Source of the DNA: Prostheceraeus crozeri
Taxonomy: Eukaryota > Platyhelminthes > Polycladida > Euryleptidae
DNA length: 64,000 nt
Assembly: GCA_907163375.1 (NCBI GenBank)
Contig: CAJQUW010001853.1
Location: 62,001 to 126,000 of the forward strand
Reading direction: 5' to 3'
Positions 1 through 64,000 of the stretch are shown piece by piece (position 1 is the first letter of the stretch; each line of letters opens with the position of its first letter). The notes beneath the pieces are model-generated. The model searched no databases. It was not told the origin of the DNA and saw only the letters and a program-made list of their open reading frames with translations. A program made the translations under genes and the position numbers.

Positions 1-799
1 GTGTAGCTATGGCTGTGTCTTAACTCCTTGTTTATTAGAACCTATTAGGTTAATTAGCTTTAGGTTGATCTTAATCAGAGAAATGGACCGATGACGTGAA
101 ACGAAAAGATAGAAATCCTATAGTGTGAAGGATTGGTTTATGAAGATCTGACAACCCTAAGGCGGGTGGCTCGTCAGTAAAAAATGTGAAAATGACCTAA
201 CGATGATGGTCCTGGCGTGGTCGCCAAATTATGTTACGCTACGCTACGCCTCCGCATTACCCAAAATAAAAGATGAAAATGATTAAACAACTTTATTGTT
301 TAATGTGAGTTTAAAATGAATATATAGGGCAGGTGATGGTCCTTAAAAGGACCTTTTCAGAGTTCACGTCAACACAATGTTATAAGTCCAGGAGATCATC
401 AACACCAAGAGTTCAGCAACAGCAGAGTCTCGGGAATTGATAGGTCACTGTCACCACACTTCAGCCGCCTTTGTCGCACTTGATTTGCCTCTGCGCTTCT
501 ACTAACAGGACGCTGATCGATTGTCTTCTGCTCGGCCACCCTTGCCGCGATTGCTTGTCCTCTGATCCGCCTCTTCCTTACTCGTAGCGGTATGCCGACT
601 GACTCGCGTAAAAGGCTATTGTGTGTCGCTGACTCTTTAACTATTGTTTATGAGGGATCACGATGAGCTTCATTATACTGACGTCACTCTGATGCCGAGA
701 GCTGGCGTAACGCTGATCTCACTCGAATCAATAGATTTGCCTGCCGTCAATGAACGAAAAAAATCTTGTCTAACTGAAGACTTGCAAGCATGAAGACTC
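1..799. other. No gene recognised (left edge)
   Basis: AT-rich sequence without a supportable gene. A short imperfect GCTAC repeat lies near 238-252. The last part probably leads into the LINE fragment that becomes recognisable at about 800. Confidence 0.5.
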
Positions 800-2160
800 A
801 CAACAACTGGGTCCGACGATATTCCAGCGATTGTGCAGAAGTGTTCTCCGAAGTTGGCTCCAGTACTCACTCAACTCTTCCAGTTATCTGTGACAGCGGA
901 TAGGTACCCTTCTTCTTGGAAAGTTGCTCACGTGGCACTTTTTCCAAAAAGGGGAGATAGAAGTGATCCAAGCAATTATCGTCCAATTGTAATCACTTCT
1001 GTTGTAAGCTAAGTGTTCGAATCTTTTATGTCTAAAGCCTTGATTATCCATCTCCAATCCCATGGTTTGTTAAGTGACCTTCAATATGGTTTTAGAAAGG
1101 CTAGTTCTACACGTGACCTTCTAGCATGTGTGACTCATCTTTGGTCGTCATCGCTTGACAAGTTTTAAAGAGTCCACAGGAGTATCCCTTGACATATCAA
1201 AGGCATTCGATCGAGTCGGCACCGGGCTCTTCTCAATAAGCTGCCGTCTCACGGAATCCATGCGGAAGTCGTAAGATGGATAGAGGACTTCCTGACCAAC
1301 CGCTCTACTATACTTATAGTTCGTGTCGGTGGATTCCTCTCTGATCGTTTCACAATCAATGCTGGTGTTCCTCAGGGTTGTATTATTTCACTTCTTTTCT
1401 TTCTTGTGTTTATAAATGATCTTTTACGTCTAACAAGCAATCCAATTCACTCCTCCAGCCTGAAGTCGCTCCAGCCGTGTCATGTTTAGCGAAAGAAAAA
1501 CTCAGTCAATTCGTTTTTCTCACAAGCGTGTCTAAGATAGTTCCACAATTGTTGTGGCAGGTCATTCTCTTTCAGAGGAGAACAGCACTTCTTTGCTTGG
1601 TGCGTCACTTTCTGACTTTAGGCTGGTCAGTCCACATCCGCCAAGTTACTCGAAGCATTGTTTCGAGCTCGTGCATACTTCAGCCCTCAGCAATTGTTTG
1701 TACTCTATAAATCCAGTGATTTGCTCACACGCTTGGTCATCAGGTCCTCAGAGCAACTTAGATATACTTGATCGCATTCAGCGCAAAGCAGTTCGTCTGA
1801 TAGATAATCCTAGGTATTACTTGATATTTGGCATCACTCAGACACCGTAGACCAGTCTCCTGTCTTTCTCCCTTCTATGGCCATTAACACGGCCTTTGTT
1901 CTGAAGAACTTGTTTCTGTAACTCCACGTCCTCGTTCTTTTACCAGATGCCTAAGAGGAAGTGGCTACACAAATCCATACCTAGTCACTATTCCTCCTTG
2001 GTGTACAGAGCATTTTAAGAGATCCTCCTTTCATAGGAGAGCAAAGTTGTGGAATAGGCTTCCATTGGAGGCATTCTAAACATCTGTCAGTGTTGAAGCA
2101 TTCCAGAGAGCCGTCATTAAGTTTCCACTAACCTCAATGGAAAGTTGATAATTTGAAGAT
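800..2160 (+). pseudogene. Decayed non-LTR retrotransposon (CR1/Jockey-like) reverse transcriptase
   Basis: Translating in shifting plus-strand frames gives the usual blocks of a LINE reverse transcriptase in the right order: the 'SNYRPI' block near 975, 'GFRK.SST' near 1095, 'HRALLNKL' near 1220, 'GVPQG' near 1365 with 'FLVFINDLL' near 1405, then the C-terminal 'ILDRIQRKAVRLI' at about 1765 and 'RAKLWNRLP' near 2040. The frame is broken many times; a TAA stop follows the SNYRPI block near 1008. It encodes no intact enzyme. By family knowledge this protein copies element RNA into the genome. The superfamily call (CR1/Jockey group) is inferred from the motif pattern; a close relative such as L2 is possible. 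Confidence 0.8.
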
Positions 2161-2479
2161 TTGTCTTATGCATTTCTAGTATGCTGCCTTGGTTTTTAAC
2201 ATTGTTTTTTCGTTATTTTCACTTTTATCCCTATGAGTTCTGCAGTTCTTAGTTACTCGCATTTTTCATTTTACATCCTCTAATTTGACTATTCATTTTT
2301 TACCACCTTATTTTAGTTTTCAGAGTTTCTGCACATAGTTATACAGTTATGAGTCATGCATCTTTTTACTTGACTGCTACGGAATGGCCTAGTTATTTAG
2401 TTATATTCCTTTCATTGATTATTATTGCCTTGACAACTGATGTGTGGTGGTGAGGCTTTGATCCTGCCAATCGACACAG
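2161..2479. other. No gene recognised
   Basis: T-rich sequence directly downstream of the LINE fragment, possibly including its 3' UTR. Nothing else can be supported. Confidence 0.4.
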
Positions 2480-2483
2480 TCGC

Positions 2484-2600
2484 GAAAGTAGCTCGTAGCT
2501 CAGTTGGTTTATAGCACAGGTCTAGTTAACCTTAGTCGTGAGTTCGAATCCTATCAGCCGCACATCTTTTGCATGGCAATTTGATATATCGTTTATTTAA
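2484..2600 (+). mobile_element. tRNA-derived SINE copy
   Basis: The head resembles a tRNA: an A-box-like TAGCTCAGTTGG at 2496-2507 and a B-box-like GAGTTCGAATCC at 2540-2551, spaced as in pol III internal promoters. The stems do not fold into a functional tRNA. The tail (CACATCTTTTGCATGGCA, then TTTGATATATCG) reappears in reverse complement at 13576-13680 next to a second tRNA-like head. Two copies sharing head and tail point to a SINE family rather than a tRNA gene. Confidence 0.6.
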
Positions 2601-3205
2601 TTTCATTGTTGTTGATTTATCATCATATTTTTCTCTCTTACATTTTCTGTTTCTTGCCTACAAATATTTCTTATAGATAATATAATAATTTCTTGCCCAA
2701 TATTCTACAGAGCCTTTGGTTCATAGTCTCGTCCTCTTCCCTCAAGCCTTGATTAAAAGAAAGCTAACTAATATCTTTCGCGAAATGGTGGCAATATTGA
2801 AAAAGACCATTCGGTACACAGCAAAAACTGCATGAGAACATAGGCCTTAAATTACATGACTGTCACTGAATGTGTATAGCGACAACAACCCAGAGTAGAA
2901 AGTTATTTTAAAATGTTTTTCCTTTCAGATGATCATGCTGACGTCCAAAAATGGCATTCCCACAATTAAAGCAAAGTAAATATGACCAGACAATGTTGAA
3001 CTGCTTTTCGAATGAATACAAGACCATACACGTATGTTAAACAAAACCAACATGTAGGCTTTCCATTCCAGCTTTCGACTTTTTACTCTACAACTTCCGA
3101 ACCAAATTGACCTCGAAAATGTCCGAATCACACAGTTCTATTGAGACACAACAATAGAGAAATTTGCAGATTCAAAATAAGAAAACATCGAGGGAACTTC
3201 TCTTC
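2601..3205. other. No gene recognised
   Basis: AT-rich intergenic sequence. The 68-codon minus-strand open frame near 2925-3131 shows no domain and is probably chance. Confidence 0.4.
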
Positions 3206-3967
3206 CTAGTTCTTCAAAAATTTTTTCCATCCATTCGCAGCTCCCAGTTCCACATTCTGGTCAGTATACAATATAAGCTTGCACAAACCAGTTTCAGCAT
3301 GATAATAAAAACCAACACACCAGTCATATTCTTCTCCTGAGCATTCCACAGCGCAATATTTGACTTTCTTCACATTAGGAATATCACGTGTACATCCTCC
3401 TTGTGCTGCATAGTCATCAACATAAGTGAAAACAGCAACGGGAACCGGTCGAAAATTGTATGATCGCTCAGTTTCCCATGTGGACCTCAATCCTTCCCTT
3501 GGCTGGCACATGGGAATCGGTCGCCAAGAAATATGGCGTTCAAACTTAAATAGATCCCCAAATCTTCCTCTATCATACAGTTGTAAGCAGTAATCTTGAT
3601 AATCAGGCATTCCTGGCTCACCGTCAAGCCACGCAAGCATGATTGAGCTCGGTGTGACCTTGCCGTTGGTCCACCTCCAACCATAGCGACTTCTATATCT
3701 CTCACTGAGCATGTCGGTCAGACCGATGTAGTAAAGATTAACTCCCAATTTTTTGTAATTCAGATTGATGGCATTTTGACCTGTTACTAATTCTCCGTTG
3801 AATGCACCACAGAATCGCTGAGAGTCGCACCAGCTGACTTTGATACTGGAGTTCCAGAACAGGCAAACACCGTGCTTGAGTGAGAATGGACTTGGACAAG
3901 CATTTAACATATTGAAAATGGAAATTAAGATGACGACAAATTCGATGAAAACATATAACAACGACAT
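3206..3967 (-). CDS. Secreted C-type lectin-like protein with C-terminal PAN/apple-like domain
   Basis: Intronless 253-codon frame. I chose the ATG at 3967 because it starts a hydrophobic signal peptide (about residues 1-23); the frame stays open upstream without such a signal. Residues about 24-165 carry C-type lectin landmarks: an opening Cys-Pro, the 'SWCDSQRFC' helix region, 'YYIGLTD' in place of the usual WIGL, 'WRWTNG', and 'WLDGEPG' before a Cys. Canonical Ca/sugar motifs EPN or QPD and WND are not seen, so sugar binding is doubtful. Residues about 190-253 are a second Cys-rich module ('GCTRDIP', 'CAVEC', 'WCVGFYYH', 'GLCKL') like a PAN/apple domain. It would act outside the cell in recognition or adhesion. 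This is the clearest host gene in the window. Confidence 0.8.
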   Translation of the reverse strand: MSLLYVFIEFVVILISIFNMLNACPSPFSLKHGVCLFWNSSIKVSWCDSQRFCGAFNGELVTGQNAINLNYKKLGVNLYYIGLTDMLSERYRSRYGWRWTNGKVTPSSIMLAWLDGEPGMPDYQDYCLQLYDRGRFGDLFKFERHISWRPIPMCQPREGLRSTWETERSYNFRPVPVAVFTYVDDYAAQGGCTRDIPNVKKVKYCAVECSGEEYDWCVGFYYHAETGLCKLILYTDQNVELGAANGWKKFLKN

Positions 3968-4228
3968 TTTGCGGACAATTGACCGACAAATGTAGGGATC
4001 TGGAGATGTGTCTTTTGTCTTTGTTTTGCAAAACTTCAACAAAAATGATTGGTTTATGACAACTTCCTGCTACAAAGTAAAGCAAAACAATACAAAATGT
4101 GCACTAAAATCAATCATTGCATCCATGGTGATTTTCTTTTTGATAACTAACATGAAAAAACAAAATTTTCAGATAATCTTCTCGATAACGGTTAATTGTA
4201 AGGACATGTCTCCCATTTGACAATGTGT
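3968..4228. other. Upstream region of the lectin-like gene
   Basis: AT-rich sequence upstream of the lectin start. No clear TATA box at a convincing distance. Confidence 0.3.
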
Positions 4229-4331
4229 GTTTCTTTGGGTAGGGAAGCATACTGACAGTAGCGGGCAATATTTTATGGTGCAATAAAGACTCAGATTGAC
4301 TACTGCCAGTGTGTTTCCCTACCCAAAAAAA
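4229..4331. repeat. Short foldback repeat (~32-bp arms)
   Basis: Left arm 4229-4261 and right arm 4299-4331 are imperfect reverse complements (both contain GGGTAGGGAA when read inward, and CAGTAG at the inner end). Probably a small MITE-like element or a palindromic relic. Confidence 0.7.
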
Positions 4332-5254
4332 CATAACGGTTAATGTAGATGCATTAGCGTCAGTGATGTGCTTTCTTCTATTACTACTTCTTCAGCATAG
4401 CGACCGCAAGCCTTTGATGATTAGACTTTCACTTTGTTGAAGCTATTACTGCAAGCGTTCCGCTGTTATCTCTGTGCAATAGCTGCTAAAATTTTTATAA
4501 CAAGGGAGAACTGAACAAGCACTCGCCCAAGAAATTTTGTTTCCATTGACAATTAAAAGCATCTGCAGACTAGACTATGAAACAAAATTAGTCCGGCAGC
4601 CAGAACAAGTTTCTAAAACTGCGCAAATTTTCTATGATTCGATTCGTGATACACGACCCAATTCGATTCGACTCTAAATTTTGCCGATTCGCACGTTACT
4701 GCAATGTATCGACGTAAATAATGTAGGTTTGTGTAAGCATATGCACTTCAAGCAAAAGTACATGGATTTTTGTATACTCAATTAAACGCTTCTGAAAATA
4801 ATCAACTGTCATTTATCACAAGGAATCGCTTCCTTACATGAATCCACCACAGCATTGTGCTCCTTTTCGAAAAGTGAATATGACCTCCTCAGATCGCTAA
4901 TCTGGAATAATGAAAACATAGAAACTATAAGATTCGATTCTGATAAAGTACAAGAGTTGCAAACCAGAAGCACAATGAATCAGAAATATCTAAATCAGCT
5001 GAATTACATGTCCATGTTGATGAAAATTCCTTGAAAATTTTTGGATTTTGTAAGGACGGTTTTGAAATCTTGAGATTTCTTGATATGATCGGCTTGGCTT
5101 GCTATTTGACTATTTTCAAATACTATTCGACTTATTCCTCTATCACTAAAATAAACGGCATGAATAGCTTCACTGTCAACATGTTGAAGTTAACTCTCAC
5201 ATTTGCTGCTTCTCGTGTCAGCCGAATTGTCAGTTGATGTTTCGTAAAGCTTCC
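4332..5254. other. No gene; solo terminus of a foldback family
   Basis: No gene recognised. At about 4590-4611 the sequence GTCCGGCAGCCAGAAC matches the terminus of the foldback element at 9291-9911, so this is probably a degraded second copy or a solo end. Confidence 0.4.
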
Positions 5255-5690
5255 ATAGGCTGCGTTTACACGTGTAACTTGATTGCTGACACTTTTCGAT
5301 CCATGATGAGTCAGAAAAGAATGGACAAACAATTGAAATAAAGGAATGCCTTCAATAATTGTGCTTCCAGCGTCATCAGACAATAGCAATCTAGCGAATG
5401 GTGATAAAAAGAAATACATTGATTCATCAGCTTATCATCCTCTGAGTGTCCGTAAAAAGAAGGAGATAAAGTTCAACACGACTGAACTTTAGTTGACACT
5501 CAGAGGATGATGAGCTGATGAATCAATGCATTTCTCTTTATCACCATTCGCTAGATTGCTATTGTCTGATGACGCACGAAGCACAATTATTGAAGGCATT
5601 CCTTTACTTCAATTGTTTGTCCATTCTTTTCTGACTCATCATGGATCGAAAAGTGCCAGCAATCAAGTTGCACGTGTAAACACAGCCTAT
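5255..5690. repeat. Long foldback element, 196-bp arms
   Basis: Left arm 5255-5450 and right arm 5495-5690 are near-perfect reverse complements around a 44-bp spacer. The spacer holds an inner hairpin (AAAGTTCA ... TGAACTTT). Open frames on each arm translate to nearly the same peptide because the arms mirror each other; no domain is visible. Likely a non-autonomous foldback transposon or an inverted duplication. Confidence 0.85.
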
Positions 5691-6690
5691 CTCGTGATAT
5701 TTGCTAATTTCCTGATTGTAGTACCTCAATGATGTGCGCTAGATACAAGCGCAAAGTATATCAAGCAGTGGATCGCTTAATGGAGGGGAATGTCTGTACA
5801 AGTTAATTGTAACAAAATCATCAAACGCTATAGTATCAACTTATTAAGCACACTTTCACTGCTTTTTGGAAGTTTAGACCAACCGATCGGTCACCTAAAA
5901 CAAGAATAGCTTGAATTAACAGGGAGTAAATTAATCGTCATTTGATGGCAATTAATAGGTGTTTTAATAGAAATTCAACAATCGTTTTTAGGTATGTACA
6001 TGCCTTATATTTTTCCAGGAGAAACTGAAAAGATTTTCAAGTATGCTTCTTTCAATTGCAAATTCAATATTCTACACTTTGTTGAGTCGGTGCACTTGGA
6101 TGCTTGATTATGTATTTGCATCCTACATGTATTCTTGTCATTAGAACAGGAACTAAGAGAGTTTGAGAAAATCTACAAGTGAGATCTACAGAATTATTTC
6201 TTCTCGACTATTCTTCTAGACCTAATACGGCCAACATTTTCCTACTTTGATTCTTTCCAGCAGTAGATCAACAGGGAACTGCATCACCGAGTCTGTCAAT
6301 TGCAACTGCTAGTTGGAATACAAGTCGCAAACGCAAGCTTGCAGGCATAATCGCATATGTTGTACGCTGTGGCTTGATGAAACGGCATCATATTCGAGAC
6401 GACAAAAGCTCGTGAAAAATTTGAAATGTCCCTAATTCGTTAAGTACTATTCACGTTTGCATAATATTCAAACTTGATGTGCATCAAACCTTTCCATATT
6501 TCTCTTCAAAGTCTCTTAGTTAGATCCTTAGCACTTTCAGATTTATATGATTGAAAAGTTGACCGTTTTCTTCAGAATTTGAAAAACTCGATTACCGTAT
6601 TCTCTCTTTTTATGACGCACTCCTCTCAAATAATGACTCACTCTCATAAACGGCTAGAAAATAATGACACACTATCTATTAGTATTTAAT
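5691..6690. other. No gene recognised
   Basis: AT-rich sequence. From about 6610 a degenerate GACGCACTC / AATGACGCAC motif recurs several times, up to about 6735, suggesting an old short tandem repeat. Confidence 0.4.
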
Positions 6691-6699
6691 GCACACTCT

Positions 6700-6993
6700 A
6701 TTATTGACGCACCCTCAAATGATGACGCACTGCAAAAAGCAGATGATAAATTACGCAACATGTGTGACCGATGCGACACTTTTAGAGAGAATGCGGTAAA
6801 TACACATGTAGTAGTACAGTTTTCTGTACTACTGCAAAAAGAGGAATACCATGTCGATCACATTATCGTTGGAGACAGTTACATACGACAGGTGAACTGT
6901 GTGAAGCTTCTCGGTGTAACTCTTGATATGCATTTAACTTTCAAGAATCATGTCGAACTCTGTAGAAAAAAGGCCATGCAGAGAATATTCTGA
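6700..6993 (+). pseudogene. LINE reverse-transcriptase C-terminal fragment
   Basis: Residues in the open frame match the region after the catalytic YADD block of CR1/Jockey-type LINEs: 'LQKADDKL', a short block ending 'VVQFS', then 'VKLLGVTLD', 'LTFKNHVE' and 'CRKKAMQR'. The fragment lacks palm motifs and ends at a stop after 'RIF'. It is a truncated relic and not a host gene. Confidence 0.7.
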
Positions 6994-7289
6994 CTACGTG
7001 ATTAGCAACTGAATCAGTTTTATGTGATCAGTAACTGTCTGTAGTTACAAGTGATTGAATTCATTTGAGAATAAAAAGCTCTCTCTCTCTAATGATAAAG
7101 TTTTAAAAAATTTTGAAGTAAAATGAAATTTTAAAAATGCAAGGTTTCTGCTGCATGTAAATGCTCGAATCTAATTTTTTAGCGTTCCGATAAATTGAGA
7201 AAAAAGTCAATTTCCAATTTTAAGCATTTAGAGGAAATGATAAGACGTGAAAACTAAATAAGAGCACTCGATCGCTCTACTAAAGTGCG
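6994..7289. other. No gene recognised
   Basis: AT-rich, with a short CT dinucleotide run at about 7080-7091. No gene. Confidence 0.4.
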
Positions 7290-8253
7290 AAGACGATCAT
7301 GTATGATTTCCACTGGCTGCCTGGGAAAATTCAGAGGCATAGAAGACAGACAAAACGGACTGAATTTTGTTCTCAAGCACAGGAAAAGTCCTTGGCTTTG
7401 AAAGATAAACTCCTTTCTTTGCCTATTCCCACTGAAAAAAGTCGCAGGGGATGAAAACAGTACTTCTGGCGGGTCGTTGATGAGGACCTCTGCGACCTAA
7501 CCAGCACCCTGGTAGCTGCTCATCAAGCCACTCCCTTACCACAAGGGCGCAATGAGCACCGTCTTGCATGAAAATCAGGCGTTGACATTTTCACATTTGC
7601 TGATTACCGATCACACTTTCTCCTGTAGCATGGCAAGGCACCGCTGTGAATTCATCGCATCACGTTGGAGGAAAGGCCCAACGATGGCATCTGCCGTCAC
7701 ATCACACCAGACAGTCACATTCGATCTTGATTGTACGTGATTTCTCTGCACGAATTCTATCGCTTTCTGCCTAGTAATGGCAGTTGTGGCGATTGACGAA
7801 ACTACTAACATGAAACACTGATATTTCATCGTCATGATCAGTCACACTCCACAAAATGTTGTGAAAGAAATTTGGATTTCTCTCATGCAAATCGAACATT
7901 ATTGTTCCATATTCAAGACGAGTATCATGGTCCGCTGACGACAATAACTGATAATAATGGGGTTTTCATGCTAGTTCCTACTACGATTCGAGAAAGGTCG
8001 GATTAGCGCGCATCCTGTCCAGTTGACTTTTCTGGACTTAAAGTTAACATTTCTCGAACAACGTGTACTGTCTCTGTCCACTCCTGGGGGCATCAGCTAC
8101 GGAAGCGCCGGTAATCAGTTTGAAGTTGTAGCTTTTAATATTCCTCGAATTCAGTTGAGCATGGCGACAACGGAAGAATTTCCACCATCGTTGCACGGCA
8201 ACAACTGACTGGAAGACTTCATATCGAGCAGTCACTTGAACACGTTTTTTCAA
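7290..8253 (-). pseudogene. Decayed Tc1/mariner-superfamily (DDE_3) transposase
   Basis: Read on the minus strand from 8253, the N-terminus resembles the helix-turn-helix part of these transposases ('SVVAVQRWWKFF', 'ASVADAPRSGQ'). After several stops, 'VTVWCDVTADAIVGPF' (about 7690-7735) and 'MQDGAHCALVVREWLDE' followed by 'RRGPHQRPARS' (about 7465-7572) match the catalytic half, including the Asp of the second catalytic motif. The frame is interrupted by stops and shifts, so no active enzyme is made. By family knowledge it would cut and paste its element at TA sites. No terminal inverted repeats were found. Confidence 0.8.
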
Positions 8254-9290
8254 TAGTAGGTGGTCTCCATTTCATTCGAATGAAACTGAACGCGTAATCA
8301 ATATTTATGTCTGTCAAATGAGGATAAATTTAAAACTTTTGAAATCTGTGATACTATATTAATTGAGTCTTTTAAAAATCGGATAAAACTGTCAACTTTT
8401 CAATAATAGAAATTTGAAAGAATTAAGGATCCAGCTATGAAAAACGGCAAGGATTGATGTATAACATACTTGAAAATCATTGGAACCTGTCAAGTACCTA
8501 ATGAATTACAGACATTTCAAAATAGGTACTAAATTTCCGCCCACCATGTACACTATAGATTTTTCGAGAGTTAATATGAACCTACCATTTCTTCTCTTTC
8601 TTCCCTTATATACTCTTTTGAATTTTATTGAAAACGTAAGTAGACAATTAATCACTTACGCCATTAGACATAATAAACCCGTACGATTATGTTGTGAGAG
8701 AAACATGCACTTGGAAATTTTTTCTCAAAAAAAACTCTTATATATTTTTCATATTTTCATGCAAAACTAATTGTGCCCACGCATTTCTCCGATGATGGTT
8801 AGACCTTTTTTGTAGTGCAAATACTGCTCCCCGCTCAGTGGGCTGTATCGACAGAATGTTTCTCACAATAATCTTCAAAGTCGGGAATCGTTCTTGATTT
8901 CTTGATTCCTCTTCTTTCAATATCCATTCATACTTCTGTATGCCTTTAATTTTGATTCAATCGTTTGTTTTTGGGAATTTTTTTGAAGTCGCTCTTGATA
9001 ACGTCCATGACTCGACTGCTAGTTCACCATAAAATCTTTAAATATGCTTGCTTACCCACAAACCGCACAATTCCACATCGCTGGATTCACCCGCGCTATT
9101 AATCCTGATAACCGTGCCGGTCCCCTGATCAGGAGTACTACAATGGAACCTTATTATTGAACTATTGAGCCGAAGACCCTCCCATAATTATTAGTTATCC
9201 GCGATGAATTCAGCCTCCATACTACCCAACGACCATGCATCCATATCCATAGTTAGTTAGAAGAAAAATCACCATAACAAAATAATATGG
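8254..9290. other. No gene recognised
   Basis: AT-rich sequence. Open frames near 8480-8770 and 8738-8920 show no domain or splice support. Confidence 0.4.
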
Positions 9291-9911
9291 TTCGGCAGCC
9301 AGAACGAGTTTCTGCAGGGAAAGTGAAAGTGACACTTTCACAGAATGATGTACACCCTATGCCTACTACGAATCGTCACGTCTGCCGAGTTCTAGTGAGT
9401 TCCTCTTCTTGTCAGACAAGATCACAGAAAAACACATGTAAATCCAATGGGACGCAGATTGCAGTTTTTGGCTAAAATGAAATTTTGTATGTTTTCTCTG
9501 ATTAAACGAAAAGTACTGAGCCCAAAGTCATCATTTTTCACAGGGAATATCTTCAGGTCATTTCCTATGATGTACATGTGCTTTTATCATGCATCTAATC
9601 GGCAATGTATCTGAGAATGTGGTTGAATATGGATAAAGTAGCTAAAAATGTTCCATGCCAAAAATGATGACTCTGGGCTTAGTACTTCTCGTCTTATCAG
9701 AGAAAACATACAAAATTTCATTTTAGCCAAAAACTGCAATCTGCGTCCCATTGGATTTACATGTGTTTTTCTTTGATCCTGTCTGACAAGAAGAGGAACT
9801 CACTAGAACTCGGCAGACGTGCCGATTCGTAGTAGGCATAGGGTGTACATCATTCTGTGAAAGTGTCACTTTCGGCCTCGTTCCCTGCAGAAACTCGTTC
9901 TGGCTGCCGGA
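9291..9911. repeat. Foldback/MITE-like element with ~250-bp inverted arms
   Basis: Left arm about 9291-9535 and right arm about 9665-9911 are reverse complements with few mismatches. Outer ends read CGGCAGCCAGAACGAGTTTC (right arm in reverse complement). The loop of about 130 bp has no coding potential. The same terminus occurs at about 4590. No transposase is encoded, so this is a non-autonomous DNA element. The flanks do not give a clear target duplication. Confidence 0.85.
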
Positions 9912-12566
9912 CTAATAGGGATATCTGCGCACTTTCAATAGGAATAAAAATATAAATTTTAGGAAAGCTAATTGGTACTAAAACACGATTCTCGCTAATC
10001 CTCATCAACTGTTCGTATTAAGGCAAGCTTTTTGTGTGATGTATCGTCTTCGAAATTTCTCTCAAGCTGGCAGCACCGTTTGGTGAATGGTAGCTGAAAA
10101 TCATAATCATCATACCTCAAATCAAAATATCTAGAGATGGCTACGCTTGGTGATAATAGCTTTATCAAGGTGGAGCAACGCACATTGACAACTACTCAGC
10201 AATCAATGAGGAGAGACACACTGAACTAACACTTTCAAAAGTAAATTCTGAGTGACTTTCATTATGAGAGTTACATATCTGTCCTATTAACGAAAATAGA
10301 CTTGATATTGACTGAACGTAATCATGACCGCGCACAATTGGAAAATATATTTCCTCTATCTTACGGTTAAAAGTAAACTTGACTATTTAACATGTTGCTG
10401 AATAGATATAATAACCGTTATAAGAGCTGACATATTGCTGGTCTTGGAATAAACAAACATCCAAATTTAATATATGACTAATTTCTGTGTAATATACTGT
10501 AAAATAAACCTTGACATCTGGAAAAGGTTCATTCTATGTCCTCAACGTGATTAGCAGTCCAGTCACGTGACACGCGTTTACATATTTTCTGCAATATTTT
10601 ATCAAAGCTACATCTCTCCTGATCCTTTGAATGGATAATGAATCCTGATTATGCTTTTTCATTTGCTAGTTGCAAGCAGTAAATTTTACATGACACGCAG
10701 TATATGAATTTTTGTACTCAACTTTCACATGAGAAACATGAATACTGGGTAGAAGAATGTCTTTTAAAATTGTCTATTTCAAATTAGCAGCAATCAATGG
10801 CTTTAGGGGTCAGCATCATAATCAAGCAATCAAGATAGAGAACTCTCCCGAAGAAGGTACTGCAAATCGTGTTAATAATATTGGGTGATAATGTGATATA
10901 GACATTATTGCCCTCTATTATACTGTAGGCTTAAAAGTCTCTTTATTTTTAAAAGTTCAAAACAAAAAAACTTCTAAAATGTCTTAAATTATTCACTTTT
11001 TCAGGAATCTGATAAAGTTATGATATACATGTAGATGCTCGCGTCTAGAGAACACTAAGCCGAAGCCGACCGACTTTTCCTTATCTTAAGCCGAGCCAAT
11101 TCGCGGCTAGGCTGGTTTTATCCGACTCAGTTAAGCAGCTGTCTTTCTATTAACACGCTTGATGAAGATAGACATAAACTGACTGGCATCAATCTCACTA
11201 TTAATCAAAATAGCTATGCATTAATTGTACGTAGGAAGGATGCGACACCGTAGTAATGCAGCTGCAGATCCGGGCACTCTCTATGGGGTCCTGTTCGGAG
11301 GTGCGGAGCCGTGTGTAGTAGGTAATTTCGACCACCTAAGCTAGTTTTTATAAGAGAAATTCAATGCTTTAAGTGCAGAGTTGGGTGGATTTACCACTAC
11401 TGCAGGAATACTTGAACTACTGCACTCGTCTCAGACGATTCTGAGATTTCTAGCCAAGCCTATACTTGTTCTGTAGGCGCGCCTAGCAGTAGGCCATGTG
11501 ACTCGGTGCGGCTTTTGCACATCTCTAGGTATTTGCCTTATTCGTAGGACTTACTTTTAAAATCGATGAATTTTGATTTCGTATTCTGTGTATTGCGTGA
11601 CTCAGTCTATTAGGCTCATGATATACGTGTATATGACGACTAAGCGAAATATGTTCTACCTCATTCGAAACATGCATAAAAATGTCCATAACTATGACTG
11701 CATATTCAACAACTATTTTAAATCATGAGTTGAATAACCAGACACGTACAAGAAAATTATTTACATACACAACATTTGTGTATTGGATGCACGAAGAGCA
11801 GAAGATGCATGCGTAAGATGTAGAAGTGTGAAAATAGATTACAAAAAATTGAACATACTTAGTATTCAGGAGTCCATAAAGTCTCTACTCTCAGAAAGCT
11901 GAAAATTAGTTTTTAATCTGCTCTGGTATCCTGTGGATAGACTCCAGCAATTTATGGATTTGCATAATAATGATATGATTCCAGAATCAAAATCCTCACT
12001 TTCAACTGAACACGTTATGTGGCTTTTGAACAAGGACAGTTTAACCAGGAGTTCAAGCGCTGATAACTAACTATAACGAAATTTGATCCGCATTGCAACT
12101 TGCGATGAAAGCATGCAGACTTTGATATCTACGTGCCGCTAGATAAGCACTAAAGCGTTACATGTAGAAATGGAGTTTTGATAGTCGGGATTTTGCTGTG
12201 CATGTGTGATCATGCGGCAGGAGGCAGCCAAGGTAAATGAAAGAATCTCCTACTCGAAAGGCTTTCTCGGAGGATAAACATTTCCACGATACTTACTTCC
12301 TGCCTCCGTAAGTTGATTTCATCATTAAGCACCGCAACTTTGTCACTGAAAAGATGAGAGCACTTAGTAAATTGCGAGTTGAATAACCAGCTGAACTCAG
12401 TGCGAAAAGAAGTCTCAGATAAAGATACCCCACGATTTAATCGTAAAACACTTTCATCATTCTTTAAAGTCAAATCCGGCTGTCATTGCATTTTCTGACC
12501 GATATATTACAAATATTACCAACAATACCAATAAGGGTTTTGGTTTGCTAAGACACTTTTACTTTG
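9912..12566. other. No gene recognised
   Basis: About 2.6 kb of AT-rich sequence without a domain-bearing frame, tandem repeat or clear exon. The open frame at 12210-12473 on the minus strand was not recognised. Confidence 0.4.
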
Positions 12567-13265
12567 CTAACCGTTTAACGTCCTTTTCTCCACCTCAGCT
12601 GGGTTGGACGATGATTCTTCATGGAATGCCTCCAGCTGTTCCGATCGAGAGTGTCGGCTTCTTTGAGGTACAGTTGTCGACAGTCTGCGGACACCGTTTC
12701 TTCCCAGGTCGTCTTTGGGCAGCCTCTTGGTGTTGGTTCGCTGATCTTCATTTTCCAAACTTTATTCACCCAATCCGCACCACTAGAACGTACTATCACA
12801 ATCTGCACATCCTCATGGCCTAATCAATCGACTGCAGGTTCAGGAGCGCCAGGAGGTCTTCGCTGGCAACTCTATCTTCGAGAGATGCTCCACACATCAA
12901 TCTGTTCATCCTCCTGTCTGTCACCTCAATTCCCCTCGTTTCTACAGCTGTAAAAACCCAAAGTTTCACTTCCGTAAGTCATGCACGCTCCGACGCATGA
13001 GTCGTTAATCTTACCGTTCATCCAGAATGGAGTAGCCAGTATGGAGGTCAGGATAGGTGATAGCTCTCGGAATTTCTTCCAACCCAATTGAATTCGAACA
13101 GTCACAGCTGCCTCCATTCCACCATCGGAATCCAACAAGTCTCCCAAGTAGCAGAAATGGGTAAAAAGTGTCGCACTTGCCTTCTTCCAACATAGTCGCT
13201 TTAATTGGGCTTCTGTGCCTCACAACGGACTTATCACCTGAGCATCTGCCACACAAAAAGTTCAA
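12567..13265 (-). pseudogene. LINE 3'-end fragment (APE-type LINE, C-terminal domain)
   Basis: Minus-strand frames show, from 13265 downward: 'GDLLDSDGGMEAAVTVRI' with 'GWKKFRELSPIL', then 'ACMTYGSET', a block around 'LMCGASLEDR', and finally 'PRGCPKTTWEETV' and 'DRNSWRHSM'. This order is typical of the region downstream of the reverse-transcriptase palm in a LINE group common in aquatic invertebrates. Several frameshifts separate the blocks. It is a dead 5'-truncated copy. Confidence 0.75.
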
Positions 13266-13575
13266 TGCCCATCTCGTCAGACTGCCTTTTAAGCCGCTAC
13301 ATCATCCGTCAATACATATTCGACAATTTTTTTTACTTTTCCACAAATTTTATCTGTGCATGTGGGCAAATTTGTGATGCATGAATCAATGATGTTAGTC
13401 ATATCCTATTCATGTTATATCTTAAGTTAAAGAATCCAGGACAAATAGATGATTATTTTTCAGCTTGAAATTTGACCCATGTAACCACATAAGTACAAGA
13501 AATATAATCAACAGATTACTCTAGTTATAGCGCAATGAGTAAACTACAAACGTAAGATGCACATGATAAGATAAG
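13266..13575. other. No gene recognised
   Basis: AT-rich sequence. Nothing supportable. Confidence 0.4.
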
Positions 13576-13680
13576 CGATATATCAAACTGCCATGTAAAA
13601 GATGTGTGCCTGGTAGGACTTAAGCCTACGACCCCATCTAGATCTGTTGCTACCAACTGAATTGCGACCGCTTAAGTGCG
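13576..13680 (-). mobile_element. tRNA-derived SINE copy (reverse orientation)
   Basis: Reverse complement of this stretch contains ATTCAGTTGGTAGCAACAG as a tRNA-like head, then CACACATCTTTTACATGGCA and TTTGATATATCG as a tail. The tail matches the copy at 2484-2600 with a few substitutions. The B box is poorly preserved here. Confidence 0.55.
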
Positions 13681-14368
13681 ATCGGAATCAATTTGATTTA
13701 GGTTCGACAATACTATCTTCACCGTCACACATTAGTTGTCACACTTATTATAATTTATGAATGAATAATTCATCACAGCATCGATAACTGATAATCAAAA
13801 ACTGCACTGTAGTAGATTAGTGGTTTTCAATCTGTCGGTTTTCTGTTTACAGAGATCAGTGGTTTACACTCCTAGAGTTATTTACATCGTTCCACTGGGT
13901 AATATTGTTGAGACTCTTATTGACAAATGATATGATATTTATAAAGATATTTAAGGTAGCTTGATTGCAAAACGCGTAGCTCAAGCGAGGTGCGTAGTAA
14001 AGCCATCGATGGTGTTAAATGGAAATGAGAAGAGCCGCTGTTTACACGTGATCCTTTCATTGCGGCGGTTGCTTATAACTCAGACGACGATGATAGGCAT
14101 CAAAATACGAGTAAGCCTCTGAACCATAACAAGGTTCGAGTGCCAAAATGCTTTTCAATACGAGCTCATTGTCGTCCCAGTTATGGATCAACATGACAAA
14201 CTAACTCCTATCCAAATTTCTTTGAAGATACAATTATGATACAATGAAGCATCTCCTTTCGTTTGCATCATCATATCGAAGTAAGTGTGCCTTCTCCACA
14301 ATACATAGGCTACCATAAGGACCAACTCCCACGATCGACTTGATTCGCCTTACGATTCAAGAACTTAC
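13681..14368. other. No gene recognised
   Basis: AT-rich sequence with no supportable feature. Confidence 0.4.
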
Positions 14369-14641
14369 CATTCCAGAAATTATAGGCCCAGAGTTAATTA
14401 ATTTAATTTTCACTAAGAGACAAGGATGTGCCACAAAGGATGTGGCAATGAGGCTTTTTTCTACCTCGAGTTGATGGTACCTCGGCACGATGGTTTTCAA
14501 CTCCAAGTGAGACGCGCTCTCATAAAATGTGTGCTGATCAATGAGTGAGCTGCATTCGATGAAATAACCAATGATTGGTAAATGATGAAAATCAAACAAT
14601 GCAAGTCCACATTGTGACGTAAAGAATATCATGATTTTCAC
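14369..14641 (-). CDS. Candidate host exon (unknown protein)
   Basis: Minus-strand frame open for about 90 codons that ends at a strong donor: ...GGAATG followed by GTAAGT (GT at 14367-14368). The peptide includes 'FFTSQCGLALFDF' and 'GYFIECSSLID', compositionally protein-like, but I do not recognise it. The 5' boundary is uncertain; the frame remains open to about 14690 and AG dinucleotides in that stretch give possible acceptors. It may belong with the exon at 15756-15952 on the same strand, but none of the acceptors I could see joins the two phases. Treat as a candidate only. Confidence 0.35.
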
Positions 14642-14875
14642 TTTGCCGACTTTTAGAAATTCAAAATTCTCTATTTTGCTTCACAGAGGCGGGGAACGCA
14701 TTGACAATTTCTATGCAACATTGCACATGACAAAAATATAGATCAAAGTAAAAGAAAAGTGAGTAAAGAGCAGTCATTTACTGCACCTGAAAACCAATGC
14801 TTCAAAATGAAAAGAAAAACATTTTTCACGACCGTTTAATTCAAAATTAAAAAGAGGTAATTACAAATAAAACTT

Positions 14876-14907
14876 GTTGACGTTTCGGCGTTCGCTTTCA
14901 TCGAGAC
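14876..14907 (-). ncRNA. Hammerhead-ribozyme-like motif (Penelope-type remnant)
   Basis: Reverse complement reads CTCGATGAAAGCGAACGC then CGAAACGTC. This has the layout of a hammerhead core: a CUGAUGA-like strand with one change, a short stem II (GCG/CGC), GAAA, and a short palindromic stem III followed by UC. Penelope-like retroelements are known to carry such motifs in their terminal repeats. No Penelope coding sequence is next to it, so it is probably a relic. Confidence 0.4.
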
Positions 14908-15755
14908 AGATTATAAATAGAATAATTAAATATTGAGTTGCATCCTCAGTTGAAAAATGGAAACAGACCTGAATGGCTGTAATTTCATCCAATATCAGGA
15001 ATAATCAGCAGGCCTACTTAACATCTCTCAACATCGGCACAGCTCCCTATTTAAAATTGCAGCCATGCCCGGGGTAAATTTGAGATTTGCAATTAGCAAG
15101 TTGCTGAACTTTCGACGGGAATTCATTCCGTATCACTTTAAACACACTACCGGCAAATCGCCTAATTATCATAATATTGAAGTAAAATCGCATTCACATC
15201 CGCTGTCGTTTCCTATGCTAGATGCAAGGTCGCTCACTCCATGTCTATAACTTAGTCCATGGTCTTATAACTCTTAAGTCCATGGTCTATACAACACCAA
15301 CTATCTCACTGAGTAGCAGTGTCTCTTGCCGTGTCACACGTGCAGCGTAAATAGAGGAAATCAATAACCTCCCTGACATGATTTATTGACAAAACATTAA
15401 CAGAAAGTACATGTTGCACTCTTTTCACATAGAAAAAAGTCATTTATGATGAGAGCAGGAACATAAAAGAGTATAAACAAAGCTAAGAGAATGTCATCCT
15501 TCCAAAAAATTAATAAAAGCGTAATACAATGTACTTTTGAACATCAAAAGATTGAGCTAGGCAGTGTTGCCTTTTATTTCCTGTAAAATAGATCATTCGT
15601 AGGGGCAATGCATAGAATGGGTTGAAAACCATTGCTGCAATTCATCATTATTTCATGCATCCTAGTTTTCATGTCTCAACCTCACTGTCTTATGTTAAAT
15701 GTAATTATCATCACTTCAATCAAATCATCAGTATGATCAGCATGAAATGTCTTAC
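14908..15755. other. No gene recognised
   Basis: AT-rich sequence between two candidate exons. No further exon could be supported. Confidence 0.3.
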
Positions 15756-15952
15756 CTGAAGGATTTGAGCTTTTCAATATTGACAGTGTCTAGTTTATTT
15801 TTAAAATTGCTAGGATTGCTCATAGGTTCCTTCTTTACCTCACTTGCAACCGGCGCACTTTTCTGGGAGTCAGCAGATATTGCAGTCGATGAAGCACTTC
15901 CTCCAAACAACGATTTGATTCGCTGCCATATTTGTGGAGTAACCATATTCAT
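15756..15952 (-). CDS. Candidate first coding exon of a host gene
   Basis: The exon has an acceptor (TTGCTTTCAG, AG at 15953-15954 on the plus coordinate) immediately before ATG and a donor TTCAG/GTAAGA (GT at 15754-15755). The 197-nt exon is open throughout: 65 codons plus two bases, with 'TPQIWQRIKSLFGG' near the start and 'SNFKNKLDTVNIEKLKSF' at the end. The short Ser/Ala-rich middle and amphipathic ends would fit an organellar or regulatory protein, but I do not recognise the family. An ATG directly after an acceptor suggests a 5' UTR intron. Confidence 0.5.
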
Positions 15953-16221
15953 CTGAAAGCAATACTTGTAAGATCAAAAGTAATTGCAGTAGACAACCTT
16001 CAAAAGTGTAGCTGTTATTCAAAAGTCAAATAATATGACACGACATTTAAGAGCGCGACCTGAGGTTTGGGTAATTTTGTCACTGAAACGACCATATGAA
16101 TTCATATTAATGCTACTGGTGACGGAGGTAAGATCACTTTATTGGAGATGTTGCATAGACTAGAATGTATACAAAATGCTGGAAATTAAGATCATTGTGT
16201 TTTCCTTGTTTACAACCAGTC

Positions 16222-16320
16222 TCAATCCATGCTGGGTCCTGCAAATAAAGTAGTCCCCATCTCGTACATCTTCAGTACATGAATAATGTCCGTGACAAAC
16301 TGATCCTTAATGTCCAGGGA
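16222..16320 (-). CDS. Candidate terminal exon of a host gene
   Basis: On the minus strand, an acceptor ending CATTAG is followed by an open 33-codon exon in phase 0 ending in TGA (16222-16224). The peptide contains 'DQFVTDIIHVLKMYEMG' and ends 'LFAGPSMD'. Composition is strongly protein-like and short runs of helix-forming residues are visible, but the family is not recognised. Upstream exons would lie at higher coordinates; the exon at 26180-26303 is one candidate, with LINE and LTR elements in the intervening intron. Confidence 0.4.
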   Translation of the reverse strand, partial: SLDIKDQFVTDIIHVLKMYEMGTTLFAGPSMD

Positions 16321-16939
16321 CTAATGCTTGATACTTAAAAGAGTGAATTTAGTCAAAAGGTCACTTGAGACAAGGCTAATTGATTCAATTTCGTCAAGAA
16401 CTCCCTTTCATTATGATTCCACAAAAATCATCAAGTACATGTATGTATTTGATTGTGCCTTTATCATCTCCGTGAGAGATGGCAACTCACATTTAAGAGT
16501 TCAAAGGGAGCACAACAATATGCTAGCTTGGTCACTGAGTATTGGCTAACGTCTAAACGATAATAAATGTCACCAGATGCAGATTCATAAGTCGAAAGCA
16601 TATTAACCTCTGATTATTCCGGGTGCACAATGTGTTATCGACCGAAAGTACGTTTAAGATCTTAAATTTCATTTTTCTCAAGATGTTAAATGGACTACTC
16701 AAGTAAAATTCATCCATCAATGTGCTTCTAAAAACCGAATGTGCGCATTACGGATTCTTAGACCCCGATTGATAGAGACGTAATGATTACTTGATACGTC
16801 ATTTGACCAAATGATTGCTGCGTACATACCGGTACGTCTCGAATTCTTGAAAGGGCGTTCCCTGCAAGCAGGAGCAGGATTATCCCTCGGGTTTCGCGAG
16901 AATTGGGCAAGGGGTGGTGCCACAAAACACCCGGTTTCG
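16321..16939. other. Probable intron or LINE 5' region
   Basis: Sequence leading into the LINE that starts near 16940. No other feature. Confidence 0.3.
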
Positions 16940-18938
16940 GTAAAAGAAGCAAGGGTCATCACTAAGAAAATTTCGGTGTGGAAGCTCGAATGTTGAAAGT
17001 ATGACAGGGAAAGGAAGAGGACTGGTGGATGCAGTGAAACGGAGAAAATCGACATAATGTGTGTGTGTTCAAGAGACTAAGTGGAAAGGGGGAAAGAGGA
17101 AGAGAACTTGAAGAAGGTTATGCATGTAAGTTGATCGACTATGGGACAGAGAAGAGAAGAAATGGTGCTAGAGTCATTGTCAGCGAGGAAATGAAAGGTG
17201 ACGTGATTGAGGTGAAGCTGAGAAGTAGAGGAGAGGGGGTACTGAATGTTGTCATCGTCTATGCACCCCGAATTGGCTACAAAGAAGAAGTTAAGGACTT
17301 CTTTTTACGAAGAGCTGGGCAGTATATTGCAAGGAATCGATCAGAGAGGAAAGGATTGTAATAGGACCGGATTTAAATGTACATGTAGGTAGAAACAATC
17401 TATGTTTTGAGAGGCATAATGTAAGGGAAGACCTAAGAGGGTGGAAAGCCGCAGGTGCCAGGATTTTGAAGCTGGTGGAAACATATGATCCGCTAGTAGC
17501 AAACGCATCGTTTCAAAAGAGTGGAGCACTTCGTAGCGCATAGTAGCGGAAATAATCGAAGTGAAATTGATTACATGGTAATCAGAAGAGCACGAGGAAA
17601 TGAGATTCAAAATTAAAAGGTAATTCCAGATGAGTCGGCGGTAACACAACAGCGACTGTTGGTCACAGATCTGGAAATTATAAGGAAGAAAAATGAACAA
17701 ACGGTTAGTTGAGGCAAAAATCAATTATAGTAACTAAATGATAATGCGACAGCATCGAAATTCAATGATGAGATACTACAGTGCATGTAAGAAAGAAAAA
17801 CAATCGACAGAACAGCAACAACTGAAGAGTCGTGGAACCAGATGAAGGAGGTTGTGATGGAAGAGGCAGTGAATTAATGCAGAAGACAATGGAAGAAAAC
17901 TCATGGATAGAGAGGGCATGTGGTGGACAGATGAAGTGCAGGAGGTAGTTCAGGACAAAAAGAAATCATTCAAGGAAATGAAAATAACCCCTTGTCAAGA
18001 GGCTACAACCTGACAAAATTTGAGGAAGCGTAATGCAAAACGGGCAGTTGCCAGAGCAAGAAGAAAAGCATCCAAGAGTTTGTATCAGGAACTTGAAACA
18101 AAAGAGGTAAAAGAAGAAAATTTTCAAAATTGCAAAAAGCAAGATGCCAGGCACTGGAGACATTACAGCTGTTGAAGACAGGAATGGCAAATCGTTGATT
18201 GAGGAGGAAGAAGTATGTAAGTGAAGGGGTCAATTACTTTGAAGAATAACTGAATACTGAAAATGAAAGAGAGAATCTACAAGAAACGTGTAAGGTTGAA
18301 GGACTAGAAGAAGAAATTAAAGGAGAATAAGTTGCCATAGCGCTCAGAGGAATAAAGAAAGTGAAGGCTGCAGGTCACACAGAGCTAGCCACCGAAGTGC
18401 TTGTGGCACTAAGAGACGTAGGCATCGATTGGTTGACGGAAGCGATGAACAAAGTGTATCATGATGAAATCATACCCATAGACTGGGAACATCGTTGTCC
18501 GCGTTTTCAAGAACAAGGGAAGTGTTGCGGAATGCGGAAATTACATGGGTATTGAGCTTTTGGAACAAGGGCTGAAAGTTTTTGAGAGAATATTGGACGG
18601 GAGGTTACGAAAAGTGGTTGAAGTTGACGAAATGTAATGTGGGTTCAAGCCATGAAGAGTAAGAACGGACTCTTGTTCATCGTACGGCAAAGGCAAGAGA
18701 AAATTATGTAAGGAAATGAAGTGTTCCACAACGGCATTCGTCGATCTAGGGAAGGCGTATGAGCTGGTGACAAGTAAGCTCGTGCATTGGTACCTAAGGC
18801 GGAGAGGTATGACGGAGAAACTGGTTCGCGTCGTCATGAGTTTATATAGCAAGATCTACACAACGGTCACATGCGGACAAGGGCTGTCGCCACCGTTTCA
18901 GACAAGAGTAGGGCTGCATCAAAGATCAGTCCTCAGTC
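16940..18938 (+). pseudogene. LINE 5' half: AP endonuclease and start of reverse transcriptase
   Basis: Shifting plus-strand frames give 'MTGKGRGLVDAVKRR' (near 17000) and 'VQETKWKGG' (near 17070), 'GARVIVSEEM' (near 17170), 'VIVYAPRIGY' (near 17255) and 'IGPDLNVHVG' (near 17360), the ordered motifs of an APE-type LINE endonuclease. RT motifs follow: 'KVKAAGHTEL' (18360), 'DWEH', 'FVDLGKAYE' (18735) and 'TRVGLHQRSVLS' (18905). Many stops and shifts show it is inactive. The coding sequence is cut at 18938 by an LTR retrotransposon and resumes at 22893 within the same 'LSP' motif, giving direct evidence of nested insertion. Confidence 0.85.
18934..18938. repeat. Target-site duplication CAGTC (left)
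   Basis: CAGTC directly precedes the left LTR and is repeated at 22888-22892 directly after the right LTR. Removing one copy and the element restores the reading of the interrupted LINE RT. Five-bp duplications are typical of LTR retrotransposons. Confidence 0.9.
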
Positions 18939-19096
18939 TATACTTCCCAGTGACCAAAGACCAAACAGAAGTCGTCTTGCGCTGATGAGATTTCTATTGC
19001 GTGTGTACAGTGTTTCATCAGCCACCGCGCACACGATCACAATTCACATTCACTCGTATGGATCAATACATGCAATCATGACATCACAACATCACA
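18939..19096 (-). repeat. 3' LTR (158 bp)
   Basis: Direct repeat of 22730-22887. In element orientation it starts TGTGATG and ends GGGAAGTATA. Three differences from the 5' LTR were noticed. Confidence 0.9.
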
Positions 19097-19203
19097 TCCC
19101 CCCGTGATATACACCTATCAACATAGAAATCCAAAGATACATAAATCAAAAAAACATAAACTCAAAAATAAGTCAAAGTTTAAGTCAAGCAAGCACAAAT
19201 CGA

Positions 19204-20907
19204 TCAGGTGGACGCACACTCTGCCGCAAACGACCTCGCCATAGTCCATAGTGAGTCCAATTCTCCCTCTGAAGACGATCCATCCGATCCAGCAGTGACG
19301 CTATCATCCGTATCACTCATAGGGTCTCCACCACAACGAACGCTTCCACCAACTTGAGCAGGTCGACAATCCGCCACATGTCGAGGAATACCATTCACTT
19401 CAATAGCTTGTTCAGATAGCACCGCTGTCACACGCCCACTAGGCCATTGAGAAGTGCACCGAGGAACTGCAGGCTTCACATACACGGAATCGCCAACCTT
19501 GAACCGTCCATCATCCTCTGAATGAATGACATTCTCTGGGACAGCCACACTCGGATTACGCCAGCGGTAGCCGCTACCGAATAGCACCGACGATGGGGCA
19601 GAGCTGTTGTCGCGACCAGTGGGAGCCAGATTGTACCAAAACGCTGCTTCTGGAGGGGAGATGCCTGACCTTGCCGCAACACGTTTGACAGTCCTGTGGA
19701 CACGTTCCAAAATACCATCCCCCGAGGCCCGATAAGCACAGCGAAACCGAATCCGGATAGCCCACTTCTCAAACAGCGATTGAAGATGTTCGGAGCGAAA
19801 TGTTGTGCTGTTGTCCAGTAACAATTCCACTGGTGGCCCAAGCTCCACAAAGATGGACTCCATAACTGATGGCACCACCATGGCACTCTCCGAGTTAATC
19901 CTGCGCCACACCGCATAACGACTCGGGCCACAGTTGATTGCAGTCAAATACCGATCATTGCCATAATGAGTAGTATCCATTGCCACACGCTCCCAACAAG
20001 AGTCAACGTTCAGGCAACCTTTTGTCCACTTCACCGGAGCTGGATCAATGCTCTTGCAGCGCTCACACGATTTGACGATCTGCTCCACCGACTTGCGAGA
20101 GACAGAAGGGTCTATCTGTCGGGCTAGCTGCCAGCTTCTCTCAACCCCGAAGTGATGCTGCTTATGTTGCTCCCGAAGCGAAAGTCGCGATGCTTCACAC
20201 ACGTACGCCTCAGTCGTCTTCAGCTCTCGTAGCCAGGCCAATGGTACTCGGGTCAAGACATCCGCCTTGTTCGAAGCAGACGGAACCAGTTGGATGTCGA
20301 CCTTCATATCATAGGATTCGATAAGTTCCAACGCCATCGATAGTCTTCGTTTGATCAACATTTCCGCCAAGCCATGTGTCCGGATCCGATGAGTCCTCAT
20401 TAGCACAGAAGACATCCAGCCGCACACCGTTGCCGAGTCAGTCATGATAGTCATCATCTTCAACTGCCATCGAATCGCCATTTTGAGACCTTGAATGACG
20501 GAGTCTAATTCCGCGACATTGATGTGTGCGGCATCATGCTTCTTCCTTAGTCAGGCTGCATCTTCTACATGTACATCACCAATCTGAAGAATCACTCCAG
20601 TAGCCACGCTGCTTGCACCGCACCACACTCTGCAAATACTCGAGCTCGGCACCGCCCATACGCCTTGAACCGGATCCGACTGACCAACGCGCTCCAACAC
20701 TTCACGTAGCCACGCTGTCACCCGATCACCAACTTGGTCGTTCCACCGTTGACCTTCTGAGTGTCTCTTGATGAAGCTGCAAGCAACTCTTATCCAGCCA
20801 CCAACCGGATAGTGTCCAACTAGACGACCACAGATGGAGAACAACTCTCTTCGTGTAAGCTTCCCATTGACAGAAGATTGTGGCACCTCGCTTCCACGCA
20901 TCCACAT
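19204..20907 (-). pseudogene. pol C-terminal part: RT connection, RNase H and integrase (broken)
   Basis: The 425-codon frame 20481-19204 begins inside RNase H ('IMTDSATVCGWMSSV') and continues through 'PSASNKADVLTRVP' to the integrase. The integrase shows an H-H...C-x2-C zinc region ending 'CERCKS' and D, D, E positions in 'AMDTTHY', 'LLLDNSTTF' and 'ILERVHRT'. A Ser/Glu/Asp-rich tail follows. Upstream in the same frame, 20928-20551 encodes the RT-RNase H linker ('GRLVGHYPVGGWIRVA'). A TGA at 20551-20553 separates the two, and a frameshift near 20935 separates the linker from the RT core. The enzyme set is therefore not expressed as one polyprotein. Confidence 0.85.
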
Positions 20908-21524
20908 CAAGCGACCATCCGGAGACAAAGAACTATTGCACCATTAAGCGTTTCAGGCGATTTCGTCACCAAGCCATACCGACGAAGGAGCTCAACCACG
21001 CTATTGACACCCACTCGCGCAGTGTCAACCACGATGTCATCCACATAGTGCTCTGTAGCTTCGCTGACTTCTGGATCACTTGACAGGATGTGACGCACCA
21101 CTGCGGCCATAATCTTCGGTGCCGACGTCAAGCCGAAACCAAGTCGTGTTAGCCGATAATGCTGATCTGCAATGCGAACGACTTGAAATTCTTGCAAATC
21201 TCTTCGGACGTGCAATTGTAGATAAGCATTCTTCAAATCTACTACTGCCAGATGATCACCCATCAACCGCCATCTTCGCAAAGTGTCTGGACACACATCA
21301 CTGTCAGCAGTATGACTCTGAACTGCTTCATTGAGTTCTCTGTAGTCGAGCACGGGTCGCACCTTGTTCTTGACAACTTGCTCGGCAGACAGCAAAGGAA
21401 TAATCCCATTGTTTGGACGACCACACGGCACCAACCATCCTTCTTCTATCCATCGAGCGAGTTTGGCATCATAGGTGTTGCGTATGTCTTCACCAATTGC
21501 GTATTGCGCGACGCGATTCCTCAA
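20907..21524 (-). pseudogene. pol: reverse transcriptase core
   Basis: 205-codon frame with RT blocks 'VRPVLDYRELN', 'LAVVDLKNAYLQLHV' (first catalytic Asp), 'RLTRLGFGLTSAPKIM' and the active-site box 'HYVDDIVVD'. The palm motifs look intact. It is preceded by an in-frame TAG at 21549-21551 that separates it from protease, and it runs off frame near 20935. The first listed residue uses a non-ATG codon; in the element it would be translated as part of a polyprotein. Confidence 0.9.
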
Positions 21525-21548
21525 CGCAGGCAGACGATCCTTCCACCT

Positions 21549-22010
21549 CTACGCAACCTCCCAATACTGACCATTGAATTTGGCTTGAAAGTCTGCATCG
21601 TCCAAGACAACCGACTTCTCAGACTGACTGTCACTCACTGCAGCCGCCGCAGCAAATCGAGGACCGGACAACCGCGCGCCCATTCGACCATCCTGTTCGA
21701 TTCCAATGACAATTCCTCCAAACTTCCAAATGGCATCGATACCAATCAACAGGGAAGCAGTTCCAGGCAGCTGTGATACCACCAACACGTTCCAATACGA
21801 CAATCTTCTCCCTTGTATCATGATGTCGCATTCTGCTTGACCAACATGGGGAACGTTTTCTCCTGATACCGATATGATGATAGTATTGCATCTCCATATT
21901 CTTAGTCCCAGTTGCTTGGCCAATTGCATTGTAATCATTGTACAGGAAGAGCCACAGTCCACGAAGCTGACAACGGGTGCATCATTGCATAGCGCATTGA
22001 TATAGATTAG
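21549..22010 (-). pseudogene. pro: aspartic protease region
   Basis: Open frame with 'VVSFVDCGSSCTMI', where DCG replaces the usual DTG/DSG active-site triplet, followed by an 'LGLRIW' flap-side region and 'LLIGIDAIWKFGGIVIG', typical of retroelement proteases. The frame differs from that of gag; the shift occurs around 22010-22040, either a programmed gag-pol frameshift or a mutation. It ends at a TAG at 21549-21551. Confidence 0.75.
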
Positions 22011-22831
22011 ATTTGGGGAGCCGACAGCGCTGAAGACTGCTCCCCAATGCCGTTTCCCGCCTTCCGACGGAAGACCTCAGTGTGCCGTTTCCCACCGCAC
22101 TTGGCACACAAGGCAGGACAGTTCCGTCGAAGATGACCAACCATACCACAACCAAAGCATCGTCTAGTTTCTTCGCCTGACCTCTGATTGACCACCTTGT
22201 TCGCTGCCGCCACCACCTCAACCTCAGCATCGTCCCACACATCTTTTGCCGCCACGACCACCTCTTCTTTCGTTGCCGACTGTCCACACAGCACTCTCAC
22301 TTTCTGGGAGATATGACTTGGTAGAGCCTCCATGAACGCCACTGCAGTCAGAGATGACGCCGGATTCTTGCCATGCGTGACTATCTTCACCCATTTATGA
22401 AGTTGCTCACATGGGGAGTCCAGTTGCTGCCCAGAGACAATACGATACGTTGTCATCGCTCGCCATGCCGCAGAACGCCTCACTCCATATGTGTCACGCA
22501 ACACCTTCTTGATCTTCTCAACGTCCTTCCGGTCACCTGCTTCCATACCTTTCCACATGTCATAAGCTGTGCCTCTGAGATGCATTGCAAGGTAGTTGGC
22601 TTCCTTCTTGTCCTCAAGCTCATCAACAGTTACAGCAAACTCGAATCTGTCAATGAATCGCTCCACTTCCTCTTTTCCATCAAACACTTCAAGCTTCTTG
22701 AATGCTGCCACTGTATTGCCGTGATAGCTTATACTTCCCAGTGACCAAAGACCAAACAGAAGTCGTCTTGCGCTGATGAGATTTCTATTGCGTGTGTACA
22801 GTGCTTCATCAGCCACTGCGCACACGATCAC
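22007..22831 (-). CDS. gag: gag: capsid and nucleocapsid
   Basis: 274-codon frame. A helical capsid-like part ('KKLEVFDGKEEVERFIDRFE', 'YLAMHLRGTAYDMWKG') is followed near the C-terminus by a CCHC zinc knuckle 'CFGCGMVGHLRRNC' and a second, less regular Cys/His cluster 'CAKCGGKRHTE'. These are hallmarks of Gag, which packages element RNA. The first ~34 codons lie inside the 5' LTR (which ends at 22730), so either translation starts within the LTR or a later start is used. The frame is intact. Confidence 0.85.
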   Translation of the reverse strand: MIVCAVADEALYTRNRNLISARRLLFGLWSLGSISYHGNTVAAFKKLEVFDGKEEVERFIDRFEFAVTVDELEDKKEANYLAMHLRGTAYDMWKGMEAGDRKDVEKIKKVLRDTYGVRRSAAWRAMTTYRIVSGQQLDSPCEQLHKWVKIVTHGKNPASSLTAVAFMEALPSHISQKVRVLCGQSATKEEVVVAAKDVWDDAEVEVVAAANKVVNQRSGEETRRCFGCGMVGHLRRNCPALCAKCGGKRHTEVFRRKAGNGIGEQSSALSAPQI

Positions 22832-22887
22832 AATTCACATTCACTCGTATGGATCAATACATGCAATCATGACATCACAGCATCACA
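22730..22887 (-). repeat. 5' LTR (158 bp)
   Basis: Direct repeat of 18939-19096. The sequence directly internal to it, AGCTATCACGGC in element orientation, does not look like a common tRNA primer site. Confidence 0.9.
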
Positions 22888-22892
22888 CAGTC
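22888..22892. repeat. Target-site duplication CAGTC (right)
   Basis: Second copy of the 5-bp duplication at 18934-18938. Confidence 0.9.
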
Positions 22893-23660
22893 CTTGGCTG
22901 TTTGTAGTCGTGATGTACACCATTAGTGCCTCAAACAGAAGAGGACTACCAGACGAGCTGCAGAACACTGATGGCTTAGCTATCACAGTCAGCTCGAAAG
23001 AAGAAATGAAAGCAGGAATGCAACGCTGGTAGAGTGCTCTGGAGCAAATGGGCTTAGGGTGAACAGCAGGAAGACTGATAGTGTCGAGCAAGGATGGGAC
23101 CGAAAGGATTGATGTCCATGATGCTCGCGAAAGGGATATCACTCAGGCAAGTTGAGAGGTCTTGATATGTGGCTGCCATCATTAAACAGCAAGGAGGATG
23201 TACATGGGAAGTGATGGAAAGGGTGAAGAGAACACGGAGGAAATGTAGTCAGTGGAGTAGTTTGCGAAAAGAGGATGCCGAACACGATCAAAATGAAGGT
23301 GGGTAAGCTTATTGTCAGACCGATTCTGCTGTACAGGCTTGAGGTAATGACGAAGAAGAGAACGGATGAAAGAATATTGAACAAAACACAGAGGAGAATG
23401 CTTCGCTGGATAGGAGTAATATCGCTGCGTGAACATAGAACAAGTGCAGAACAACGTAGAAATCAGAAAGATAAAAGTCGCAAGTATTGTCGGAAAAGCA
23501 AGAGAAGCCAGATTAAGATTATGTTGGATAGGACACGTGTGGAGACCAGGAGAGGGGAAACATCCTGAGGAATGTGTGGGATGCTCCTGTGACCGGAGGA
23601 AGGAGCTGACGGCGGTAAGGCCTGGGGTTAGCAGATGTAATACAAAGGGACATAAAGGCA
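22893..23660 (+). pseudogene. LINE 3' half: rest of reverse transcriptase and C-terminus
   Basis: Continues the LINE interrupted at 18938: 'WLFVVVMYTI' directly after the duplication, then 'GLRVNSRKTDSV' (near 23045), 'MKVGKLIVRPILLYRLEV' (near 23290) and 'ILNKTQRRMLRWIGV' (near 23375), then 'AREARLRLCWIGHVWRPGEG' in another frame (near 23500). The usual YADD box is degraded. Many lesions; inactive. Confidence 0.8.
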
Positions 23661-23769
23661 GTTTGAGGTTAAGAGGACGAGTGGAACGACAGAGCGCAAT
23701 GAAGAAGGCCATGCGGAGCGGCCAACCAGACATAAATGATAGTTCGAACAAGGTCGAATCGGCGAGGAA

Positions 23770-24060
23770 ACTTACTGTGTACAAAGACCTGATTCAATCT
23801 GTTGTTAAGTGTAATGTTCTCCCCTGATGATTAGCAATTTTGGAAAAGATGAGGATGTTTTGTGGAAAAGTTCAACGACAAGCACATCGACTTATTTGTG
23901 GACAAGTATTCCTTTTTAATTCATTTCCAGACGTGAGAGCTCGACGGGGTAATGCAGCTGTAAAGCTTTTTCAGGAGATTAGAGGCAACACTTCTCATTC
24001 TCTTCATTCTCCATGCCCCGTTTAGTCATACAACCGATATTTCAAACTTCAATTTCAAAA
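23770..24060 (+). pseudogene. Second LINE fragment (RT C-terminal end)
   Basis: Shifting frames show 'YKDLIQSVVKCNVLP', 'GKVQRQAHRLICG', 'FPDVRARRGNAAVKLFQEI' and 'SHSLHSPC', resembling the very C-terminal region of CR1/L2-type LINE proteins. It is distinct from the LINE just upstream. Confidence 0.5.
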
Positions 24061-24227
24061 TGACGCAGCTCTTTCTTTCCCATGACTGTTCAATCGCAGT
24101 ACACAGACAACTCGGGAGGAGTGATATGTTCTTGTTTTATTTTTTTGTGGAGACATACTGGTGCTGCCATTTTTGGCTTTTGAATTTCGCATTTCCATGC
24201 CTTCCTAGCATTGCACTTCCTTCCATA

Positions 24228-24258
24228 TCCTTGATGAAGGCTGTGAAGCCAAAATATT
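24228..24258 (+). other. Degraded hammerhead-like motif
   Basis: CTTGATGAAGGCTGTGAAGC followed by CAAAATATT: a CUGAUGA-like strand (one insertion), stem II AGGCT/AGCC, but AAAA instead of GAAA. Probably a dead relic of a retroelement terminal motif. Confidence 0.25.
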
Positions 24259-24290
24259 GCAGATCTTAATAGCACGACAAATGACAGCTT

Positions 24291-26179
24291 CTGGCTTCTA
24301 TATCAAGTTTAATAATTGCAAGTGGTGTTATCTTTGGGACAAGAAGTTCACAAACATTCACTTCTTTCAAAGGCTACTGATGAACACAGCTGTCACCTAC
24401 TGGTAAAAGCGCAAGTAGACTGAATACCTCAGCATGTGCAAGCAGAAATGAGACAACCAGTGGCAACTTCAGTGTATCTTTAAACAATCACTGCTTAAAA
24501 CAGAGTGCGTCACTAAAATGAAGTGCACATGTAGCTTGCTACAGACATGACATTTTTGAGAAATTCAAGGAATGAGTGCACAAGGGGTTTGGAGTGAAAG
24601 ACTTGAGGCATCGGGCAAGAATCTTCAGCCGATCTTTGCTGCACATTGTCGAAGCACCAGTTTTATGCCACCCAAGAGATAGTAGTTTAACTCTCTTGTT
24701 ATACAACATTGAAGTCTTCGCATCTTTCCATGGAATACTAGTCTAGTACAGTAAACAGCCATAGAAGCAGTGACCTATGTTAGACTATAACATGCATTAC
24801 AGAAACGAGAACGAATATTTAAGACGATAAAAACGTGCACAAGGCAACAAGTCGAATGAAGATCATTGTCAACTCTTTAAGTGTCAATTATGTTGTAATT
24901 GCAAGTGCTACACCTATACTTGAAGACATCAGAATGTAAAAAGTAAACATTAAACAATAGGCCTTCCTGCAGCAAATGTAGAAGTCACAATTCAGTCAGT
25001 CAAACTGGAGCAAAATCCAACTCAAGTATCTTTCATCAACGCACAAATAAATCAAAATCAAATGATTGCGAGTGAAGCTTTTGCCTACATGACCAGGAGT
25101 TAAACACTAGATAAGCCGGAATTATGCATGACAGTGAGCTATATGAATGCATATAAAGCCTCCTTGATTGAGACTTTTTCGTGACTCACTGAACACTTCA
25201 AGATGATGTATTTTACATGGCATGACTGGTACAAGTAGCAAATTCTTGCATTCTAATTAGGAAGATATTGACTGCGAAAAAATATTGACGTAAAAACGAG
25301 ATACTATTCAAGTTACATCTTTAAGACTACTTCAGATTGTCATAATTGATCTGATACATCGAATGTGGTTGATCAGCGAAATTACGAAATCATGGGTTGA
25401 GCTGTGATATTTTAGACGGCTATTCAACAGCATAAAATGTCGCAAAGAGTACCCTGTAGTTCAATGACTGATAAAATGGGTATATATATTTTGAAGTCCT
25501 ATACATTCCACTTAACTAAAGAATGTATGACAAATTGAATATATATTTGGATTATGTACATGTAAAGCGAAATGATTCTCTTAAATATCTAGAAACAAAT
25601 CTTTGTCTGATTTTATCTAATTGGATTGTAAGCATAGATCTTTCTCCTCAAATTTATATATTTTTGCATTAATGAACTCTTTGATTCCATCAACTTAGAA
25701 AAACAAAAAAAACACTAATTTTTCATGCTCCAGATAGACATCAAGAATTCTTTTTAGGGACAGCTTTTTATGTGACGCTATGCTACCCCCACCGAAAGAA
25801 CACTTGGCTACTGGCATTTTGTATAAAAAAAGGTCGGTGATATTTTCATGTGTATCAGTGAAAATATTACGAGTGAATTGTGAAGTCTGGCATCTGATTT
25901 GTAGAGAACTTGAGCAATGACGTATCAGTCATAGAAATCCGACTCTCGCTCTGTCTTAGTCTGAATGACAAACGACTAGATCAGGCAATAGCGGCCTGTT
26001 GAATTGTTACTTCCGTCGATCTTTTACCACCGATCTAGGACAAAATAATCGAATTACTGGAACATGCAGCAATAGCCGATTTTTGCCGCAAGTCGATCTA
26101 TTGTAAAGTGAGTTATTCTATCAAAGTGCTTCTACACTGGGGATGTGATAAACCGTGAATTGCCATTGCATTTGCATAC
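24291..26179. other. No gene recognised
   Basis: About 1.9 kb of AT-rich sequence without repeats or supportable exons; possibly intronic. Confidence 0.35.
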
Positions 26180-26303
26180 CTGGAAGCAAAGGGAAGGCTC
26201 TGTTGCCCATAGGTTTGGTACCGGTGTCATCATAGAGTGAGCTCTTTATGGTGAGCACATTGTAGGTAGATGCAATAGCTGTCTTCGACTGCTTTGCTAC
26301 AAT
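26180..26303 (-). CDS. Candidate internal host exon
   Basis: Minus-strand exon bounded by an acceptor (GGCTGTTGCAG) and a donor (CTTCCAG/GTATGC). The 124-nt exon is open in one frame: it begins 'IVAKQSKTAIASTYNVL' and ends 'GNRAFPLLP' with one base left over. It looks like real protein, but I do not recognise it. It may precede the terminal exon at 16222-16320. Confidence 0.4.
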
Positions 26304-27096
26304 CTGCAACAGCCAATTCCCATCTCAGCTGACAGAAGCGAAAGAACTTTCAAATACTAGTCCATCACTATAATTACTCTATGTTGATGTTGAAGGGAAA
26401 CAAGGAGTATTTCCTTCCCTGTACGTAATGCTGTGTCTCTGCATTCCTCTATGCTCATGTTAAAGCCTTGTATTCATTCCCATTGCATTGTTTTCATTAT
26501 TTTGTATTCTCACTCTCACTCCATTGTATTCTATGCCTTTGTCTGTCTGGACTAATTGTGAGCGATCACAACTGCGTTCACCATTGTTTATGCCAATATA
26601 TAAACCGCCGTCTTTCAATCAGAAAGCACGGTCTGGGATTTACTACAAAGAACTTGTTCTTTGGTCTTTGCATGATCTAGCTGATCATAGTTGGAAACCC
26701 TTACAGTGGCGTCGCGCAGAGCGATTAGCAGCTTTGGGTTGTTGGACGTCGTGTGTAATAAGTGCCTAACACAAGTGCACCGGTGGCCTTGTGCACTTTG
26801 TGTACACGTTGGACTTTGTGAGTACCAGACATACGTGGTACGTGTTGGTGACGCCAGACATACGTGGTGTCGAAGGAAGGGCTAAAACACATTCACCCCT
26901 CTGCCGACGCGCAGCTCGCCTGAGAGCCGTCGGTCTTCCAAAACAGCCAGCTTCACTGACGCACAGCTCGCCTGAGAGCCGTCAGTTCTTCACAAATCCA
27001 ATCCTTCACAAGATTAAGCTTCTCTCTGTCTGTTTATTCCATTTCTACTCTCCTAAATCTGCCTTCTCATAGGAACCTAGGGACCTAAGTTTCAGC
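26304..27096 (+). other. Probable LTR/leader of the second gypsy element
   Basis: Region upstream of a gag start. It contains an internal duplication (ACGC(A/G)CAGCTCGCCTGA at about 26909 and 26961). Part is likely the 5' LTR and leader, but the matching 3' LTR is not in the window, so boundaries cannot be set. Confidence 0.4.
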
Positions 27097-28671
27097 ATGG
27101 AGAACGCCAACGCTCTGGAGAAGATAGACGTCGCAGATCCAAAAGGAGTCGAGAACTGGCACGAGCGGTTCCACCAGTATGTGCTCACCAACGACAAGAT
27201 CGACCCTAAGAATGAGACGGCCTTCTACATCACCATGATTGGCAAGGACGCCTACGACCTGTTGAAGGACCTAGCCCTCCCAGACGCCCCTGGGTCGAAG
27301 ACTGTCACGGAGCTACAGACACTTCTCCTCAACTTTCTGAGGCCGGTGCAGTTCGAAGCGACAGAACGAGCGGTGTTCCACAACATCATCCGACGCCCAG
27401 ACCAACAGCTACGACAGTTCCTTCTTCAACTACAACGTCAAGCTGCGAGGTGCAACTTCGGTACTGAGCTCAACACTCAACTTCGGGACCGTATCGTCGC
27501 CGGAGTCAATGACCAGGAGATCCAGAAGCGCCTACTACGAGAGCCATCGTTGACCTACACCAGAGCGAAGAGCATCCTGGAGGACTGGGATGATGTTAAC
27601 AATGCGCTTTCAAGCCATCTCACCCAAGTCCACTTCACCAAGCCGAACCAACGGGCCGCACTGGGCCCTCAGCGGAACCAACTACGTTCAAGGTCACAGA
27701 AGAAACAGTTCCAATACTGTCACTCTCATCCACCACCTGCACCTTCAAGGACCTTCAATCCACGCCACCACCACAACCCTTCTGCGCAGCGACCTGCCCA
27801 CCATGTAAGCACTCCGAAGCCAGGCAAAGGTGCTTTAATCACCCCTTGCGACTCCTGCGGTGGTCCTCATCCACGACGAACTTGCCGCTTCCTCAAAGCG
27901 GTGTGCAACAAGTGCCAGCGAACGGGGCACATTGCCAGAGTCTGCCGGAGCTCCAGACAACAGCATCAAGCCAACGTTGCACGACTTCATACTGCAGCCT
28001 ACCCGGAGGAATCGACTGACGAGGTCGGAATCGACTACTGCTCCTTAATGGCTTCAACTACTACAGGATCCACCTCTGCTGATCCTCAATCGTTCGCGAC
28101 CAACTCGCCCCTGGTTAAGGAGTCCCACCTCTACCACCGAGTCACGTTCACACCGACAGGTAAACGTGCGGACTTCATCATCGACACTGGCAGTCCGGTA
28201 TCCTTCATGCCTCGGGATCAATTTCAACGGCTGTGCAGATCTTCAACTCTACTGTCCACCAACGACGGCATCCAGGGTGTGACCGGTTCACACATGATCA
28301 CTGAAGGCGAGTGTAAAGTACCCATTTGTGCCAGCAACGGAACTTCTGCTACGGTCCGGTTCTTAGTGAACAACTCCGGCTCTTCAGTACTTGGACGGTT
28401 CGACTGCAAACGACTGAAGATCTTGGAAGAAGTAACGGACCCCGACGTACCCGGTTCCACCACTGTTCGAATCAATGTTGCCAACGTCGTTCAGCCACAA
28501 CTTCCTGCTGCTATCTCGCGACTGATCCATCAGTCTGCAAACAACAAAGGTGGAATCAAGGTGAACCCAGTCTCCCTCGACGTTACGTGCGATCCCATCT
28601 TCCGGAAAGCCCGACCACCCGGGACGAGCAAACCGAATAATTTTGTTAGAAGCTTGCTAGCTGTTTGCTAA
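27097..28671 (+). CDS. gag-pro: Ty3/gypsy gag-protease, 3'-truncated
   Basis: 524-codon frame from ATG 27097. Residues about 1-170 are a gypsy-type Gag helical domain ('ENWHERFHQYVLTNDKID', 'DQQLRQFLLQLQRQAARC'). Two zinc-binding knuckles follow ('CDSCGGPHPRRTC' and the canonical 'CNKCQRTGHIARVC'). The aspartic protease has 'IIDTGSPVSFM' with active-site D363. The protein should run on into RT, but after 'IFRKARP' (about 28620) the sequence changes to AT-rich DNA and stops. The RT continuation with the next residues of the same motif occurs at 54299, so one element appears split by later insertions. GC content is higher than the flanks, as expected of a fairly recent insertion. Confidence 0.85.
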   Translation: MENANALEKIDVADPKGVENWHERFHQYVLTNDKIDPKNETAFYITMIGKDAYDLLKDLALPDAPGSKTVTELQTLLLNFLRPVQFEATERAVFHNIIRRPDQQLRQFLLQLQRQAARCNFGTELNTQLRDRIVAGVNDQEIQKRLLREPSLTYTRAKSILEDWDDVNNALSSHLTQVHFTKPNQRAALGPQRNQLRSRSQKKQFQYCHSHPPPAPSRTFNPRHHHNPSAQRPAHHVSTPKPGKGALITPCDSCGGPHPRRTCRFLKAVCNKCQRTGHIARVCRSSRQQHQANVARLHTAAYPEESTDEVGIDYCSLMASTTTGSTSADPQSFATNSPLVKESHLYHRVTFTPTGKRADFIIDTGSPVSFMPRDQFQRLCRSSTLLSTNDGIQGVTGSHMITEGECKVPICASNGTSATVRFLVNNSGSSVLGRFDCKRLKILEEVTDPDVPGSTTVRINVANVVQPQLPAAISRLIHQSANNKGGIKVNPVSLDVTCDPIFRKARPPGTSKPNNFVRSLLAVC

Positions 28672-30214
28672 TTTTGTGAAAAATAGAAATTTTGAAAAAT
28701 TCCTACTATGTTTGCTAATTTTGTTAGAGGCCTACCAGTTTCTAAGCAAAATAATAAAATTATAAAAAACTTTTTAATTTTGTTAAATATTTATGAAATA
28801 TTAGTCAAATTATCTTAAATGTCAGAACAAAACATTAATTAAATACATGTTTTCAGATAAGATCTGATATGCCATCCAAAGCGCAGTGTGTTGTCAGGAG
28901 CATTAAACTTTTGATTGACACGAATCGATGAGAAATTGTCACAAAAGGCATTGATTCACTAATATCTCTCATTGAAGACCTGTGATTCGATGCTTGGTCA
29001 AATGAGCTTGAAAATAAGTTTCAGCACGAATGTAGCAATCAGATCTTGTGTTCGAAATTGTATGTTTTACTTCCATATTGCTTGTATGAATCTTGTGTAT
29101 TATCTTTGTGAAAACTACTCGATACGTCATGATATGAGCCTTAAATCGAAGAAACAGTTTAAGTCGTGTGAAATTTCACCATCTGAGATCCTATCGAACT
29201 GTAGTAATCGCTTCGAACTTGCTCTAATCGTTCTCAGGAAACGATAGGAATTCCCGTGACGAGAATCCTATATTGGGTGCTATATTTAGAAGTCTGTATA
29301 AGGCGCTCAGAGTTGCTACCATTTCCCGATGTTTCACGAGCGTGTCACGAGCATGTTGCACGAGTAATCAGTTTTCATGATTATTTCTAAAGCATTACTT
29401 TATTCTAATGCATCCCAACCTCTGCAATTACCTAATTTATATTTCTGACCTATTCTGAGAAGGGATTATCATGTCTTCAAGATGGCGAGCCTCCCGACTT
29501 CGAACATTGCAAAGCATTTCTTCGCCGCGCTCTACGTCTATCAGTCAGTTCACGGATTCCTCATGTAGTGTGTGGGTGTGATTCCGCTCGTCGAAGTGAA
29601 GACTGACGGCGCAGTTTTCTGTATTCATTGAAGATACTGTAATATGCATGTTGTCATCCTTTGTTTAAGATCATTAGCGTCGAGTGTCCAGATGGAGTGT
29701 ATATGGTGCGTCACTATTATTCAGACATGTGAGTAGCAAATAAATTGTATTTGTAAATCAGGTGTAAAAACAGATGACTTGAAAAAGCATTCTAAGCCAA
29801 CCATTCAAATTATAATGTCCTTCAATTACCAAATAAAATGTACATTCAGTTAAAGAATTAATCGTGTGATTCATCATGATAAGAGATGGAGACTTCGATC
29901 CTTGATGATGAGGCATATTTCCCAAAAATAGGGGTGGTAAATAAACATTAATTTCCTCCATTTAAAAAAATTGCAAGCGTTCTCCGGATTCTCGAATAGA
30001 ATCCGCAGCGTATGCGGCTGCCTTCCAGTGGGTGTTTCATTCGGGAGCTGGTTGGTACGATGATGATAGTGTCCCTCATCAAATCGTATCAAATCATAAG
30101 AAAGATAACTTCCTCTGAAATTCACCAGCATCGAGTATAGAGAGAGAATCCATATTCTATGGACAATCCTCACCATGACAGCGCGCACCGCTTAGCAATG
30201 TGCACAGCAGTCGT
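28672..30214. other. AT-rich DNA between the gypsy break and the Polinton
   Basis: No gene recognised. The first part (TTTTGTTAGAAGCTTGC and similar) weakly resembles, in inverted orientation, the AT-rich stretch at 54180-54290, suggesting the two flanks belong to one older element into which the Polinton inserted. Confidence 0.4.
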
Positions 30215-30220
30215 CCCATG
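30215..30220. repeat. Polinton target-site duplication CCCATG (left)
   Basis: CCCATG directly before the left terminus; repeated exactly at 52467-52472 after the right terminus. Six-bp duplications are the known signature of Polinton integration. Confidence 0.95.
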
Positions 30221-31078
30221 AGTAGTATTAAAAGGGCTCATACTGTCCCAGGATTAGTACATTTTGAATTTGAACCTAATGTACCGATTTGTTTTTTAAC
30301 TTGATCTTGTGGTTGTAGTCGTCTGTTATTTGAAGTGTTGATTGCGAACACAAGTGTACTGTTTTGTGTTATTTGTGAAGAGAATAGTGTAATGTGTTGA
30401 TGATGTGAGTTCGGTTAGGTACATTTAAATGTTCTAGAGTTGTTAATTTGAACATGAATGGCAAAGTGTGAGGATTGAAACGTTGAGGATCGCTGTAATT
30501 GTGTTGAGGATGAGTACGCAGATGTTCTAATTGTATTGAGGATGAATACATAATGTTCTAATTGTATTGAGGATGAGTACGTAATGTTCTAATTGTGTTG
30601 AGGATGAGTACGCAGATGTTCTAATTGTATTGAGGATGAGTACGCAGATGTTCTAATTGTATTGAGGATGAATACATAATGTTCTAATTGTATTGAGGAT
30701 GAGTACGTAATGTTCTAATTGTGTTGAGGATGAGTACGCAGATGTTCTAATTGTATTGAGGATGAATACATAATGTTCTAATTGTATTGAGGATGAGTAC
30801 GTAATGTTCTAATTGTGTTGAGGATGAGTACGCAGATGTTCTAATGCTGAACTTGTTATTTTTTTTTTTGAATGATTATGTTGAAGGCTATCTATCTATC
30901 TATCTATCTATCCATCTATCTATATATATATATATATATATATATCTATATATATTGTATGCATGGAGAATTGTTTATTATTATCATTATGGTTTGTCTT
31001 CGATTGAGACAATTGTGACCATTGTGTCCATTGTGACCATTGAATCCTTCATTTCTATTTTGTGTTCTTTTGTCAAAT
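30221..31078. repeat. Left terminal inverted repeat (858 bp)
   Basis: Reverse-complement match of 51655-52466. The match is nearly perfect where I compared it; the 46-bp length difference reflects different tandem-repeat content. Contains a 31-32-bp minisatellite and a TATC/TA microsatellite (about 30888-30956). Confidence 0.95.
30501..30845 (+). repeat. Minisatellite inside left TIR (31-32 bp x ~11)
   Basis: Units of the form GTRTTGAGGATGARTAC + GCAGAT or ATAAT/GTAAT + GTTCTAATT. Three variants (A: GCAGAT; B: ACATAAT; C: ACGTAAT) follow a mostly A-B-C higher-order order with one extra A-type unit. Copy number differs from the right TIR. Confidence 0.9.
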
Positions 31079-31100
31079 TTCTATCACACTGTATATATAT

Positions 31101-31634
31101 ATGATGAATGGTCGTCCAACATCATGGATTGTTGCAAGAGATCTTGGTTTTTCATTGCGAGCTATAAAAACAGTTACAAACTTAAATGAAACCATCCGAG
31201 CTGGTGAACTAATTGAGCGGTTAATGGATTTACTTGAAAGTACTACAAGACTAAATTTAGATCACAGTTGGATAGAAGATTTTTCGCCATCAAATTATAA
31301 TGAGATACCTGAATTTAAGACAGCAATTTTGAAGCAGCGAGACGTGACTGGGAGATCAGAAGAGAGACATTCGTCAAAAATTATTTCTCCAAGTTCTTCG
31401 GCAGACCGTGGAATTCATTTGGATGAGAGGCGAAAATTGGAAAACGAGACATTTAAATTGCTGTGCGAAGTGAACTGTGTTGAATGCTTTGAACGACCAA
31501 GGTCCATTCTCTTGGTCCCATGTGAACACTTTGTTTTATGTTCTCATTGTTATGATAAACAGAATAATTATATAAAGAAATGTCCTCTTTGTCAAGGGTT
31601 TGTAACATCATATACGAATGTGTATAGATCATGA
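31101..31634 (+). CDS. IAP-like UBA-RING protein without BIR
   Basis: 177 codons from ATG 31101. The frame is open 13 codons further upstream into the TIR, but ATG 31101 sits right before the domain. Residues about 8-47 ('SWIVARDLGFSLRAIKTVTN') resemble the ubiquitin-associated domain of IAP proteins. Residues about 126-164 are a C3HC4 RING: CVEC, then CEHFVLCSHC, then CPLC, and the end 'QGFVTSYTNVYRS' is laid out like the IAP RING tail. A RING of this kind would act as an E3 ubiquitin ligase in the cytoplasm. No BIR domain is present. It is the first gene after the left TIR. Inference: captured from a host IAP and possibly anti-apoptotic or anti-defence; not shown. Confidence 0.75.
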   Translation: MMNGRPTSWIVARDLGFSLRAIKTVTNLNETIRAGELIERLMDLLESTTRLNLDHSWIEDFSPSNYNEIPEFKTAILKQRDVTGRSEERHSSKIISPSSSADRGIHLDERRKLENETFKLLCEVNCVECFERPRSILLVPCEHFVLCSHCYDKQNNYIKKCPLCQGFVTSYTNVYRS

Positions 31635-31682
31635 TGACTCATCAAGCTCGCTTTTCATTGGTCATTAATGCTTTAGCCTTGC

Positions 31683-31688
31683 TATAAG
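31683..31688 (+). promoter_or_regulatory. TATA-box-like element
   Basis: TATAAG about 57 bp upstream of the ATG at 31745, leaving room for a transcription start near 31712 in a TCATTCATTC tract. Confidence 0.4.
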
Positions 31689-31744
31689 AGAGAGATAATG
31701 GTTCTCGTTTCACTCATTCATTCATTCATTGAACACGATTGAGC

Positions 31745-32356
31745 ATGACCTTCAGCAGCTATATCCCTGTAGCACTTGTTCATCAAGGCAAGAAATTCAA
31801 AGGATTTATACTTTATTGTAGTGACGACGTAACAGGTTACAAAGCTGACTTAGTAGATTTGATGGAGGACATTGTAAAATTCTTCAAGTGTGAAGACAAC
31901 GTTGAGGTGCAGAAAATCCTAATGAAAGCATTGATTGAAGTGCTGACAAGAGTGACCAAATTTTGGCTTGAAGAAGTGTTCCAACCACTAAGTGGAACTG
32001 AGACAATTCCTGCTCATTCTCGCTGTTATTGCTATAACAGAACGCGATATTTTAACACATGCCTGCATGACCTGATAACGTTCAGCCATTATGAAGAAGA
32101 TGGTGTAAAATTGAAAGTTGACGTATTTGTTGGTCCACCATCCGTCAGCATCAACGTGGCGGCGCTGGACCGAGATGACACTGCTAAGTTTCGAGCATAC
32201 TATGCGAATCTTCTGCGTTTGTACGCCCAAATGTCATGTTGTAGGTGTTGTCCCCTCTCGATGGACTTAATGAGTGATCTTAAACAGTTGATAATTGCAA
32301 CGAAACAAACCTTAAGTGACATTGATGACTATAAACTACCATCTGTCAATGTTTGA
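31745..32356 (+). CDS. Polinton protein of unknown function (203 aa)
   Basis: ATG 31745 chosen; the frame is open only two codons further upstream and without an ATG. No domain recognised. The protein is mixed alpha/beta by composition, with 'GKKFKGFILYCSDDVTGY' near the N-terminus, a helical middle ('VQKILMKALIEVLTRV') and a Cys-rich motif CCRCC near residue 168. No signal peptide or membrane segment. It follows the RING gene in the same direction with its own TATA-like box, so it is probably transcribed separately. Confidence 0.6.
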   Translation: MTFSSYIPVALVHQGKKFKGFILYCSDDVTGYKADLVDLMEDIVKFFKCEDNVEVQKILMKALIEVLTRVTKFWLEEVFQPLSGTETIPAHSRCYCYNRTRYFNTCLHDLITFSHYEEDGVKLKVDVFVGPPSVSINVAALDRDDTAKFRAYYANLLRLYAQMSCCRCCPLSMDLMSDLKQLIIATKQTLSDIDDYKLPSVNV

Positions 32357-32484
32357 AGTGACATTGTGTATTACATGTATGTATTGAGCAACAATGCTAT
32401 TTGTAGTTTGAATTATCATCATTGTATGTATTAAGCAATAATGTTATTCGCTTTCTTCTCATTCATTGTCGTAAAAAAAGAAAT

Positions 32485-32880
32485 ATGGTTGTACAACGAA
32501 AACGACGGTCTTTTCCCCGAAAGAAACGGTCATTTAAACCTTCAAGTCAGTTTAAGAAGGCATTGCGGAAATTGAATAGAATACATAATAATCGGAGGAA
32601 GTGTGAATTAATTCAAAATTCAAGTGATGACTTCATACGTGATTTGGCCTTTACAATTCACAAGTGTCTTCCAATATACAAGCCTTTGTTGAATCCTAGG
32701 TCTATCAAAAACATTCGCAAATTTTCGAATCCTAGGGGTAGTGATAAAGTCAGGAGAAATATGATTCAACATGGAGGTGGTGGCTTTATGGATATGCTAA
32801 ATGACATCAGTAATAGTATTTCCAAAGTGCTGGACAGTCCTCTAGGAAGAATTATTACAGGTGTTGCACTGCTGGCATAG
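32485..32880 (+). CDS. Small basic protein with GG-cleavage-like motif (virion protein candidate)
   Basis: 131 codons from ATG 32485. Residues 1-40 are Arg/Lys-rich. Residues 93-101 read 'MIQHGGGGF', similar to sites cleaved by adenain-type proteases (hydrophobic-X-Gly-Gly or Gly-X-Gly). Residues 101-131 form an amphipathic helix with a hydrophobic end ('ISKVLDSPLGRIITGVALLA'). This combination recalls minor core or membrane-lytic proteins of adenovirus-like virions, but there is no clear sequence match. The element also encodes such a protease (39955-40416), which could process it. Function is inferred. Confidence 0.6.
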   Translation: MVVQRKRRSFPRKKRSFKPSSQFKKALRKLNRIHNNRRKCELIQNSSDDFIRDLAFTIHKCLPIYKPLLNPRSIKNIRKFSNPRGSDKVRRNMIQHGGGGFMDMLNDISNSISKVLDSPLGRIITGVALLA

Positions 32881-32937
32881 AGCCAACAAATCAGAAGTCG
32901 ACACGTCATCGATTACTCATCGACATTGATTGAAGTC

Positions 32938-32945
32938 TATATAAG
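32938..32945 (+). promoter_or_regulatory. TATATAAG box
   Basis: Exact TATATAAG with an initiator-like TCAGTAG at 32962-32968, about 26 bp downstream. ATG of the next ORF is at 33012. The same octamer occurs at three other Polinton promoters. Confidence 0.6.
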
Positions 32946-33011
32946 ATAGGCGTGCGAGCTTTCAGTAGTCATTTTCAAGTGATCATCCGTCAGTGTGAGT
33001 ACAACAGCAAA

Positions 33012-33149
33012 ATGTCTCTTAAAATGCACGTAATTAAAGAAGAGGGCGACGTTGTTGATCGCGATCTCTTGAAATTTAGACCAACGCGTAAGGTTCAAGG
33101 AATCGGAAACACGTTTTATTTTCAAACGCTTAATTATGGTGATGATTGA
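33012..33149 (+). CDS. Small Polinton ORF (45 aa)
   Basis: Begins at the first ATG after a good TATA/initiator pair. The peptide ('MSLKMHVIKEEGDVVDRD' at its start, 'NTFYFQTLNYGDD' at its end) has no recognised domain. Support is positional only; it could be a leader to the next gene. Confidence 0.4.
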   Translation: MSLKMHVIKEEGDVVDRDLLKFRPTRKVQGIGNTFYFQTLNYGDD

Positions 33150-33185
33150 TTATATTTACAAGTTCCATTTTTTCATAGCAATGGG

Positions 33186-33785
33186 ATGTCATCATCTAGC
33201 TACAGCAATCTAAGACAAATGCGAGTCACATTTCCTAAATGGCAGCAAACTATACTAAAAATGATTGATTCATTCGCAAAGGAATGTGTCGAACTACCTG
33301 ACAGTGCTCCGGTACATTGGAAGAAGAAGTTGGATGAAGGGAGTGGATTCAAAGATCTACCTGAGTTTGATACTCTCTTCTTAAAATTATCTGACCATTT
33401 CCAAGCGTTTGATGTGCTGTTAAACCCAATGGATTGTGATGATCTCAAGCGTGGGCGATACATGGGCTTGGTACACGTTACTGGACTTTACATTGGCGCT
33501 CATGGTTCAACTGGTAAATTGGCTTCTCTTCAGATGAAGGTTCTACAATTGGTTTATGAACCATTACCAATTGACAAGTGCTTAATTCATATTGAAGACA
33601 TTGCTACACCAAGTGAGCCGAAAGAATCAAACGATGGAAAAGAAGCCAAGGAGGTTGATGAAAGCAAGAAAAGGACGCGCAGATCGAGGGATAGCATGAA
33701 GCTAAAACTGAAGCGACAGGATGCACAACCTGACTTGAAGAGTTCCTTCGATTCTACCCTCGATGAAGACACTCAAATGTGGTAA
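33186..33785 (+). CDS. Polinton protein of unknown function (199 aa)
   Basis: ATG 33186; an out-of-frame ATG lies 5 bases upstream. Residues about 10-140 are compact and mixed ('KWQQTILKMIDSFAKEC', 'GRYMGLVHVTGLYIGAHG'). Residues about 145-199 are highly charged, with Lys/Arg and Glu/Asp runs, probably disordered. A polyadenylation signal AATAAA at 33810-33815 lies just after the stop, so the transcript probably ends before the ATPase gene. No family recognised. Confidence 0.65.
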   Translation: MSSSSYSNLRQMRVTFPKWQQTILKMIDSFAKECVELPDSAPVHWKKKLDEGSGFKDLPEFDTLFLKLSDHFQAFDVLLNPMDCDDLKRGRYMGLVHVTGLYIGAHGSTGKLASLQMKVLQLVYEPLPIDKCLIHIEDIATPSEPKESNDGKEAKEVDESKKRTRRSRDSMKLKLKRQDAQPDLKSSFDSTLDEDTQMW

Positions 33786-33809
33786 ATTAAAACAACTGTT
33801 TATCGTTTC

Positions 33810-33815
33810 AATAAA
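33810..33815 (+). terminator. Polyadenylation signal AATAAA
   Basis: 25 bp after the stop of the preceding gene and 64 bp before the ATPase start. Confidence 0.5.
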
Positions 33816-33878
33816 ACTTGTTTGGAAATAATTTACATGTTTTAAGTTCTAACTAAGCAAAATAATGGGTGTTAGTAA

Positions 33879-34544
33879 ATGATGATGATGATATTGAATG
33901 ACTCTGAAATGACAGATTTTCGACTATTCACTGACCGTACAATGTGTGTGGCCGGACCAAGTCAGTCTGGTAAAACAACTTTTGTAACTCAGCTACTGCA
34001 ATACAGAGATGAGATGTTTAATAAGAAAATAAAACAGGTTAAATGGTACTACGGTATTTTTCAACCAGATCTGCATTCTGCACTCCGACAGCAGGGATAC
34101 GAAGTAAAACAGGGGCTACCACCAACTGAGGATATCCGAGCAGGTGATTTGATCGTGTTGGATGATCTACTTCGAGAAAGCAAATCTTCAAAAGATGTAA
34201 CCGAAATGTTTATTCAAACAGCACACCATAGGCAAGCTTTTATCATCTACATCACTCAAAATATCTTTGATGGAGGAAAAGAGCAGAGAACTAGAAGTCT
34301 TAATACACACTATTTGGTGGTTTTCAAGAATCCAAGAGATAGTAGTCAGATACATCATTTGAGTCGACAAATATTACCTCAGCAGCCTAAAACTCTTTCG
34401 AAAATATATGATGAAGTGACGAAGAAGCCACATGGCTACCTCTTCATTGATTTAACGCAAGAATGCCCAGAGCGATTTCGATTTCGAACTAATATTATAC
34501 CAAACTCTGGAGATGCAATGATAGTATTCACTGTTAACAGTTAA
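33879..34544 (+). CDS. ATPase: Genome-packaging ATPase (FtsK/HerA-type)
   Basis: 221 codons. Walker A 'GPSQSGKT' at residues 26-33, Walker B 'LIVLDDL' at 91-97 with acidic D95-D96, and a 'THYLVVFKNPRDSSQ' segment in the sensor region. Size and motifs match the A32-like/FtsK-HerA packaging ATPase of Polintons and related viruses, which pumps element DNA into a preformed capsid. The start has four ATGs in a row (33879 onwards); any could serve. It lies upstream of an unknown gene, integrase and capsid genes, the usual Polinton neighbourhood. The frame is intact. Confidence 0.93.
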   Translation: MMMMILNDSEMTDFRLFTDRTMCVAGPSQSGKTTFVTQLLQYRDEMFNKKIKQVKWYYGIFQPDLHSALRQQGYEVKQGLPPTEDIRAGDLIVLDDLLRESKSSKDVTEMFIQTAHHRQAFIIYITQNIFDGGKEQRTRSLNTHYLVVFKNPRDSSQIHHLSRQILPQQPKTLSKIYDEVTKKPHGYLFIDLTQECPERFRFRTNIIPNSGDAMIVFTVNS

Positions 34545-34608
34545 TTAATTGGACCAATGACAGTTTTAGGCAATACATATGTGCTTCAGCTACTATGACA
34601 TTTTCAAT

Positions 34609-35259
34609 ATGAGTTTTTCAAAAATGGTTGTCATTCCTCAAGAGGAATATCTACAGCTATCAATGACAAGAAATATTCAGGAAGTTAAAAATGTGGATCA
34701 GCCGGTTACAGATCAACTTAAGCAATTATCTCAACAGGATAGGGAAATTCAAAAGATTGAGGATCCTTATCGACGAATGCAGTTACAGGCTGAGAATTTA
34801 GAGGAAAGACGACATATTAGGGAAAAGCTGCGCAAATTCATAACTCTTTCAACTCCTCGAGCATATCGCATGCGAGCTGAAAGGTTGTTTGATTTTATTG
34901 ATCCCCACGTAAAGTTCAATGAGCGAGGAGAAATAATAGAAGAAAACGGTGATGTAATTAGGAACAGTCACATTGATGATCTTCTACAATATGCTGTGAG
35001 AGATGTAAGGCAAAAGCTGGGTGCTCCACAAGGATGGGAATACTTTCAAAAAGTGCTATCTAATCACAATGTCCCCCATAATATAATCGGAGGACCAACT
35101 ATAAATGAACTGAATAAAGTGTTGGCAACCGATTCTTCAAAAGGAAAAGTAGTTACCACAGTCAAGCGAGAACCCATTGTTTCTCCTGCTACGTCTCCAA
35201 CTCCGAAGAGAAGAGGGAGACGTTCAACACGAACACCGAAAAGTTATAGCAAATATTAG
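34609..35259 (+). CDS. Conserved-looking Polinton protein, charged (216 aa)
   Basis: ATG 34609 is used; the frame extends 10 codons upstream to another ATG at 34579. The N-terminal half is a predicted coiled coil ('DREIQKIEDPYRRMQLQAEN'). The middle, around 'HIDDLLQYAVRDVRQKLG', is globular, with a GxPxGW-like turn. The C-terminus is Ser/Thr/Lys/Arg-rich ('PKRRGRRSTRTPKSYSKY'), suggesting DNA binding or nuclear localisation. I recall similar proteins next to the ATPase in other Polintons but cannot name a function. Intact. Confidence 0.65.
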   Translation: MSFSKMVVIPQEEYLQLSMTRNIQEVKNVDQPVTDQLKQLSQQDREIQKIEDPYRRMQLQAENLEERRHIREKLRKFITLSTPRAYRMRAERLFDFIDPHVKFNERGEIIEENGDVIRNSHIDDLLQYAVRDVRQKLGAPQGWEYFQKVLSNHNVPHNIIGGPTINELNKVLATDSSKGKVVTTVKREPIVSPATSPTPKRRGRRSTRTPKSYSKY

Positions 35260-35425
35260 GCAAATAACAGTGAAATTGCTTCCCATATCATGTCTATGCA
35301 GAAAATTTGCTGCTGTTTGAAGTCTGCGCTCGATAGTAAAGGAGAATAGGGTATAGAAGTTGATATCAATTGCGTTAGCAGTTGCTGTGCAAGTAATACT
35401 CGAGCGAGTCGCCAGAATAAGGAGG

Positions 35426-36514
35426 ATGAGCGCAGCGGAAAAACTGAGACAAATCTACTACGATATCAATCATCCCGCAAGCTTCAGTCGTCCGAGCGTT
35501 TTAGCCCGTGCAGCAGGTGTACGATTAGAGACAGTGAAGAAATGGTTGAAGAGTCAACCAACCTACACGCTACACAAGGATGCGAGGAAGCGGTTTCCAA
35601 CTAAGAGATATGTTGTCAATAATATTGACAGTCAATGGCAAGCAGATTTGGCTGATATGCAGCAGATATCTCAATACAATGACGGTTACAAGTACATCCT
35701 AACCGTAATAGATATTTTATCACGATATGCTTGGGTTCGCGCCTTGAAATCCAAGAGAGGAGCAGAAGTTGAGGCGGCTTTTCAAAGTATTCTAAATGAA
35801 GGGAGGATCCCACAAAGAATACAAACAGATCAAGGAAAGGAATTCGAAAATTCCCACGTTCGTGGTCTACTTGAGCGATATGACATTGAACTGTTCAGTG
35901 TTAAAAGTGCTTACAAAGCTGCGATGGTTGAGAGGTTCAATCGTACACTCAAGACAAAGATATGGCGGTATTTCAGTGCTACAAATACACATGTCTAGAT
36001 AGATGATTTACAGAAGTTCGTGAGAAATTACAATGAGAGCTATCATCGGATTATAAAGATGCGTCCAATTGACGTCACTCGGGATAATGCTATGGATTTG
36101 TGGCTTCGTCTGTATGGCAAGGCACCAAAAGCAACTACCGATAAGAAGAAAATCAACGTTGGTGATAGAGTTCGCATCTCTAAAGTGAAGTCTACATTCG
36201 AGAAGGGCTATCTACCGAATTGGACCGAAGAAGAATTCTTTGTTGATGAAGTAAATAAAAAATTTAAACCAACAATGTATAAGTTAATAGACTATCATGG
36301 TAATCCAATTGAAGGGAAATTCTACTCATATGAATTACAAGTGGTTGATCGGAGTGAATAAGTGTATATGATAGATAGAATAGTTAAGAGGAAAGGACAT
36401 GGTAATCATAGAAAATATCTCGTCAAATGGAAGGGATATCGTGACTCGTTCAACAGTTGGATAGCCCATCAAGACTTGAGAAATGTGGAAGTAGGAGACA
36501 TTAGAAGCTTTTAA
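35426..36514 (+). pseudogene. INT: Retroviral-type integrase with chromodomain, interrupted by two stops
   Basis: One continuous frame broken by TAG (35996-35998) and TAA (36359-36361). Segment 1 (from ATG 35426) has a helix-turn-helix-like start, then the catalytic core with D74 ('WQADLADM'), D135 ('IQTDQGKEF') and E169 ('MVERFNRTLK'), a DDE triad with 33 residues between the last two. Segment 2 (35999-36361) is the region after the core, with 'ESYHRIIKMRPID'. Segment 3 (36362-36514) is a chromodomain ('RKYLVKWKGY'). The core is complete before the first stop; a truncated product would lack the C-terminal and chromatin-targeting parts. Function by family: strand transfer of element DNA into host DNA. 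Confidence 0.9.
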
Positions 36515-36528
36515 GCTAATATTGGTGA

Positions 36529-38142
36529 ATGACTACTGATCCCACATTATATCCAATAATGTCGTCTGCTGAGTTCAACATTATTCTCCCGAGCAACAGC
36601 AATCCCAAGATATTTCCAGAGAACAAACCATCGGAGTATTCGGTTGAGTTTGCCAAGCCTCTTTATCTGAGTGGCCCTCACGAAGTCGCATTAACTGAAG
36701 TCACATATTACAATGATATTAGTTTGTTAACGAATAATTATTTTGAAATACACACGGAAGTACGTGAAAAGGATGATTGTTTTCGCCTATTTCAGAATGG
36801 TCTACATGGAACATGGGATTTTCATCATCTTACTTTACATCCTTTCTCACCATCGCTACCGTCTGTCAAGAACATGATCAAAATTGAAAAGGCATATGCA
36901 ACGTCTTCCTTCAATTCTACAGTTCCCACACTCAGCTTGCAAGATACAGAGAATGAAATTGGTAAAATGTTCCGACGAATAAACGATGTCTTCACTCTCA
37001 CTTTAAATAGATTCTTCAAGCCAGTTGTAAAAGGCTCAACTAAACTATTGAAAGAAGGGAGGAAGCATGTTCTGCTAATATTAGGTAGAGATTTGGCACA
37101 CACTCTAGGGTTTCCCAGAACTACATTTTCATCTCTACATTGGTATAATGGACTTGGATGGAAAGCTGAGAGAACAGTTAGTGATTTTCAATGTAGAATT
37201 GCACCGTTGTATGCACTACGGAAAAGGAGTGTCCGCGTCAAGGAAAAATTTGAAGTTATTAAAAATATTGAAGACGTTGCAAGAAAGTTTCAAGGATCAG
37301 TGCCAGAAAGTTTAATGACTTGTGAATATAAGAAAGAGAAAGTAACTCTTTTTACTGCTGAAATGGAGGTAGAATTTCTTGTTTTCACTAAAAAGACACC
37401 TTTGGAAAAGTCTAATTCCGCTGTTATTGAATTCGGATCTGAAATTCAGAGACTATTCAAGCATCCTGATAGTCCACCGTGTTTGACAGAATTAAATGAT
37501 ACATATAAGATTCAGTTGAATTCCAATAAACTAAAGACATCAACAAACGACGCATGGCACATCAATGTATATTCCGATAAAATACTGGCTGACGAATTGA
37601 GTACCTCAACTGAGCTAGTAAGGAGGGTCAATTTAAACGTTGAAGATCTAAACACACCATCGGAAATTTGTACAAAACTAAATGAAAATGGTGCACACTA
37701 CCTCAACGCAGATGAGTACTTCTTTTCATATGATCCCTTAAAGAAGCGAATGGTTTTAAAAGTAGGGAGAAATTATCTCATTAAGCTCGACAAGATGTTG
37801 GCAACAATTATAGGGTTCTCAAAATTCACAATAAATGAAGGTACAACCATTGGTAATTCAGCACCTTCATTAGAGAGAGACATCAGTAACTTATATATTT
37901 ACTGCAATATTGTTGAGTATACTAGAGTTGGTGACATCGAGGCTCCATTGCTACGCACATTTCCCCTATCATCCGTCCGGAAGCAGTTAATCAATCGTGA
38001 ATTCATCAACAAAATGTATTTACCGATCAATCGAAGTGTTATCAATAGAATCGACATTTCAATTCATGATGATGCGGGTGAAATTGTTCCATTCTATGGA
38101 GGTGTTACTGTGCTGACACTACATATTAAGAATCGAGACTAA
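36529..38142 (+). CDS. Probable minor capsid (penton-like) protein, 537 aa
   Basis: Begins 15 bp after the integrase frame. Near the N-terminus 'FNIILPSNSNPKIFPENKPS' is followed by 'VEFAKPLYLSGPHEVALTEV', a pattern I know from a large protein family encoded next to the major capsid gene in invertebrate Polintons. Two repeats of this style occur: 'DTYKIQLNSNK' at about residue 325 begins a second half with 'HYLNADEYFFSYD'. No catalytic motif. Assignment as minor capsid/penton protein rests on neighbourhood and resemblance and has not been tested by structure. A non-capsid structural role is possible. Frame intact. Confidence 0.6.
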   Translation: MTTDPTLYPIMSSAEFNIILPSNSNPKIFPENKPSEYSVEFAKPLYLSGPHEVALTEVTYYNDISLLTNNYFEIHTEVREKDDCFRLFQNGLHGTWDFHHLTLHPFSPSLPSVKNMIKIEKAYATSSFNSTVPTLSLQDTENEIGKMFRRINDVFTLTLNRFFKPVVKGSTKLLKEGRKHVLLILGRDLAHTLGFPRTTFSSLHWYNGLGWKAERTVSDFQCRIAPLYALRKRSVRVKEKFEVIKNIEDVARKFQGSVPESLMTCEYKKEKVTLFTAEMEVEFLVFTKKTPLEKSNSAVIEFGSEIQRLFKHPDSPPCLTELNDTYKIQLNSNKLKTSTNDAWHINVYSDKILADELSTSTELVRRVNLNVEDLNTPSEICTKLNENGAHYLNADEYFFSYDPLKKRMVLKVGRNYLIKLDKMLATIIGFSKFTINEGTTIGNSAPSLERDISNLYIYCNIVEYTRVGDIEAPLLRTFPLSSVRKQLINREFINKMYLPINRSVINRIDISIHDDAGEIVPFYGGVTVLTLHIKNRD

Positions 38143-38184
38143 GGCTTTACGCTATTGTGAAATTCTTCAGAATTCAAATTTACA

Positions 38185-38661
38185 ATGACAGGCTTTTATA
38201 GCAGACCATCATATCAAAGCGGATATCCCGTATTTGCTGGAGGTAGGCGACAAGTAGGAGGAGGAATATTTGGTGCATTAAAGCGTGCATTACTTCCTGG
38301 ACTTAAACGCTATGCCTTGCCAGTGATGAAACGCGTAGGAAACAGAGCTTTAGATTTTGGTGCAAATGTTGCTGCGGATGCACTCCAAGGAGCGGATATA
38401 GGAGAATCAATGAAAGTCCGTGCTCAGCAATCAGCTATTGATGCATTGGATGACCTAACAAAGTCGAGACGACCTGTTCGTAAGAGGCGCAACAAGACAA
38501 GACAAGTTGGATCCGGTCGAGTTACTAAGCAAAGACGAAGAGTTAGGAAATCTAGATCGAAGCTTCCTGTGAAAAAGACAAGAAAGCGAAAGCGAAAGCG
38601 AAAGCGGAAATCGAAATCAGTTGGAAATAAGTCGAAACGAAGGAGATTAACGTATTTCTAA
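38185..38661 (+). CDS. Basic virion protein (adenoviral VI/X-like), 158 aa
   Basis: N-terminal part with 'VFAGGRRQVGGGIFGALKRA', a double-Gly context like adenain-type cleavage sites, followed by an amphipathic helix region ('LLPGLKRYALPVMKRVGNRA'). Residues from about 95 are extremely basic, ending in Lys-Arg repeats ('KRKRKRKRKSKS'). Such proteins in adenovirus-like particles condense DNA or disrupt membranes after cleavage. Placed between the minor and major capsid genes. Intact. Confidence 0.75.
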   Translation: MTGFYSRPSYQSGYPVFAGGRRQVGGGIFGALKRALLPGLKRYALPVMKRVGNRALDFGANVAADALQGADIGESMKVRAQQSAIDALDDLTKSRRPVRKRRNKTRQVGSGRVTKQRRRVRKSRSKLPVKKTRKRKRKRKRKSKSVGNKSKRRRLTYF

Positions 38662-38671
38662 ACTGAGCGAA

Positions 38672-39958
38672 ATGCAATCGACTATCAATTCAGCTTTGTG
38701 CTTTTTTGATACATCACCCCAGCAAACTGACATAATTTCGTCGAGAATTGTTGACTATTTTCCCTCAACAAATATTGTGGGTAATGACATACCTATTCAG
38801 TTTGATGTTACTGCTAATGCTGACGACTACATCGACTGTCAGTCTATTGACTTGGAATTGTGTGTACAAATTAAAAAAACTGATGGTACTAACATTGATT
38901 CTAAGGACAAAGTGGGGTTGATTAATCTCCCAATTGCCAGTCTCTTCTCAGATGTCACTTTATCACTAAATAATAAGCAGATTGAAGGAGGAGATTCATC
39001 ATATCCATATGGAGCTTACTTATATACATTGACTCAGTTTCAAAACCAGGCCAAACAAACGCACTTACAAGCTGCTGGTTGGTTTACAGATCAGTCTGGT
39101 AAGTTCGATGATTTCGCTAATAATGGTTTGAAAAAGCGTGTGGAATTAACTGCTGATTCAGCTGAACTACATCTAAAAGGTCCTGTCTATCTTGATTTTT
39201 TCCGTCAATCGAGATACCTCCTATCTCAAGTACAAATGCGATTGACATTTGTTCGTGCTAAATCAAAATTTGCTTTGATGTCATTCGGACCTGCTGCATC
39301 CTATGATGTACACATAATGGAAGCTGTCCTCAATGTAAGGCGAGTAAAAATGAATCCCACAGTCATCAATCAACATGCTGTAGGACTGAAGAACCACAAT
39401 GCTATATATCCAGTCAATCATAGTGTACTAACCACTTTTACGATTCCGGCGACTACCTCATCTTTTGATTATCCCAACCTCTTTCCAATTGCCCTACCGA
39501 AGGCGGTGTACATCGCGTTTGTAGAAAATGAATCATTTTGTGGTAACTTTCAGAAGAAGCCGTTTCATTTTCAACATTTTGGTATCACGAAACTCGGTCT
39601 ATTCGCAGATGGCAATTCAGTTGCTTGTAAGGCCTATCAACCGAATTTTAAGGAAAACAATTTTGTTCGCGAATATTGCTCTACTTTCATGGCACTAGAC
39701 ATGTTCAACACTGACGATTCAAATGGTATTACGATGGATATGTATAAGAATGGCTACTTCTATATATTATACAACCTCAAAGCAGATTGTGATATAACTG
39801 GGGAAAATGTGGATGTTACAAAAGCTGGTAACCTTCGATTGGAACTCACATTTGCGGATCCTTTGAAAGTTCCTGTAACCGGTTTACTTTACGCAATCTA
39901 TGACAGCAGCATTGAAATTACTAGATTGAGAGACGTCTTGGCCAACTATCAGAGATGA
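38672..39958 (+). CDS. MCP: Major capsid protein (double jelly-roll), F54H12.2-like family
   Basis: 428 codons from ATG 38672. The pattern 'DIPIQFDVTANADDYID', then 'LSLNNKQIEGGDSSYPYGAY', 'LDFFRQSRYLLSQVQMRL' and 'YPVNHSVLTTFTIPA' matches a family abundant in invertebrate genomes under the name 'uncharacterized protein F54H12.2', which is regarded as the Polinton/adintovirus major capsid protein with two jelly rolls. It would form trimers making up the icosahedral shell. The stop overlaps the start of the protease gene by 4 nt (ATGA). Frame intact over the whole length. Confidence 0.9.
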   Translation: MQSTINSALCFFDTSPQQTDIISSRIVDYFPSTNIVGNDIPIQFDVTANADDYIDCQSIDLELCVQIKKTDGTNIDSKDKVGLINLPIASLFSDVTLSLNNKQIEGGDSSYPYGAYLYTLTQFQNQAKQTHLQAAGWFTDQSGKFDDFANNGLKKRVELTADSAELHLKGPVYLDFFRQSRYLLSQVQMRLTFVRAKSKFALMSFGPAASYDVHIMEAVLNVRRVKMNPTVINQHAVGLKNHNAIYPVNHSVLTTFTIPATTSSFDYPNLFPIALPKAVYIAFVENESFCGNFQKKPFHFQHFGITKLGLFADGNSVACKAYQPNFKENNFVREYCSTFMALDMFNTDDSNGITMDMYKNGYFYILYNLKADCDITGENVDVTKAGNLRLELTFADPLKVPVTGLLYAIYDSSIEITRLRDVLANYQR

Positions 39959-40416
39959 GCAACCTCAGTAATGTGGAAATCTTAAACTTAATGAAGAAAG
40001 CTCATCCCTATTCCAAGAAATTGTTTCTCAATGTATTCCCAAGAGATGAACTACCTACATCAATTCAGTCATATCCCTGTTCTCTGATTATAAATACAGA
40101 CACGGTTAATCTTCGTGGTAAACATTGGGTTGCCGTGTACATAAATCGCAATAGAGTAGCTGAATATTTTGACTCTCTCAATCAGCCGCCATTACATGAT
40201 ATATCAATATGGATGAATAGATTCTCATTGACTAGAAAGAAAGTGACATCGTTCCCACTCCAAAGTAATAGATCCCTCATGTGTGGGGGCTACTTACTAT
40301 ATTTTGTTAATGAACGACCTTTGAAAAGTGACTATAAAAGTGTTATTCGATTATTCTCCAGAAATTGTGCTAAAAACGATGTAATTCTCAACAATTATAT
40401 GAACTCAGTCTTGTAA
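39955..40416 (+). CDS. PRO: Adenain/Ulp1-like maturation cysteine protease
   Basis: 153 codons. Catalytic layout of the C5/C48 protease clan: H57 in 'GKHWVAVY', acidic residue in 'AEYFDSLNQP' (E70/D73), Q103 before the nucleophile and C110 in 'MCGGYLLYF'. The protein is short, as expected of Polinton PRO. It probably cleaves virion precursor proteins at Gly-Gly-type sites; two candidate substrates are encoded in the element (32485-32880 and 38185-38661). ATG overlaps the MCP stop (ATGA). An AATAAA overlaps its stop codon. Confidence 0.9.
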   Translation: MSNLSNVEILNLMKKAHPYSKKLFLNVFPRDELPTSIQSYPCSLIINTDTVNLRGKHWVAVYINRNRVAEYFDSLNQPPLHDISIWMNRFSLTRKKVTSFPLQSNRSLMCGGYLLYFVNERPLKSDYKSVIRLFSRNCAKNDVILNNYMNSVL

Positions 40417-40420
40417 TAAA
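40415..40420 (+). terminator. Polyadenylation signal for plus-strand gene block
   Basis: AATAAA overlapping the protease stop codon (TAA TAA). A minus-strand AATAAA lies at 40444-40449, so convergent transcripts end within about 30 bp of each other. Confidence 0.55.
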
Positions 40421-40443
40421 TTCATTATATATGCAAAATTTGT

Positions 40444-40449
40444 TTTATT
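40444..40449 (-). terminator. Polyadenylation signal for minus-strand gene block
   Basis: TTTATT on the plus strand (AATAAA on minus), about 80 bp after the stop of the TBP-like gene. Confidence 0.5.
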
Positions 40450-40527
40450 TCCCAGAGCGTAATGTTTAGAGGGAGAGCAAAGTTTCACAATTGAAATGTA
40501 TATTTACAAACTATTTACAACAGTCCA

Positions 40528-41091
40528 TCAACTTTTTACAAAATAATTTTTCAAATCACTTATTATTTGGGATACAACTTTCAAGTCTTTAATGCCAGTT
40601 ATCACAACTTTCCCATTGTGGAACACGTGAACGTGATAAGGATGCCAATTTGTCATTTGCGCAGCAGGAATGAACTCCACCTCATAAGTAAGATTGGACG
40701 TAGAGGAAACTTTGCGAAAGTCATAGCGATAATTCAATTCGCATAACACTGTCATGGTTTTTACTTTCCAATTAGGTAATTTATCCCGTAATAGTATTTC
40801 CAACACGGAGTGTAGGTAATTGAGATCACAATCATCGAAGCACCCAACACACTGCACTGTTCCATTGGGAAAGAAAAGGACAGTCATAGATTTCTCCTTC
40901 CTCAAGATTCTCCATGTCAACATTGTGGGTCGCCCCAGATACAAACTCGTCGTCGGCTTTCGCCTCTTCTTCACAATTAGCCATTGCTTTCTGTTGGGTA
41001 TGTCTCGCTCGATTTGATGTAGATCGAGTTTTGAGTTTGCTTTTGTAACCACCATGCGATTCACCACTTTCATCTGACTGATGTCGTCCAT
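40528..41091 (-). CDS. TATA-box-binding-protein-like protein (two-lobed)
   Basis: 187 codons from ATG 41091, the size of a TBP core. Lobe 1 (about residues 8-107) has 'NSKLDLHQIERD' where TBP has its conserved KLDL segment, then 'MTVLFFPNGTVQCVG' where TBP has its Phe-x-x-Gly-Lys strand. Lobe 2 (about 109-187) has 'VKTMTVLCELNYRYDF', a 'YEVEFIPAAQM' segment where TBP has a Tyr-Glu-Pro-x-x-Phe-Pro-Gly motif, and 'YHVHVFHNGKVVITG'. The Phe that inserts into TATA DNA is kept in both lobes; the second insertion Phe of lobe 1 appears to be Trp108. It would bind promoters in the nucleus. The 5' 260 nt overlap another ORF in a different frame. Confidence 0.8.
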   Translation of the reverse strand: MDDISQMKVVNRMVVTKANSKLDLHQIERDIPNRKQWLIVKKRRKPTTSLYLGRPTMLTWRILRKEKSMTVLFFPNGTVQCVGCFDDCDLNYLHSVLEILLRDKLPNWKVKTMTVLCELNYRYDFRKVSSTSNLTYEVEFIPAAQMTNWHPYHVHVFHNGKVVITGIKDLKVVSQIISDLKNYFVKS

Positions 41092-41449
41092 CTCTGACGA
41101 ATGAAATTATACTTGGTAGAATCTCCTTTATAGAGGAACCCCATGTGACGTCACTAAAACGAAAAAATTGATGATCAACGTCTTTCCTCTTGGATGAACA
41201 TACGTAAAGTTTGACAGTTGAATCATATTTTATCCATACCTTTTCATCCAGAGGAATCTTCATCCGAGTATCATGTCGCTCAATCAGATTAGCAAAATCT
41301 TTAAGTGAGGGCAATGCGTCACTACTAATAGAAACACCACGATGATTTCTACTATTTGTTACAGAATGTCGAAAAACTATTTTGCTTGAATCTGTTAGGT
41401 GAATTTTTTGTCTGTCACTTAACTTCCATGTTCTGATATAATGAGGCAT
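40832..41449 (-). CDS. Unknown Polinton protein overlapping the TBP-like gene (possible PC4-like)
   Basis: 205 codons from ATG 41449. Residues about 14-105 look folded: strand 'KIVFRHSVTN', then 'RGVSISSDALPSLKDFANLI' and 'KVWIKYDSTVKLYVCSSK'. The sequence Arg-Gly-[VI]-Ser-Ile followed by an amphipathic helix weakly recalls the PC4/Sub1 transcription coactivator. The C-terminal ~85 residues are Ser/Glu-rich and share DNA with the first 87 codons of the TBP-like ORF in another frame. Either the genes truly overlap or splicing ends this gene earlier. The PC4 suggestion is tentative. Confidence 0.5.
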   Translation of the reverse strand: MPHYIRTWKLSDRQKIHLTDSSKIVFRHSVTNSRNHRGVSISSDALPSLKDFANLIERHDTRMKIPLDEKVWIKYDSTVKLYVCSSKRKDVDHQFFRFSDVTWGSSIKEILPSIISFVRDGRHQSDESGESHGGYKSKLKTRSTSNRARHTQQKAMANCEEEAKADDEFVSGATHNVDMENLEEGEIYDCPFLSQWNSAVCWVLR

Positions 41450-41656
41450 ATTCTGAAGTTATTCTTAATGTAATTATTATAATCTGATAATTGCCTAAAG
41501 TTAGTTAATGTTTGCAAATCAACATATCGGAAGGATGCTGAATGCTGTTATGTATTCAGATTCAATTTCTACATATCGGAAAGATGTAGAAATGTACACT
41601 CAAATATTTACTACCTACGTGTTATTTTTTTATGGATTCTACCGTTGTTCTATCCG

Positions 41657-44600
41657 CTATTCTACATCACCTGCTGTGGGAAGACATTTTCGTCTTTTTG
41701 ACGGAGGAGGAAGTCCAAGGCTATAGTGTCCATATGGTAAAGATAAGTTCTTATTTATCCAGCAGCGCTTATCTTCCCAAAGTGAGAGCCCTCGCTTTCT
41801 AAACGTTTTTGTTTCAACTATGTGGTTTTTTGAATTTATGACGGTTATTTGCTCATTGGTATCTTTCTCAGTATAGTAAACATTTCTATAGTCACTATGT
41901 TCTATGCGTCTAACCACTGCTCTCTGTATACCCTTTGCTCGCCTAATGCTATGATGTGTTGAATCTAGAAATTTCATTGAATACATTTTTGGTTTCAAAA
42001 GAACCATCTCCTCAAGCAACTTTCCCGCGCACTCATCCTTAAAACAACCGAGTCTAGCCTTGTTTGTAATTGAATATAAACGGTGATTCACATCATAATT
42101 TGAGGAATCAAATTTTTCACCGAAATACAGGAATATATCCTCTAGACGAACAGATGGTGAGGTGTATAGACAAAGGAAAAAGCTATCGGTATCACCTCCA
42201 CAAAGACGTGCTCTATTTATCAGTGGACATCTAATTAAATCTTTATAATACAACTGGTACGTTTCTAATTTACTATAGTCAAGAACTGCTTGACCAACAT
42301 AAATTAGTTTATTTAGAACTATTGAAGGCTTATACAGTTCCATACCAACTAAATCTTCATCGAATATCTTATGCTGAACATATAGGGGATGATTGGCCAA
42401 TTTAGATAGTTGCAATGTTGTATTTACTAATTTGAAGTTCCTCCGACGTCTCACATTCTCCATAGTCTTACCAAACAGGGAGTTGTTTTTTAATTTATAA
42501 AACGCTTTTTCAAAATCAGATTTTGATTGAGCTCTTTTCTGCGAATTCATATCAATATATTGTCTCAGCCACGATTTTTGTGTGAACTGGATTCCAGCAT
42601 GGACCTTCTTTATCTTCATTCCCATAGAGAGGTAGAATTTTAGAATCGAGTAATGAACAACATAATTTTCTCGATCGAACTGATGCAGCAACAGTTTCTT
42701 TGTGCTTGTGAAACACATATTTGGTCTTAAAGTTTCATAGAAATTTTTCATATATGTAGAAAACATTTTTTCCTCTACCAATTGCATTTCTGGAGCTAAT
42801 GGAAAATCAGCCGTGTCATCGTGAATGTCTGAAGGATATTCTAAATCCAAATCAAAGACATAACCTATATCAGCCTCATTATCAATATTTTGAATGTTTT
42901 CCTCATTTGAGAAGTACACTACTTGACCTTCATCAAGCCATTTGAAGTTTGAATGTGGGAGATTCTCACTTAGCGACTAACCGTAAAGGTTGTTGACGTC
43001 TAAATATGCTAAATGACGGCTCTCTTGTGGATTGTTTTGCAACTCTGAAATACGAGCACGCGCTCTATGAATATTTGTAAACGTCATACCTCCTCGGATC
43101 CCCCTCTCAAAAAGATTATACATGCTCTCATCTTGAATGTAGTGTGGAGGATCATTCGAAGCAAAATTCAATGCTGATGTGAAGCTAAGGTGAGGTAGGC
43201 TAACAAAATGAACTGGATCTACTTGATCTTCATCCTGACTTAATTTCCTAAATGTCTCAAAAATGTCTGCCAACAGCAAGACATCTAACTTGAGGTATGC
43301 AAGCATGTAGTCTCCAAATGTTTTGCAATTAAACGCATTCCATGCTTTTTTTCGCGTGCTCATAATCTATATCGTTGCAATGCTCAAGAGTAAGATCGTT
43401 GTAAAATTCCCTTTGAGGAGGAAGACAGAGCTCCGTTAGAGTTGCCAAACTACTAAAATATGAGTACGGAAACACTCCTTTTTCGTAAAGAATATCATCA
43501 GTTAATTTTGGAAATTCATTTCGCAGCGCTTCTACATGTTTGTAGACTTTCAGACTTTTGGCTAATTCAGCAAGCGATGCGCTCAGAAATTGATAAGAGT
43601 CCAAAAATTTCAATTTAAAATATACAGGCTTTCCATTATATTCGCTTACTGGAATTTTTGATGATAGAGTAATATATTTCTCAGCAGTAGCTGCCATAAC
43701 ATCTAACTTCAAAGATTTCTTTTTACCAATTGCTTTATAACAAACAATATGGCTGTCATAGTTTTTGAAATTGTGAAAGAAAACAGGAAGCTCTCGTCGA
43801 TTCAATCTTAATCGCAAATTGCACTTTGAACATAATGCTTGCCTGTACTTTCCGGTTATGTGATCGTGATCACGAACTTTTGATATATCTTCACTAAATT
43901 TTATCTTACATTTATTGCAATTTTCTGCATTTTTATGAGCAATATCTTCCACTGCTGTCAATCGCATCGGCATTCTGGTAATGACATTTTGATTATCATA
44001 TAAATTTTGGACAACATCTTCTAAATGATTTAGGAACTCAGCGATGCAATTTTCCCCTTCAAACAGATAATAGGTGTTATTGTAGGTTGACTGAAGTGCC
44101 TCATGCCAGACGTGGTACACACCTACAGCCGCAGGTTTATGAATTTTGTTTTCTATTTAACACTCGATATCGGCGTATATGACTCGAGGTGGACTGAGTT
44201 GGTGCTCAGTACTACTTATCTGAACTTCTAAATGTTTGGGCATTTTTTCTATTTGCGCCTTACCACGACTACAAAATTGAAAATGTCGTTCTAAAACGCT
44301 TCTCTTTGAAAAGGATTGAGTGCATCTTTCACAAAAAATCTTGCGACTTGTGTAAAATTTGCTATATAACCTAGATAATTTTCGTATGCCGCAATAATGG
44401 GCAAAACCGTTATGTAGCACTAGCAAAATATTAACGGTTCTTTTGCCAATGAAATTGCTGTTGTATCTTACTCCCTTGAGACCATTTTCATACAAGTGGA
44501 TATTTACTTTTATATCATTGTTTTTCTCAAACTTAGGAATGTCCTTTATTGACACTGGTGTGGAAATGCCATCCATAACCAATTCAGATGTCCACTTTCT

Positions 44601-45524
44601 ATATGAGTTTACCTCGTTTATCTTTGAATGAGTAACTTCATCGTAGTGAATGATTGACAAGATAGAATACATGAAGCAGTCATTTGAATTTGAATTTACA
44701 TTTATTACAGCCTTAGAACTTCTTAACTTTTTAGGTAAAGTATTCATTTTACCACCAGATAGTAGAGGAGTTGAAATTAAATTGAATTCTACATTTACTA
44801 CTTTATCAACAACCCAATTGCTTCCTCTATTTGCAAAAGTTGAAACATGATTTGATAAACTATTTAAATTATCCTGAAACCATGTGTCAAAGTCATATAT
44901 ATAATTTGATGATAATGAGGTGAAGTGCGCGAGAAAAGTTTCTTCCTCTTGAGGATTAGAACGGACATAGCGAATTTGAGCAATTAATCGACCACGTAGT
45001 TGAAGACTAGTTCGCAAGTCATTAACTAAATTTTCTAGTAAGGTTCGCATGTTGAATAAAAAAGATGTTACATCTACTGTTTGAATGGTTGGTGTAATGT
45101 CATACACGCGAGCACGTCCGCTGAAGGCGCTTTCACTAGGGGTGAGTGTTCCATAATCATAATTATTGTGACTACTCATTTCAATGTTCATATCATGTAT
45201 ATTATTGTGTTGACGGAATCTACTTGTGCTATTATAATTCTTACCACAGTGAGAGCAGCAATGCCTAAAAGCTTCATCATTATTTAAAGCGCTATCTGGA
45301 ATGTCCCTAACATGACTACTACAAGTTGATAAATTAGTATTATTTGTTCCTATTCCTTCTTGACTGCAACATACGAGATTGTGTCTTTTTAAATTATCTT
45401 TCCTACTGGTTTCATATGGACAATTACTACATTTATGCTTTATTCCTAGCTTGCAAAATTTTTCATGACGCGTTAAATTGCTAACAATTGTAAACTTCTT
45501 TCCACACTTAGAGCAGACAACCAT
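41657..45524 (-). pseudogene. PolB: Protein-primed family B DNA polymerase, broken by two stops and a frameshift
   Basis: Starts at ATG 45524. Segment 1 (455 codons) has three N-terminal C2HC/C2H2 zinc fingers, a fourth finger near residue 405 and ExoI 'YADIEC'. TAA 44157-44159 follows at once. Segment 2 continues in frame with 'FHNFKNYDSHIV' (ExoII). A run of seven A at about 43346-43352 shifts the frame. Segment 3 has ExoIII 'YLKLDVLLLAD' and palm motif A 'YLDVNNLYG', then TAG 42977-42979. Segment 4 has motif B 'KNNSLFGKTMENV' and motif C 'GGDTDSFF'. The total, ~1,290 residues, matches Polinton PolB length and all catalytic motifs survive. It would replicate the element by protein priming; this copy cannot make a full-length enzyme without recoding. 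Confidence 0.93.
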
Positions 45525-45556
45525 GATGATCGTTAAGGATTAACAATTTGCGTCTA

Positions 45557-45564
45557 CTTATATA
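45557..45564 (-). promoter_or_regulatory. TATATAAG box upstream of PolB
   Basis: Exact TATATAAG on the minus strand, 33-40 bp before the PolB ATG (45524), implying a very short 5' UTR. Same octamer as at 32938, 51078 and 51148. Confidence 0.55.
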
Positions 45565-45728
45565 CTGTCTACATATTATATTACGTAACCAGTGACGTCG
45601 ACCAATGGAATTTGTTCTCAACCTAAGACTTATATTTCCACTTAAATACATAAATAAGAAGACATACAAAGTGTACAAGTAATTATTTTTTCCAAAAGAA
45701 GTCAAAAAAGTCAAAGAAGTCAAAAAAG

Positions 45729-46307
45729 TCAAAGAGATTGACACTTATTAATGTCACTATGCGTCACCTTGACGTGAGCACAATGTCCATGACACCTTGA
45801 GAAGTCATCGACATGTGTCATGCGCACTTTGTTGATAACTGCCGCTTTCGATAGCTCAACGTGCATTATTGTTTCACGTTTCACTATCGATTGCGACAGT
45901 TGCAGGTTAGCCTGCGAAATGTTGCGGAACGACTCAAGCAAAGACTTGTAGTCAGCGCGAAGAGCCGTCTCGCGTTCCTCTTGTTGGCGCAACTTACGTT
46001 CAAGGTGACGCACTTTGTCCTCCGTCGAACGAGGTTCGACCACCTCGAGCACAGATTCAACTGTCTCATCGAGGTCGCAGTTGAACGTTGGATCGCAAGT
46101 TGGGAGGATTACTGTCGGTGTAGGACTGTTGGGCATCGGCGTAGGAGCAGGTGGTGACGATGGGACCCAGTTGTTACTCATTGGTGGCTGAGGTGGTGTT
46201 GGGACGTGGTGGAGAATTGGAGACGGTGGGAAGCAGACATCAATATTGGGTGAGGCGCGGATTTGGGAGAACGGAATCTCCTCTTCCGGAACAAGTGTCA
46301 ACTGTTG
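45729..46307 (-). CDS. Proline-rich coiled-coil ORF, candidate last exon
   Basis: Open frame of about 190 codons without an early ATG, preceded by a good acceptor (TTTTTTCCAG, AG at 46308-46309). The first ~75 residues are Pro-rich ('PPSPILHHVPTPPQPP'); residues about 90-150 are a coiled coil ('KVRHLERKLRQQEERETALR'). The C-terminus is His/Cys-rich. A donor at 46414-46415 upstream pairs with this acceptor, making it a likely fifth exon of the zinc-binding gene, but the join would shift frame and meet a stop after three codons. So either a lesion is present in exon 4 or this is another gene. Confidence 0.5.
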   Translation of the reverse strand, partial: QQLTLVPEEEIPFSQIRASPNIDVCFPPSPILHHVPTPPQPPMSNNWVPSSPPAPTPMPNSPTPTVILPTCDPTFNCDLDETVESVLEVVEPRSTEDKVRHLERKLRQQEERETALRADYKSLLESFRNISQANLQLSQSIVKRETIMHVELSKAAVINKVRMTHVDDFSRCHGHCAHVKVTHSDINKCQSL

Positions 46308-46411
46308 CTGGAAAAAACAGAGATTTGAATAAATGAAAGGGACATAACATCACGAGTTCGATGTGACGACATGATAGTTAGGATTATTAGCCTATTCCTA
46401 TGATTGATACT

Positions 46412-47449
46412 TACATTTTCTTCATCTGAAGAGGACTCCCGGATGGAGTACGGGCACTCCTCATTTTCCTCCATCGACGATGTCGTTGCAGGTGTTAAGC
46501 CGAGGAACTTCGATTGCCTGCTCTTTTTTAGAGAGAGCGATCGGTAGCTCTACAAGGGAAAATACATTTTAAATTCCTCTCGAATTTGAATGTATGCATG
46601 TGACCTAAGTTAGTAATCTAATCATGTTATTTTATATGACTAAAATGATTTTCTATTACTTACTCTCTGTGAAGGCGGCGTAGGCTTCGCAGCCCAGCTG
46701 CTACATGCGGGCGTACTAGCGACTACCTGTGGATAGAAAACAAACATAGTTAAAATGTAAAAATCGGAAAATACATATGAATAGATAAATTGCTGATTTG
46801 ACATTTCAAACTTACATTCCTTTCAGGAAACGATGGCTTCTGCCCGACTTTCATCTTCTTAACAGGTGGCTTCTTGATCTGAAATGGTGAAAAGAAATGC
46901 ACACTATTATATATGAAAAACAGAAGTCAACTTTCCCTATAAGGTTTGAACTCTAAATATTTTCTTTAAATTATGTTACTGCTAATTTTCTAAATATGAA
47001 CTCACCTGAACATCACTATCCGAGGAGTCGGAATCGGTGTCGATATACCTGCGGGACTTGGGTTTGGGTTTGGGTTTCGCCTTCGCTTGGGGTATTGCAG
47101 GGGTAGAGTCCTCCTGGGCTTGGCTGAGGATGCCCTCAAGAGGTCGCTCTTTGGCGAACAGCCTCTCGACTCTCTTCTTCTCCTCCAAACTAGTGAGGTT
47201 TAGGCCCTCCCGCCCGTTTCGTAAGGCGCACTTGGTGTGGGTGGAGATAAATCTCTTTGGATTTTCGCCTTTTGCCTCCATGTCCGTTAAAAGGTATCTT
47301 TTACACGATAGGCAGTAAAGGAAACTGCGGTCCTGTCGTAGAGTGCAGCCCTTATGTTGACTCTTCATGGAGTGGCGGACCACCTGCTTACAGGTCTCAC
47401 AATAATGAAAAATTAGACGTTGGCGAGGTAAGCAGCTGGGACGAGGCAT
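46412..47449 (-). CDS. Spliced zinc-binding Polinton gene (four or five exons)
   Basis: Exon 1 47449-47006, exon 2 46878-46816, exon 3 46726-46664, exon 4 46549-46412. Every intron (127, 89, 114 nt) is GT-AG and phase 0; exons 2, 3 and 4 are each open only in that frame. Exon 1 has two Cys/His clusters, C-x2-C-x5-H-x5-H-x2-C ('CETCKQVVRHSMKSQHKGC') and C-x2-C ... H-x2-C ('CLSCKRYLLTD' ... 'THTKC'), then a Lys-Pro run and an acidic Ser/Asp stretch. Exon 4 ends in TAA if intron 4 is retained. An acceptor TTTTTACAG just before ATG suggests a 5' UTR intron. Probably nuclear and nucleic-acid binding; family unknown. Confidence 0.6.
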
Positions 47450-47639
47450 GTCTGTAAAAAAATAAATCCATATTTAAAACACAAAATAGCTTAAACGTAA
47501 ATTTTGCATCTGTAGGTGGTAGAACATATTGATGTACATACTTATACACTTAGAAAAAGTAGCATTTAAATTGTTCCAAGTCACATCGTAGTAGTGAATA
47601 TTATTCGAAGTAGAACACCTAAAGTATGTAATAAACTTA
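47450..47639. other. Leader region of the spliced gene
   Basis: AT-rich, with diverged copies of the array motif at its right side. Nothing else visible. Confidence 0.3.
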
Positions 47640-49569
47640 ATAATCAAAACTCAAAGTCTATTAATTTTGATCAAGGCTTTTTCTATCTCTCTAGGTTTAG
47701 AACTTATTGATGTACCTACTTTTAAACTTAGAAGAAAGTAACATATATATTGTTCCAAACTCACTGCAGAATATTGATCAAGGTTTGAAAGAACGGAGCT
47801 GACGTCTTGCTAGGCAGGCTGATAATTCAAAAATGAGTGAAGAACTGGCTTCAACACTTTATTTATATATGAAATACACAAAGCAACTACGAACAAAGAC
47901 CTACTGACGTCATGCCATTGAGATGATATAGTTAAACAAAATGTATTCATTTAAACAAGATTCAAAATCAAACAGCTGATAAAGTGTAACATTAATAACT
48001 TGACATTAAATTGTAACAGAGTTTATTAATTTTGATCAAGTTATTTTCTATCTCTTTAGGTTTAGAACATTAATGTACCTACTTATGAACTTAGAAGAAA
48101 GTAACATGTAAATTGTTCCAAACTCACATCGTGGTAATGAGTATTATACGTAAGAGAATAGCTAAAGTCTTTAATAAATTTCATAAACACAACTTCAAGT
48201 CTATTAATTTTGATCAAGTTATTTTCTATCTCTTAAGGTTTAGAACTTATTAATGTACCTACATATGAACTTAGAAAAAAGTAACATATAAATTGTTCCA
48301 AACTCACTGCAGAATATTGATCAAGGTTTGAAAGAACGGAGCTGACGTCTTGCTAGGCAGGCTGATAATTCAAAAATGAGTGAAGAACTGGCTTCAACAC
48401 TTTATTTATATATGAAATACACAAAGCAACTGCGAACAAAGACCTACTGACGTCATGCCATTGAGATGATATAGTTAAACAAAATGTATTCATTTAAACA
48501 AGATTCAAAATCAAACAGCTGATAAAGTGTAACATTAATAACTTGACATTAAATTGTAACAGAGTTTATTAATTTTGATCAAGTTATTTTCTATCTCTTT
48601 AGGTTTAGAACATTAATGTACCTACTTATGAACTTAGAAGAAAGTGACATGTAAATTGTTCCAAACTCACATCGTGGTAATGAGTATTATACGTAAGAGA
48701 ATAGCTAAAGTCTTTAATAAATTTCATAAACACAACTTCAAGTCTATTAATTTTGATCAAGTTATTTTCTATCTCTTAAGGTTTAGAACTTATTAATGTA
48801 CCTACATATGAACTTAGAAAAAAGTAACATATAAATTGTTCCAAACTCACTGCAGAATATTGATCAAGGTTTGAAAGAACGGAGCTGACGTCTTGCTAGG
48901 CAGGCTGATAATTCAAAAATGAGTGAAGAACTGGCTTCAACACTTTATTTATATATGAAATACACAAAGCAACTACGAACAAAGACCTACTGACGTCATG
49001 CCATTGAGATGATATAGTTAAACAAAATGTATTCATTTAAACAAGATTCAAAATCAAACAGCTGATAAAGTGTAACATTAATAACTTGACATTAAATTGT
49101 AACAGAGTTTATTAATTTTGATCAAGTTATTTTCTATCTCTTTAGGTTTAGAACATTAATGTACCTACTTATGAACTTAGAAGAAAGTAACATATATATT
49201 GTTCCAAACTCACTGCAGAATATTGATCAAGGTTTGAAAGAACGGAGCTGACGTCTTGCTAGGCAGGCTGATAATTCAAAAATGAGTGAAGAACTGGCTT
49301 CAACACTTTATTTATATATGAAATACACGAAGCAACTACGAACAAAGACCTACTAACGTCATGCCATTGAGATGATATAGTTAAACAAAATGTATTCATT
49401 TAAACAAGATTCAAAATCAAACAGCTGATAAAGTGTAACATTAATAACTTGACATTAAATTGTAACAGAGTTTATTAATTTTGATCAAGTTATTTTCTAT
49501 CTCTTTAGGTTTAGAACATTAATGTACCTACTTATGAACTTAGAAGAAAGTAACATGTAAATTGTTCCA
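47640..49569. repeat. Tandem array of ~543-bp composite units with promoter-like elements
   Basis: Anchor CACTGCAGAATATTGATC begins at about 47762, 48304, 48848 and 49211, spacing about 542, 544 and 363 bp; the last unit lacks a ~180-bp subunit. Copies are nearly identical. On the minus strand each unit carries TATATAAA (47862, 48405, 48948, 49311) and, 36-43 bp upstream of it, TGACGTCA (47905-47912, 48448-48455, 48991-48998; TGACGTTA in the fourth). The array sits upstream of the spliced minus-strand gene. Confidence 0.85.
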
Positions 49570-49770
49570 GAGTGATAAATCTTAATAGAATTATCACGCA
49601 ATCAAAATTTCGAATTTCGCGCACATATCAAATGATCCATTTAAACAAACCATATGGTGAACACATGAGGCATCAGCTGAGGATGTTTATGTGGTCATCG
49701 CATTTTGAAATTTTGCGCACTTATCAATTGCTGCATTAAAACAAGACTGTGGAAGATATGGGCCTCTGGT
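49570..49770. other. No gene recognised
   Basis: AT-rich spacer between the array and telomere-like repeats. Confidence 0.4.
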
Positions 49771-49855
49771 TAGGGTTAGGGTTAGGTTAGGGTTAAGGTT
49801 AGGGTTAGGGTTAGGGTTAGGGTTAAGGTTAGGGTTAGGGTTAGGTTAGGGTTCA
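49771..49855 (+). repeat. Interstitial telomere-like (TTAGGG)n tract
   Basis: About 85 bp of TTAGGG with variant units TTAGG and TTAAGG. TTAGGG is the common metazoan telomere repeat. The tract lies inside the Polinton, 2.6 kb from its right end. Confidence 0.9.
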
Positions 49856-49893
49856 GTTGAGAAGAAAGAGTACCTATGGCGCTCGGAGCCCAT

Positions 49894-49944
49894 GGGTAAA
49901 TAAATTTTCGAGTGCGCGTAGCGCACTCGAAAATTTATTTACCC
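49894..49944. repeat. Perfect hairpin, 24-bp arms, 3-nt loop
   Basis: Left arm 49894-49917 and right arm 49921-49944 are exact reverse complements with loop GTA. The core is GC-rich (GAGTGCGC/GCGCACTC) and the outer part AT-rich. Confidence 0.95.
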
Positions 49945-49955
49945 TATAATCCGAA

Positions 49956-49988
49956 AAATTTCGAGGGCGCGAAGCGCCCGAGAAATTT
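49956..49988. repeat. Second hairpin, 15-bp arms with two mismatches
   Basis: Left arm 49956-49970, loop GAA, right arm 49974-49988. Same architecture (CGAGGGCGC-GAA-GCGCCCGAG) as the perfect hairpin 12 bp to the left; a run of C follows. Confidence 0.85.
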
Positions 49989-49999
49989 TGAGGCCCCCC

Positions 50000-50675
50000 C
50001 CGCGGCGCGTCGTGTATGAAGTGTATGAAGGTCAAAGGTCAGGTCAAGGTTGAGGGTAAAAGTGTTAAGTATTGTGATAATTTTGAGTTGTAAACTTTAA
50101 GTTTGGAACTTGGTCAAAATCTGGAAAATCAGTCATTTTTCGAGAAAAACTTGGAAATTTTCCATTTGCATACACGTGCATACAACATGGATTTGTTAAG
50201 CAAATGGGTGCATACCTTATATCATTGGAAAGCTCTTTTCATTGTGATTCCAATGGCGTATTGTATGCATCATGTATGATACCTTCCTGACGAGCTACAT
50301 GCGTTTGAAAACTAGATTGATTTTGCAAAATTTTAAAAAGTCAATTTTTTTCCATCGTTTGTCTATCTTCAAGGCTGTCATACAGCAAGTTTTTTTAGGA
50401 AGTGGGTGCATACCGTATATCATTCGAAAGCTCTTTTCATTCTCATTCTAATGGTGTATCGTATGCACTACGTATGACAATTTCCAGGGGAACTACATGT
50501 CGTTCCATCCTCATATGTAAGTAGATGTTATTTCAAAACTTTAATCCCAACTTCCATTCAAATCTTGGAGGCAATACTCCTTTGAAAAGAAATCAAAACA
50601 CCAATTTTGTACTCATAATAACATTGATATTTTGAAGATTACAAAAAAGCGTTACGATACAGAAAGCTAGAGAGT
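50000..50675. repeat. Degenerate duplicated segment, no gene
   Basis: Two diverged copies, about 50195-50310 and 50398-50510. Both contain GTGGGTGCATACCNTATATC-like sequence (GGGTGCATACC), ATCATT(G/C)GAAAGCTCTTTTC, and GTATGCA(T/C)(C/T)A(T/C)GTATGA. No open frame supports coding. Confidence 0.6.
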
Positions 50676-51017
50676 CTACAAATTGTCCAAGATCGGGAAC
50701 GGTGGTATCTTCCGCAGGTCCACTTGCAGACTGACCTTCGTCTTTCGCGGTGCATCGGGACATCGCCTCGGAGTTTCTGATTCAATAAAGGAGAACTCTA
50801 TCAAGTTCTTTAGCTTCTCGTCGTCAGGTTCAAGTCTCAACTTCAGCCGCTTTGTGTGCACTCTTTCTGGAGCGTTCCACACCTTAACACTAATGCGTGC
50901 TTCTATCGGTGGTGTTGTCTGATCTTCGCTGACATGTGAGTCAACCAAATCGAATATGTTAGATGTCGATCCCTCGGTTGGAACAGGCGATTGAGGTGGT
51001 GTGTTGGGGCCTACCAT
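50676..51017 (-). CDS. Small Polinton protein (113 aa), unknown
   Basis: ATG 51017 chosen; the frame is open 8 codons upstream without ATG. It begins 'MVGPNTPPQSPVPTEG' (Pro/Ser-rich), then mixed charged sequence with 'ARISVKVWNAPERVHTKRLK' and 'TKVSLQVDLRKIPPFPILD'. Two strand-like segments suggest a small beta fold. No family recognised. A TATATAAG box lies 61-68 bp upstream of the ATG on the minus strand and is divergent from the promoter of 51203-51580. Confidence 0.55.
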   Translation of the reverse strand: MVGPNTPPQSPVPTEGSTSNIFDLVDSHVSEDQTTPPIEARISVKVWNAPERVHTKRLKLRLEPDDEKLKNLIEFSFIESETPRRCPDAPRKTKVSLQVDLRKIPPFPILDNL

Positions 51018-51077
51018 TTTGACTATCTCTTTCAATTTCACAACAACTTCAGGATTGGAATTGGTACAATTTCAGGA

Positions 51078-51085
51078 CTTATATA
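51078..51085 (-). promoter_or_regulatory. TATATAAG box (minus)
   Basis: Minus-strand TATATAAG (plus CTTATATA), part of a divergent promoter with 51148-51155. Confidence 0.6.
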
Positions 51086-51147
51086 CTTTCTAAACAAAGG
51101 AATTCCCAACAGCCAATCAGAATTGTTCTAATTCTCCCTCCTTTGGC

Positions 51148-51155
51148 TATATAAG
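51148..51155 (+). promoter_or_regulatory. TATATAAG box (plus)
   Basis: 48 bp before the ATG at 51203; the start site would fall near 51179. Confidence 0.6.
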
Positions 51156-51202
51156 ACGTGGGATAGTTCCAATTGTTATCTGTTCTAATCCTCACTACTA
51201 CC

Positions 51203-51580
51203 ATGGCAGGAAGCTCAAACAACATTATCTTATCGGGGAACACAACGGAACCCATTGAAGGTGGTAAACTCGATACGGTGATTGGAGAAATAAAAGATAA
51301 GTCCAGGAGTGGTGAGATATTCTTCTCTGGTACCTCCTCTGGGATATTCCTCATTGGTGGAAAACTGGATACGGTTATGAGACTATCATGTGGTTGTGAA
51401 GTATACTTGTGGAGAGTACTTGTAGTGACGGCCCTGCAACTTCGGAGCAGTCAGCCAGTCGTTTGCCCCGTCCACATGAAGGAGCATGACTACTCAAATA
51501 ACACTGCTTTCCATCAGTGGGGAGAGGGCTTTCTCTCTGAGATGGCCATCATGTACCCTAACGTATTTTCGCATATTTAA
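51203..51580 (+). CDS. Small Polinton protein with GGKLDTV repeat (125 aa)
   Basis: ATG 51203 after a good TATA box; the frame is open 10 codons upstream. The heptapeptide GGKLDTV occurs twice (about residues 20-26 and 52-58) with similar following residues, a short internal duplication. The C-terminal part has CGC, then C-x-x-H ('VCPVHMKEHDY') and a Trp-rich end, which could bind a metal. No family recognised. It is the only gene reading towards the right TIR. Confidence 0.55.
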   Translation: MAGSSNNIILSGNTTEPIEGGKLDTVIGEIKDKSRSGEIFFSGTSSGIFLIGGKLDTVMRLSCGCEVYLWRVLVVTALQLRSSQPVVCPVHMKEHDYSNNTAFHQWGEGFLSEMAIMYPNVFSHI

Positions 51581-51654
51581 TTAAACATACATAGTAAATG
51601 TTCTCTTTTTCACTTTGTAAACTATTATGGAATTTGGGGAATCATATTATCAAT

Positions 51655-51790
51655 ATTTGACAAAAGAACACAAAATAGAAATGAAGGATTCAATGGTCAC
51701 AATGGACACAATGGTCACAATTGTCTCAATCGAAGACAAACCATAATGATAATAAACAATTCTCCATGCATATAATATATATAGATATAT

Positions 51791-51834
<44 letters not shown>

Positions 51835-52466
51835 CCTTCAACATAATCATTCAAAAAAAAATAACAAGTTCAGCATTAGAACATCTGCGTACTCATCCTC
51901 AACACAATTAGAACATTACGTACTCATCCTCAATACAATTAGAACATTATGTATTCATCCTCAATACAATTAGAACATCTGCGTACTCATCCTCAACACA
52001 ATTAGAATATTACGTACTCATCCTCAATACAATTAGAACATTATGTATTCATCCTCAATACAATTAGAACATCTGCGTACTCATCCTCAACACAATTAGA
52101 ACATTATGTATTCATCCTCAATACAATTAGAACATTATGTATTCATCCTCAACACAATTAGAATATTACCTACTCATACTCAACACAATTACAGCGATCC
52201 TCAACGTTTCAATCCTCACACTTTGCCATTCATGTTCAAATTAACAACTCTAGAACATTTAAATGTACCTAACCGAACTCACATCATCAACACATTACAC
52301 TATTCTCTTCACAAATAACACAAAACAGTACACTTGTGTTCGCAATCAACACTTCAAATAACAGACGACTACAACCACAAGATCAAGTTAAAAAACAAAT
52401 CGGTACATTAGGTTCAAATTCAAAATGTACTAATCCTGGGACAGTATGAGCCCTTTTAATACTACT
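51655..52466. repeat. Right terminal inverted repeat (812 bp)
   Basis: Reverse complement of 30221-31078; ends ...CCCTTTTAATACTACT. Contains the same minisatellite (51874-52190) and a TAGA/TATA microsatellite (51777-51835). Confidence 0.95.
51874..52190 (-). repeat. Minisatellite inside right TIR
   Basis: Same 31-32-bp unit family as at 30501-30845, about ten copies, with different copy number and unit order. Confidence 0.9.
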
Positions 52467-52472
52467 CCCATG
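52467..52472. repeat. Polinton target-site duplication CCCATG (right)
   Basis: Exact copy of 30215-30220. Confidence 0.95.
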
Positions 52473-53325
52473 CGTCATTGAATCTACTGAAAATCTATTC
52501 TTGAGAGAGAAAGGGATACTAAAAAGTAGTCCACCAATGTGGCATTGAAACTGTGCAAGATACATGACTGAAGTGAAGTGGTCGTGCTAAACATCAGGAT
52601 CACAGGGCGTCTTTGGGATCACACTATTATCACTGCACCAGCTGGTCGTATGGAAAAAGATTGAATCTTCTTTTAATTCGCTGATTGATTCTGTCGATAA
52701 TGTAGCTTGCGTGCACATCTAAACCGTCGTTTGTCAGGCCTACATGCAGGGTTGGCATATTTTTTTAAATACGAATTTTTGTGGTTTTTTAAATAGGTCA
52801 AATGCTTCACTGTATAATTTGGATTTGTGCAAGACATTTGAGGGTACGTTATTGTTACTGATTTCAGTTAATGGGGAAATTATTTGACATCAAATATCAA
52901 ATCGGATTTTCTGCTTAACCGGCATATGTTGTCCACCGTGGAAAAATGTATTATGGATTAATTCGTGCTGTTGTAAATTATTGGGATGATAAAAGATACT
53001 AAGATAGTTAAAAATATCACCTGATTGATTCTTATAATAGAAGCTCGATCAAAACCTGTGTCATCTTACTATTTTTCAATTATGCTACATTCTGTATGGC
53101 CTATTCCTTCTCTTATGTGCGTCAAATACATTCAATACTTTTTGCATCAAAAACTCTATTGTGCATTACAGACCGCAATATCATTGTCTATCAAAGAGAT
53201 ATCATAAATGGAAACTGATTGAAACTGACCAAACTAGCACAATTGATGGTAGAGGAACAATTACGACAGTTCTGTAGGCCGACATCTGCTGATGAGGTGA
53301 GTCTTTAAAATATGTGATTCTTTGC
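52473..53325. other. No gene; stub of the CAGGGTTGGC repeat family
   Basis: AT-rich. At about 52748-52800 CAGGGTTGGCATATTTTTTT resembles the ends of the hAT-like repeat at 59567-60680. Confidence 0.4.
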
Positions 53326-53667
53326 CACTGCCTCCGAATGTTTTGGTTTTAGCAGCATTGAGTTTTTCTGCTGTTAATCCTTGGAGCATTTCGTAGCAGG
53401 ATGACTTCGATCAACAGTTATAATGTATAAATATGTAGGGCTATTCTTGTCACTGCCTCCGAATGTTTTGGCTTTAGCAGCATTGAGTTCTTCTGCTGTT
53501 AATCCTTGGAGCATTTCGCAGCAGGATGACTTCGATCAACAGTTATAATGTATAAATATGTAGGGCTATTCTTGTCACTGCCTCCGAATGTTTTGGCTTT
53601 AGCAGCATTGAGTTCTTCTGCTGTTAATCCTTGGAGCATTTCGCAGCAGGATGACTTCGATCAACAA
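53326..53667. repeat. 125-bp tandem repeat, ~2.7 copies
   Basis: Copies start at 53326, 53451 and 53576 with CACTGCCTCCGAATGTTTTG; the third stops after TTCGATCAACA. Very few differences, so the duplication is recent. Confidence 0.9.
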
Positions 53668-53714
53668 TATATTCAATTAATATCAACGGTAAATTTCATC
53701 AATGTTTTGCTACG

Positions 53715-53942
53715 GCGTAGGTTAACTGTAATTTTATCAATAGAATGTGAGCGGTCTGCGAACCCACTTTATGCGTCAAGATCATACCCACAAGTTTTAT
53801 GATGTGTAAATTATACATGTTATAATTATAATGCAATATATTTACACATCATTAAACTTAGTTTCATCTTGACTCATTAAGTGGATTCGCAGGATGCTCG
53901 CATTTTATTGATAAAACTACAGTTCATCTACGATATATGTTT
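53715..53942. repeat. Foldback element with ~95-bp arms
   Basis: Left arm about 53715-53811 and right arm about 53847-53942 are imperfect reverse complements (both read inward contain CTGCGAA.CCACTT and ATGATGTGTAAAT). AT-rich loop. MITE-like. Confidence 0.75.
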
Positions 53943-54298
53943 TGGCAAAATATTGGGGCATGTCTAGAAAACATTCTAAAAATGTTTTAAGATAACATTT
54001 TCATAATATTCTCATGTATTGTCATTTGAACATATAACATTTTTGGAATGTTTTTATAGCAAATTCACGACATTTTCTGAAGTGTTAGAATGTTTTTTGT
54101 TGGGAATTCACGTAAGAGTTGTGTAAGATAATATCAGAGAGAAATTTGAGACATTTTATTAGAATTTTACCAAATAATTTGCTATTTGCTAAAAATTGGC
54201 AAATCATCAGTTATGTTAGATAAATATTTGATAAAATGTTAGTAGAAGTTTAGTAAAATGTTGTCAAGTATTTGCCAAATATTTAACAAAAGCATCTG
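53943..54298. other. AT-rich DNA before the gypsy RT fragment
   Basis: Contains recurrent TTTGCTAAA / TTTGCCAAA words. No gene. May be the far end of an element inserted into the gypsy copy. Confidence 0.35.
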
Positions 54299-54679
54299 GT
54301 GTGTTCGTTCCGGGCAGTTCCCTTTGGACTTCAAAGCGCTGTCAAACAAAACATCGACGAACTTGTCAGCAAAGGCATCCTGCTACCGGTCAGTTCAAGC
54401 TCCTGGGCTACACCAATCGTAACTCCTCTAAAGAGTGATGGTCGACCTAGGATTTGCGGCGACTTCCGAGTCACGGTCAATCCCCACCTTAAGCAAACAG
54501 CCAATACCACCAGGCAAGTGGAGGACATGTTCAATGGATTGGCAGGATCAATGGTCTTCTCTAAGGTGGACTTAACCAATGCCTACCTGCAAGTTCCACT
54601 CGACGAGGCTTCCAAAGAACTGACGACGGTGCACACCATTTGGGGACTCTACCAGTATCAATTCCTACCGTTCCCCTAG
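54299..54679 (+). pseudogene. Ty3/gypsy reverse-transcriptase N-terminal fragment
   Basis: About 125 codons starting 'FRAVPFGLQSAVKQNIDEL', then 'PIVTPLKSDGRPRICGDFRV' and 'FSKVDLTNAYLQVPLD' with the first catalytic Asp, ending at 'QYQFLPF'. This is exactly the part of pol that should follow the protease truncated at 28620. The rest of RT, RNase H and integrase are absent. Same strand and similar GC content as 27097-28620. Confidence 0.85.
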
Positions 54680-56719
54680 TTGCCGGTCCATGGATAATTA
54701 TACATGATCCATGAAATCTGGATAATTATTATATAAAAAAATTAAGAAACTCGCAAGAAAAATAATATTCAGTGACATATATTGATAAATAATTCTTGAA
54801 ACATGGTTAAGAAGTATGAATAAACTTTTTTGAATACAGTTTGTATGTTTTCATTCGAATTAATTTTTCAATCACATTTGCCATGGTTAAATCATCCATT
54901 ATCAATGAGTCTTGGATAATTCCAGTGACCAAAGATAATTCCAGTGACAAAGATATTTTAAAAAAGGGCATGATTTCTCGTGAAAGTTTTATTAGACGTA
55001 ATCAAAAAGCAGTGCTGAAACACTCTTACAACTATGAGTTAGTTATTTTCAAATAGGTATCTTTAATGGTTAAAACATCTATGATCAGTGACTCATGGAT
55101 AAATCACTGAAAATAGATATTATAAAAAGGCATAATCTCTCGTGAAAATTCATTAATGACTTACAGGCCCTAAGCAAATAAGAAAAAGTGCTAACACAAT
55201 TTTACATCTCTATGTCAAAACTTTGTAAGCGTTTTTGAATTTATATTTGATGGACGGTAAAAAGATCGATGATCAGTGATCCGTTGTTAAAAGAATGCAT
55301 ATGATAGAGAGAATGATATAAGATGTAATGAAAGTCATCAAAGAGAAACAGCCTATTCTCAAACGTTAAGATCGGATATTGACGAAAAGACTTTTTGTTA
55401 CCACGTGTATGATTTCTTCACCGTACTGCAATCCATCCAAAAAAAAATATTTGTTTACAGAGAAAAGTTTCAATTTTAATTTCACCCATTAAAATAGAAA
55501 ATTTTTTATAAGCCTTTATTTGACTAAGAAGGGAAAAACAGCTGGAAAAGTTAACACAGCAGTAGAATGTATTATATGGGCGGAAAGCAAGATAAATTTG
55601 TATAACGTGAAAAGGGAAATCCGTCGTATGTTGACCATTCCATTCCAATAGTCGCAGACTTGATTCTTTCAAATGCGAAAGTTTTGCGAATTACAAACAC
55701 TTCTCGTCAATGTACTATTGATCTAAAATTTTCACAAGTTGGATAATTTTGACGCCGCATTATGGTTTCAGTCACTGAGAATAATCTCTGAATTCGGGAG
55801 CGAGCATTTGAACCTCTTATTGTCATCTGCTAAGTGCGTGCGCGTTTTCAGGAATTTCTATCAAGCCTTTAACCAATTAACTTCTATATTTTTTCATTTG
55901 ATTGTATGATGAACTACGCAACTACGCAATAGACAGGGACATCACTTTATCACGAACATGCGTTGATGCTGTGTGAGCATGTGAACAGCTGATTTCGGTA
56001 TCCAGGAACTTGAAATATTTGTTACAGATTGAGAACTAAAACAAAAAATAATAATCACTCATACTTCAACACCAATCAACAATGAAACAAAATATTTATT
56101 GTTAGGCCCCTTCTTCCATGGAAATAAATCATAAACTTAATACTAACTTAATATCCGCGTTTGGAATTGTATTATTTTATGATTATTTGGTTTCTCGCTC
56201 TGCAGGTCACCATCAAGGCGTCAGGGCATAGTAGTGTCCACCAGTGCCCAATTCCGGGAAATTTATTATTCCGTTATCCCTGCTTATATTTCTAACACAT
56301 CTTAAAATGGACGAAAGTTGATAACAGCAATCAAACATCAAACATGACAGAGTACATGTGCTAAAGTTTTTTACTATATGCCCACAGTGATATAATAACA
56401 TCACTTTTTATTTATTTTAACACTGCGGTGCTTAATTTTATGGTAAGTCTATATAATTTCTATAAGTCTTGCTCAATAAGTTAAAGCATAGAGTGCCTAT
56501 ATAAATATACTCTATGGGTTTATTCATAAACAAAAAAAAATTGAAAATTGAAAATTTTTATTTGTTTTAATGAAAGATTCGCCCATTCTTGTTTAAAACT
56601 AAATTAACGGAAAGTTTCGTTGCCTTCGTCATCTACGGTACACTGAAATTAAGCTGACTGTCTCTGGTGTTTATGGGAGATTTGTGAATGGTGGAATATA
56701 AAAGAATCTCTTAAACATT
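54680..56719. other. No gene recognised
   Basis: About 2 kb, strongly AT-rich. No domain, no clear exon. Confidence 0.4.
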
Positions 56720-56767
56720 TTGAGGATATTGACTTCCTACGCAGCGGTGCTATTTTTTTCAACAGCA

Positions 56768-57028
56768 ATGTTCGGATCAAAAGAGGAGAAGAAAATTTAT
56801 GGTGGAGAGCAACTCAACTCAACTCAACTCGTTTCCCCCATGATGCTGGCGACATCGCGACGAAAAAGAACACCTGCAGAATCTAGATGCCTCATCCCCA
56901 CAGATCATTCCAATATTTATTTCAGTTTTCTTTATGAAAAATCAATTAATGACGAGAAATACTCCATCATAAATTTCAATTCAAGGTTTTTGCCGCTGTC
57001 AAAAGCAGAAAAGTTGAAGCTGAAAAAA
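56768..57028 (+). CDS. Weak candidate host exon
   Basis: Open frame from ATG 56768 ('MFGSKEEKKIYGGEQLNS') to a donor-like AAAAAA/GTAAGT (GT at 57029-57030). The last residues, 'LSKAEKLKLKK', fit an exon end. No family recognised and no acceptor verified. Confidence 0.2.
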
Positions 57029-57202
57029 GTAAGTAACTACGTTGGTTTAAGAAGAACTCAATCTATATCTTTTTTTTTAGCTGAAATATCATTCAAAAAA
57101 TGTTTAGAGGTTACTAGAATCTTCATTAAACGAACCATCGTGTATACAGCAATAAAACTTTTAACTCGGACAAGAGTAAAATTTAGTCTAGGGCATACAT
57201 AA

Positions 57203-58989
57203 TCAAATTACGTTACCGATACGAATTTATACGTGTCGATAGACACTCCCCTGTACATTGCTAGTTTTAGTCATGAATGTTTAGCATGGATTTTCAGTAA
57301 AACTGGCAGCTCCGGGAAACTCCGGTGTCACTAATATTTCGTAATACTTATATGTTTCTCCATATCTACTGAGAATTTGAAAGAACTGCAACATCTGCGA
57401 GAAACTACATTGCATGGCCAAAATTATAAAACGGTTTTTATTTCTAAATTTCATTTTTTCTTGAAGCTGTGATAAATAAAAAGTTAGAAATTGTGATTAT
57501 TCCGATCGAATGATCCCGGTGTATGTCAAGTTTCCAATTAAAATGAAGATCGAGTATCTTTTGTAATGCTTCCAGGCAAATGTACATATCTTCAATATTT
57601 CAAGACATTTAAATCTAGCCGTCTGGCTAGTAAGGTGTACCAACAAGTTTTGGAATGGCCTGTTCTGATAGAAAAATTTACTTGCATTTTTTTCGAGTGC
57701 AAACTCCTTAAAGAAAAACAAACTTTCCGAAACAAATCGATAATACAATCTGCAATGGGGTTATTTTACTGTTTTAGGGGGGGGGGTTGGGTCGAATACG
57801 GCTACTTTTTTCTTATGACCTTAATAAATTTTCAAATAAATGTTGCAAATTCCTTTTACCCTCAAATGTGCGTCCTGTGTATGTAGGCCTACTTAAGAAA
57901 TTTATAAGTTAATATTAGAAAATTCATTTTGAGTGTTTTAAGTTTGGGCGTGAAAACAGTAAAACTTGCAGAAGTGTCGAATGGGCTTGGGTAATTCGGG
58001 TCTAATTTTGTTTTTACAAGATCAAGTATGCTTACAGGTAAAAATATCCGATTTTGTAACTGCATAGTTAAATTCGACATACGTGGATAGTATTACGACG
58101 TTATAGCCTAAAGGTAATCTGTCGAAAAAAAATGATGAACGAAGTTTGTGGGAAGAAAATCACGACCTCGCCACTTACGTATTTATCCGATTTCAATTCA
58201 ACTGGTATGTATGGTAAGGCAATTTATCAGAGAATTCAATCGTGTAAAAGAATTTTGAGGTCAGTCATCTTTGTGAATAATACAAGCAAAATTTGCAAAA
58301 AAGACCAAAAAAAGTCTACACTATCATTTGCAAATTTTTGTCTCCTGAAGCCACATCAGAGAGTTGGTCAATATATTTTACTCTGGTATTTCCAAATACG
58401 CTCTACAGGGCTTTACTTTTCCGGAAAAAACGGATTTTCGGTTTTTTCTCGTTGGCTAAATAGTAGTAACTAGACCCAATTAGTACTGGCGTAGATTTAT
58501 AATGGTAAGTGAAGCGCAGCTTAGGAATGGTATACAGATCTCACGGGAGATCTTACATGCCTATCACATGACCAGTTATCCTGATCACACTCCTGCACCG
58601 AAAAAATTGTCATTTTAAATGATAGCCTCATAAAATAGTTCCAATATACATGTAATTTGATGTAGCCTGTTTAATTTTTAAAATCTTGTCACAAGTCATG
58701 TAGGCCACATGTGGACAATTCCATGTGTTCGTACGTTTCATTTTGGAACTATTTTCATGCATATCTCCAATATAAATGGTAATCTAATATAAACGCCATC
58801 ATGATAATATGGTAAATGGCTTCGATTAATACTGCGCTTATCATGGAGAAAATTTGGATCAATGCTGTTCGTACGTTTCGTTTTTTACTCATACTCAATA
58901 TTATCTTTCAGTTAACTTAAATTATCAAAGTTATTGTTGAAGTTTATATTTTTGAAAATCTTGATGCTGAGGATAGGCCTGTGTATGCC
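57203..58989. other. No gene recognised
   Basis: AT-rich. Open frames near 57566-57886 and 58132-58473 lack domain support. Confidence 0.4.
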
Positions 58990-59004
58990 TACTACGAAAA
59001 ACAG

Positions 59005-59165
59005 GGTAGGCATATTAAAAAAACCCATGGGTTTTTTGGTTATTTAAATAGCTTTTTTCTTGTTATTTTTTAAATCAGTCGTATTTTAATGTTCATAAGA
59101 CGAACTATCGATAAGCAATATGACTGGAATTTTTGACCTGACATTCCTCAATGCCTCAAGGAAGA
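59005..59165 (+). repeat. Partial copy of hAT-like repeat terminus
   Basis: Contains GGCATATT, AAACCCATGGGTTTTTTGG and a downstream block (CTATCGATAAGCAATATGAC) that recur at 59572-59740. Confidence 0.7.
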
Positions 59166-59283
59166 GAATCCTCCGGATTTTTCCGGAATTCCGGATTTTT
59201 TTGAAAATCATGTGGGTCATTTTTGAGATTCGTCAAAAAATGCAATAAAATCAAATAGGAGGGGGGGGGTTAAGTATAAAATA

Positions 59284-59555
59284 CATGGGCCCCTCTCAAA
59301 CCATGGACTTCAACTTCATAAAGTCTAACATAGGCCCTTTTTAAACCAAGTCAACTTCATTAAGTCATACATGGATTCCCTATTGATCCATGTCGACTTC
59401 CTAAAGCGAAACATGGACCCTTTCATTAAACTAAGTCTACTTCCTGAAGCGATGCATGGGCCCCCTCTTAGATAAATCAACTTCATAGAGCCATGCATGG
59501 GCCCCCTCTTGATCCATGTCAACTTCCTAAAGCGAAACATGGACCCCTTCATTAA
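59284..59555 (-). repeat. Minisatellite of ~45-bp units
   Basis: About six degenerate units built around CATGGGCCCC(C)TCTT / CATGGACCC and TCAACTTCCTAAAGCGAA. Because the unit is close to a multiple of three, the minus strand has an open frame of repeats ('KGSMFRFRKLTWIKRGPM'); coding is unlikely. Confidence 0.8.
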
Positions 59556-59566
59556 ATAGGGTTGGC

Positions 59567-60680
59567 ATATTTAAAAACCCCATTTGAAAAACCCATGGGT
59601 TTTTTGGGTTTTTTAAATAGCTTTTTTCTTGGGTTTTTTATTAAAAGGGTTTTTTAAATTAGTCGAAATTTAATATTCTTAAAACGAGCTATCGATAAGC
59701 AATATGACTTGAATTTTGACCTGACATTCCTCAATGCCTATCTCTGCCCGTGAATATTCAAGTGGTCGTGGTATATGTCCCCCGTCCTTCATTTATGAAT
59801 GCATGATAATTAATACATTATAAATTCATTTCAAAAAATATGAATAATCGAATGAATGCATTTCGAGCACTCTCAAATCAGCTTGAAAATTTTAGTAAAT
59901 TTACGAAATGGAACTTCTGCGGCCTTGCTTTTACGGCGCGAAGTCCCACTTTGTAGCACAAAATTCGCTACATACGTTACACCGGTACATTGTTGTATGG
60001 TTTAACTGTTAGCTACCGGTAAAGTTTCATTATTACAACTCTCTCGTTTTCGCTTATTTTGTTAAAACATATCGGCACATCAGTTGACCACTTGACCACG
60101 AAAAAATATATATAATCCAAGTTAACGTTCAACAAATCACACAGTCAACAGTCAAGAGGAAATTTAAATCTCGTTACCGGATTTTTCAATTATTGATGAA
60201 TAAATGATGGTAAATTTAGGTAAAATGTAAAAGACCATCTATCAGGTTATATGAAAATCGTACCAGCTATGCATATGCATGTGCATTGCGAAGGCATACC
60301 GGCTATCGATATATTGCCCACGTATAATTAATTATAAATAGTGGCATTAGTGCCCTAACGACAGTTCATGATATGAAACTAGTCCTCATAATAATACACA
60401 AAGATATCGATTTATGATACCTGTAACGATTACGATGTGATTTCGATTACACTGATCATACGATACGATCAAACTAGCTTGTAGATAGTAGTAATAGTTG
60501 TCTTGTTGGGGATGTGCGAATAAATTGATAATACAGGGGAAAATGAGAGCAATGTTCAAAATATTTAAAAAACCCAAGTACTTGTATTCTAAAAAACCAA
60601 GGGAAAACCCACATATTTAAATAACCCATGAGTTTTTTGGGTTTTTTTAAATCGGGTTGGGTTTTTTACCAACCCTGACG
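59567..60680. mobile_element. Non-autonomous hAT-like element (~1.1 kb)
   Basis: Left end AGGGTTGGCATATTTAAAAA and right end TTTTTTACCAACCCTGACG are inverted, and both sides carry AAACCC(A)TGGGTTTTTT-type blocks. hAT elements often begin CAGGG.TGGC. No transposase inside; no exact 8-bp duplication was found at the ends I chose. Confidence 0.5.
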
Positions 60681-60734
60681 AAAAATGAGGTAAGCTTACA
60701 ATCATGAATTTTTGTACTCAGTAGTATTAAATAT

Positions 60735-61361
60735 GTGCAAGATCTTTGTTCGGAAACTTCCTTAGAGTCAGTTAATGTAATGAAAAAACGTCTGTATGAA
60801 AATGGATTTAAGCCTAACTCAATTACACCAAAATCAAAATCCAATACTAAAAGTAATGAAAATCAAATTAACCTTTGTGTTGATTTCATTAGTGATAGCT
60901 ACTTAAGAAAAATTAATAAACTGGTCAGTAAGTATGAACTTCCTGTTCGTGTTACCTGCAAACCCGGTCAAACTTTAGTTAATAGCATAAATACTATTGA
61001 AAACAATAACAAATGTAATTGTAAACTGTGCAGGGATATTGGACCTAAATATATGTGTAACGATAAATACATTGTGTATAATTTTGAATGTAAAATTTGT
61101 CATAAAAATTACATTGGTCAAACTTGCCGACCTTTAAAGTTACGGCATGATGAACACAGACGTAGTTTGAACTGTCAAGATCGTAAAAGTGCACTATCTG
61201 AACATTGTTTGACTGACCATGTCGATAGAATGATGAACATCGATAATTTCCAGCTTTCTGTCCTAAATAAACAAAAGAATTCGATGCAAACTAAAATGGC
61301 CGAAGCACGCTTCATAGCGTTGAACAAGCCACAAATCAACCGCAAACATGAATTGATCTAA
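60735..61361 (+). CDS. Penelope-like element: C-terminal GIY-YIG endonuclease
   Basis: 208-codon frame, non-ATG at the start in this truncated copy ('VMKKRLYENGF' near residue 15 offers an ATG). Residues about 95-160 read 'CNCKLC', then 'KYIVYNFECKICHKNYIGQ' and 'CRPLKLRHDEHRRSL', then 'SALSEHCLTDH'. This is the CxxC-linked GIY-YIG nuclease of Penelope-like retroelements, which nicks target DNA for reverse transcription. Reverse transcriptase is missing upstream, where the hAT-like repeat ends, so the copy is 5'-truncated. Confidence 0.88.
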   Translation: MQDLCSETSLESVNVMKKRLYENGFKPNSITPKSKSNTKSNENQINLCVDFISDSYLRKINKLVSKYELPVRVTCKPGQTLVNSINTIENNNKCNCKLCRDIGPKYMCNDKYIVYNFECKICHKNYIGQTCRPLKLRHDEHRRSLNCQDRKSALSEHCLTDHVDRMMNIDNFQLSVLNKQKNSMQTKMAEARFIALNKPQINRKHELI

Positions 61362-61419
61362 CGAGTCGTCACTGCCTAATCATTTTTATATTTAAGCCAA
61401 CTGCCTGTTCATTTACTTA

Positions 61420-61458
61420 CCCCCTTGATACTGTCCACCGTGACGAAACGCGTCGGGG
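61420..61458 (+). ncRNA. Hammerhead-ribozyme-like structure downstream of Penelope ORF
   Basis: Order of parts: CCCC (61421-61424), a CUGAUGA-like strand TTGATACT, stem II GTC/GAC around CACCGT, GAAA (61445-61448), palindromic CGCG, TC (61453-61454), GGGG (61455-61458) closing stem I. Stems and GAAA are intact; the CUGAUGA strand has two extra or changed bases, so catalysis is doubtful. Penelope elements are known to carry hammerhead motifs with very short stem III. Confidence 0.5.
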
Positions 61459-62127
61459 AACTTTATTTTTTAAAAAAATAAATAAATCGTCTAAATTGAG
61501 GGAGAGCTATCTTTTTGTATACAACGTGGAAAATTACAATCATGAAGTATAGAAAGATATCCTTAGATTTTAGGGCCCTCAATTTATAGGCTATTCAATA
61601 TTTTCTTGCAATTCTCTAAAATTATCACAGTTACTATTTAAGTTAAAAACCTAATCACAGGATAAATAGGCCTATATTAGTATGCCTAACACTTAAAACG
61701 TTACATATCCTGATATTTTATTTCATGTTAAACATATTGAAAGCCATAAAGTTACTTTTAGCAAAAGCTGAAGATCATAAATAGATGGTATTATGAAGAT
61801 CATAATTTCTTGGTATTCTCTTTCTTAGGGCGACAGAGTTTTCCTTACGATGTACGACAAATTATTTCCAGTGAGGTTAGTTTGCCGGGGATCTTCAAAA
61901 TTAATGACGGAATCAGCGACTATATTGGAAAACACTCTCAGTGATTGTGAAGACACTGACGACGTTTTGAGCAAAGTTTGGAAGAAAATGAAAAGTTAGT
62001 TTCGAACTCGTTTTCGTTGATGGTTTTGCAGCATTATTTGTTTTGCTTATAATCTGTTTGATGCCAGCTTCTGTTTCGAAAATTACGGTAAAATCTTCGT
62101 TTGATCCTCATACTGATCTTCATGTGA
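61459..62127. other. No secure gene
   Basis: A 49-codon ATG frame at about 61850-61998 follows an acceptor-like CTTTCTTAG and ends 'DDVLSKVWKKMKS' before a stop; it could be a short exon, but support is thin. Confidence 0.2.
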
Positions 62128-64000
62128 ATGCCGACTCTTGCCATTCTACAAGTCATTCTACAGTCATTTGCAAAGACGGTAACATTTCGGATAAAAAATT
62201 TGCAACTTGAGTTACTGGGGATTTACAGAAATGTTAAAATGTGGCCGACAGCCCTACCCTATATACCGTTATCAATGGGCCTTCCTGAGTATAGCACCGT
62301 CTTACTACAAAACGTTCTACTCAACGGTACAACTTTAACCCCCTTGTTTAAAAATCTACACTCAACGCTAGCTGTTAACAAAATTTCCAAGAAAAATCGA
62401 TTTGCAGGGCACATCGAAAGCGCTAAGAAGCTTGCCTCTGCTGAACTAGGATCTCGTAAATGCGAATAGGATCGATAATGGTTACTGACTTTCTATAATA
62501 CTGCGCTGTTGATGGAATCGGATGCTTGAAATACGGCTTTTAAGATGAGGGGAAGGAGGGAAGGACAGGGAAAACATGGAATTTTTTCAGAAATCGTGTG
62601 GACACCCTTGTAACACATGAAAGCACTCTTGTATTTCTATCAGCTTTTGAGTATTTTGTCTTTCCTGGCTGCATGGTCAGGTGAGTTGGTTACGAGTCCG
62701 CTAAACTATTTAAACCTGCTCTCCTTATGTTTGTGTTTGAGAAGAGCAATGTATATAAGTACTCAGGGACAGCAGGTTTACGTTTAAAAACAAATCAGTT
62801 CTTTCAGATGATTTTTGGGTTACGTGGATTTCTGAGATATGCCGTAATTGGGGGGGGGGGATGCTAGGGGTATGCATCTGGTTTGGGAAGACGTGCAACA
62901 AATTTGATTTTCCTATAAAGTTGAAATATCTCACGCTCTTTAATGTGTTATAGTCGTTATCATGTACAATATCTTTGAATTCTCATGTCACGTTAATCAA
63001 ACAGTAGGTTATCTGGAGGTAGTAGGCCTACAGTATTACTTTACTCACCTATGCGGGGTTGACAGCATCCACGATAAACTAGCCTCGAGTCAGGCCGAAT
63101 TAAGCTTACTGTTGAAAACATTAATGAAACACAAACTATAAATATTGGAGAACCTCATCTGTACGGACTGTACCAACCATACAGGTGCCTATGACTCACA
63201 TATACTCTCATGAGTAACTCTGCGACTTTATCACAAACAGAGCGACAAAAAAGCGAATTTTCACGCTCCGCTAACCAATACCCAGAATCCATGGTTAGAC
63301 CGTATATACGAGCTCAATTATGTGTAAAGAGGGTAAAAGTGGAGTTCTGTATGTGAATACCTACTGCAAATGAGAGGTTGAATGAATGGTTTCTTCCTCT
63401 GAATTTGAAGGATAGAAAATCGAGAGTCAATTTAATCTTAGAAATTTTGTATGACGTTGCTCTCATTCATGGTCAAAGCTGCTAAGTACTCGAAACCTTA
63501 AATTTCGCCCAATTTGCCTCCACCCTGTATACTCTTCTGCTATACAGAAATTTGTTTAAAGATATAGTAGTTTCTGAACTGAAGTATGTTTCCTCATATC
63601 AGACTTTTACCAGTTAGTTGAGTACCTATAAGGGATCGATGATGTCATTACTACATGTAGGAGGAAACCCCATCTATTTGTTATTGAGAAAAGAAAATAG
63701 CGGAGTTCTTAGCTGTCATTTGTGGTCTGTCTGAATGACGTGACTTCCACACTCGATCTGGCAGTTTGTCGTGTATGCTGCTGGTCAAACGAGCCCATGT
63801 TACGTCTTCAACGGAACATGTTTTAGGATTCATCAATCACCGTATTCACATGACTTTAACATTCTGGATTGATGGGTGAATGATTAAGAAATTAAGATCG
63901 ATATGCTTCTCTTCTGCGTTCGAGGTCGAGGATGAAGTGATGCATGTTCTGAACACCATTGACGAATCAAGGCATCGACGAGAAGTGGATCTTCTGATGA
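62128..64000. other. No gene recognised (right edge)
   Basis: AT-rich sequence with poly-G runs (62850-62859). The frame 62128-62469 lacks domains. Confidence 0.4.

What the first reader, a model, noticed from the sequence alone, without database searches (positions are those of the whole stretch)
40528..41091. A Polinton that encodes a TBP-like protein
The 187-codon ORF aligns by eye along both lobes of the TATA-binding protein: KLDL segment, Phe-x-x-Gly strand, lobe-2 'NGKVVITG' strand. It lies inside the element between PolB and the protease, not in host flank. TBP homologues are not part of the standard Polinton gene set that I know. An element-encoded TBP could redirect or replace host TFIID at element promoters.
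Basis: partly seen in the sequence, partly recalled or inferred. Interest (0 to 1): 0.92.

Follow-up and report, generated by a model that had tools for sequence, protein, structure and literature searches.

The report
Animal Polintons carry a TATA-binding protein
A family of virus-like Polinton elements in an animal genome carries its own version of the TATA-binding protein, the factor that marks where genes are to be read, and keeps it intact across several old element lineages, which suggests that these elements help to direct transcription of their own genes.

Summary
The ORF is on the minus strand (41091 to 40528, 187 codons) and is a divergent two-lobed TATA-binding protein: Pfam PF00352 at 5.8e-12, 45.7 bits against a cut-off of 22.9. 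A family profile matches a solved archaeal TBP at E 4.6e-22 over both lobes. It lies between protease and PolB in a 22.2-kb Polinton with inverted repeats and a 6-bp target-site duplication. The gene recurs in six subfamilies or lineages of the same 2-Gb genome. Between two subfamilies dN is 0.17 and dS about 2. The sampled relatives group apart from the host's TBP, so a recent host capture is unlikely. Across relatives both TFIIB-contact glutamates and three of four intercalating phenylalanines are kept, while the lobe-1 DNA face is changed; the window's own copy has lost one more of these phenylalanines. A gene of unknown function overlaps the TBP N-terminus. Best reading: an element-encoded alternative TBP that recruits host TFIIB and Pol II to element promoters. 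My paper searches found no Polinton TBP; viral TBPs as such are known.

The parts
30221..52466 (.). Polinton (Maverick) element, 22,246 bp
   Evidence: terminal inverted repeats and 6-bp duplication CCCATG at 30215-30220 and 52467-52472; rve integrase and PolB above Pfam cut-offs, ATPase-like and C48-like ORFs below them
30221..31078 (+). left terminal inverted repeat, with internal tandem repeats
51655..52466 (-). right terminal inverted repeat
40528..41091 (-). TBP-like protein, 187 aa (lobe 1 about residues 8-98, lobe 2 about 109-184)
   Evidence: PF00352 E 5.8e-12; profile against PDB TBPs E 4.6e-22; present in copies and lineages
40832..41449 (-). UP: gene of unknown function just upstream of TBP; its C-terminal part overlaps the TBP N-terminus in another frame
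   Evidence: ORF; relatives P0005-P0009; overlap in the same register in five lineages and in L083; no PDB match worth the name and no Pfam family
39955..40416 (+). protease (PRO)
   Evidence: weak PF02902 match 0.0055, below cut-off; 32-73% identity to the same ORF in other lineages
38672..39958 (+). major capsid protein (label by position and recall; no Pfam hit)
   Evidence: ORF; 36-70% identity, main alignments, to the same ORF in other lineages
36529..38142 (+). penton-like ORF (label recalled)
35360..36361 (+). integrase, in two ORFs in this copy
   Evidence: PF00665 1.2e-11 for the first ORF; both match one 393-aa ORF of L082
33879..34544 (+). packaging-ATPase-like ORF
   Evidence: PF13173 26.7 bits, just under its cut-off of 27; phrog_6891 ATPase 5e-4
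41657..45524 (-). PolB, four ORF pieces in this copy
   Evidence: PF03175 3e-6 and PF02945 5e-8; open frame of 1291 codons without stop reported for 15 of 94 rows
45558..45564 (-). TATA box TATATAA, 40 nt before the PolB ATG
   Evidence: TATATA kept at a like distance in two other subfamilies

Best explanation
The ORF is a Polinton-encoded, two-lobed TBP relative that the elements have carried for a long time. Most likely it is made in the nucleus during an active phase of the element, binds element promoter DNA with its conserved lobe 2 and a changed lobe 1, and through the kept TFIIB-contact glutamates recruits host TFIIB and RNA polymerase II. Because its lobe 1 differs from that of host TBP, it probably has another promoter preference and may escape host regulators that act on lobe 1. 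Shown: homology over both lobes, mostly unbroken frames, purifying selection between two subfamilies, residue conservation, a place beside PRO and PolB, no TFIIB match among 19 element ORFs scanned. Inferred: DNA binding, TFIIB binding, promoter choice, timing, escape from regulators (the regulator-contact positions were not tallied).
For: PF00352 is above cut-off for the window protein and for the three element-like proteins P0044, P0050 and P0052, and listed at E up to 1 for 9 of 9 members of A3. Profile E 4.6e-22 to a solved TBP over both lobes. 138 of the 150 best-scoring genome places have no stop in the match; a few matches are partial. dN 0.17, dS 1.97 over codons 78-184 between subfamilies A and B. 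In 69 element-like sequences the two TFIIB-contact Glu positions are E in 69 of 69, and E in 66 and D in 3; the lobe-2 Phe positions are F in 69 of 69 and 69 of 69; the lobe-1 second Phe is F in 62 of 63 with a letter there; the lobe-2 Thr is T in 68 of 69. PMC7221094 (passages) gives those Glu as TFIIB contacts, puts viral conservation at the first of them at about 40%, and reports that almost all viruses with a TBP-like sequence had a TFIIB-like protein (poxviruses excepted). The PolB promoter has a conserved TATA box with TGACGTCA-like and ATTGG sequences in three subfamilies.
Against: No structure could be predicted. No expression or binding data. Lobe 1 has Pro in place of one intercalating Phe (49 of 49 with a letter there), Gln for Val (63 of 63) and Leu, Val or the like for Thr (63 of 63); the lobe-2 Asn is N in only 45 of 65 and is Thr in the window's own subfamily, so canonical TATA binding is not assured. 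The window's copy also has Ile at a lobe-2 Phe position. The PolB promoter looks like an ordinary host-type promoter that host TFIID could use without help. The penton-like, 38185 and capsid ORFs have no TATAWAW within 200 bases before their starts, nor has UP, so the target promoters are not identified. In the 12 other virus-like rows the same Glu positions are E in 6 and 11, so Glu at the second is not special to these elements.
Confidence: 0.6

Rival explanations
1. It works against the host rather than for the element: the protein ties up TFIIB or host promoters and dampens host transcription.
For: TFIIB-contact face kept while the lobe-1 DNA face is altered.
Against: Lobe-2 Phe and Thr are kept as strictly as the TFIIB contacts, which a pure decoy would not need. 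The genome holds well over 200 places of the gene in two capped searches; general host shut-off from an inherited element would be costly (inference).
Confidence: 0.15
2. A TBP fold re-used for something other than transcription, such as binding element ends or origins for replication or packaging.
For: Lobe-1 DNA face changed in every element-like sequence with a letter there; gene lies beside PolB; no TATA box seen near capsid ORFs.
Against: The TFIIB-contact glutamates are among the most constant positions (69 of 69; 66 E and 3 D of 69) and would have little reason to stay if the protein never met TFIIB.
Confidence: 0.17
3. A recently captured host TBP or a host pseudogene next to an element.
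For: Same Pfam family as host TBP.
Against: Inside the inverted repeats; present in lineages with 27-31% TBP identity; the element-like rows, with P0085, lie on the other side of a branch (100/97) from host TBP and its paralogue; without P0085 the support is 83/68.
Confidence: 0.02
4. The true product is a UP-TBP fusion made by frameshifting or splicing, TBP being its C-terminal domain (not exclusive of the other readings).
For: UP and TBP overlap in the same register in five lineages; some copies carry a fused frame (L072, L076; P0052).
Against: Each lineage read has an ATG just before the first TBP strand; in lineage D an unfused copy (L071) stands beside the fused L072, which looks like single-copy indels.
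Confidence: 0.1

Closest known systems
Eukaryotic and archaeal TBP (PF00352; 2z8u best match)
   Same: two lobes aligned end to end; lobe-2 Phe pair, lobe-2 Thr, TFIIB-contact Glu pair, lobe-1 Asn
   Different: lobe-1 Pro, Gln and Leu/Val at DNA-facing positions; next to no N-terminal extension; only 27-31% identity even between element lineages
Host TBP and a TLF/TRF2-like paralogue of the same genome (paralogue label recalled)
   Same: family
   Different: host places at C9306 and C3829; outside the element group in the tree
TBPs of large DNA viruses: African swine fever virus B263R, poxviruses, phycodnaviruses, mirusviruses
   Same: virus-encoded TBP (passages of PMC7221094 and PMC10132985; PMC5825884 seen in a listing)
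   Different: PMC7221094 infers that most viral TBPs work with a viral TFIIB (none found in poxviruses); African swine fever virus has its own transcription machinery (abstract of PMC10881513 in the listing). In this element no TFIIB or polymerase match was found in 19 ORFs scanned
TBP of Halorubrum virus HRTV-9
   Same: virus-encoded TBP, 25.7% identity to P0044
   Different: virus of an archaeon, 75-kb genome
Polintons / adintoviruses
   Same: integrase, PolB, protease- and capsid-like ORFs, inverted repeats, 6-bp duplication
   Different: neither TATA nor TBP occurs in the main text of PMC11071296 or PMC11071308, and searches pairing Polinton or adintovirus with TBP terms gave no report of one

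Membership tests
TATA-binding protein family | two imperfect repeats of about 85 aa (PF00352) | tested here: met
   two stretches, above cut-off; positions 3-171 of 174 in one alignment
TATA-binding protein family | saddle fold | not testable with these tools
   Structure prediction switched off
TATA-binding protein family | intercalating Phe pairs in both lobes | tested here: inconclusive
   relatives: lobe 2 both kept, lobe 1 one kept and one replaced by Pro; the window's copy has Ile at one lobe-2 position
TATA-binding protein family | TFIIB-contact glutamates in lobe 2 | tested here: met
   69 of 69 E; 66 E and 3 D of 69
TATA-binding protein family | binds TATA DNA and supports transcription | not testable with these tools
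   needs bench work
Polinton / Maverick | terminal inverted repeats and 6-bp target-site duplication | tested here: met
Polinton / Maverick | retroviral-type integrase | tested here: met
   PF00665 1.2e-11
Polinton / Maverick | family-B DNA polymerase | tested here: met
   PF03175 3e-6; split in this copy, open in others
Polinton / Maverick | protease, ATPase, capsid proteins | tested here: inconclusive
   protease and ATPase matches below cut-off; capsid ORFs without family hit, labelled by order and recall
Adintovirus (definition read in passages of PMC11071296) | PolB with N-terminal OTU-like domain; integrase with chromodomain | not tested
   no specific test run

The most novel reading that the evidence does not exclude
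Animal Polintons run a semi-independent promoter system: an ancient element-encoded TBP with a re-specified lobe 1 and a host-compatible TFIIB face reads a bipartite, non-canonical core promoter of late element genes, so that host TFIIB and Pol II are used while TFIID and lobe-1 regulators are by-passed; the overlapping UP gene is its partner.
Probability: 0.3. Interest if true: 0.87.

Novelty: new variant of a known kind. Interest (0 to 1): 0.74.

Why it matters
General transcription factors are known from large DNA viruses, an archaeal virus and mirusviruses, but in the papers I could search not from Polintons, in which I found no polymerase match. A TBP that keeps the host TFIIB face but changes its lobe-1 DNA face would be a natural experiment in re-specifying the core promoter inside an animal nucleus, and gives a direct handle on how Polintons time their genes. 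Since Polintons are often placed near the origin of eukaryotic DNA viruses (a view seen in paper abstracts), it also bears on where viral TBPs came from.

Tried and rejected
PC4-like upstream gene: by eye the UP protein recalled the coactivator PC4, but neither Pfam nor PDB profile searches (best of four hits E 0.056, a leucine-rich-repeat-like match) gave any support; dropped.

Relatives in IMG/VR: four scans with the TBP (single, A1, A3, A5) and one with UP (A2) found none. Phage records gave one haloarchaeal virus TBP. PHROGs gave nothing for TBP or UP.

A TATA box before the TBP gene itself: CTATAAAG lies about 45 nt before its ATG, inside UP. From the UP protein letters I judged it changed in subfamily B; not counted as evidence. 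TATAWAAG is more frequent in the element core than a first-order model gives (9 against mean 2.6, maximum 8 in 100 simulations), but several sites lie inside genes, so I rest only on the PolB box kept in three subfamilies.

Own TFIIB: no TFIIB match in 19 element ORFs scanned; the ORFs 42977-43363, 50676-51041 and 51173-51580, smaller ORFs and spliced genes were not scanned. A genome-wide PF00382 search did not complete.

Selection on the overlap: UP's overlapping tail shows dN 0.28 and dS 0.22 between A and B, so there the letters of the TBP frame, not of UP, seem to be under selection; UP outside the overlap has dN 0.17, dS 0.73.

Full report
What is there. The ORF is real and on the minus strand, 41091 to 40528, 187 codons. 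Pfam finds the TBP family in two stretches, 45.7 bits against a cut-off of 22.9. Searched alone against solved structures it puts TBPs first, weakly (E 0.0035). With a profile of 23 relatives the same search gives E 4.6e-22 for an archaeal TBP (2z8u), one alignment covering positions 3-171 of 174; of the 35 distinct sequences listed, 34 are named TBP, TFIID or fusions with TBP and one only ECU04_1440 protein.

Where it is. Inverted repeats with 6-bp duplications CCCATG bound a 22,246-bp element, 30221-52466. It has an rve integrase, a PolB with a recombination endonuclease VII match, ATPase-like and C48-like protease ORFs (the last two below cut-off), and a RING ORF. Capsid and penton labels are by order and recall. 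Integrase and PolB are split into several ORFs in this copy; for 15 of the 94 PolB rows an open frame of 1291 codons without stop is reported.

How widespread. The genome holding the window has 2.05 Gb. A search with the protein scored the best 150 places: 81 close relatives (88-100%) and 69 at 72-73%, with 138 of 150 free of stops; a few matches are partial. The tool says such counts are lower bounds, and the best-scoring places are a biased sample. A second query gave 150 places, 111 of them with one and the same score, nearly all of the 72% subfamily. A PF00352 search, again capped at 150, also found the host's own TBP in exons, a paralogue that I read as TLF/TRF2 (recalled, and my reason for calling the host an animal), and many further TBP-like ORFs. 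Of the 17 loci L064-L080, 11 gave an ORF of at least 100 aa with the lobe-2 motif; they fall into three more lineages, C, D and E; L069 is the host paralogue, the other five were not classed. In L082 (lineage D) the order is integrase, minor ORF, capsid, protease, then TBP and UP on the other strand, penton-like ORFs, PolB. In L081 (lineage E) UP and TBP face PolB, and no protease or capsid match was found in the 9 kb. Against the window, PolB pieces are 33-71% identical, the integrase ORFs 50-56%, the capsid ORF 43% (L082), the TBP 27-31%. Of 94 PolB places (93 loci, one in two pieces) 74 have a TBP place on the same strand within 10 kb in the lists I compared: the 81 close TBP places and 11 places of the 72% subfamily, which I picked because their contigs recur in the PolB list; 62 of the 81 have a PolB place. 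Of the 20 unlinked places I looked at one, C4543, and it carries an open UP and TBP pair of a further subfamily.

Relatives elsewhere. A profile search of 5.8 billion proteins gave 87 proteins at E up to 0.01, 87 of 87 with PF00352 precomputed, 98% down to 23% identity, nearly all unnamed; for most of them I do not know what element or genome they come from. IMG/VR gave none in four TBP scans. A tree of 40 rows (33 of those proteins, five lineages, two host rows) has 26 element-like rows together with the long-branched P0085 on one side of a branch with 100/97 support; without P0085 the support is 83/68. Host TBP, its paralogue and 11 other rows lie on the other side. The root is only a midpoint and long branches are unsure. 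So the gene looks old in these elements and not a recent host capture.

Selection. Between subfamilies A and B, codons 78-184 have dN 0.17 and dS 1.97 (saturating), with 51 of 85 differences at third positions; codons 1-70, where UP overlaps, dN 0.19 and dS 0.61. This is one pair of sequences.

Residues. I aligned 69 element-like sequences (P0010-P0073 and lineages A-E; TBP relatives P0001-P0004, P0074-P0078, P0084 and P0087 were left out; lineage A is represented by L018, not the window copy) with host TBP. The yeast residue names in that call are recalled. Lobe 2: both Phe 69 of 69, Thr 68 of 69, TFIIB-contact Glu 69 of 69, and 66 E with 3 D; the Asn is N in 45, T in 11, S in 9 of 65, and T in subfamilies A and B. 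Lobe 1: Asn 38 of 38 and second Phe 62 of 63 with a letter there; but the first Phe is Pro in 49 of 49, Val is Gln in 63 of 63, and Thr is Leu, Val, Ile, Phe or Met in 63 of 63. PMC7221094 (passages only) identifies these Glu as TFIIB contacts, says viral TBPs keep the DNA face moderately but these Glu much less, and that almost all such viruses have a TFIIB (poxviruses excepted). Here the pattern is partly the reverse: TFIIB contacts kept, lobe-1 DNA face changed, no TFIIB found in 19 element ORFs scanned. In 12 other virus-like rows of my set the two Glu positions are E in 6 and 11. The window's own copy reads EFIPA where 18 copies read ELFPA, so it has lost one of the Phe positions.

The overlapping gene. 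UP starts 358 bases before TBP and runs into it. In five lineages the overlap is 200-341 bases in the same register; random synonymous recodings of the TBP frame leave that register open in 4 to 75 of 20,000 trials, and the pair in L083 has the same layout. So the open register is unlikely to be chance, yet the UP letters in the overlap show no purifying selection (dN 0.28, dS 0.22). UP has no supported relative in Pfam or PDB. My first idea, PC4, found no support.

Promoters. The PolB start is preceded by TATATAA or TATATAT 39-44 bases upstream in three subfamilies, with TGACGTCA-like, ATTGG and AATCCT sequences. That looks like a host-type promoter. The penton-like, 38185 and capsid ORFs, and UP, have no TATAWAW within 200 bases of their starts, and the capsid block is packed nearly end to end. 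This fits host TBP for early genes and the element's TBP for others, but the fit is loose and untested.

Mechanism. I commit to an alternative TBP that recruits host TFIIB and Pol II to element promoters (0.6). Shown: homology, conservation, selection, residues, position. Inferred: DNA and TFIIB binding, promoter choice, timing. Rivals are host interference, a non-transcription use of the fold, and a UP-TBP fusion.

Novelty. Papers holding both Polinton and TATA-binding protein were three; two seen in passages report no TBP in a Polinton (TBPs in mirusviruses and mirus-like elements), the third, PMC7786948, was seen in the listing only. Further searches listed nothing that reports one by title or abstract; of their papers I looked into PMC7221094, PMC12220804, PMC11071296 and PMC11071308. 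PMC11071296 and PMC11071308 contain neither TATA nor TBP in the main text; in PMC12220804 TATA matched only an author name. The library lacks most subscription papers, so absence there is weak. I call it a new variant of a known kind: virus-encoded TBPs are known, this carrier and this residue pattern are not known to me.

Noticed in passing
window 41565-41593 and 41519-41541, minus strand: Two inverted repeats that fold as hairpins with a shared loop sequence TTCCGAT, between the PolB stop and the UP start; both recur in subfamily B (L055) with changed letters.
   Followed up: partly
window 40832-41091: UP and TBP overlap in one register in the five lineages tested; in the overlap UP has dN above dS while TBP stays constrained.
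   Followed up: yes
genome G000: 111 of 150 scored places share one score, nearly all of the 72% subfamily, most likely a recent burst of one Polinton subfamily.
   Followed up: no
window 30496-30867 and 51853-52104: Tandem repeats of about 31 bases inside the terminal inverted repeats.
   Followed up: no
window 31062-31634: ORF with a C-terminal RING finger (PF13920, 8e-11), IAP-like by recall, at the left end of the element.
   Followed up: no
L081:2512-3111: A 199-aa ORF of unknown kind precedes UP and TBP in lineage E, where no protease or capsid match was found in the 9 kb read.
   Followed up: no
L034: A copy with two partial protease and two partial TBP matches, as if part of the element were duplicated.
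   Followed up: no
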